From: an uncultured Acidimicrobiales bacterium
GTDB lineage: Bacteria > Actinomycetota > Acidimicrobiia > Acidimicrobiales > AC-14
Reading direction: 5' to 3'
Assembly: GCA_902805665.1 (NCBI GenBank)
Contig: CADCTB010000025.1
Span: 1 to 32,873 of the forward strand
DNA: 32,873 bases
The notes under the pieces were generated by a model. The model was given only the letters and a program-made list of their open reading frames with translations, searched no databases and had not been told where the DNA came from. Every line of letters starts with the position of its first letter. Position 1 is the stretch's first letter. Position numbers and translations under genes: made by a program. This document shows, one piece after another, positions 1 through 32,873 of this stretch.

Positions 1-1707
1 TCGGCTGCGGACCCCTTGCGCCTGACCCGGCCTGTCCACGCGACGAAGTTCGACATAGCGCCGGCGCGGACCTACCTCACGCCGTATCTCGCCGTCGACC
101 CCAAGAACAAGCTCAGGGTGGCCGGCGCCTTCATCGAGACGCGCACCAAGCGCTGTGGATTCATGCGGTCCACGGACGGCGGCACGACCTGGACCAGGCT
201 CGAGTCCTCGCCGTCGCCGCCCTCGTATCCGTTCTGTCTCATGACCAACAGCCACACCTTCCAGGGGAAGGTCGAGTGGGGCCGCGACGGCGCCCTGTAC
301 TACGCCCTCGACGGCTGGGACACCCAGGACGCACCTCGTCGCAGCGTCTTCCTCGCCCGCTCGGAGGATTTCGGGGACAGCTGGACGCCCGTGGCGGTGG
401 ACGACGCCCGCGGCACAGATGGCGCCGATCAGCTCGACAACCGGCCCCTCAGCAGCCTGACGGTGGACCGCAAGAGCGGCAACCAGGACGCCGTCTATCT
501 CGCCTGGCGCCGGCAGTTCCCGGGGCAGTCAACTCCCAACTCGAAGGCCAATGCCGCCATGGTGTCGGTATCGACCGACGGCGGCAGGACGTTCTCGCCG
601 CCTGTCGATCTTTCGCTGACCGTCTTCGGGGACGAGGCCAAGCGCCAACAGGCGCTGACGACGGCGACGACCGTGGCTGCGCCGGTCACGACGACGACCA
701 CCACACCGCTGGTGCCTGAATCGGGGCCGGCCGCTGGTTCCCCCGCCGGCGCCCAGCAGCCCGCGACCACGACGACGACCGTCCCTCCCAACTCCCGGGC
801 GGCGAACAAGACCGACGTCAACAACTTCGGCGGAAGCAATCCCGTCGTGGCCGTCGACGACAAGGGCACCGCATACGTCGCCTGGGTGACGCGCTACGCG
901 AACCTCACCCCGAGCCCGAGCTCCGCCCACTTCCTCTCCAAGTCCACCGACCGGGGGAAGACCTGGACGACCACGCAGATCACCCCGTTCGTCCCCGAGA
1001 ACATCAACAACTTCGGTGGCTACATGCTCCAGTGGAGCCCCGAGGGAGGCGGCGAGGGATCGTTGCACCTGGTCTACGAAGGGTCGAAACGCCCGGAGAT
1101 CGTGAACGAGGCGGACATCTTCTACCGCCGCTCGGGTGACGGCGGCAAGACCTGGTCCGACGCCACGGTGGTGAACGACGACGACCCCAAGGAAGTGTTC
1201 TTCTCGGGCCTGCCCCACCTGCAGGTCGCGCCCAACGGACGCCTGGACGCGGTGTGGTTCGACACGCGCGACGATCCGGGCCTCTCGTCCAACGACGTGT
1301 ACTACGCCTACTCGACCGACAACGGGCAGAGCTGGTCGAGGAACCAGCGGATCACCGATCGGTCGATCGACCGTCAGGTGGGGCCCTTCGCCGGCAACTT
1401 CGACCTCAACGGCCCACCGGGGCTGGCGTCGACCGACGCCTACGCCCTTATCGGCTGGGACGACACCCGGTTCGCCGAGCCGCTCAGCGACACCCAGGAC
1501 ATCTTCGTGGCCGCCGCCCAGTTCCGCGAGGTCGGTGGGGCCAACAGAGCAGCGGTGTACGCCCTGTCGGGCGTCGTCGGGCTCTTCGTCGTCGGACTGG
1601 CGCTCACCGCCGTGGCGCTGATCTCACGACGCAGGCGCGGCGCCGGCCCGAGAGAAGCGGCGACCACGACAGTCGGTTCGAGGCCGGGCTCCCGCAGCAG
1701 CACCTGA
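1..1707 (+). CDS. BNR-repeat (sialidase-like) surface protein, 5' truncated
   Basis: The reading frame is open from base 1, so the true start is probably upstream; the TTG at 16 is only the first possible start in the window. Six Asp-box (BNR) motifs are visible, such as STDGGTTW, SEDFGDSW, STDRGKTW, SGDGGKTW and STDNGQSW, which predict a sialidase-type beta-propeller. A Thr/Pro-rich linker (about residues 210-255) interrupts the propeller. Near the C-terminus a hydrophobic helix (VYALSGVVGLFVVGLALTAV) followed by SRRRR predicts a membrane anchor with a short basic cytoplasmic tail. This suggests an exported, cell-surface propeller. Catalytic sialidase residues cannot be confirmed, so an enzymatic role is not claimed. 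The next gene is convergent. Confidence 0.8.
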   Translation, partial: SAADPLRLTRPVHATKFDIAPARTYLTPYLAVDPKNKLRVAGAFIETRTKRCGFMRSTDGGTTWTRLESSPSPPSYPFCLMTNSHTFQGKVEWGRDGALYYALDGWDTQDAPRRSVFLARSEDFGDSWTPVAVDDARGTDGADQLDNRPLSSLTVDRKSGNQDAVYLAWRRQFPGQSTPNSKANAAMVSVSTDGGRTFSPPVDLSLTVFGDEAKRQQALTTATTVAAPVTTTTTTPLVPESGPAAGSPAGAQQPATTTTTVPPNSRAANKTDVNNFGGSNPVVAVDDKGTAYVAWVTRYANLTPSPSSAHFLSKSTDRGKTWTTTQITPFVPENINNFGGYMLQWSPEGGGEGSLHLVYEGSKRPEIVNEADIFYRRSGDGGKTWSDATVVNDDDPKEVFFSGLPHLQVAPNGRLDAVWFDTRDDPGLSSNDVYYAYSTDNGQSWSRNQRITDRSIDRQVGPFAGNFDLNGPPGLASTDAYALIGWDDTRFAEPLSDTQDIFVAAAQFREVGGANRAAVYALSGVVGLFVVGLALTAVALISRRRRGAGPREAATTTVGSRPGSRSST

Positions 1708-1742
1708 GCGCTCTCCGCCCAATCGGGGGGAACGCCCCTCAC

Positions 1743-2387
1743 TCAGCCGGGGCGCCGGGCCACCACAGTCACGAGGGGCGGGAGGACGACCGGGTCGTCG
1801 CCGGGATCCACGCCGGTGAGGTGGGTCAGGTACTCGGCCACCGGCCCGGGCCCGGCGCCGGCGGGCGCCTCGGCCCAGGCGTCGACCACCTCGAGTCCCG
1901 CCTGGCGGGCCAGGGCGGGTAGGAGGGCGCCGACGTCGGGATGCCGGGCCTCGGCCATGGACATGGCCGCCCCGTCCACCCGGCCCGCGGTGGTGATCGG
2001 CTCCTGAGCCACCACCCAGCCCCGCGGCCGGACGGCGGCGCCCATGCGGGTCAGCACCACCAGCGGATCGTGCACGTGCAGCAGGAGGAAGCGGCAGAAC
2101 GCCAGGTCCACCGGCTCGGGCAGCAACAGGTCCTCGCCCCTCTGGGTGATGGCGACGACCTGGGCGGATGCGGCGGCGACCTCGGCCACCTGGTCGCGAG
2201 CCGCCGGATCGCTGTCGATGGCGTAGACCCTGCCGTCGCGTCCCACGATCTCCGCCAGGGCCACGCTGACGTCGCCTCCGCCGGCGCCGACGTCGGCGCA
2301 GCGCCATCCCTCGCGCAGCCCGAGCCGGTCGAGCGCGGTCATGAGCGGCCGCCGGTAGACGTCGTTGCGCAGGCCGAGCTCGATCAT
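1743..2387 (-). CDS. class I SAM-dependent methyltransferase
   Basis: This 214-aa protein carries a Rossmann-type SAM-binding signature: motif I ADVGAGGGDVS near residue 34, the acidic end of beta-2 in VYAIDSD, and a VDLAFCRFLLLHV segment matching the post-motif region. These are typical of stand-alone small-molecule or ubiE-like methyltransferases; the substrate cannot be told from sequence. ATG at 2387 is used, and the gene is divergent from the mutY-like gene across a 59-bp gap that must hold both promoters. The overlapping 309-aa and plus-strand ORFs in the track are Arg/Gly/Pro-rich shadows. Family confidence is high, substrate unknown. Confidence 0.85.
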   Translation of the reverse strand: MIELGLRNDVYRRPLMTALDRLGLREGWRCADVGAGGGDVSVALAEIVGRDGRVYAIDSDPAARDQVAEVAAASAQVVAITQRGEDLLLPEPVDLAFCRFLLLHVHDPLVVLTRMGAAVRPRGWVVAQEPITTAGRVDGAAMSMAEARHPDVGALLPALARQAGLEVVDAWAEAPAGAGPGPVAEYLTHLTGVDPGDDPVVLPPLVTVVARRPG

Positions 2388-2446
2388 GGGATGCGACGTT
2401 ACGCTGCGCCGCGTCCGGCGCCGGAGGGCCGGACCACAATGGAACA

Positions 2447-3313
2447 GTGAGGGCCATCCAGGATTCGCTCACGGCATGGGCCGAGGGCGCCCGGAGGGAC
2501 CTGCCATGGCGGCGGACCCGCGACCCCTGGGCGGTCCTGGTCAGCGAGCTCATGCTGCAGCAGACGCAGGTGGCGCGGGTCGTCCCCCGCTACGAGGAGT
2601 TCCTGGCCCGGTTCCCCACGCCGGCAGCAACGGCGTCGGCGCCAGTGGCCGAGGTGGTGCGGGCCTGGGCCGGGCTCGGCTACAACCGCCGCGCGGTGAA
2701 CCTCCACCGGGCCGCGGGCGAGATCGTCCGTCGCCACGGTGGCGTCCTCCCCGCGACGCTGACCGACCTGGTGGCCCTTCCCGGCGTCGGCGCCTACACG
2801 GCCCGGGCGGTGCTGGCTTTCGCCTTCGAGGCCGACGTCGGCGTGGTGGAGGTGAACAGCGCCCGGGTGCTGGCTCGGGCCGTCGCCGGCCGTCCCCTCG
2901 CCGCTCGCGAGGCCCAGGTCATGGCGGACGCCCTCGTTCCCGATGGCGGGGGATGGGCGTGGAACCAGGCGATGCTCGACCTGGGCGCCACGGTGTGCAC
3001 GAAGTCGGCGCCGGGTTGCCTGGCGTGCCCACTGCGGGCGTGCTGCGCCTGGGCCGCGACCGGCGCGTCGGGCGCCGATCCCGCGACCGGCTCGGCCGGT
3101 TGCGGCGCCGCCCAGTCGACCTTCGCCGGCTCCGACCGCCAGGGTCGCGGCCGCCTGGTCGACGCCCTCCGGCTGGGCCCGGTGCCCCGGTCCGCGCTGG
3201 CCGAGGCTGCCGGGTGGCCGGCCGATCCGGAGCGGGCGGGGCGGGTGGCCCGCGGGCTGGTGGCCGACGGGCTGGCTGTGATGGTGGAGGACACGCTCCA
3301 CCTACCGGGATGA
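2447..3313 (+). CDS. mutY: A/G-specific adenine glycosylase (MutY-like), short form
   Basis: This 288-aa HhH-GPD protein has the MutY signature LPWRRTRDPWAVLVSELMLQ with the catalytic Glu of SELMLQQTQ, a helix-hairpin-helix LPGVGAYTA, and a [4Fe-4S] cluster of CX6CX2CX5C in CTKSAPGCLACPLRACC. MutY removes adenine mispaired with 8-oxoguanine. The second catalytic position, normally Asp in VDTN or LDGN, here reads VVEVNSARVLAR, an Asp-to-Glu change. The C-terminal NUDIX-like domain of enterobacterial MutY is not evident; a Gly/Ala-rich linker leads to a short winged-helix-like tail. The start is GTG at 2447; the ATG a few bases upstream is in another frame. It could be a functionally diverged paralogue. 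Confidence 0.85.
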   Translation: MRAIQDSLTAWAEGARRDLPWRRTRDPWAVLVSELMLQQTQVARVVPRYEEFLARFPTPAATASAPVAEVVRAWAGLGYNRRAVNLHRAAGEIVRRHGGVLPATLTDLVALPGVGAYTARAVLAFAFEADVGVVEVNSARVLARAVAGRPLAAREAQVMADALVPDGGGWAWNQAMLDLGATVCTKSAPGCLACPLRACCAWAATGASGADPATGSAGCGAAQSTFAGSDRQGRGRLVDALRLGPVPRSALAEAAGWPADPERAGRVARGLVADGLAVMVEDTLHLPG

Positions 3314-3346
3314 CGCAGGCGTGGTCGTGGCACCCGGGCGCGTAGC

Positions 3347-3862
3347 GTGAGCGCCATCGACCCGCCCGGCTTCGCCAGCGCCCCCACGAGCATCGACGAG
3401 GCCCGGTTCCGCCAGGTCCTCGGCCACTTCGCCACCGGGGTCACCGTGGTGACCGGGGTCGACGACGGCCGCCCCGTCGGCCTCGCCGTCAACTCCTTCA
3501 CGTCGGTGTCGCTGGAGCCGGCGCTGGTGGCGTTCTGCGTCGGCATCCGATCGGCGACGTGGCCCGGCCTCCGGACGGCCGGCACGTTCTGCGTCAACAT
3601 CCTGGCCGACGACCAGGAGGCGCTCTCCCGGGCCTTCGCCGCCCGCGGGCCCGAGCGCTTCCAGGGCGTGGGCTGGCGCCCGGCCCCGTCGGGTGCCCCG
3701 ATCCTGACCGGGGTGCTGGCCTGGATCGACTGCACGGTGCACGCCGAGCACGAGGCCGGCGACCACGTGATCGTCGTGGGACGAGCCCGCGCCCTCAACG
3801 TCGAGCACGAGGGACGTCCGCTGGTGTTCTACCGGGGCGGCTACGGTCGATTCGAATTATGA
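3347..3862 (+). CDS. flavin reductase-domain protein
   Basis: This 171-aa protein matches the flavin reductase / FMN-binding split-barrel family: FRQVLGHFATGVTVVTG at the N-terminus, then GLAVNSFTSVSLEPALVAFC, the loop that cradles FMN, then FCVNILADDQEALS. Members supply reduced FMN to two-component monooxygenases or reduce flavins directly; the partner cannot be identified here. GTG at 3347 is the chosen start. The stop overlaps the start of the next gene by four bases (ATGA), so the two are probably translationally coupled. No monooxygenase lies alongside; the neighbour is an epimerase-like protein. Confidence 0.88.
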   Translation: MSAIDPPGFASAPTSIDEARFRQVLGHFATGVTVVTGVDDGRPVGLAVNSFTSVSLEPALVAFCVGIRSATWPGLRTAGTFCVNILADDQEALSRAFAARGPERFQGVGWRPAPSGAPILTGVLAWIDCTVHAEHEAGDHVIVVGRARALNVEHEGRPLVFYRGGYGRFEL

Positions 3863-4416
3863 GCTTCGCAACCGTCACCGAGTCCGACGTCGTCAAGGGC
3901 GTGTACATCGTCGAGCCGACGGCCTTCGGCGACTCCCGAGGCCGCTTCGTCGAGAGTTACCGGCGGTCCTGGTTCCCCCACGGGCGGGAGATGGTGCAGT
4001 CGAACCGCTCCGACAAGATCGCCAGCACGGTCGTCGGCCTCCACTACCACCTGCACCAGGCCGACTACTGGTACTTCACCAAGGGTGACTCGCTGGTGGT
4101 GCTGCACGACCTGCGGGAAGGGTCGCCGACCGATGGCGCCACTCTCCACCTGGAGATCGGCGAGGCCGATGGTCGGGGCGTGTTCATCCCGCCGGGCGTG
4201 GCCCACGGCTTCGCCGCCCTCACCGACCTCACCATCACCTACATGGTCGACCAGTACTACAACCCCGAGGACGAGCTGGGGGTGGCTTGGGACGACCCCG
4301 CTCTCCAGGCCGACTGGCGGCTGTCAGAGCCGATCCTCTCCGACCGGGACAAGAAGAACCCGCTGCGGGCCGACATCCCGCCCGGCCGCCAGCCCTACTG
4401 GGGCCTGCGGACCTAG
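3859..4416 (+). CDS. dTDP-4-dehydrorhamnose 3,5-epimerase family (RmlC-like)
   Basis: This 185-aa cupin carries RmlC-family signatures: FGDSRGRFVESY near the N-terminus, VGLHYHLHQADYW around the catalytic His region, VFIPPGVAHGFAALTD, and the tail VDQYYNPEDELGVAWDDP. The family epimerises dTDP-4-keto-6-deoxyglucose at C3 and C5 for rhamnose synthesis. No rmlA, B or D gene is nearby, so a related sugar-nucleotide role is possible. The ORF track starts at 3559, but the ATG at 3859 overlaps the flavin reductase stop and gives the normal family length. The upstream extension is a shadow of the flavin reductase gene. Confidence 0.87.
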   Translation: MSFATVTESDVVKGVYIVEPTAFGDSRGRFVESYRRSWFPHGREMVQSNRSDKIASTVVGLHYHLHQADYWYFTKGDSLVVLHDLREGSPTDGATLHLEIGEADGRGVFIPPGVAHGFAALTDLTITYMVDQYYNPEDELGVAWDDPALQADWRLSEPILSDRDKKNPLRADIPPGRQPYWGLRT

Positions 4417-4475
4417 CGGGTCGCCGGAACCACCGGTCGCCCGGCCTCTTCAGCGGTGCGGCCCCTTGCCGGGGA

Positions 4476-4481
4476 TACGAT
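4476..4481 (+). promoter_or_regulatory. possible -10 element for the 4521 gene
   Basis: TACGAT lies 39 bases upstream of the ATG at 4521 in the gap after the RmlC-like gene. No convincing -35 element is visible, so support is weak. Confidence 0.25.
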
Positions 4482-4520
4482 CCGGGACCGGACCGGCGAC
4501 GACCTTGGCAGGGGGCAACG

Positions 4521-5015
4521 ATGATCAGGCGCTTGTGGACGATCGCGGCAGTGGCGGTGGCTGTCCTCGGTCCGGTCACCGCTGCTTCGGCGGAGTCGGG
4601 ACCGCAGACCTTCCTTCTCTACCAAGGACCGGGCGAGGCCCAGTTCACGGTGTACGCCGCCGGTCCCATCAGCGGTATCGGCACCGACTTCCTGCTGGCG
4701 GAGCGGGTCGATCCCTCCACCGGACGGACGCAGAGGGACACCGAGACCGTGTTTCCGGGTGGCAGCACGTTCAACACCCTGACCGTTCTGGAGAACTCGT
4801 TGCAGTTCGACCCCCGGACCTGCGTCGCCCGGGTGACCGGACGGTCCCATCTCGACATCACCGGCGGCACCGGCGACTTCGAGGGCGTGAGCGGAAGCGG
4901 CGAAGTGGAGTTCCTGGCCATCTCCATCAGCGAGCGGACGCCGCAGGGCTGCTCACGTACTGAGATGAGGACATACGCCATCGCCCGCATCACAGGCACT
5001 GCGGACGTCCCGTAG
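4521..5015 (+). CDS. secreted protein, allene-oxide-cyclase/dirigent barrel-like
   Basis: This 164-aa protein has a Sec signal peptide (MIRRLWTIAAVAVAVLG, cleavage near ASA-ES). The mature part contains FDPRTCVARVTG followed by the Gly-rich repeat ITGGTGDFEGVSGSGE, a hallmark of allene-oxide-cyclase-like and dirigent-like beta barrels. ATG at 4521 follows a purine-rich GCAGGGGG ribosome site; the track ORF starting at 4287 only extends into the upstream gene. The protein is paralogous to the one at 18857-19360, which has the same FNPTTCVAR and TGGTG blocks. Enzymatic activity is not established for bacterial members; a secreted barrel of unknown ligand is the safest description. Confidence 0.75.
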   Translation: MIRRLWTIAAVAVAVLGPVTAASAESGPQTFLLYQGPGEAQFTVYAAGPISGIGTDFLLAERVDPSTGRTQRDTETVFPGGSTFNTLTVLENSLQFDPRTCVARVTGRSHLDITGGTGDFEGVSGSGEVEFLAISISERTPQGCSRTEMRTYAIARITGTADVP

Positions 5016-5044
5016 GACCGCTCGCTAACGCCTTGAGCCGGTGA

Positions 5045-5072
5045 TTGCCGCACGACGCGAGCGGGCTAGGGT
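5045..5072 (+). promoter_or_regulatory. candidate promoter for the 5124 gene
   Basis: TTGCCG at 5045-5050 and TAGGGT at 5067-5072 are separated by 16 bp, a plausible sigma-70-type promoter in the gap before the secreted-protein gene. It was judged by eye only. Confidence 0.35.
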
Positions 5073-5123
5073 CGACCCCAGTTTGCTCGGCATGTCGAGC
5101 ATCGAAGCGAGCGGGAGGTAGTG

Positions 5124-5588
5124 GTGAAGCGATTCGGTGTCGGACTCGTTCTGGTCCTTGGTCTCTTGGTGGGCGCCGCCGCGCCGGCGACAGCCCAGAC
5201 TTCGTCCTTCGATCCGTCGCGGTACTTCGGTCCCATCGCCGGCGGGCCTGCCGTCTTCCCGGTGGACGACGGCGACAACCCGGTCCAGTCTTGCCTGGAG
5301 AACAACAACACCGTCCTCGAGGCGAACCCGTTCGGTCCACCGGAGCCCGTCGAGCTGTCCTTCGAAGCGTGCGTCTCCAGCCTTTTCCTCGGCCGGCTGA
5401 GCTGGCTCGCCTACTACCAGAACTGCGCTGAGCTCGAGGGATTCTTCGCCATGGAGAACGCGTCGGGCCAGCCGTACCCGTACTCCTTCTACGGGAACCC
5501 GGGCTACACCGCCAACAACCGGTTCGATTGCATCTACTTCGTGTGGTCGTTCCACACCGGCCAGCTCCCGCCGGGACCGGCTTCGTAG
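5124..5588 (+). CDS. small secreted protein of unknown function
   Basis: About 154 aa with a clear signal peptide (KRFGVGLVLVLGLLVGAAAPATA, cleavage near ATA-Q). The mature protein is acidic and rich in Asn, Tyr and Phe, with four cysteines (SCLENN, EACVSS, NCAELE, DCIYFV) that could form two disulphides after export. I do not recognise a family. The track starts at the GTG at 5121; the second GTG at 5124 sits better, five bases after GGGAGG. It lies downstream of another secreted-protein gene with its own candidate promoter, and is followed convergently by the thioredoxin gene one base after its stop. Confidence 0.7.
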   Translation: MKRFGVGLVLVLGLLVGAAAPATAQTSSFDPSRYFGPIAGGPAVFPVDDGDNPVQSCLENNNTVLEANPFGPPEPVELSFEACVSSLFLGRLSWLAYYQNCAELEGFFAMENASGQPYPYSFYGNPGYTANNRFDCIYFVWSFHTGQLPPGPAS

Positions 5589-5589
5589 C

Positions 5590-5994
5590 TCAGCCGGCTA
5601 CCCCTGACGGCGGCCGGCGGACGTAGTCGTCGACCGCCTGGGCGCCCACCAGCCGGGCCGTGACGTTGCCCTCGACGTCAGCGAGCAGGACGGTGGGCGC
5701 CGAGCGGATCGAGAACGACTCGGCCAGGTGCGGCTCCCGGGTGGCGTCGACCTTGACCACCCGGGCGCCGGGATCCGACGCCCGTAGGCTGGCCTCCACC
5801 GGGCCGCACGTCGCGCAGTACGGGGATGTGAACACCACCCAGGTCCGGTCGGCGCCCGCCCGCAGTGAGTCGGGGACGAGCGGGTGGATGGGCTTCTCGT
5901 CCTGCAGTCGGGCGCGCCACGCCCGGTAGAGGCGCCCGGCCAGCGCGATGGCGAACAGGATGACGATGACGATGACGCCGCGGGCCATGAACAT
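5590..5994 (-). CDS. membrane-anchored thioredoxin-like protein
   Basis: 134 aa with an N-terminal membrane helix (GVIVIVILFAIALAGRLY) and a thioredoxin fold. The active-site motif CATC occurs in VFTSPYCATCGPVEASL, followed by VVKVDATREP and the cis-Pro loop SAPTVLL. It should act on the outer face of the membrane as a thiol-disulphide oxidoreductase or a reductant-transfer protein. It starts directly after the stop of the DUF4395 gene with no gap, so the pair is an operon. This arrangement is common in actinobacteria, and DUF4395 proteins carry a conserved Cys pair that could exchange electrons with this domain (inference). Start could be the ATG at 5994 or at 5988. Confidence 0.85.
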   Translation of the reverse strand: MFMARGVIVIVILFAIALAGRLYRAWRARLQDEKPIHPLVPDSLRAGADRTWVVFTSPYCATCGPVEASLRASDPGARVVKVDATREPHLAESFSIRSAPTVLLADVEGNVTARLVGAQAVDDYVRRPPSGVAG

Positions 5995-6423
5995 CTAGCC
6001 GGCCACTGGGCGGCGGCGGGCCAGGACCAGGTAGATCTCGCAGCCCACGCAGATGCCCGTGGCGGCGGACAGACCGGCCAGCGCGGCCACCATCAGGGCG
6101 AGTGCCCACCCGAGGCCGGCATGGCCGGCTGCGAACGCCAGGGCACCGGCGGTGAGGAAGACGACGCCTACTGCGGCGGCGAACCGGGGAGGTCGAGGGT
6201 CCTCCATCTCGGCCGGTGGGGCCAGGCGAGGTCGGATCACCTTGGCGTAGAAGACCAGGAACGGTCCGTACTTCGGCCCCAGAGCCGCACCGGCGAGAAG
6301 GACGAGGGCGAAGAGCGGCACCACGGGGCGCCAGTCGACCAGGAAGCCGGTCAGCAGGGCCACCGACAGCACCGCCTGGTTGAAGCGGGGCCCACGAGGG
6401 TCGATGGGGGCGGGAGCGGGCAT
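5995..6423 (-). CDS. DUF4395 membrane protein
   Basis: 142-aa integral membrane protein with two hydrophobic hairpins (VLSVALLTGFLVDWRPVVPL and the C-terminal GLGWALALMVAALAGLSAAT) and the diagnostic end GICVGCEIYLVL with a CxxC pair. The family has no established function. Its partner in the same operon is the membrane thioredoxin immediately downstream, which supports a redox role for the CVGC motif by inference. Stop and next start abut exactly. Start is ATG at 6423; the gene is divergent from the gene at 6483. Confidence 0.85.
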   Translation of the reverse strand: MPAPAPIDPRGPRFNQAVLSVALLTGFLVDWRPVVPLFALVLLAGAALGPKYGPFLVFYAKVIRPRLAPPAEMEDPRPPRFAAAVGVVFLTAGALAFAAGHAGLGWALALMVAALAGLSAATGICVGCEIYLVLARRRPVAG

Positions 6424-6482
6424 GGCACCATCCTAAACCCGACCTAGCGGGTCGGCATTCCGCGACCGGTCAAGATGCTCGG

Positions 6483-6731
6483 ATGGAGCTCACCGGGAAG
6501 GTCGTGATCGTCCCGGTGGACTGGGCCGGCGCCGCCGGGCTGGCGACGAGAATGTCCGCGGCGGGGGCCACGGTGGTGCTGGTGGGGCCCGACGGTGACG
6601 CCGCCGGACAGCTGGCCGCGACGCTGGAGGCGGGCGGGGCCGGCCGGCCGGCCTTGTTCGTGACCGACGGCTCGCCCGAGGGCCTCGACGCGCTGGCGGC
6701 CTTCGTCTCAGAGCTTTTCCGGCCGGCATAA
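6483..6731 (+). CDS. short Rossmann/SDR-like protein
   Basis: An 82-aa ORF beginning MELTGKVVIVPVDWAGAAGL, which resembles the first beta-alpha-beta unit of a short-chain dehydrogenase (GKVVIV, AAGATVVLVG, a residual FVTDGSPEGLDAL). The catalytic YxxxK region and the rest of the fold are absent, and the usual TGxxxGxG is replaced. It may be a real small protein or a remnant of an SDR gene. GC-rich third positions in this frame favour coding. It ends 20 bases before the next start and could be co-transcribed with it. Confidence 0.5.
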   Translation: MELTGKVVIVPVDWAGAAGLATRMSAAGATVVLVGPDGDAAGQLAATLEAGGAGRPALFVTDGSPEGLDALAAFVSELFRPA

Positions 6732-6751
6732 ATCGGCGAGCCGGTAGATTC

Positions 6752-7486
6752 GTGCGGGTGAAGCCGGTCATCGGAATCTCCGCCCATCCCCGCATCGTGG
6801 AGATCGCCACCGGGCCCGCGCTCCTGCACACCGCCAGCCGGTACTACGTCGAGAGCGTGGAACGGGCCGGCGGCGTGCCTGTCGTCCTGCCCGTGCTCGA
6901 CCCCGATGCGGTCGACTACCTGTTGCCTGCGGTGAGCGGCGTCCTGCTGACCGGCGGTGGCGACGTAGCGCCGTCCCGCTACGGCGCCATGCCCATCGCC
7001 GAGACCCACAACGTCGACCCGCTGCGCGACGCCTTCGAGATCCGCCTGATCCAGGCCGCGATCGAGGCCGACATGCCCCTCCTCGCCACGTGCCGGGGCA
7101 TGCAGGTGCTCAACGTGGCCATGGGCGGCTCGTTGATCCAGCACGTCCCCCACGCCACCGGACAGGAGCACGACCGCGTCGACCGGTGGCGGGAGAGCGT
7201 CCACCGGGTGAAGATCGAGCCCGACAGCCACCTCGCCGAGGCCCTGGGCGCCACCGAGATCGACGTGAACTCCATCCATCACCAGGCGGTCGACCAGGCC
7301 GCGCCCGGCACCCGGGCCGTCGCCTGGGCCGAGGACGACACCGTGGAGGCCATCGAGGTGCCCGGCAGCCCCCACGTGGTGGCCGTGCAGTGGCATCCGG
7401 AGCTGCTGGAGGACTGGCCCGAGCACCAGGGCCTGTTCCGCCAGCTCGTCGAGCACGCTGCGGCCCGGGCCCAGTCGCAGGGGTGA
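6752..7486 (+). CDS. gamma-glutamyl-gamma-aminobutyrate hydrolase family (peptidase C26)
   Basis: 244-aa class-I glutamine-amidotransferase-fold hydrolase. Features in order: IGISAHPR at the N-terminus, VLLTGGGDVAPSRYG, the nucleophile elbow LLATCRGMQVLNVAMGG with catalytic Cys, NSIHHQAV, and VAVQWHPELLED with catalytic His and Glu. The family hydrolyses gamma-glutamyl bonds (PuuD-type); the exact substrate is not determined. The start is GTG at 6752, with another GTG two codons later. No putrescine-degradation genes are adjacent, so the symbol puuD is not assigned. Confidence 0.9.
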   Translation: MRVKPVIGISAHPRIVEIATGPALLHTASRYYVESVERAGGVPVVLPVLDPDAVDYLLPAVSGVLLTGGGDVAPSRYGAMPIAETHNVDPLRDAFEIRLIQAAIEADMPLLATCRGMQVLNVAMGGSLIQHVPHATGQEHDRVDRWRESVHRVKIEPDSHLAEALGATEIDVNSIHHQAVDQAAPGTRAVAWAEDDTVEAIEVPGSPHVVAVQWHPELLEDWPEHQGLFRQLVEHAAARAQSQG

Positions 7487-7516
7487 ACCCGGGATGATCC
7501 TGCGCAGGGGGTTTGT

Positions 7517-7522
7517 TACTAT
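7517..7522 (+). promoter_or_regulatory. possible -10 element of sufB
   Basis: TACTAT is the best -10-like hexamer in the 75-bp gap before sufB, but no -35 is convincing. A single ATCTACG overlaps its end and is not repeated at 11 bp, so it is not counted as a SARP-type site. Confidence 0.3.
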
Positions 7523-7561
7523 CTACGTAGGAGAAATTGTCTCTCGGAAGCTGGTGCGCTG

Positions 7562-8962
7562 ATGGCTACGACCGAACTCGATCTGGGCAGGTACAAGCTC
7601 GGGTGGCACGACGTCGAGGATTATGTCTTCAAGCCCAAGAAGGGCCTGAACGAGGACATCGTCAACGAGATGTCGTGGATGAAGGGCGAGCCCGAGTGGA
7701 TGCGCCAGTTCCGCCTCCGGGCTCTGCGCACCTTCGAGCGCAAGCCCATGGCGCCCTGGTTCGCGGTCAACATGCCCGACCTCGACTTCCAGGACATCTT
7801 CTATTACATCAAGCCCACCGACCAGCAGGTGAGCTCCTGGGACCAGCTGCCCGACTCGGTCAAGGAGACCTACGAGAAGCTGGGCATCCCCGAGGCCGAG
7901 CGCAAGTACCTGGCCGGCGTCACCGCCCAGTACGAGTCCGAGGTCGTCTACCACAAGAACCGTGAAGACCTCGAGGCCATGGGCGTGCTGTTCATGGACA
8001 TGGACACTGCCCTGCGGGAGCACCCGGAGATCCTCAAGGAGTACTTCGGCACCGTCATCCCCCCGGGCGACAACAAGTTCGCGGCCCTGAACTCGGCCGT
8101 CTGGTCGGGCGGGTCGTTCATCTACGTGCCGCCGGGCGTCGAGGTCGACATGCCCCTGCAGGCCTACTTCCGGATCAACGCCGAGAACATGGGCCAGTTC
8201 GAGCGCACGCTGATCATCGCCGACGAGGGCTCCACCATCCACTACATCGAGGGCTGCTCGGCTCCCGTGTACAGCTCCGACTCGCTGCACTCTGCAGTCG
8301 TCGAGCTCATCGCCAAGCCCAGCGCCCACATCACCTACACGACCATCCAGAACTGGTCGACCAACGTGTACAACCTGGTCACCAAGCGGGCCAAGGCGGA
8401 GACCGAGGCCCGGGTGGAGTGGATCGACGGCAACATCGGCAGCCGGCTGACCATGAAGTACCCATCGGTGTACCTCATGGGCCCGAAGGCCCAGGGCGAG
8501 GTCCTCTCGGTGGCCTACGCCGGCGCCGGCATGCACCAGGACGCCGGTGCCCAGATGGTCCACGCCGCCCCGGAGACCACCTCCACCATCATCTCCAAGT
8601 CGATCTGCAAGGACGGCGGCCGCACGTCGTACCGGGGCAAGGTCCGGGTCGAGCCGGGCGCCTACGGGGCCAAGAGCCACGTGCGCTGCGACGCCCTGAT
8701 CCTCGACGAGGACAGCCGCTCGGACACGTACCCGTACATGGAGATCGGCGAGCGTGACGCCCGCATCGGTCACGAGGCCACGGTCTCCAAGGTGGGCGAG
8801 GACCAGCTCTTCTACCTGATGAGCCGGGGCCTTTCGGAGCAGCAGGCCATGAGCATGATCGTCAACGGCTTCATCGAGCCGGTCACCCGCACCCTGCCCA
8901 TGGAGTACGCAGTGGAGTGGTCGCGGCTGATCGAGCTCAACATGGAAGGGTCGGTGGGCTAG
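7562..8962 (+). CDS. sufB: Fe-S cluster assembly scaffold protein SufB
   Basis: 466 aa, full family length. Recognised by ALNSAVWSGGSFIYVPPGV, HYIEGCSAPVYSS, GAQMVHAAPETTS, RTSYRGKVRVEPGA, SHVRCDALILDEDS and the tail LSEQQAMSMIVNGFIEPVTR. SufB scaffolds nascent [Fe-S] clusters within the cytoplasmic SufBCD complex; the conserved cysteines in EGCSAP and VRCDALI are present. ATG at 7562 is the start; the purine-rich GTAGGAG further upstream is too distant to be its ribosome site. In most actinobacteria sufB sits in a sufR-B-D-C-S-U operon. Here it is followed by an antitoxin-like gene with one base of overlap, and no sufC, D, S or U is in the window. Confidence 0.96.
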   Translation: MATTELDLGRYKLGWHDVEDYVFKPKKGLNEDIVNEMSWMKGEPEWMRQFRLRALRTFERKPMAPWFAVNMPDLDFQDIFYYIKPTDQQVSSWDQLPDSVKETYEKLGIPEAERKYLAGVTAQYESEVVYHKNREDLEAMGVLFMDMDTALREHPEILKEYFGTVIPPGDNKFAALNSAVWSGGSFIYVPPGVEVDMPLQAYFRINAENMGQFERTLIIADEGSTIHYIEGCSAPVYSSDSLHSAVVELIAKPSAHITYTTIQNWSTNVYNLVTKRAKAETEARVEWIDGNIGSRLTMKYPSVYLMGPKAQGEVLSVAYAGAGMHQDAGAQMVHAAPETTSTIISKSICKDGGRTSYRGKVRVEPGAYGAKSHVRCDALILDEDSRSDTYPYMEIGERDARIGHEATVSKVGEDQLFYLMSRGLSEQQAMSMIVNGFIEPVTRTLPMEYAVEWSRLIELNMEGSVG

Positions 8963-9159
8963 TGGGCCTCTTCGACAAGGCCAAGGACCTCGCCGGTCAG
9001 CACGCCGACAAGGTGGGCGACGCCATCGACAGGGCGGCCGACATGGTCGACGAGAAGACGGGCGGCAAGTACGCCGACCAGATCGACAAGGGCGCCGAAG
9101 CAGCCAAGGGCTTCGTCGACGACCCCGAGGGCGACACCGCACCTCCCCGCCGCCCGTAG
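8962..9159 (+). CDS. MT0933-type antitoxin-like small protein
   Basis: 65-aa hydrophilic, Lys/Asp-rich helical protein: MGLFDKAKDLAGQHADKVGD at the start and MVDEKTGGKYADQIDKGAEA in the middle. This is the pattern of the Rv0909/MT0933 antitoxin family, widespread in actinobacteria. The GTG at 8962 overlaps the last base of the sufB stop and places MGLFDKAK at the N-terminus as in family members; the track start at 8917 only reads through sufB. No toxin gene follows, so it may be a solitary member of unknown role. Confidence 0.72.
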   Translation: MGLFDKAKDLAGQHADKVGDAIDRAADMVDEKTGGKYADQIDKGAEAAKGFVDDPEGDTAPPRRP

Positions 9160-9173
9160 CTAGCGTCGGGCGG

Positions 9174-10538
9174 ATGACCGCCCGGCGGCTGCTCTTCGTG
9201 GTGACAGCGGCCCTCGCCGCTGTCGTCGCGCCGGCGGCCCCGGTCGCAGCGATTCCCAACACCTGCCCGACCACCGGGCCCGACGCGGGCACGGTGAACA
9301 TCAACGAGCCACCGGCGGGTGCGAACTTCGCCGGTGAGGTCACCGTGCGCGGCCGGGCGTCGGCGGCCGCGGGGCTGAGCAGGGTCGAGCTCTTCGTGGG
9401 CGAGGCCCTGAAGGACTATCAGATCTTCGAGCCGCCGAAGACCGACGTCGAGTTTCTCCTGCGGTTCGACGTGGCCAGCGTGCGGACGAGCACCGCCACC
9501 CTGTCGGTCGTGGCCTGCGGAGGCGCGCCCGGGCCGGCGGTGCGCGGCATCGCCTCGATCGACGTGAGGGTCGACCGGGCCGCGGTGACCACCTCTCCGC
9601 CCATGGCGCTGACCCCGGTGGAGCGGACCGACGATCGGCAGCGGCCCGGGAACCGTACGGGGCCGGTCTGGGTCGGCGTCGCGTTCGGTCTTGCCGGACT
9701 TGTGGGACTGGTGGCCGCGACCCGTGTCAGAGGGGCTCGGGCGGCCAGTGCGCCGTCGGGCGCCGGTGCGGCGGGTCGGACCCCGCATCCGGCTCGCCCG
9801 GGCCGCGGTCGTCTTCGGACGGCGGCCGATGGGGCCTCACCACCTCGTCCCAGTCCGGCTCGTCCGACGGCGGCGCGGGGGCCTGCGGCGGCGGCGGGGG
9901 CGCGGCGGACTCTTGGGGCGCTGGGGGCTCGACCGGCCGCGGCCGCGGCGGCGGAGCCGGCAGCACGGGCGCAGGCCAGGCCGGCAGGGCCGGACGGGGC
10001 GGCCGCGCCGGCGGCGGCGGAGCAGGAAGATCGGGCGGCACAGAACGGGACGACGGCGCGTCCGTCGCCGGAGCAGAAGGCGCGGCCGGAGCGGGACGCT
10101 CGGGCTCCGGCGCAGGTGACAGAGGCGTCGGCACCGGCGGCGGTTGAACAGGACGGTCAGCCGGAGCGGGCTCCCATGGCAGCGCCGGCGGCGCCGGCGG
10201 CCCCGGAGCAGCGATCTCGGGCGCAGTGGGACGGGGAGGAGCTGGCGCCGGCGGGGCCGGATCCGCAGGCGAAGCAGGAGGAGGCGGCGGCGCAGGCGTC
10301 CGCGGGGAAGGACTGGACGGCGATGCTGACCCGGTCGGCAGGCTGGGACCGCGAGGCGTCCGGGACCCCGGAAGAGGACGCGAAGAGGGCGTCGGGCGGG
10401 AAGCCGCGGCGCCGACTTCGACGGGCGTCCGAGCCCGGGGGACGGCCCGGCCGGCAGCCTCCGGCCGAAGGCCCATCGGGCGCCGGCGCCGGCGCCGAAC
10501 GGCCTGCCCGGCGACGAGGAGCAGGGTGGCGACGGTGA
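9174..10538 (+). CDS. exported single-pass membrane protein with Ig-like domain and antisense-overlapping tail
   Basis: Residues 1-26 form a signal peptide (RRLLFVVTAALAAVVAPAAP). An Ig-like beta-sandwich region follows (VNINEPPAGANFAGEVTVRG through SIDVRVDR), then a membrane helix (WVGVAFGLAGLVGLVAATRV). Codon bias supports coding up to about 9726. Beyond that, the roughly 270-residue Ala/Arg/Pro-rich tail is entirely antisense to the 3' end of the gene on the other strand. In the sample 9840-9870 the third positions of this frame are A/T-rich while the minus frame is all G/C. The tail is therefore overprinted, or a nearer stop has been lost by mutation or sequence error. The N-terminal three-domain part is confident, the tail is not. 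Confidence 0.6.
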   Translation: MTARRLLFVVTAALAAVVAPAAPVAAIPNTCPTTGPDAGTVNINEPPAGANFAGEVTVRGRASAAAGLSRVELFVGEALKDYQIFEPPKTDVEFLLRFDVASVRTSTATLSVVACGGAPGPAVRGIASIDVRVDRAAVTTSPPMALTPVERTDDRQRPGNRTGPVWVGVAFGLAGLVGLVAATRVRGARAASAPSGAGAAGRTPHPARPGRGRLRTAADGASPPRPSPARPTAARGPAAAAGARRTLGALGARPAAAAAAEPAARAQARPAGPDGAAAPAAAEQEDRAAQNGTTARPSPEQKARPERDARAPAQVTEASAPAAVEQDGQPERAPMAAPAAPAAPEQRSRAQWDGEELAPAGPDPQAKQEEAAAQASAGKDWTAMLTRSAGWDREASGTPEEDAKRASGGKPRRRLRRASEPGGRPGRQPPAEGPSGAGAGAERPARRRGAGWRR

Positions 10539-13212
10539 TCAGGCGGCCGGCCGTCGCCGCCGCCGGACGGTGGTACTCGAGGGTGACCAGATGGTCGCCG
10601 GCGTCGACCGGCACGCCGACGAAGCCGCCGTCGGCCTGAACCACGGGGGCACGGGCCCCGTCGACCCGCGCCTCCCAACCCGGGAACCAGGCCTCGGCCA
10701 CCACCACCAGCGCGGGCTGGGCGCCCTGGGCGCGGATGCGCCACCGCCCGGGACCAGGCCGGGTCGGCTCCACGGTGGTGGTGCTACGGGCGTCGGCGGC
10801 GACCGGCTCGTAGATGGGGGCGAAGGCGGCCGACCGGTCGCGGCGCAGTGTGCCGCCCACGAGCAGGTTCCCAGGCTGGTCCACCGAGTGGCCGGCCACC
10901 AGCCGGGGAACCCGGTCGAGAGGGCAGCCCGGGCACGTGAGCACGAACCCGTACTCCTTGCCCGCCGACCCGGCGACCGGATCGAAGGTGAACGCGTACA
11001 GGCCGTACTCGTCGGTGCCGACCGCCTTGCCCCGGGCCAGTTCCGGTCCGAGTGTCCGGCCTCCCGGCAACAACTCGTGGAGGGTGAGCTCGGCCCGATC
11101 GGGGATGCGGTCGAGGTAGACCGAGACGCCCTGGAGGCGGTCGGTCGTCGAGCGGAAGACGGCGCCGGCGCCGTCGGTGATGTTCAGCAGGTCGACCCCT
11201 GCCAACAGGGTGCTCAGCCAGGTGTGCAGACCACAGGCGACGCCGATCGCCAGCTCGGGCGTGATCTCATCGTCGGCCATGGCGACCGTACGGGAGTAGG
11301 CCCGCACCATTGGAAGCGCATGGGGGTTGGCGATGAGGTTGATGGATTGCACCGCCTCGGCGGCCGTGCCCTTGGCGGTCGGCAGCTCGGTCACCTGGAA
11401 GGCCGTCGCCGAAAGGCCGTAGGCGCGTTCCCGGTAGGCGTTCGGAGTGAGGAACGGCTCGGCGGTGAGCCGCCAGATCTGCTTGCCGACGACGAAGTGG
11501 GGCCAGCCGACGGTGAGCGGACGGCCCGTGTCCAGGAGGGAGTTCGCCGCCGAAGGCTCGATCTGCGTCGGCGCGATCCTGTCGTTGCCGGGCACCCTCT
11601 CCAGGTTGGCGGCCACCTCCCGGTACGCCGCCTTCGAGGGCGGTGGGTGGATGCGGTAGTACGAGCGGTAGGGCCAGACGTCGACGAGAAAGACCGCCAC
11701 CACAGCCAGGGCCACCGCTGCGGCAAGCATCTGGGGTAGCGCCGCCGGCGCCGAGCGGGCCCGACGGCGCTCGGCCCACCCCTCGGCCAGGACCACCGGG
11801 TAGGCGGCGCCGAGAGCGAGAGCCAGGGGCGCCACCGTGTAGTAGCGCGGGAACCGGATGCTCTCGAACACGGGGATGAGCTTCTGCAGTGTGACGAAGG
11901 GCGTGAGGTACGGTGCGGCAGCCAGGAAGGCGACCACCCCCAGGACGAACAGCGGGGCCAGCCGTCCCAGCCGTAGTGGCCGTAGGAGCGCGCCGACCAG
12001 CAGGCCGGTGGCCAGGCCGGCGACCACGAAGGGCACCACCTGGGAGCGGAGGGCCGGTCCGCTCGAGGCCAGCGGTACGGCGCCGGTCGACAGCCAGATC
12101 CCCAGGGTGGAGGACAGGAGGATGGCCGTGAGCGTTCCGTCACGGTCGCGTCGGGAGAGGAACACGACGCTGACCAGGGTGAGCGCCAGGCAGACCCATC
12201 CCAAGTGGAAGAAGAGGGGAAGGAGCCCCGTCCGGTTGAAGCTGACCGCCCCAGACAGCTCGCCGCTGCGGCCGAAGAACATCCCCAGCTCGCGACCCAC
12301 CCGGGCAGCGCTGCCGTTGAACAGCTCGCCCTGGACCAGCTCCGGCGGGGAGAGGACGAACGACTTCCCCAGGCGGATGAACGGCAGTAGCCAGTAGGCG
12401 GTCGACCCCAGGCCGACGGCGACGACGGCCGCGGCCCGGGCCAGCAGTCGCCCGAGGCTTGCCTGGTTGCGGCCCGTCCCCACCCGGCCGGCCTCGACGG
12501 CCACCAGGCACGCGCACAGCAGGGCCAGTCCGATGGCGTACTCCGCCTGCATCAGGACACCAAAGCCGCCCAGCAGCCCGGACACGGCGAGGTAGCCCGG
12601 ACCGTCGCCCCGTAGCCCCTTGCGCAGCGCCCACACGAGCCACGGCGCGGCCGCCATGACGCCGACGGTCGGCTGCGAGCCGGCCAGTGCCCCGTGGGAA
12701 ATGACGAGCGGCTGCAGGGCGAAGAGGACACCGGCCACCAGGGCGGCGGGGAAGTTCTTCCACAGCGAACGAGCCAGCACGAACGTCCCGCACGCGCCGA
12801 CGACCTGGAAGGCCAGCACGCCCACCTTCACGGCCACGTCGGGCCCGAGGGCGGTGGCCAACGGGACGAGCAGGAAGATCGGGAGGGTCGGCGTTACCGC
12901 CCACATCGGGGCGCCGACCCAGATGTCCGGCAGCCAGTACGGCACCATTCGGTCGGCGCCCAGGTGGTCGAGCGCCATGCGGACGTACAGCGAGATGCCG
13001 GGGCCGTCGACTACCAGCGCGCCCGCGGTCCAGGCGCCCGAGAAGCCGAGGACGGCGAACACGAAGACGCCGACCGTGAGCAGGCGCCGATTGCGCTGGG
13101 CCCAGTACAGGATGGGTAGGCGGCGTCGGACTTCTATCGGCAGCGACAGCTGTCGCAGGCGCTCGGCCTCGCCGAGCTCGGTCCTTACTCGCACGGGGAA
13201 GTCGAGCGCCAT
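9727..13212 (-). CDS. large multi-pass membrane protein, GT-C/YfhO-like, with Pro-rich tail
   Basis: 1161 aa. The N-terminal two thirds contains about a dozen hydrophobic helices, with an extracytoplasmic loop after the first helix (ADRMVPYWLPDIWVGAPMW) that resembles GT-C glycosyltransferases and the 6-pyruvoyl-tetrahydropterin-synthase-related membrane family. Later parts include ESIRFPRYYTVAPLALALG and a C-terminal ectodomain with VVAEAWFPGWEARVDG, typical of YfhO-like proteins, then a last helix followed by RRRRRR. A proline-rich tail of roughly 250 residues ends in acidic blocks (SDEPDWDEVV). It probably transfers sugar from a lipid-linked donor to a cell-surface polymer; the substrate is unknown. 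ATG at 13212. The tail overlaps the convergent gene antisense. Confidence 0.8.
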   Translation of the reverse strand: MALDFPVRVRTELGEAERLRQLSLPIEVRRRLPILYWAQRNRRLLTVGVFVFAVLGFSGAWTAGALVVDGPGISLYVRMALDHLGADRMVPYWLPDIWVGAPMWAVTPTLPIFLLVPLATALGPDVAVKVGVLAFQVVGACGTFVLARSLWKNFPAALVAGVLFALQPLVISHGALAGSQPTVGVMAAAPWLVWALRKGLRGDGPGYLAVSGLLGGFGVLMQAEYAIGLALLCACLVAVEAGRVGTGRNQASLGRLLARAAAVVAVGLGSTAYWLLPFIRLGKSFVLSPPELVQGELFNGSAARVGRELGMFFGRSGELSGAVSFNRTGLLPLFFHLGWVCLALTLVSVVFLSRRDRDGTLTAILLSSTLGIWLSTGAVPLASSGPALRSQVVPFVVAGLATGLLVGALLRPLRLGRLAPLFVLGVVAFLAAAPYLTPFVTLQKLIPVFESIRFPRYYTVAPLALALGAAYPVVLAEGWAERRRARSAPAALPQMLAAAVALAVVAVFLVDVWPYRSYYRIHPPPSKAAYREVAANLERVPGNDRIAPTQIEPSAANSLLDTGRPLTVGWPHFVVGKQIWRLTAEPFLTPNAYRERAYGLSATAFQVTELPTAKGTAAEAVQSINLIANPHALPMVRAYSRTVAMADDEITPELAIGVACGLHTWLSTLLAGVDLLNITDGAGAVFRSTTDRLQGVSVYLDRIPDRAELTLHELLPGGRTLGPELARGKAVGTDEYGLYAFTFDPVAGSAGKEYGFVLTCPGCPLDRVPRLVAGHSVDQPGNLLVGGTLRRDRSAAFAPIYEPVAADARSTTTVEPTRPGPGRWRIRAQGAQPALVVVAEAWFPGWEARVDGARAPVVQADGGFVGVPVDAGDHLVTLEYHRPAAATAGRLITVATLLLVAGQAVRRRRRRPMGLRPEAAGRAVPRARTPVEVGAAASRPTPSSRPLPGSRTPRGPSLPTGSASPSSPSPRTPAPPPPPASPADPAPPAPAPPRPTAPEIAAPGPPAPPALPWEPAPADRPVQPPPVPTPLSPAPEPERPAPAAPSAPATDAPSSRSVPPDLPAPPPPARPPRPALPAWPAPVLPAPPPRPRPVEPPAPQESAAPPPPPQAPAPPSDEPDWDEVVRPHRPPSEDDRGPGEPDAGSDPPHRRPTAHWPPEPL

Positions 13213-13588
13213 CGACGGTCAGTCTTCCAGGGTGGCCCGGCTGGAGCGGATCACTGCCATTTGACGACCGGCTGACCGCCGGCTCCCCGACCTGGCCCCC
13301 TACATGGTCACCGTCGTGCAGTAGGCCTGACCGGGAGGCCTCTCAACCCCTGCGGGCCCGGGTGCTGGATGGAGCACCCTGTCGCGGCGCGGGTGCCCGC
13401 AGTCGGCGTCGAGTGAGACCTTGACCGGTGGCCCGGCGGACGACTACGCGCCAGTGGTTCGCGGCGATGCGGCCAATCTGCCGTTGGCCCTGCACCTGGT
13501 CCGAGACGACCGTGCCGATTCTCGACAGCGGGCCGGTATCGAGTTACGGCCAGGCCTCATTGCGACCGCTGTCCGAGAAATAGTCAAG
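13213..13588. other. gene-poor stretch left of the IS256-family element
   Basis: About 376 bases with no supported gene. A 70-codon ORF (13421-13633) runs through the IS inverted repeat and has no family signature. It may be the upstream flank of the glycosyltransferase-like gene plus remnants truncated by the insertion. I see no clear promoter motif. Confidence 0.4.
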
Positions 13589-13599
13589 ACCTGTGGATC
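13589..13599. repeat. IS256-family left inverted repeat core
   Basis: ACCTGTGGATC, inverted match to 14973-14983. It lies just downstream of the transposase stop. Confidence 0.75.
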
Positions 13600-13614
13600 A
13601 ACGCTCCCGCCTGA

Positions 13615-14883
13615 TCACGCGGCGGCTTCCTGATTCTGCTCGTTGGGACGCTCGACGATCACCCCCTTGTCGAACTTGGCGCCGGCCCTGACAAGGGCGA
13701 CGAGGTGGGGAGCGTTGACCGACCGCCACCGCTGCTCGGCCGCCTCGATGAGCTTGAAGGCCATGGCCAGGCCGGCCGCCCGTGAGCCCGGGCCCTTGGT
13801 GACCTTGGTGCGCAGACGCACGGTGGCGAAGGTCGACTCGATCGGGTTGGTCGTCCTCAGGTGGATCCAGTGCTCGGCCGGGAAGTCGTAGAAGGCGAGC
13901 AGCGGCACGGCGTCGTCGACGATCTTGGCCACCGCCTTGGGCCACTTCACGGCGAACTCGCCGGCGAAGGCGTCGATGGCCCTGACCGCATGCTCACGGT
14001 CCTCGGCGTCGCGGATCTCGCCCAGCATCCGCTTCGCCGTCGGCTGCACGGACTTGGGCAGTGCGTTGAGGCAGTTCGCCACTTTGTGAACCCAGCACCG
14101 GGCCTCGGTGGTCTCGGGCCACACCGTGCGCAGCGCGGCCCAGAACCCGAGGGCGCCGTCACCCACGGCCACCATCGGCGCCCCCATGCCCCGGCACTTG
14201 AGGTCCCGCAGCAGGTCCGCCCAGCTGTCGGTCGACTCCCGGTGGCCGTCGGTGATGGCCACGAGCTCCTTGGTCCCGTCGGCCCGCACGCCCACGACGA
14301 CCAGGGCGCACAGTCGTGCCTCCTCCAGACGCACGTTGAAGTGGATGCCGTCGGCCCAGATGTACACGTAGTCACGGTCGTCGAGCCGGCGCTCGGCGAA
14401 GTCCCGCTGGTCGGCCTGCCATTGCTTGGTCAGCCGGGTGATGACCGACGCCGATAGGCCGGCGGCCGAGCCGAAGAACTCCTCGAGGGCAGGGGCGAAG
14501 TCGCCCGAGCTCATGCCGTGCAGGTACATAAGCGGCAGCACCTCGGCCACCTTGGGGCTCTTGCGGCACCACGGCGGCACGATGGCCGAGCGGAAGCGGC
14601 AACGCTGGCCGGTCTCGTCGTCGACCCGCCGGTCGTCCACCCGTGGCGCCTCGATCTCGATGCCGCCCGCCGCGGTGGTGATGGTGCGAGTCTCGGCGTG
14701 ACCGTTGCGCACGACCAGGCGATGGCCCTCGTCGTCGAGCTCGCCTACAAGCGCTTCGATGTAGCCGGCTACCTCTGTTTCGAGAGCGGCGGCCAGCATG
14801 CGCCGGGCGCCCTCCCGGACGATCTCGTCCAGCCCGGCGGCCATGTCCGCGTGGGCGTTGTCATCGGTGACTACTGTCAACAT
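13615..14883 (-). CDS. IS256-family transposase
   Basis: 422 aa DDE transposase of the mutator/IS256 family. Catalytic Asp in YVYIWADGIHFN, second Asp in MVAVGDGALGFW, and Glu in RTTNPIESTFATVRLRT, with the typical CWVHKVANCLNALPKS between them. The track ORF starts at 14979 inside the inverted repeat; the ATG at 14883 is preceded by GGGAAGGAA at good spacing and starts MLTVVTDDNAHADMAAGLDE. The frame is intact, so the element may be active. Confidence 0.95.
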   Translation of the reverse strand: MLTVVTDDNAHADMAAGLDEIVREGARRMLAAALETEVAGYIEALVGELDDEGHRLVVRNGHAETRTITTAAGGIEIEAPRVDDRRVDDETGQRCRFRSAIVPPWCRKSPKVAEVLPLMYLHGMSSGDFAPALEEFFGSAAGLSASVITRLTKQWQADQRDFAERRLDDRDYVYIWADGIHFNVRLEEARLCALVVVGVRADGTKELVAITDGHRESTDSWADLLRDLKCRGMGAPMVAVGDGALGFWAALRTVWPETTEARCWVHKVANCLNALPKSVQPTAKRMLGEIRDAEDREHAVRAIDAFAGEFAVKWPKAVAKIVDDAVPLLAFYDFPAEHWIHLRTTNPIESTFATVRLRTKVTKGPGSRAAGLAMAFKLIEAAEQRWRSVNAPHLVALVRAGAKFDKGVIVERPNEQNQEAAA

Positions 14884-14972
14884 CGGCGTTCCTTCCCGCC
14901 GGCGTCTCACCGCCGGCGTGTCTCTCGTTTTGGTCAACGAGGAAGGTACGCCGCGCCCACGAACGGGTGGTC

Positions 14973-14983
14973 GATCCACAGGT
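14973..14983. repeat. IS256-family right inverted repeat core
   Basis: GATCCACAGGT, inverted match to 13589-13599, 90 bases upstream of the transposase ATG. Confidence 0.75.
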
Positions 14984-15190
14984 TCTGGTTATAACTCGAT
15001 GCACTCCGAGGTAAAGGTCAGCTCGTCCCGCCCGCCTCGACTGGGCAGGCATCTCGTCGATGGCGAGTTGGAGGACTGCTCCGGCATCCTGTTCCCAAAC
15101 GCGTCGCCGGGAGCAGAGGCGGTCGACCTCTCCCTGTGAGAGCTTGACGTTGATGGTGCCCGACCGTCCCCAGAAGCTTCCCTTCACCAT
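14984..15190 (-). pseudogene. small gene truncated by the IS256-family element
   Basis: Reading leftward from ATG at 15190, a frame gives MVKGSFWGRSGTINVKLSQG, then EVDRLCSRRRVWEQDAGAVL and QLAIDEMPAQ, and then runs into the IS256 right end. The text looks like real protein and is not known IS sequence. The ATG is only 12 bases from the left end of the IS481 element, so this gene has lost its 3' part to one insertion and its upstream region to the other. I do not recognise the family. The remaining 3' part was not found left of the IS256 element. Confidence 0.5.
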
Positions 15191-15201
15191 GTGCGGCGCT
15201 C

Positions 15202-15236
15202 TAGCTGTAGTGCCCACGGACCTTGCTGACAGGGTC
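15202..15236. repeat. IS481-family left terminal inverted repeat
   Basis: Begins TAGCTGTAGTGCCCA and continues to TTGCTGACA, inverted match to 16220-16255. Confidence 0.88.
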
Positions 15237-15240
15237 CACC

Positions 15241-15307
15241 ACTGAGATGAGCCTCCGGAGCGAGTGTGGATCTGTCACGGAACCCACTCACCACGGAGGC
15301 TCTCAGT
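15241..15307 (+). promoter_or_regulatory. hairpin masking the transposase ribosome site
   Basis: GAGCCTCCG (15249-15257) pairs perfectly with CGGAGGCTC (15294-15302). The stem extends through ACTGA (15241-15245) and TCAGT (15303-15307) after a three-base bulge, and a further GAGTG/CACTC pair lies inside the loop. The right arm contains the GGAGG ribosome site and the first bases of the GTG start, so folding of a read-through transcript would block translation. Mechanism inferred from geometry. Confidence 0.6.
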
Positions 15308-16256
15308 GCACCGTAACGCTCGACTGACTCCCGAAGGTCGATTGCTTCTCTGTCAACGCATCGAGGCCGGCTGGCCGGTCGCCCACGTGGCCGAAGCCAT
15401 GGGCATGTCCCGAGACCGGGCGTATGTCTGGTGGCGTCGCTACCAGGCCGAGGGCGTCGCCGGTCTCCAGGACCGGTCCAGCCGGCCTCGTCGCTGTCCG
15501 ACCAAGACGAAGGCCTCGAGGGAGCGACGCATCGTCTGGCTGCGCACCAACCGCGGTTACGGACCAGCCCGCATCGCCGGCATCATCAAGATGCCGTCCT
15601 CCACGGTGCACCGGGTGCTCCTCCGCCACGGCCTCAACCGCCTCGACTGCCTGGACCGCCCCACCAGGACGCCGATTCGCCGGATGGAGATGAGCCGCCC
15701 TGGCGAGCTGGTGCACATCGACGTGAAGAAGCTGGGGCGGATACCCAAGGGCGGCGGGTGGCGGGTCCACGGTCGGGCGGCACGACCCCACGACGGCCAC
15801 GCCAAGCGAGAGCGACCCGGCTACGCCTACGTCCACTCCGCTGTCGACGCCTACAGCCGCCTCGCCTACAGCGAGGTCCTGGCCGACGAGAAGGCGGCCA
15901 CCGCCGCCGGCTTCTGGGGCCGTGCGGCCGCCCACTTCAGCCGGATCGGGATCACGGTCGAACGAGTGCTCACCGACAACGGCAGCTGCTACCGCAGCAG
16001 GGACTTCGCCGTCGCTCTGGGCAGCATCGTCCACTCCCGGACACGGCCCTACCGTCCCGCCACCAACGGCAAGGTCGAACGGTTCAACCGCACCCTCTTG
16101 GCCGAGTGGGCCTATGCCCGACCGTGGAGCTCAGAGGGTCAGCGGAACCGGGCCTTGACGACCTGGCTCCACCGCTACAACCATCATCGACACCACACCG
16201 CGATCGGCGGCCCGCCCATGAGCCGTGTCAGCAACCTGTCTGGGCACTACAGCTAG
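15306..16256 (+). CDS. IS481-family transposase
   Basis: 316 aa. N-terminal helix-turn-helix (LLCQRIEAGWPVAHVAEAMG), then an rve integrase core: Asp in LVHIDVKKLGRI, Asp in VLTDNGSCYRS, and Glu in ATNGKVERFNRTL, completing the DDE triad. The start is GTG at 15306, seven bases after GGAGG; the longer track ORF starts upstream inside the hairpin. The frame is intact. The stop overlaps the end of the terminal repeat. Confidence 0.95.
   Translation: MHRNARLTPEGRLLLCQRIEAGWPVAHVAEAMGMSRDRAYVWWRRYQAEGVAGLQDRSSRPRRCPTKTKASRERRIVWLRTNRGYGPARIAGIIKMPSSTVHRVLLRHGLNRLDCLDRPTRTPIRRMEMSRPGELVHIDVKKLGRIPKGGGWRVHGRAARPHDGHAKRERPGYAYVHSAVDAYSRLAYSEVLADEKAATAAGFWGRAAAHFSRIGITVERVLTDNGSCYRSRDFAVALGSIVHSRTRPYRPATNGKVERFNRTLLAEWAYARPWSSEGQRNRALTTWLHRYNHHRHHTAIGGPPMSRVSNLSGHYS
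16220..16255. repeat. IS481-family right terminal inverted repeat
   Basis: Reverse complement begins TAGCTGTAGTGCCCA then GACAGG and TTGCTGACA, matching 15202-15236 with small differences. Confidence 0.88.
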
Positions 16257-16519
16257 GGGGCGTGCTGCGCATCCCCGTCACCAGCCAGTGGGGCTGGAAC
16301 CAGACCACCGCCGGCCTGGTGTCGGCCCCGACGCTCCTCATTCGCGGCGCGTTGGACACCACCATCTCGCCGGTCAACGTCGGTCATCTCCTGGAGGACC
16401 TAGGGACCTCCGACAAGATGCTGGTGACGGTGCCGTGCGCATCCCACTTCGTGATCTGGGAGCAGCAGCGCCACCTGATCCACAAGCTGTCGGCCGACTG
16501 GCTCGCCGGCCCCTCCTGA
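16256..16519 (+). pseudogene. 3' fragment of an alpha/beta hydrolase gene
   Basis: Immediately after the IS481 right end an open frame reads WGWNQTTAGLVSAPTLLIRG, then ALDTTISP and ASHFVIWEQQRHL, ending at TGA 16519. APTLLIRGALD carries the Asp-bearing strand and ASHFVIWE the catalytic-His loop of alpha/beta hydrolases. The N-terminal half, with the nucleophile Ser, is absent to the left of the IS, so the gene is truncated and not merely interrupted. Any expression would have to initiate within or beside the IS. Confidence 0.7.
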
Positions 16520-16606
16520 ACCACGGGCGGCGGAAGGGCCGAGGACGACGCGGTCGGGCTGATTCGTCCGCCTCGTTGCGACGGACGTCCTCGACCCCTT
16601 CAGCCG

Positions 16607-17551
16607 TCAGGCGTTCGTGTGCGGGTCGAGGGCGTCGCGCAGACCCTGGCCCACGAAGTTCACGGCGAGCACGGTGAGGAGGATGGCCAGGCCGGGCGCG
16701 TAGACGAGGTAGGCCAGGTCGGTCCCCACCGCCCCTCGGGACTGCGAGAGCATGCTGCCCCATGAGACCGAAGGCGGCTGGATCCCGAAGCCCAGGAACG
16801 AAAGCGCCGATTCGGAGAGGATGGCGGCGCCGGCGGCCAGTGTGAGGTGCACGCAGATCGGGCCGACGACGCTCGGCAGCATCTCCGACACGATGATCCG
16901 GGTGCTCGACGCCCCCGACGCCCGGGCCGCCTCGACGAACTCCTGCTCCTTGAGCGACAGGAAAAGTCCACGCACGATTCGGGCCACCGAGCGCCAGAAC
17001 AGGAAGGCGAGAAGGAGGACGATTACGGTCAGCGAGCTGCCGAGGCCGCGCTGGGCCACCATGAGCAGCGCCGTCCCGGGGAGCACGAGGAGGAGGTCGA
17101 CGAGGCGCATCAAGGCCTGATCGACCCGGCCCCCGAAATACCCCGCCACCGCGCCCACTGTCGTCCCGATGATCGTGGACCCCAGCGCCACGCACAGCCC
17201 GACGAGGAGGGAGATCCTCCCCCCGTACAGCACCCGGGTCAGCTGGTCGCGACCCAGCTCGTCGGTGCCGAACAGATGGCGGAGCGACGGCGGCTGGCGG
17301 GACTGCGACAGCACCTCGGCGTCCAGTGTGGGATTGACCTCATACGGCGTGAGGAGCGGCGCCAGCACGGCGGACAGGGCGAGGAGCCCGAGGACCACCA
17401 GGCCCGCCATGGACACCTTGCGACGCCGGAACCGACGAGCCACCAGCCGCCATTGGGCGGCGGCCGGGGTGGCGGCGACGGCTCCGAGCGGGCCTGCGAC
17501 ATCGGGTGAGGGGAGTCGCGGCGGGCGGTCAGGCTCGACACCCACGGCCAT
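16607..17551 (-). CDS. ABC transporter permease, DppC/OppC type
   Basis: 314 aa. An N-terminal helix after RRRKVSMAGLVVLGLLALSA is followed by the periplasmic signature LRHLFGTDELGRDQLTRVLYGG. The binding-protein-dependent permease loop is EFVEAARASGASSTRIIVSEMLP, then SALSFLGFGIQPPSVSWGSM. Together with the upstream DppB-type gene it forms the membrane channel of a peptide or nickel-type importer. Its ATG at 17551 overlaps the last base of the upstream stop (TGATG). The 637-aa track ORF merges this gene with an antisense-free but meaningless frame upstream. No ATPase genes follow: the next DNA is convergent hydrolase remnant and IS. Confidence 0.93.
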   Translation of the reverse strand: MAVGVEPDRPPRLPSPDVAGPLGAVAATPAAAQWRLVARRFRRRKVSMAGLVVLGLLALSAVLAPLLTPYEVNPTLDAEVLSQSRQPPSLRHLFGTDELGRDQLTRVLYGGRISLLVGLCVALGSTIIGTTVGAVAGYFGGRVDQALMRLVDLLLVLPGTALLMVAQRGLGSSLTVIVLLLAFLFWRSVARIVRGLFLSLKEQEFVEAARASGASSTRIIVSEMLPSVVGPICVHLTLAAGAAILSESALSFLGFGIQPPSVSWGSMLSQSRGAVGTDLAYLVYAPGLAILLTVLAVNFVGQGLRDALDPHTNA

Positions 17552-18549
17552 CAGGACGACCGAACCCGCGGATCGAGGAAGCCGAGGAGCACGTCGGACA
17601 GGAGGACGAGGAGCAGGACGAAGGACGCGGCCACCATGAGCCAGGGGAGGATCACGTTCGTGTCGCCGGCACGGAGGGCGTTGAAGAACAGCTGTCCCAT
17701 CCCGGGGAGGGCGAAGATCGACTCGGTCACGATGACGCCGCCGAAGAGATGCCCGATCCCGACCGCCGAGATGGTGGTGAACGGGATGAGGGCGTTCCGG
17801 AGCGCATGTCGAACGAGCACCCGTCGCCGCGGGACGCCCTTCGCCTTGGCCATGCGGATGTAGGGCGCCGAGATCACATCGAGCATGGCGGCCCGGACGT
17901 AGCGGCTCCACGCCGCCGACAGAGGTAACGACAGCACCAGCACCGGAAGAGCGAGGTGGCGCAGGTAGTCGAGCGGCACGCCTTCGGTGGCGCTCCGCAT
18001 CCCTACGGAGAACAGGATCGGCTGGTCCAGTCCCAACTGCTGCCGCGGTCGGAACACGAACCACTCGATGGACAGGAGGGCGAACCAGAACGCCGGCATT
18101 GAGAGGGCGAGGATCGACAGCCCGGAGATGAGATGGTCGAGAGCCGAGTCGGGCCGGGACGCGCAGACGACCCCGACGAGCACGGCGATGGCGAGGGACA
18201 ACAGGATCGCCCACACCACCAGTTGGGTGGTGTTCCAAAGGCGCTGGCGGATCTCGGCGCCGACCGATCGACGGGAGACGATGCTCTCCCCCCAGTCGCC
18301 CCGCACGAAGTGCGACAACCAACTCAGGTACTGCTCGGCAAGCGGCCGGTCCAGCCCGAGCCGCTTCTCCTCGGACTCGATGAGGCCGGCGGTGCTCTCG
18401 GGCACCGACGCCGTGGGGTCCCCCGGGATGCCGCCCCTGAGGACGGAGAGCGGGTCGGTCGTGGTCCTCACGAACACGAACAGCACCATCGACGCGACGA
18501 GCAGAATTGCGCCCGACCAAACCAACCGCCGTCCGACCAGACCGATCAT
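17551..18549 (-). CDS. ABC transporter permease, DppB/OppB type
   Basis: 332 aa. It begins MIGLVGRRLVWSGAILLVAS, with the family's first helix and FVFVRTTTDPL, then RLGLDRPLAEQYLSWLSHFV and GDWGESIVSRRSV. The permease loop is YIRMAKAKGVPRRRVLVRHALRN, and TESIFALPGMGQLFFNALRA lies near the C-terminus. These are characteristic of DppB/OppB. It is overlapped by the DppC-type gene and preceded by a DUF1059 gene 49 bases upstream, so all three are probably one transcript driven from the heptamer site at 18787. No strong ribosome site precedes ATG 18549; an upstream in-frame start is possible. Confidence 0.93.
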   Translation of the reverse strand: MIGLVGRRLVWSGAILLVASMVLFVFVRTTTDPLSVLRGGIPGDPTASVPESTAGLIESEEKRLGLDRPLAEQYLSWLSHFVRGDWGESIVSRRSVGAEIRQRLWNTTQLVVWAILLSLAIAVLVGVVCASRPDSALDHLISGLSILALSMPAFWFALLSIEWFVFRPRQQLGLDQPILFSVGMRSATEGVPLDYLRHLALPVLVLSLPLSAAWSRYVRAAMLDVISAPYIRMAKAKGVPRRRVLVRHALRNALIPFTTISAVGIGHLFGGVIVTESIFALPGMGQLFFNALRAGDTNVILPWLMVAASFVLLLVLLSDVLLGFLDPRVRSS

Positions 18550-18598
18550 CCGGTCGAGATGGTAGGGGCTGCGACCGGCCTGCTGCGCCCCGACGGGA

Positions 18599-18763
18599 CT
18601 AGCCGCCGGGGCGCTCCGTCGTGTCGTTGGCCAGCCGCAGCACGAGCTCGGCCGAGAGCTGCATGCTGTGCACCTCCCGGGCGTGGATCTGGGCACGCAG
18701 GACCAGCTCGTCGTCGCCGTCGCCCGTCGCCTCGAAGCCACAGTCGCATCGCATGACTCTCAT
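18599..18763 (-). CDS. DUF1059 small protein heading the permease unit
   Basis: 54 aa and below the ORF-track cutoff. Translation gives MRVMRCDCGFEATGDGDDEL, then VLRAQIHAREVHSMQLSAEL, matching DUF1059: CxCG at the N-terminus, an acidic ELV segment, and the HAxxVHxM motif. The function of the family is unknown; the Cys and His residues could bind metal (inference). ATG at 18763 is chosen; an in-frame GTG lies nine bases upstream. The last operator heptamer ends 23 bases before ATG, almost the same geometry as the second DUF1059 gene at 21896. It is paralogous to 21896-22072 and to the decayed copy at 25191-25326. Confidence 0.82.
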   Translation of the reverse strand: MRVMRCDCGFEATGDGDDELVLRAQIHAREVHSMQLSAELVLRLANDTTERPGG

Positions 18764-18786
18764 CACGGACACGGTGACCTATCGGA

Positions 18787-18804
18787 TGTAGAGGCGGCGT
18801 AGAC
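18787..18804 (-). promoter_or_regulatory. SARP-type heptamer repeat, DUF1059-permease unit
   Basis: On the minus strand GTCTACG and CTCTACA are separated by exactly four bases (11-bp period). The same pattern occurs at five other promoters here. A TAnnnT hexamer is not found at the 9-bp position (TCACCG instead), though GATAGGT lies slightly closer. This is the weakest of the six sites for its -10, but the repeat itself is clear. Confidence 0.6.
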
Positions 18805-18817
18805 CCCGGCCAGGGAC

Positions 18818-18834
18818 GGCGGGTCCGGCCCGCC
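18818..18834 (-). terminator. GC-rich hairpin after the beta-barrel gene
   Basis: GGCGGG and CCCGCC with a five-base loop lie 23 bases beyond the stop of the 18857 gene and before the next operator. There is no T-run, so it is only a candidate terminator. Confidence 0.35.
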
Positions 18835-18856
18835 GCCCCTTCGCCGCGACCAACCA

Positions 18857-19360
18857 TCAGCCAACGGTCACGGTGCCGGTCGCCCTCACATAGGACATCT
18901 CGAAGATCGGCGGGGCGGTTTCCGGCAGGCAGCTGCCGTCAGCGTTGCGTCCGCGGATCACGGTGAGGTTGGCAACGGCCGTGCCGCCTCCGGTTGCGCC
19001 CGCGTACGCGCCGGTCCCGCCGGTGACGACCGCCGTGTGGGTGAACGTCAGACGGGCCACGCAGGTCGTGGGATTGAAGTCGAGCTGAGGCGGGCCGGCG
19101 GGGGTGATGGTCTGGTACAGATCGCCTTGCGGGAACATGAACTGGACCTGGAACGGGCCTCCGCGGGGGACCTGGAGCCGATTGTTCTCCTCGGTCCCTG
19201 CGCCGGTGATCAGCCCTTGGCCCACCACCGTGCCCGTGTTGGCCCCGATCTTCACAACGGTGAAGTCCTGACGGGCGGTCACGGCGGCGGCCGGGCCGGG
19301 GTTCCCCACGAGAACAGAGCCGGCGACGGCCGCGGTGAGGACAAGCTTCTTGATGTTCAT
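18857..19360 (-). CDS. secreted allene-oxide-cyclase/dirigent barrel-like protein
   Basis: 167 aa with a signal peptide (MNIKKLVLTAAVAGSVLVGN, cleavage near AAA-V). The mature region has LDFNPTTCVARLTFTHTAVV followed by TGGTGAYAGATGGG, the same blocks as in the protein at 4521-5015, so they are paralogues. ATG at 19360 follows AAAGGAG at good spacing. The upstream gap carries two RTCTACR-type heptamers and TAAGTT, giving an untranslated leader of about 50 bases. Function unknown; a secreted small-molecule-binding or adhesive barrel is possible. Confidence 0.8.
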   Translation of the reverse strand: MNIKKLVLTAAVAGSVLVGNPGPAAAVTARQDFTVVKIGANTGTVVGQGLITGAGTEENNRLQVPRGGPFQVQFMFPQGDLYQTITPAGPPQLDFNPTTCVARLTFTHTAVVTGGTGAYAGATGGGTAVANLTVIRGRNADGSCLPETAPPIFEMSYVRATGTVTVG

Positions 19361-19415
19361 GACGCTCCTTTGCGTGTAGGGCGGGAGGCCGCATCGGTGC
19401 CGCCTCTCGAACGGG

Positions 19416-19448
19416 AACTTAGGAAGGGGCTGTAGATCCGCTGTAGAT
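19416..19448 (-). promoter_or_regulatory. SARP-type operator and -10, beta-barrel gene
   Basis: On the minus strand two identical heptamers ATCTACA, spaced by GCGG (11-bp period), are followed nine bases later by TAAGTT at 19416-19421. The arrangement matches the known SARP promoter layout of direct repeats close to the -10 in place of a -35 element. Confidence 0.72.
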
Positions 19449-19455
19449 GGGCCGT

Positions 19456-20751
19456 TCAGGCCGGGACGATCCCGAAATAGACCTTGTACGAGCCGCCGAG
19501 CCCGGAGATCAAGTCGCTCTGCGCCTTGAACCCGATGCCGTCGAAGGTGCTGTTCTCCGTTCGAGCGGCCAGCACGACCATCTGCTTCGCCGACAGCGTC
19601 AGGGTCGACGCCCCGACGCGGTTGTCATCCCAGTCGAACAGGTCGTTGATGGCCCCGCTGATGCTGGGCATCAGAGTGCCCAACACGGGCCCTGCGATCG
19701 CGGCGGCCACGGGTCCCACGAGCGGAATCAGACCCAACGCCCCGGTGCCAACGGCGTGAACCCCCATGACGACGTCGTGAATCTGCTTCTTGTACTTGTC
19801 GGGATCGCCGTAGTCGTGTTCCATGAGCACGCTGCTGATATTGATCCCGTACGCTCGCCCCCGGTAGATCTCCAGGAGATCCGGGACCGAATCACCATCG
19901 TCGACGTCCTCGTCCTCGTAGATCCTGGTCCGCAGAGTGTCCGCGAACTTGGGGGTCGACACGCTCATGATCGCGTAGGGCTCGTCCGAACCCGGTCCGT
20001 CCGTTGTGCCGAGGCAATGCAGACCGGTGTAGTGGACCACCACGTCTCTGAGGTCGATTGCCCCTATGTCGCCCCACCAGTAGATGCCGCCGTGCTCGAA
20101 CTCGTTCACGCGGCCGCCCTCAGGCAGGTCGAGCGTGTCAGTGGTCGGGTAGCCCAGGTAGGAGGTCTCCCATCCCAGCGTCCCCCATTTCTCCCGGATG
20201 TCACCGTCGATCGTGTTGGCGCCCGTGTTCGGCGACCAGTAGATCGAGCCAGCGTTCATGAAGTGGTTGAAGCGTCCCACCCCGTCAGGCGTGGGCAACT
20301 CGTCAGTGACGGGGTAACCGAGCGGCGACCGCTCCCAGCCCAGGGACGCCCACTTCTTGCGAATCTCACCCATGATCGCTGCTGCCCCCGTTCCCGGGCT
20401 CCAGTAGATCGAGCAGGTGTTGTCGTTGAAGTGGCTGTATCGGCCCACGCCGTCGGGCGTCGATCGCTCATTGCTGCACGGGACTCCGAACTCCAGACCA
20501 CCGAGGCTGAGCCACTTCTTGTAGATGTCGCCCTCGATCACAAAGGCGCTGTGCATGGGTGCGTTGTAACAGACGGCCGCATTGGCGAACGTCCAGATCT
20601 TGCCTTCCTGCTTGGAGACGACCTCGCCCAGAGCGTTCTCCTGGCCGATGATGATCTGTCTGAAGCCGACGGCATCGTCGATCACGCGCTCCGCACTCCT
20701 GGAGGCCATGACGACGCTGTTATCGATTTCGGGGAACGAAAAGTTGGACAT
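19456..20751 (-). CDS. LGFP-repeat protein with hydrophobic C-terminal region
   Basis: 431 aa. Residues about 60-230 contain LGFP-type repeats: LGGLEFGVPCSNE, LGWERSPLGYPVTDE and LGWETSYLGYPTTDT, each followed by a YWSP or YWW block (SIYWSPGTG, SIYWSPNTG, GIYWWGDIG). LGFP repeats are known in actinobacterial envelope-associated proteins. The rest is unassigned: an acidic segment (YEDEDVDDGDSV), a hydrophobic glycine-rich stretch (LGLIPLVGPVAAAIAGPVLG) and a beta-rich end. No Sec signal peptide is visible at MSNFSFPEIDNSV, so its export route is unclear. ATG at 20751. It is preceded by a three-heptamer operator located inside the end of the DoxX-like gene. Confidence 0.8.
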   Translation of the reverse strand: MSNFSFPEIDNSVVMASRSAERVIDDAVGFRQIIIGQENALGEVVSKQEGKIWTFANAAVCYNAPMHSAFVIEGDIYKKWLSLGGLEFGVPCSNERSTPDGVGRYSHFNDNTCSIYWSPGTGAAAIMGEIRKKWASLGWERSPLGYPVTDELPTPDGVGRFNHFMNAGSIYWSPNTGANTIDGDIREKWGTLGWETSYLGYPTTDTLDLPEGGRVNEFEHGGIYWWGDIGAIDLRDVVVHYTGLHCLGTTDGPGSDEPYAIMSVSTPKFADTLRTRIYEDEDVDDGDSVPDLLEIYRGRAYGINISSVLMEHDYGDPDKYKKQIHDVVMGVHAVGTGALGLIPLVGPVAAAIAGPVLGTLMPSISGAINDLFDWDDNRVGASTLTLSAKQMVVLAARTENSTFDGIGFKAQSDLISGLGGSYKVYFGIVPA

Positions 20752-20800
20752 GAAGGCTCTCTTCTTTCGGTGTGGTTTTTGGTCAGGTGTCGCTGATGGG

Positions 20801-21760
20801 CTAGGCACGGTGACCGGGACCGGCCGCCACTTGCACAGTACGGATGACGTGTAGATCCGCCGTAGACTTTTCGTAGGGCATGGTCCCTCTGCCGCCGCGA
20901 TGCTCGGAAATCGGCCCATCGACGTCCTCGGCGGGACCGCCGCGCGGCGGGTCGCCGACAAGCCAGAACAGGGCCAGGGGCAGTACATAATCTCCGGCGC
21001 GCTCGACGAACTGGTAGTTGGGTTGGCCGACCAGAGGCCGAAGCAGTTCGGTGCCGAGCTTCCAGACCAGCACGAAGAGGAGCAGGTGGCGGAGCCGCTT
21101 GATCAGGACCGCAAGGCCGAGCACAACTTCTAAGGCGCCCACCCAGGGCATCAGGTCGGCAGCCTGCGAGGCGTCCGTCACACGGACCCACCCGAGGAAA
21201 TCGAACCACTCCTTCTTGGCCGCCCAGATGCCGAGACCACCGTGACCCACCAGTAGCAATGCGATGCTCACCCTCATCACCCAGGCCAGCCGTCGGGCGA
21301 GTTCCTCGCCGATCTCCTCAGGAGGCCGGACACGCTCGAACCATGACCACAGCGAGCGCCCGCCCCAGCCGGAAAGCACGAGCAGCGCCAGCGGCATGCC
21401 GAAGTTGGCGCCCCGCTCGACCAGTTCGAACCACGACTCTCCGGTCAACGGCCTCAACCACGCCGTCATCAGCCCCCACACCGCCATATGGGCCATCACG
21501 GCGCGCATGGGACGAACCAGCAGCAGAACGGCCAGAGCGATATCGACCGTTCCGATGATGACGAACATGTGGCTGGAGGCGAAGGTCTCCGGTATCCCGA
21601 AGAGGGTGAAATACGGGATCCAGCTCACCGGCCGGTAAAAGCCGGCCAAGCCGTGGCCGAGGAACTCCAAGACCACTCCGATTCGCAAGGCCCAGTGCAG
21701 CTTCACCGCCAAGGCTTGGGACACAGGTGCGACGACGGCGCGGGTGTCAGAACGGATCAT
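20801..21760 (-). CDS. DoxX-like membrane protein with internal duplication
   Basis: 319 aa with about eight hydrophobic helices. The two halves are similar: LEFLGHGLAGFY / LLLVGHGGLGIW, TVDIALAVLLLVRPM / ALEVVLGLAVLIKRL, WLRPLTGESWFELVERGANF / LLRPLVGQPNYQFVERAGDY. This suggests a duplicated four-helix DoxX-type unit. DoxX family members are small membrane proteins linked to redox or lipid processes; the role here is unknown. ATG at 21760 follows AGAGGAGCTTCG. The hydrophilic C-terminal tail overlaps the promoter of the downstream LGFP gene. Confidence 0.72.
   Translation of the reverse strand: MIRSDTRAVVAPVSQALAVKLHWALRIGVVLEFLGHGLAGFYRPVSWIPYFTLFGIPETFASSHMFVIIGTVDIALAVLLLVRPMRAVMAHMAVWGLMTAWLRPLTGESWFELVERGANFGMPLALLVLSGWGGRSLWSWFERVRPPEEIGEELARRLAWVMRVSIALLLVGHGGLGIWAAKKEWFDFLGWVRVTDASQAADLMPWVGALEVVLGLAVLIKRLRHLLLFVLVWKLGTELLRPLVGQPNYQFVERAGDYVLPLALFWLVGDPPRGGPAEDVDGPISEHRGGRGTMPYEKSTADLHVIRTVQVAAGPGHRA
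20835..20878 (-). promoter_or_regulatory. SARP-type operator with three heptamers, LGFP gene
   Basis: Minus strand: CCCTACG, GTCTACG and ATCTACA at exact 11-bp steps, then nine bases, then TACTGT (20835-20840). The site lies within the coding sequence of the DoxX-like gene's tail, which means the LGFP gene has its own promoter even though it follows in the same direction. Confidence 0.75.
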
Positions 21761-21792
21761 CGAAGCTCCTCTTGCGTAGGTCAGTCACCAGC

Positions 21793-21836
21793 AAGGTAAG
21801 GAGGATGCGTAGATCCTCAGTAGACGCGTCGTAGAC
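21793..21836 (-). promoter_or_regulatory. SARP-type operator with three heptamers, DoxX-like gene
   Basis: Minus strand: GTCTACG, GTCTACT and ATCTACG at 11-bp steps, then nine bases, then TACCTT (21793-21798). Back-to-back with the plus-strand site at 21856. Confidence 0.75.
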
Positions 21837-21855
21837 GGCGAGAGACGACAACGCC

Positions 21856-21888
21856 GTCTACGGAGTTTCTACGGCGGGTTGAGACACT
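21856..21888 (+). promoter_or_regulatory. SARP-type operator, DUF1059/binding-protein unit
   Basis: Plus strand: GTCTACG and TTCTACG at 11-bp spacing, then nine bases, then GACACT, a weak -10-like hexamer. The GTG start at 21896 lies seven bases after that hexamer, so the transcript may be leaderless. Confidence 0.65.
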
Positions 21889-21895
21889 CCCAACC

Positions 21896-22072
21896 GTGAG
21901 AGTCATCCGGTGCGACTGCGGGTTCGAGGTGTCCGAGGACGGTGACGAAGCGCTCGTCACCCGCGCCCAGGACCACGCGCAGGTCGTGCACGGCATGAAT
22001 CTTCCGGCGGAACTCCTGCTGGCGCTGGCCTCTACACTTCGGCCGAACGACACTGAGGAGGACGGCGGATGA
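21896..22072 (+). CDS. DUF1059 small protein, copy A
   Basis: 58 aa and below the ORF-track cutoff. It reads MRVIRCDCGFEVSEDGDEAL, then VTRAQDHAQVVHGMNLPAEL, matching DUF1059 by CxCG and HAxxVHGM. Close paralogue of the protein at 18599-18763, sharing MRVxRCDCGFE. The GTG start lies seven bases from a -10-like hexamer, suggesting leaderless translation. Its stop overlaps the start of the binding-protein gene (ATGA), implying translational coupling. Function unknown; repeated linkage to oligopeptide-transport genes suggests a role beside uptake. Confidence 0.85.
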   Translation: MRVIRCDCGFEVSEDGDEALVTRAQDHAQVVHGMNLPAELLLALASTLRPNDTEEDGG

Positions 22073-23703
22073 GCTCGCATCGAGGCGTCGGTCGATCGCT
22101 TGCGAAGGCCGGCCTGGTGTTGTCCCTCTTGGTGGCGTGCAGCGGCTCGGGCGACGACCGGGTGATCAGCCCCGAGCCGGGCGGCGAGCAGCCCCGCCAG
22201 GGGGGCACGATCGTGATCGGCGCCGGGGAGCCGATCTGTGCCGATTGGTACGCACCCTGTGGCGCCGGCAGCAACGGAATTCTTGTCCAGCACACCCTTC
22301 CCGCGCCGATGAGGTTCGTCGACGGTCAACACCGCCCGACGGCCCTTCTCGCCGGCGAACCGGTGGTCGACGCCGGACCGCCCCAACGGGTCACGTACCG
22401 CATCAACCCCCAGGCGGTCTGGTCGGACGGGACACCCATCACGGCCGCCGACTTCCGTTACTCCTGGGAACAGGGCCGGGCCACGGACATCCGAAGCATG
22501 GGCGACATCGCCGCCGTCGACGATGCCGACCCGACGACGGCGGTCGTCACCTGGCGAGTGCCGAGCGGGAACTGGCGGGACCGTTTCCAGCCGATCCTGC
22601 CCAGACACCTCCTCGAGGGCAAGGACCGCAACTCGGAGATGAAGGACGGGTACCGATTCTCCGGGGGACCTTGGATGCTCGACAACTGGACCCGGGGCCA
22701 GGAGTTCAAGATCGTCCGCAACCCCCGCTACTGGGGGAAGCCCGCCCACCTCGACGCGATCGTTTCCAGGGTTGCCGATGTCCCCGGCAGCCGGCAGGCC
22801 TATAAGACCGGCCAGATGGACATGATCATGCCGCCCGGCGCCGACGCCTCCATCCAGGAGTTCAAGGACATGCCCGATACTGCGTTCGAACCGATACCGA
22901 GCTCCGGGTTCAGCTTCTTCGTATTCAATACGCAGCGGCCACCATTGGACCGAAGGGCATTCCGCCAGGCCCTCGCCTTTGCGACGGACCGCGACGCCAT
23001 CGTGGCGCAACTGGCCGGTCCGATCTTTCCGGACGCCCGCCCGACCCAGGCGCTGGCGACGGCGGCCATTCCCGAGTGGTACAGCGAGCCCTTCTCCCGC
23101 TACCGGCGCGATCTCACAAGGGTGGCCGAGCTGATGCGGGCCGACGGCTGGGCGAAGGGACCGGACGGCATCTGGGCCCGAGGCGATGTCCGGGCGCGGG
23201 TCGAGCTGAGCGTCTCTGTGAACGTGCCATTCCAGGTGCTCCTCGCCCAGATCGTCGAGAGCCAGTGGAAGGAGGCCGGCTTCGACGCCAACACGCGGGC
23301 CATCGGGGCCGCCGCGCTGCTCGGGGACCTGGTCCCCAAGGCCAACTACCAGGTGCTCTTCACCGGAGTCGGTTACCCCACCGACCCGAGCCAGTGCGTC
23401 CGCTTCTGTTCGGACAGAATCCCCACCGAGGCGAACGGCTTCTCGGGCGGGAACGTCAGCCGCATCGCCAGTCCGGTGCTCGACGACATCTGGCGGCAGG
23501 TCGACCGAGAGCTCGATCGGGGAAAGCGGCGGGACCTCGTTCGAAGAGGCCAGGAGGCGCTGGCCGAGGAGTTGCCGGCATTCCCCTTGAGCAGCATCCG
23601 AGATGTTGCAGTGTTCAACAGCACGAAACTCGGCGGGCCCGTGGCGCTGACCCCCCCATACGCGGGGCTCAGCGAATGGTTCTGCAAGTCCACGTGCGGG
23701 TGA
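22069..23703 (+). CDS. oligopeptide-type ABC substrate-binding lipoprotein, copy A
   Basis: 544 aa of the SBP_bac_5 family. A lipoprotein signal (LVLSLLVACSGSG, lipid-modified Cys in LVAC) anchors it outside the membrane. Family blocks include YRINPQAVWSDGTPITAADF, then RYSWEQ, NPRYWGKPAHLDAI, and a ligand-domain YLR-like section SFFVFNTQRPPLDRRAFRQA. It delivers peptides or similar solutes to DppBC-type permeases, plausibly those encoded at 16607-18549. The start ATG overlaps the DUF1059 stop. Nearly identical to 25323-26954 along its length, with scattered substitutions (for example MDMIMPPGADASIQEF versus IDMIIDAGADPSIQEV) that may change ligand choice. The long minus-strand ORFs across it are shadows. 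Confidence 0.93.
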   Translation: MSSHRGVGRSLAKAGLVLSLLVACSGSGDDRVISPEPGGEQPRQGGTIVIGAGEPICADWYAPCGAGSNGILVQHTLPAPMRFVDGQHRPTALLAGEPVVDAGPPQRVTYRINPQAVWSDGTPITAADFRYSWEQGRATDIRSMGDIAAVDDADPTTAVVTWRVPSGNWRDRFQPILPRHLLEGKDRNSEMKDGYRFSGGPWMLDNWTRGQEFKIVRNPRYWGKPAHLDAIVSRVADVPGSRQAYKTGQMDMIMPPGADASIQEFKDMPDTAFEPIPSSGFSFFVFNTQRPPLDRRAFRQALAFATDRDAIVAQLAGPIFPDARPTQALATAAIPEWYSEPFSRYRRDLTRVAELMRADGWAKGPDGIWARGDVRARVELSVSVNVPFQVLLAQIVESQWKEAGFDANTRAIGAAALLGDLVPKANYQVLFTGVGYPTDPSQCVRFCSDRIPTEANGFSGGNVSRIASPVLDDIWRQVDRELDRGKRRDLVRRGQEALAEELPAFPLSSIRDVAVFNSTKLGGPVALTPPYAGLSEWFCKSTCG

Positions 23704-23722
23704 CACGCACCAGCGCAGGGGT

Positions 23723-24219
23723 TTAGCCCAGCTCGGAGGCCTGAGCGGCGAGGCGGACCAAACCGAGGAGCTTCGAACTCCTCCGCCCTTCCCTGCTCGA
23801 GCGCCAGCTTGCCCATCTGGACGGCCCACGGGCCCACCTGGGCTGCGCCGAGGCTCAGGTGCGCGCAGCGAGGGCCTCTCCGTCGCCAAACCGGCGGTCA
23901 GAAGGGCGCGTGTGCCCCGCGACAGCAGATTGTTCCAATGGGCAGCAGGGTTCTTGTAGTTCGACCGAGCGGCTCCCACCCTTCTAAGGCCGTCGTCGAA
24001 CCCGGTCAGGTCGCCGAGCGTGAGTCTGGCCAACGCCCGCCCACGGCAAGCTGTGAAACCAGCGCCTCGGCCAGCTCGTCCTTGACGACGGGGCGCCTGC
24101 CGCTCGGAGACGAGGTAGACCCCGGAGAGCCTGCCGCTGGGTCCCAAGCGGTCCATCTCGACTGGGATGTCGTCGACGGCGATCTCCACGAGGCCGGCGA
24201 CTGAGATCCTCAGCGGCAG
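23723..24219 (-). pseudogene. remnant of a SARP-type regulator, copy A
   Basis: The minus strand reads IAVDDIPVEMDRLGPSGRL, then VYLVSER, matching the N-terminus of the intact regulator at 26974-30489. An extra base then shifts the frame, and the text jumps to RALARLTLGD and KNPAAHWNNLLSRG, which belong to the intact protein's C-terminal third. A further jump joins MGKLALEQGRAEEFE to the last residues LAAQASEL. The intact ATG is CTG here. It is therefore a dead copy with at least two large internal deletions. Confidence 0.85.
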
Positions 24220-24551
24220 ATCACCAACCTACGTCCGGCAACATTCGCCGGCCGATGGAAGTCCGTCTACAGCGGATCTACAGCTGTTTCCTAGGGTCTC
24301 GTTCGAGAAGCCGCACTGAGACAGCCTCCCCAGCCCCGGTGTCAAGGAGCTGAGGATGCTTGATGCTGACAACGCTGTTTCAACGCGAAACCAGGGGACG
24401 GAACACCGCCAACAATACCGCACCATCAACGAGAGAAGGAGCAAGAACGATGATGAAGGGCAGCCCTGATATGGCGCCGAGAACACAGCCAACCCACTTT
24501 TCCCGCAGTGCTCCGTCGGCAGGGTTGGACCGACACAACAACGGAGGCGAC
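24220..24551. other. intergenic region with operator and long leader
   Basis: Apart from the heptamer operator at 24265-24297, this stretch has no clear gene. A 37-codon ORF from ATG 24356 (MLDADNAVSTRNQ) follows AAGGAGCTGAGG, and another ATG at 24450 after AGAAGGAG is in frame with the downstream gene. Either could be a leader peptide or an alternative start. A leader of roughly 250 bases is unusually long for this locus. Confidence 0.4.
24265..24297 (+). promoter_or_regulatory. SARP-type operator and -10, PPNPA gene
   Basis: GTCTACA and ATCTACA are separated by GCGG (11-bp period), then nine bases, then TAGGGT (24292-24297). The sequence from the first heptamer to the -10 closely resembles the operator of the beta-barrel gene at 19416-19448. 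Confidence 0.75.
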
Positions 24552-25004
24552 ATGCCTATTCGACGTGTTCTGTTCTGGGTGCTGAGTTTGGGCCTGCTGT
24601 TCCTCGGTACCGGCTTCACAAACGGGGCCAGCGCGGACACGGGGTGCGGTGAGGACTGCGCTCCCGAACCCCTGAGCTCGTATTTCACTGAGCTGGCCGA
24701 CGCCACGCTCGTGTACTACCCGCCCAATCCCGCCACCGAGCAGTTGGTCAGCAGAGTCCTACGCGCCCGAGACGCGCTGTATCCGCCGAATCCTGCCCGA
24801 CCGCCGGCACCGATTCGGTCTTTCGCACTGCTGAACAGCTACTCGTACGAAGTGGAGGCCCTTGCGGGCACTCCGAACGGGGCAACGGAGACCGGTACCG
24901 CCCTTCTGCTCGGTGAAGCCTATGAGCTGCAGGGGCTGATAGCGGCTGCTTACCCGAGCTCGCATTTCCCGCCCAGCGCCTTCCATCCGCCCAATCCCGC
25001 TTGA
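24552..25004 (+). CDS. small secreted protein with three PPNPA repeats
   Basis: 150 aa with a signal peptide (MPIRRVLFWVLSLGLLFLG, cleavage near ASA-D). The mature protein begins DTGCGEDCAPEP and contains VYYPPNPATEQ, ALYPPNPARPP and a C-terminal AFHPPNPA, so an aromatic/His-PPNPA motif occurs three times, the last at the very end. I do not recognise a family. ATG 24552 follows GGAGGCGAC; the track ORF starts earlier (TTG 24360), and an alternative in-frame ATG is at 24450. The signal peptide directly after 24552 decides the start. The operator upstream puts it in the proposed SARP regulon, and it may share a transcript with the binding protein at 25323. Confidence 0.7.
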   Translation: MPIRRVLFWVLSLGLLFLGTGFTNGASADTGCGEDCAPEPLSSYFTELADATLVYYPPNPATEQLVSRVLRARDALYPPNPARPPAPIRSFALLNSYSYEVEALAGTPNGATETGTALLLGEAYELQGLIAAAYPSSHFPPSAFHPPNPA

Positions 25005-25190
25005 GACCTAGCGCAACAGCTGACCGCGGCTGCCGGCAAAGGCCGAAGAAGAAGCGGCCGTTCGCCGTTGAGATCGAGGCCAGCTGACCGCTCACGCCTT
25101 CGCCGAGGACTCGGCCCGCAAGAAGGTCGAGAAGGCGTTCGCAAGCGGCCGACCGCTCGGCGGCGATGTCAGCGCCGGAGTGTCGACCCA

Positions 25191-25326
25191 CGAGGTTGTA
25201 ACGCCTCGTCGCCCGTGCCCAGGACCACGCGCAGAGAGCGCATGGCATGGTTTGCTCAGAGGAAAGTCGTGCCGGCGCTGGCCCCTACACTTCGGCCTGA
25301 AAGACACTGAGGAGGACGGCGGATGA
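25191..25326 (+). pseudogene. decayed DUF1059 gene, copy B
   Basis: From about 25191 the DNA aligns with the second half of the DUF1059 gene at 21896-22072: CGCCCAGGACCACGCGCAG in copy A is GTGCCCAGGACCACGCGCAG here, and ACACTGAGGAGGACGGCGGA is shared just before the binding-protein start. Small indels break the frame and the CxCG-encoding 5' half is missing. The ATGA junction with the binding-protein gene is retained. Confidence 0.8.
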
Positions 25327-26954
25327 GTTCGCATCGAAGCGTCGGTCGGTTCCTGCCGGCGGCCGGCCTGGCGTTGACCCTCTTGGTGGCGTGCAGCGGT
25401 CCGGGAGACGACCGAGTGATCAGCCCGGAGCCGGCGGCCGAGCAACCCCGCCAGGGCGGCACCATCGTGATCGGCGCCGGCGAGCCAGCCTGTGCCGACT
25501 GGTACGCACCCTGTGGCGCCGGCAACAACGGGATTCTTGTCCAGCACACCCTTCCCGCGCCGATGAGGTTCGTCGACGGTCAACATCGCCCAACCGCTCT
25601 TCTCGCCGGGGAGCCGGAGGTTGAGCCCGGACCACCCCAACGCGTCACGTACCGCATCAATCCCCAGGCGGTCTGGTCGGACGGGACACCCATCACGGCC
25701 GCCGACTTCCGTTACTCCTGGGAACAGGGTCGAGCCACCGACGTCCGAGGCATGGGCGACATCGCCGGCGTCGACGATGCCGACCCGACGAGGGCGGTCG
25801 TCACCTGGCGGGAACCGAGTGGCAACTGGCGCGACCGCTTCCAGCCGATCCTGCCGAGACACCTCCTCGAGGGCAAGGACCGCACCGCGGAGATGAAGGA
25901 CGGCTACCGGTTCTCTGGGGGACCGTGGATGCTCGACCACTGGACCCGTGGCCAGGAGTTCAAGATCGTCCGCAACCCCCGGTACTGGGGGAAGCCCGCC
26001 CACCTCGACTCAGTGGTGTCGAGGGTGGTCGATATTCCCGGCAGGCGGCAAGCGTACAAGACCGGCCAGATCGACATGATCATCGACGCCGGCGCCGACC
26101 CCTCCATTCAGGAGGTCAGGAGCATGCCCGATACCGCGTTCGAACTTATCCCAAGCTCGGGCTCCAGCTTCTTCGTGTTCAACACCCAGCGGCCACCTTT
26201 CGACCGGTCGCCATTCCGCCAAGCGCTCGCCTATGCCACGGACCGCGACGTCATCGTGAGGCAGTTGGCAGGTCAGATCTTTCCCGATGCCCGTCCCACC
26301 CACGCGCTGGCGACGGCTGTCATCCCCGAGTGGTACAGCGAGCCCTTCGCCCGTTACCGCCGCGACCTCACAAAGGTGGCCGAACTGATGCGGGCCGACG
26401 GATGGGCGAAGGGACCCGACGGCGTCTGGGCCAGAGGCGACGTGCGGGCGCGGGTCGAGCTGAGCGTCGCCGCCGCCGTCCAATTCCAGGTGCTCCTCGC
26501 ACAGATCGTCGAAAGCCAGTGGAAGGAGGCCGGCTTCGACGCCACGACGCGGGCGGCCGGGCCCGCGCTGGTCGGGGACCTGGTCCCCAAGGGCAACTAC
26601 CAGGTGTACTTCACCGGAGTCGGTTACCCGACCGACCCAGGCCAGTGCGTCCGATTCTGTTCCAACAGGATCCCCACCGAGGCGAACGGGTTCTCGGGCG
26701 GGAACATCAGCCGCATCGCCAGTCCGGTGCTCGACGACATCTGGCGGCAGGTCGACCGCGAGCTCGATCGGGAGAAGCGGCGGAACCTCGTTAGACGAGG
26801 CCAGGAGGCACTGGCCGACGAGGTACCGGCCTTCCCTTTGAGCACTTTCCGGGATGTGGCCGTATACAACACCACGAAGCTCGGAGGGCCCGTGGCGCTG
26901 ACCCCCCCGCACGCGGGGCTCAGCGATTGGTTCTGCAAGACCACCTGCGGGTGA
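25323..26954 (+). CDS. oligopeptide-type ABC substrate-binding lipoprotein, copy B
   Basis: 543 aa, SBP_bac_5 family, with lipobox LVAC in LALTLLVACSGPG. It shares almost all blocks with copy A (YRINPQAVWSDGTPITAADF, NPRYWGKPAHLD, FFVFNTQRPP, and C-terminal LSDWFCKTTCG versus LSEWFCKSTCG). ATG at 25323 lies downstream of GAGGAGGACGGCGG, still overlapping the broken DUF1059 stop. I saw no heptamer operator in the 300 bases upstream, so expression may come by read-through from the PPNPA promoter at 24265. It is convergent with the regulator, 19 bases apart. Confidence 0.93.
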   Translation: MSSHRSVGRFLPAAGLALTLLVACSGPGDDRVISPEPAAEQPRQGGTIVIGAGEPACADWYAPCGAGNNGILVQHTLPAPMRFVDGQHRPTALLAGEPEVEPGPPQRVTYRINPQAVWSDGTPITAADFRYSWEQGRATDVRGMGDIAGVDDADPTRAVVTWREPSGNWRDRFQPILPRHLLEGKDRTAEMKDGYRFSGGPWMLDHWTRGQEFKIVRNPRYWGKPAHLDSVVSRVVDIPGRRQAYKTGQIDMIIDAGADPSIQEVRSMPDTAFELIPSSGSSFFVFNTQRPPFDRSPFRQALAYATDRDVIVRQLAGQIFPDARPTHALATAVIPEWYSEPFARYRRDLTKVAELMRADGWAKGPDGVWARGDVRARVELSVAAAVQFQVLLAQIVESQWKEAGFDATTRAAGPALVGDLVPKGNYQVYFTGVGYPTDPGQCVRFCSNRIPTEANGFSGGNISRIASPVLDDIWRQVDRELDREKRRNLVRRGQEALADEVPAFPLSTFRDVAVYNTTKLGGPVALTPPHAGLSDWFCKTTCG

Positions 26955-26973
26955 CACGCATCAGCGGAAGCGT

Positions 26974-29900
26974 TCAGCTCAGCTCGGAGGCCTGAGCAGC
27001 GAGGCGGGCCATACCGAGACCCTCGGCGGTCTCGACGGCGGACTTCAGGAGGGATCGAGCCCGCTCGGCGTCACCAGGTCGGCCTCGTTGCAGAAGCATG
27101 CGGCCGTACCAGTATCGGGTCCGGGCCAGAAGCGGTGGCGAACGGAGGCCGGTCTCGAGCTCGATCGCCGCGATGTAGTGGGCCTCGGCCTCGTCCCACC
27201 GGCCGAGGGTGGCGGCCAGCTGACCCAGGTAGCGGTCGACGGCACCAGGACAGTGGGCGCCCAGGCCGGAGACGGCGGCCAGTCCGGAGTAAGGAAGGTA
27301 CAGCTGGTACACCCGTTCGGCCAGGTCCACCTGCCCGAGGGCGACAACCGTCTCGGCCACGTAGGCGAAGCCCGTGCTCGTCATACCCCGGAGTACGCGC
27401 CGGAAGTCGTCGGCCGCCAGCTCCTCGAAGATCCGGTGGGCAGCGTCGTGCCGGCCGGTCTCTGCGTGCGTGCAGGCGAGCATCGCCCTGAGCGCGGTGT
27501 TTCCGGGGACGGCTGTGGAGATACGGACCATCTCACTCTCGAACTCCCCCGCACGTCCCTGCTCGAGCGCCAGCTTGCCCATCTGGATGGCCCAGGGATC
27601 AACCTGGATCGAGACCAGGTCCAGGTGCGCCGAAGCGAGCGCCTCCACCTCGCCGAACCGCCCGTCGAGAAGGGCGAGGGTGCCACGCCACAGCAGATCG
27701 TTCCACTGGGCTGCCGGGTTCTGAAGTTCGCCCGAGCGGACCTTCAACGTTCCCGCGTCGTCCTCGAACCGGGCCCGGTCGCCGAGGGTGAGCCGCGCCA
27801 ACGCCCGGGTACGACCCAGGCTGTGGAACCATCGACTTGGGCCGGCCACTGGACCGGACACCGTGCCGAGGGTGACCAGCTCATCTTCCAAGGCGAGCCA
27901 TTCGCTGGCGCGCGGTGACTCGTTGACGAACCACTTGCAGCCCACCAGCGCGGCGTGGACCGCGTCGGTGTCGCCCGACTCCCGAGCCAGCGCGAGTGCA
28001 GTTCGAGCCGTGGTCTCGGCGCCGCGGGCATCGCTATGACGAGCGCTCACCGCCAGGCCCGCCATCAGCCGGGCGCGGAGGTGCGGCGCTGATTCACCGA
28101 GGCCTTGCAGCGTCTCGTGGGCCACTTCGGCGACGTGGGTATCGATCCGGCCGGTCAGGAGATAGAGGCTGGTCGCCCGGGCCAGTTGCTCCGGCGACCC
28201 GAGCAGTTGTGCCGTTTCGACGGCGTCAAGGAGCGCCATACGGGCCCACCGAAAGTCCGGGACGATCATCAGGGTCTCGTAGCGGAGTAGGACGAGCTCG
28301 AAGCGCAGCGCGAGGTGAGCCGGCTCCGCCGGCGAAAGCACATCGAGGCCCGACTTCACATAGACCAGAACGTCCTCCCATGCCGACTTGTCGAAGGCCT
28401 GGCGGGCCGCGGTGAGGGCGTAGTTCCCCGCCTCGGTGGCAGCGCCGTCGGCCGCAGCCTCGACGAAGTGGTGGGCGAGCGACGGTAGACGGACGTCGTG
28501 ATCGCCGGGAAGCGACGCCAACGCATTCCCCACGTGGTGGTGCAGCCTGGCCCTACGCGTGGCCGTGAGCGCCGAATAGATGGTCTCCCGCACCAAGGCG
28601 TGGGCGAACCGGTAGTGGCCCGTCCCCATCTCGACGACGACCTGGGCCTCGACGGCCTGGTCGAGGGCGTCAAGGGCCACGTCGTCACCGGCCGGCCCGG
28701 TGAGGTGCTCCAGGAGCGCCAGGTCGAACTCCGCACCGATGACCGAGGCCATCGTCAGCACCCGATTGGCCGGCTCGGAGAGCCGGCCCAGCCGGCGGGA
28801 CAGCACGTCCCGGACGCCCTCGGGCACGCCCAGGTGCTCGGAGTCCTCGTAGTAGCTCCAGGTCCCGTCCCGCCGGTACACGACGCCGGTCTCGGCCACG
28901 TAGCGCAGGAACTCGCCCACGAAGAATGGGTTGCCGGCGGTGCGGGCGTGCAACGCCCGGGCCAGGGCGTGCTGGTCGATGCCGTCGGGGCTGCCGGTCC
29001 GCTCGACGAAGGCCGAGACCCCTTCCTCCTCCAGCCCCTCGAGCACGATCCGCTCGACGCCGGGCTCCCGCCACAGGTCGGCGAGCGTCGCGGCCAAGGG
29101 GTGGTCGGCTCCGACTTCGGTGTGGCGGTAGGTGCCGATGACGACTAGGGGGGCCGTCCTCGCCCGGGCCACGTGGCGAAGCAGCGCGAGGGTCGGAGGC
29201 GCGGCCCAGTGCAGGTCATCGAGCACGAGCAGGAGGGGGCCACGGTGCGTCGCCCGGTCGACCAGGTCCGCCACCGCCTGGAACAGCCGGTAGCGGTCGC
29301 CGTCAGAACCAGTGGCCAGCGGTGGCTGATCGGGGAGTCGGCGCATCAGCTCCGGCGCGACGCGGCTGACCTCGGCGCCGTGGGTGTCCACGTGGGCGCC
29401 CAACTCAGGCAGCGGGCAATGGGCCACGTAGTGGCCGAGGGCTTCGGCGAAGGGCTGATAGGCCACGCCCAGCTCCTCGTCGCAGCGCCCGTAGAGGACC
29501 CGGGCGCCGCTGGCGTGGGCCTCGCGGGCGAAGTCGGAGACCAGCGTCGTCTTGCCCATACCCGGCTCCCCGGCGACCAGCACGACCTGGCGGCCAGTCG
29601 ATGTCGCCCGCTCGAGGGCCCCCCGGAGGTGGTCGGACTCGGTCTTTCGCCCGACGAGGAAGCTGTGTGCTGTAGGGGCCAGGGCCAGCGGCAGCGGAAT
29701 CCGGGAGTCCTCCGATGTCTCGGGAGGCGCCTCGTCGCTCAGGAGGGAGATGTAGATGCTCTCGGTCGCCGCGGAGGGGCTGGCACCCAGTTCCTCGGCC
29801 AGAACCCGCCGGCAGCGCTCGTAGGCACGCAATCCCTCCGCCGGATTGCCTGCGCCGCGGTGGGCCGCCATCAGGGCCTGGTGGGCGGACTCGCGGAACG

Positions 29901-30489
29901 GCTCGAGGCCGACCGCCTGCTCGGCCGCCGCTATGGCGTCGGCCCACTGACCCGTCGCCACCGCGGCCTGGGCAAGCAGGTCGAGCCCACGCAGATGCAG
30001 CTCGCGCAACTCCGCTTCGCGTCGGTCGACCCAGACACCCGACCAGCCCGGCATGAACCTTCTGGCCGCCACCGCAACTGACGCCGCCGCCGCCCGGTAC
30101 GCGTCCTTGGCGTTGCCAGTGCCGAGCGCGGCGATGGCTCGCTCCAGGTTTGCCTGCGCTTCCTCCACGTCGACCACTGCGTCGGACGGGAGACGGACCT
30201 GGTAGGCGCCGAAGGCGCTGCTCAGCGCGACCGCGGGATCCATGCCGGCGGTGGCAAGGATGCTCCGCAGCTTCGAGGCGTTCCCGCGGAGCATCTGCTC
30301 CCAAGACCGGGGCAGCTGGTCTTCGCCCCACAACACCTCGGCGAGCTCGTCCTTGGCGACAGGGCGCCGCCGCTCAGAGACGAGGTAGACCCAGAAGAGC
30401 CTGCCTATGCGCCCCAGGCGGTCCATCTCGACCGGCACGTCGTCGACGGCGATCTCCACGAGGCCGGCGACTGAAATCCTCAGCGGCAT
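26974..30489 (-). CDS. SARP-type transcriptional regulator with ATPase and TPR-like regions
   Basis: 1171 aa. Residues 1-100 form an OmpR/PhoB-type winged helix (RRPVAKDELAEVLWGEDQLP). About 107-250 is a bacterial transcriptional activation domain (BTAD) with RRFMPGWSGVWVDRREAELR and PFRESAHQALMAAHRGAGNP. A P-loop GEPGMGKTT at 307-315 and a Walker B LLLVLDDLHW define an AAA/STAND ATPase, followed by a long helical TPR-like region to the end (MARLAAQASELS). There is no C-terminal LuxR helix-turn-helix. This is the large SARP architecture (AfsR-like); such proteins activate promoters with heptameric direct repeats. The 1305-aa track ORF extends upstream; ATG 30489 gives the normal N-terminus MPLRISVAG. 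It is the only intact regulator in the window. Confidence 0.93.
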   Translation of the reverse strand: MPLRISVAGLVEIAVDDVPVEMDRLGRIGRLFWVYLVSERRRPVAKDELAEVLWGEDQLPRSWEQMLRGNASKLRSILATAGMDPAVALSSAFGAYQVRLPSDAVVDVEEAQANLERAIAALGTGNAKDAYRAAAASVAVAARRFMPGWSGVWVDRREAELRELHLRGLDLLAQAAVATGQWADAIAAAEQAVGLEPFRESAHQALMAAHRGAGNPAEGLRAYERCRRVLAEELGASPSAATESIYISLLSDEAPPETSEDSRIPLPLALAPTAHSFLVGRKTESDHLRGALERATSTGRQVVLVAGEPGMGKTTLVSDFAREAHASGARVLYGRCDEELGVAYQPFAEALGHYVAHCPLPELGAHVDTHGAEVSRVAPELMRRLPDQPPLATGSDGDRYRLFQAVADLVDRATHRGPLLLVLDDLHWAAPPTLALLRHVARARTAPLVVIGTYRHTEVGADHPLAATLADLWREPGVERIVLEGLEEEGVSAFVERTGSPDGIDQHALARALHARTAGNPFFVGEFLRYVAETGVVYRRDGTWSYYEDSEHLGVPEGVRDVLSRRLGRLSEPANRVLTMASVIGAEFDLALLEHLTGPAGDDVALDALDQAVEAQVVVEMGTGHYRFAHALVRETIYSALTATRRARLHHHVGNALASLPGDHDVRLPSLAHHFVEAAADGAATEAGNYALTAARQAFDKSAWEDVLVYVKSGLDVLSPAEPAHLALRFELVLLRYETLMIVPDFRWARMALLDAVETAQLLGSPEQLARATSLYLLTGRIDTHVAEVAHETLQGLGESAPHLRARLMAGLAVSARHSDARGAETTARTALALARESGDTDAVHAALVGCKWFVNESPRASEWLALEDELVTLGTVSGPVAGPSRWFHSLGRTRALARLTLGDRARFEDDAGTLKVRSGELQNPAAQWNDLLWRGTLALLDGRFGEVEALASAHLDLVSIQVDPWAIQMGKLALEQGRAGEFESEMVRISTAVPGNTALRAMLACTHAETGRHDAAHRIFEELAADDFRRVLRGMTSTGFAYVAETVVALGQVDLAERVYQLYLPYSGLAAVSGLGAHCPGAVDRYLGQLAATLGRWDEAEAHYIAAIELETGLRSPPLLARTRYWYGRMLLQRGRPGDAERARSLLKSAVETAEGLGMARLAAQASELS

Positions 30490-30718
30490 CGACGCCACAT
30501 TAGGACCGTAGGACCCCGTTCTCTTCGGGCTTGGGATCTGGCTCGAGCGGGAGCCGAAGGGCTGATCCTCGGCGGCCGGATGACCGACGCATGGACGAAG
30601 GCCCGGCGACCCGGCCGGGTACTCCGTGCGGAACGAAAAAGCAGTTCGCAGCACTGATCTGCCTGAACGCCGAGTGGCAGCTGAAGCCCACCACCCCAAC
30701 GCACGTCTGGAGGTCGTG

Positions 30719-31261
30719 ATGGCGGTCAGATCCAAAGTTCCAGGTACCGATGCCCGATCGGCTCTCGCCGTGGCCGTGACGACCGCCGCAATGATGCTGG
30801 CGGCATGCGGCGGCGGCGGTGGCACACAGGCGTCCTCGGACGCCGTGAGTACTTCCGTCTCGGCCGCTGGCGGCACCGGCGGCAAGGCCACCGGCGACGG
30901 TGCATTCTGCGACGCCGTTAAGGCTCAGTTCGCCCAGCTTTCCTCGGTGGGCGACGCTTCCTCCGTTGACGTCGGGGTACGCCTGCAGTACTTCACGCAG
31001 CAGAAGGAGCTCAACGCCAGGGTGAGAGGGGCGGCGCCAGCTGCGCTTCGAAGGGACATCGACACACGGACCGGCGCCAGTGACGCATTTGCCGACGCAC
31101 GCATGCGTGGCGACGCAGCGGCGGCCGCGGCCGCCGCTGCCCAGGTGAGCGCGCCCGGAACCCCAAGCCGCCGGAACGCGGGTTTCGGCGTACGTCAAGG
31201 ACCACTGCCAGTTCTAGGCAACTACCGGCGCTTGACAGCGGAGCGACCCATCGTGCTCTGA
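30719..31261 (+). pseudogene. small lipoprotein gene with a C-terminal frameshift
   Basis: ATG 30719 follows GGAGG at five bases. The product starts with a lipoprotein signal (LAVAVTTAAMMLAACGGGGG, lipobox LAAC), then a Gly/Ser/Ala linker, then a helical domain with AFCDAVKAQFAQL. The open frame ends at 31261 with an Arg-rich, atypical tail. In another frame the same DNA gives TRVSAYVKDHCQF and a TAG at 31215-31217. That end pairs a second cysteine with FCDAV and looks natural. Removing one C from the CCC run near 31151-31154 joins the two frames. So either a sequence error or a real frameshift is present. Function unknown. Confidence 0.65.
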
Positions 31262-31678
31262 CCGGGCTCAGCAAGGACCCAGCATGGCAGGACTGAGCCG
31301 ACGCTCGGCACCGGTCAGCATCGCAAATGCGACCTTCTGATTCATCAGATTGTCCTCGGCCGGGTGCACTGGGCTGGACGTCCCCTTCTCGAAGCTAGAC
31401 ACCGCAGTTATTGGACCCGTACCCGCCCGTATCTCCCGATCCGAGCTCGCAGCTCCAGAGCAGGAACACGCTGGTGCGGGACGTTGGATTCGCCGGGCTG
31501 AGTATCGACTCCGACGTGCAAACAACACCCGCTACGCCTCAGGGTTCGGCCGTGGGGCTCTCACCCCCGTGCGCACGGCGTCGCCGTGCGGTCGAATGCT
31601 CGCCGCCGCAATACTTCGTTCGTGACCCTCCTGCCGCCGGCAGTAGGGTCACTCGGTTCGGTTCGACCCTTCCGCGAT

Positions 31679-31695
31679 GCGGACTATTGCGGACT
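31679..31695 (+). repeat. GCGGACT direct repeat, pair left of the tRNA fragment
   Basis: GCGGACT occurs at 31679-31685 and 31689-31695, 10 bp apart, in the same orientation as the three copies at 31909-31941. Confidence 0.6.
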
Positions 31696-31758
31696 CACTT
31701 GGCTGCGTGCAACGAGCCGGTCGACGGCGATATGGCCTCTGACCTGCACTTTTGTGAG

Positions 31759-31820
31759 TGGAGACGATCGGACTCGAACCGACGACCCCCTGCTTGCAAA
31801 GCAGATATCGGCAAGCGTCT
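31759..31820 (-). pseudogene. tRNA-Ala(TGC) fragment lacking a normal D-arm
   Basis: The minus strand contains an anticodon arm TCTGC-TTTGCAA-GCAGG with anticodon TGC, a variable loop, a T-arm GTCGG-TTCGAGT-CCGAT and an acceptor 3' strand CGTCTCC-A. On the 5' side only AGACG (31820-31816) could pair with the acceptor, and just ten bases separate it from the anticodon stem, too few for a D-arm. It is therefore a 3' tRNA fragment, not a functional tRNA. Such fragments are typical of integration sites that use tRNA 3' ends. Confidence 0.65.
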
Positions 31821-31876
31821 GACCAGGGGTTTTGCCACAAAACCGCAGGTCGGAGCGCTTTTTCTTCCACCTTGTT

Positions 31877-31892
31877 GCGCACTGTAGTGCGC
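31877..31892. repeat. perfect palindrome with 2-base centre
   Basis: GCGCACT-GT-AGTGCGC. It lies between the tRNA fragment and the triple GCGGACT repeat. It may be a protein-binding site or a small hairpin. Confidence 0.5.
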
Positions 31893-31908
31893 TGTTGAGC
31901 GATGCAAT

Positions 31909-31941
31909 GCGGACTCTGAGCGGACTCCGAGCGGATTCCGC
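31909..31941 (+). repeat. three tandem 11-bp repeats, GCGGACT type
   Basis: GCGGACTCTGA, GCGGACTCCGA and GCGGATTCCGC follow each other without gaps. Together with 31679-31695 they flank the tRNA fragment on both sides, as arm-type sites flank a core attachment site. Confidence 0.6.
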
Positions 31942-32251
31942 AGGGCCGCAGCGGCTGGCGGTCACACTCGGTTCTCTGCAGCGCTGGCGACGCAGCGGAG
32001 ACGTGCAGCAGCCTGTGGTTGGGCTGGGCCATCCCGCTGACGAGGGCTCGCCCAGGCTCTTCTCGCGCGGCAAGAGCGCCCTGGACGGTCACGGCCATCT
32101 ATTGGGTCGACAAGTCTTCATTTCCGACAGCCAATCCACGCAGTCGTTCTGACCCTACTGCGACAGCATCGCGCCAGAGTGGGGGCTGGCTGCGCCCCGC
32201 GGTCGTGGCGAGTGAATACGGACCGGCCACGCCCCAGGGCGGGATGCGGTA

Positions 32252-32316
32252 CCGCCGTCTCTCCGGCGGCCACGTTTCCTGGCGAGGGCTGGCGTCCCCT
32301 GGCTCTCCGGCCAGGA
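32252..32316. other. cluster of strong hairpins, possible structured RNA
   Basis: CCGCCG-TCTCTC-CGGCGG (32252-32269) is followed by TCCTGGC (32277-32283) pairing with GCCAGGA (32310-32316). They lie about 200 bases upstream of the phosphatase gene. I could not match them to a known riboswitch class, and GC-rich DNA makes chance stems likely. Confidence 0.3.
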
Positions 32317-32514
32317 GTTCGCACCGCCTGGCGCGTAACCGCCCCTCCGCCCCGTACGGCACATGAAGGGCCGCGGCCGTGGCGCTGAGCGTGGCTTTCT
32401 GGGACGCGCGGTAGGGGGCACCCTCGCCGAACCCCGCAGTCCGCCGGGATTCGGCCCCATTGGCAGCAGACGCGCCGGCTCGGCTATTTGCATGCCGGAC
32501 AGGTATGTTCGTTG

Positions 32515-32873
32515 GTGTCACGCCTCGTGCTGATCCGCCATGGCCGTCCCCAGCTCATCGAGGGCGTCCCGCCGTCGACGTGGCGTTTAGCGGACCAGTC
32601 GTACGACGATGTCCGACGACTCTCCATGCGTCTTGGGTTCGTGGACCGGCCCTTCCTCCTCGCCAGCACTGAGCCGAAGGCGATCGAAACGGCCGAAGCA
32701 CTGGGGCTAGGACCGGTGCGTTCATCAGGTTCCTTCGATGAGGTCCGCAGGCCCTGGTACGACGACGCGGGGGACCATCACGATGCGACGGCCAGCTATC
32801 TGGCTGGCGAAACACTGGCGGATTGGGAGCGTCTTGACGAGGCAGTCAAGCGATTCGACGACGGGCTACACGG
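32515..32873 (+). CDS. histidine phosphatase family protein, 3' truncated
   Basis: The frame is open to the end of the window (119 codons visible) and is absent from the ORF track because it has no stop. From GTG 32515 it reads VSRLVLIRHGRPQLIEGVPP, with the diagnostic RHG phosphate-binding motif at the N-terminus. It continues with FLLASTEPKAIETAEALGLG, the second conserved segment (S-x-x-x-R/K-A-x-x-T-A), and FDEVRRPW containing the acid residue. The family includes phosphoglycerate mutases and phosphatases acting on small phosphorylated molecules. TATGTT at 32504-32509 may be its -10, which would give a nearly leaderless transcript. Confidence 0.85.
   Translation, partial: MSRLVLIRHGRPQLIEGVPPSTWRLADQSYDDVRRLSMRLGFVDRPFLLASTEPKAIETAEALGLGPVRSSGSFDEVRRPWYDDAGDHHDATASYLAGETLADWERLDEAVKRFDDGLH

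Follow-up and report, generated by a model that had tools for sequence, protein, structure and literature searches.

A TCTAC direct-repeat regulon probably controlled by AfsR-like large SARPs in an uncultured Acidimicrobiales bacterium

SARP regulators use direct repeats spaced 11 bp apart, the 3' repeat lying 8 bp from the -10 element (PMC10936776). AfsR of Streptomyces coelicolor, known for its afs box, combines wHTH, BTAD, NOD and TPR parts (PMC10936776; 8hvr, 8k60), and the PimR-type SARP-LAL regulators use two or three heptamers with 4-bp spacers and carry a large C-terminal NTPase part (PMC5930380). The DNA analysed here, a 32,873-nucleotide stretch from an uncultured Acidimicrobiales bacterium (hereafter the window), encodes a SARP that has the AfsR architecture in common and resembles the PimR type in heptamer number, spacers and NTPase part. 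We consider it very probable that the repeats found in it are bound by a subfamily of AfsR-like large SARPs specific to the lineage, which would directly activate the target modules. The SARP mechanism itself is already known; what is new is an expanded non-antibiotic regulon comprising DUF1059-OppA, extra FtsH, OppBC(DF) and secreted proteins.

Repeats and genes in the window

An earlier note on this DNA had described direct-repeat heptamers with 4-bp spacers at six places, which the exact pattern count and the orientation bear out. TCTAC-N6-TCTAC matches seven times at these six places, whereas 60 Markov simulations of the window gave none, and CTAC pairs spaced by 11 bp occur eight times, while every other spacing from 4 to 40 gives three or fewer. 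Each site is oriented as the gene directly downstream, and places 20850 and 21808 hold three repeats each. The putative SARP operators are as follows.

18788..18803, minus strand: two repeats (exact TCTAC-N6-TCTAC) before DUF1059-OppB-OppC; weak -10 CACCGT at 18771-18776
19416..19447, minus strand: repeats (exact pair 19432-19447) and -10 TAAGTT before the secreted barrel-like protein gene; SD and ATG 55 nt downstream
20835..20877, minus strand: two exact and one partial repeat (exact pair 20851-20866) and -10 TACTGT before the LGFP gene
21793..21835, minus strand: three repeats (21809-21835) and -10 TACCTT before the DoxX-like gene
21857..21872, plus strand: two repeats before DUF1059-OppA; weak -10, probably leaderless
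24266..24297, plus strand: repeats (24266-24281) and -10 TAGGGT before the PPNPA gene, with the second OppA further down

A TAnnnT element exactly 9 bases past the last RTCTACR heptamer, also reported earlier, is present at 19431, 20850, 21808 and 24265. The -10 candidates of the other two sites are weak (CACCGT at 18787, GACACT at 21856); each of these sites precedes a DUF1059 gene whose start lies about 5-8 bases past the weak element, so their transcripts would be leaderless. Most start codons lie about 20-80 nt downstream of the -10, and SD sequences are present. The genes under these sites are the following.

16607..17506, minus strand: OppC-type permease (PF00528 and PF12911)
17551..18537, minus strand: OppB-type permease (PF00528)
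18623..18757, minus strand: short DUF1059 protein (CDCGFE...), PF06348 match at 18641-18745
18857..19360, minus strand: secreted barrel-like protein (ORF), with a paralogue under the same operator at C159:39609-40112
19456..20751, minus strand: LGFP-repeat protein (PF08310)
20801..21760, minus strand: membrane protein (ORF) called DoxX-like in the earlier note
21896..22072, plus strand: short DUF1059 protein (PF06348)
22069..23703, plus strand: OppA-type solute-binding lipoprotein (PF00496, E=4.6e-53)
24555..25004 (ATG at 24553), plus strand: secreted protein with three PPNPA motifs, the last at the C-terminus
25323..26954, plus strand: second OppA-type lipoprotein, convergent with the SARP gene (PF00496, E=6.2e-55)

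The name DoxX-like is unconfirmed, the protein having no Pfam hit. Transposase-like ORFs also lie near repeats in the window. The presumed targets in the cluster on contig C159 and elsewhere include OppBC(DF), FtsH proteases, and secreted and membrane proteins. A search for membership in a defence system gave nothing convincing; the FtsH-like protein matches AAA models and is FtsH by NCBIfam.

The SARP and the distribution of its sites

26974..30489, minus strand: AfsR-like large SARP; wHTH-BTAD at residues 1-250, NOD/AAA_16 NTPase at 278-451, TPR region to the C-terminus

That this protein is a SARP, as had been proposed, is confirmed by sequence and by fold. Pfam calls BTAD (E=5.6e-19) and gives weak TPR hits around 1087-1143, without calling Trans_reg_C, and the PDB sequence hits are EmbR and AfsR. 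Because AF2 handled the wHTH poorly within the full-length protein, the N-terminal domain was modelled on its own; this wHTH-BTAD model (pLDDT 94) reaches TM 0.80-0.86 to AfsR 8k60 and EmbR 2fez/2ff4. The C-terminal half of the full-length model is helical throughout, its first fold hit being the STAND-TPR protein 6mfv. The protein thus has the OmpR-type winged helix followed by BTAD of the SARP family and the NOD/STAND NTPase and C-terminal TPR of large AfsR-type members, and its presumed targets have heptameric 11-bp direct repeats whose 3' copy lies about 8 bp before the -10. Against the NCBIfam AfsR equivalog it scores 66 bits, the cut-off being 1430; it is a relative of AfsR, not an orthologue.

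Counts over the whole genome and in relatives were obtained by pattern scans with the reversed pattern as control. The exact pattern occurs 21 times in the genome compared to 3 for the control. Of these matches, 7 fall in the window, 13 on contig C159, which carries four further SARP genes, and 1 on C44, at a clean promoter. When the -10 (TAnnnT) is required as well, 16 sites remain, and tolerating one mismatch in motif plus -10 gives 18 in all, the control being 0 in both cases. The earlier note had named equal frequency at unrelated promoters as an outcome that would refute its proposal; the motif is not equally frequent there. The operator consensus is TCTACRS-n4-TCTACRS-n8/9-TYCKTAGGTT. 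Sites 19431, 24265 and C159:39523 are near-identical and probably represent duplicated promoters, so that independent sites are fewer than the raw count.

Could the repeats be due to chance, or be a dispersed repeat or transposon end? The nearby transposase-like ORFs and the clearly duplicated promoters among the sites would fit the latter. However, conservation is confined to the heptamers, the TYC and the -10, with spacers that vary, the sites precede different genes in different genera, and the simulations and the reversed controls (once the -10 is included) give no match. Chance is ruled out by these simulations and controls, and the probability of the reading as a whole is negligible. No tRNA was found that could mark a shared integration site of the window and C159 clusters.

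In relatives, sites were found at 12/12 loci where a full-length homologue of the window SARP lies, one of them with the variant TCAAC; the family relatives with sites beside full-length homologues are G001, G002 and G005. At other SARP loci the operator is present at 0/14, with the strict or the loose pattern. Once the -10 is required, no site is left in nine genomes of the family or order that lack the SARP subfamily, which rules out a general promoter feature of the lineage. Moreover, homologous promoters of other species and genera carry the motif too (those of FtsH in 3 genomes, of OppA in 3, of a membrane-protein gene in 2), in agreement with the original proposal.

A heptamer-agnostic search (any 11-bp heptamer repeat plus TYC-TAnnnT) over 2.29 Mb of loci gave 22 hits compared to 4 for the reversed control; 20 belong to the system of this SARP subfamily and 2 lie at more distant SARPs. 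TCAAC occurs exactly twice in G005, both copies flanking one divergent SARP, and in none of five other genomes. CTCGCG repeats (G009) and TTGCG repeats (G007) occur once each, adjoining DUF1059-linked, more distant SARPs, with the same spacing and -10 as the TCTAC sites. Site presence tracks this SARP subfamily across genomes, and the site sequence alters where the SARP diverges. Weighing against SARP binding are the many SARPs of similar wHTH (about 50% identity, e.g., G000:C91) that have no such repeat nearby, the two window sites with a weak -10 and the duplicated promoters among the sites.

A different regulator, encoded elsewhere, might bind the repeats, the SARPs being mere genomic neighbours of its regulon. 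The C44 site, which has no SARP in the 16 kb examined, and the SARP promoters, which lack an obvious repeat themselves, would agree with such an arrangement. On the other hand, the sites follow the SARP subfamily across genera, their sequence shifts with divergent SARPs at the SARPs' own loci, and their geometry is that of SARP operators (PMC10936776), making this alternative very unlikely.

Under the preferred reading, binding by SARPs, two or three SARP protomers would bind side by side on TCTACRS repeats, which take the position of the -35 element and are separated from the TAnnnT -10 downstream by 8-10 bp. The bound SARP would recruit sigma region 4 and RNA polymerase in the manner of AfsR, and thereby turn on modules for the DUF1059-OppA lipoprotein, OppBC(DF) permease, extra FtsH protease and secreted or surface proteins. 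The comparisons, made at the sequence level, support the candidate sites, their promoter geometry, their restriction to the SARP subfamily, their conservation elsewhere and their change with divergent SARPs; that SARPs bind and activate there, and how the sites are shared out among the five paralogues, is what we infer from them. The earlier note had assigned a six-site unit to the window SARP. A SARP regulon stands, on motif distribution and conservation, but it extends further, taking in another cluster, on C159, and a single C44 promoter. Since at least five such SARPs are encoded in the genome (one in the window, four on C159), the six sites may have a main regulator other than the window SARP, or further ones beside it.

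Pairing with OppA and the possible signal

An OppA gene adjoins 11/12 subfamily SARPs compared to 2/86 other SARPs, which rules out a general SARP feature. The divergence of the SARP C-terminus correlates with that of OppA (Mantel r 0.56, p 0.007, ten pairs), most strongly for the C-terminal part, which is weak evidence because linked genes co-diverge anyway. A literature search on SARPs with oligopeptide-binding proteins returned nothing relevant.

Two ways in which the SARP regulon might work were weighed. In the first, Opp would import a processed peptide that binds the SARP TPR region, and the peptide-bound SARP would activate its own importer and secreted proteins in an RRNPPA-like circuit. 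The frequent OppA neighbour, the OppBC(DF) and FtsH proteases in the same clusters, the co-divergence of the C-terminal part and the candidate secreted products under the operator are all in line with it. Nevertheless, OppA-type proteins bind many ligands, the co-divergence may be simple linkage, and no short pheromone precursor was recognised among the ORFs examined (general ORF listings), including those adjoining the SARP. The PPNPA protein was not found in 20 relatives; present only in this genome among those searched, it is unsupported as a conserved signal precursor. We regard such a circuit as unlikely, and equally doubt that the NOD-TPR part responds to a peptide linked to the neighbouring OppA importer.

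In the second, the SARPs would answer metabolites within the cell or signals from kinases, and would increase the uptake of peptides and the level of envelope proteins, as a nutrient-scavenging or envelope regulon not involving cell-cell signalling. AfsR itself is modulated by phosphorylation and nucleotide binding (PMC10936776), and the targets are transporters, membrane proteases and surface proteins. Even if the repeated one-to-one pairing of a SARP with its own OppA is left unexplained by it alone, this way of working appears somewhat probable.

A more speculative extension, which we deem slightly less likely still than the peptide circuit, is a peptide-sensing system of Acidimicrobiia-type actinobacteria built from modules that duplicated repeatedly. 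In it, every large SARP would have its own OppA and DUF1059, diverged branches would use private heptamer codes (TCTAC, TCAAC, CTCGCG, TTGCG), and imported peptides would act on the SARP TPR domain in partly insulated circuits.

Comparison with known systems

The findings delineate a sharply defined candidate regulon of large SARPs that lies outside antibiotic clusters and belongs to a group of which few members are in culture. The natural pairs of diverged regulators and diverged operators offer material on how SARP winged helices read DNA, and the tight OppA pairing suggests where to seek what the NOD-TPR half of large SARPs senses.

AfsR shares with the window SARP the fold of the SARP domain (TM about 0.81) and an operator of direct repeats with 11-bp spacing that covers the -35 zone, shortly before a weak -10. 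The two differ in the heptamer (CGTTYATC in AfsR, TCTACRS here), and the base-contacting R92 and T88 of AfsR align, by reading of the alignment, with K73 and G69. The AfsR target is afsS, whereas the presumed targets here are Opp, DUF1059, FtsH and secreted proteins; these, together with membrane proteins, do not form the biosynthetic gene cluster that marks an antibiotic-cluster SARP. Unlike AfsR of S. coelicolor, the window SARP is one of five paralogues in its genome. PimR-type regulators differ in consensus (CGGCAAG), in an operator that does not lie over the -35, and in a single target, pimM, within an antibiotic cluster (PMC5930380). EmbR of Mycobacterium tuberculosis (2fez, 2ff4) has the same SARP domain fold (TM about 0.82-0.86), with a C-terminal FHA domain in place of NOD-TPR. 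RRNPPA receptors with Opp import (PMC9765709, PMC10569065) are likewise cytoplasmic TPR regulators tied to an oligopeptide importer. This is a resemblance only: the window SARP differs from them in its DNA-binding domain and its added NTPase, and no adjacent short propeptide was recognised among the ORFs examined.

Probable operator sites in the window and the genome

The earlier note had placed direct repeats at six positions, and these are borne out: TCTAC-N6-TCTAC occurs exactly seven times in six places, all within 18788-24281, and every site, as claimed, is directed at a gene with its start near downstream. No match arose in 60 Markov simulations of the window, and CTAC pairs are commonest at 11-bp spacing, with 8 pairs against no more than 3 for any other distance. 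TAnnnT follows nine bases past the last heptamer in the expected four of six sites. Sites 18788 and 21857 lack it there; each precedes a DUF1059 gene whose start codon lies ~5-8 bases past a weak -10 (CACCGT and GACACT), so their transcripts would be leaderless. The AfsR-activated afsS promoter has the -10 CACTGT (PMC10936776).

The proposed genome-wide scan was run as a pattern search over the 3.52-Mb draft (227 contigs, the window being C25). TCTAC-N6-TCTAC was found 21 times versus 3 for the reversed-pattern control, with 7 matches on C25, 13 on contig C159 and 1 on contig C44. Adding TAnnnT 10 or 11 bases past TCTAC left 16 sites versus none. When one mismatch was permitted, 18 sites were obtained versus none, although independent sites are fewer because several are duplicated promoters (19432, 24266 and C159:39523, likewise the two FtsH copies); none fell outside these three contigs. 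The consensus of the aligned sites from this genome is TCTACRS-n4-TCTACRS-n8/9-TYCKTAGGTT, in which the T and C ahead of the -10 are invariant (16/16 training sites).

The DUF1059-OppA-SARP module

C159 carries four further SARP genes (50-72% identity) and four genes for OppA, a solute-binding lipoprotein. The contig also has DUF1059 genes, OppBC and a fused OppDF, along with two FtsH genes, a paralogue of the barrel gene and further secreted/membrane genes. Its sites lie upstream of genes, with good start sites in most cases.

L022 11826-13682 and L023 3862-5718 (C159): extra FtsH, two near-alike proteases, HEAGH intact, each under a putative SARP operator
L025 7597-7608 (C44): full-consensus operator-promoter upstream of a small secreted-protein gene

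The FtsH proteins retain HEAGH and Walker A, the single one tested passed the FtsH equivalog cut-off, and homologues with the operator occur in two other genomes. No SARP gene was found within the 16 kb examined around the C44 site.

OppA adjoins 11/12 SARPs of the subfamily (the window SARP and its full-length homologues) versus 2/86 other SARP loci, and short DUF1059 genes adjoin OppA at most subfamily loci. Over ten pairs, SARP and OppA distances correlate, with a Mantel r of 0.43 (p 0.07) when the whole SARP is compared and the highest value, r 0.56 (p 0.007), when its C-terminal part is, as expected in part since the genes are linked. This pairing makes a peptide plausible as the SARP ligand; nutrient sensing as the signal fits as well.

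Between the window's two OppA genes lie degenerate copies of the SARP and DUF1059 genes (23703-24200, minus strand; ~25170-25300, plus strand), and the module seems to have been tandem-duplicated, one SARP copy then decaying. Other features were noted around the clusters:

13615-14979 (minus) and 15264-16256 (plus): transposase-like ORFs at the cluster borders, IS256-like and IS481-like by eye; C159 also has a transposase-like fragment
31649-32098: near-alike to C159 46732-47229, each flanking its contig's SARP cluster; ARAGORN found no tRNA in either
24555-25004: secreted orphan protein (~150 aa) in which PPNPA occurs three times, the last forming its very C-terminus; no homologues in 20 relatives

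Relatives and variants of the probable operator

Among relatives of the same family, full-length homologues of at least 43% identity occur in three genomes (G001:C78, G002:C35, G005:C12, three on G005:C49, and G005:C53). Sites in these genomes coincide with the homologue loci, and other SARP loci have none (0/14). Homologous promoters, at which absence of the motif would by the earlier note have refuted the idea, do carry it: the genes concerned encode OppA, FtsH and a membrane protein, and likewise bear sites on C159. The homologous GTDB records are Acidimicrobiia MAGs nzgw82-84, and by kinship the window genome probably belongs with them.

A heptamer-blind scan of 2.29 Mb of loci (any 7-mer repeated at 11 bp, plus TYC-TAnnnT at the right distance) gave 22 matches versus 4 in the control, 20 of the 22 being from this subfamily's system. 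TCAAC repeats, counted among those 20, flank the divergent G005:C53 SARP on both sides; G005 has exactly these two, and five other genomes scanned have none. The remaining two matches are a CTCGCG pair (G009), ahead of a DUF1059 gene that is leaderless and divergently oriented to a SARP gene, and a TTGCG pair (G007), divergent from a cyclase-SARP protein, with DUF1059 two genes on. The -10 block TCCGTACGGT is common to the variants and the heptamer differs, which is the strongest argument that SARPs would read the heptamers.

L225 624-4064 (minus): adenylate/guanylate cyclase-like domain fused ahead of a SARP wHTH-BTAD (42% identical to the window SARP), with a variant operator alongside and cNMP-binding-like and DUF1059 genes as neighbours

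Comparison with known SARPs

26974-30489 (minus): window SARP, in which Pfam recognises a BTAD domain, an AAA_16 NTPase and, weakly, TPRs

Residues 1-260 were modelled with very high confidence; the closest folds, at TM 0.80-0.86, include EmbR and AfsR as resolved within its transcription complex. AfsR itself is ruled out as the identity of the protein (66 bits versus a cut-off of 1430). AfsR contacts the DNA backbone through R87, S91 and R94 and bases through T88 and R92 (PMC10936776). On one reading of the sequence alignment, the former correspond to R68, S72 and R75 and the latter to G69 and K73, a replacement that would be consistent with a different heptamer. Judging by geometry, conservation and co-variation, SARP protomers would most likely sit on the repeats, substitute for a missing -35 contact and bring in polymerase, the mode of action demonstrated with AfsR (PMC10936776).

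SARP operators with such geometry are already well known (PMC10972967, PMC5930380). What appears to be new is the TCTACRS consensus, operator variants that track the regulator, and a putative multi-copy, non-antibiotic regulon on DUF1059-OppA modules; the literature searched, which takes in few subscription journals, gave no earlier description.
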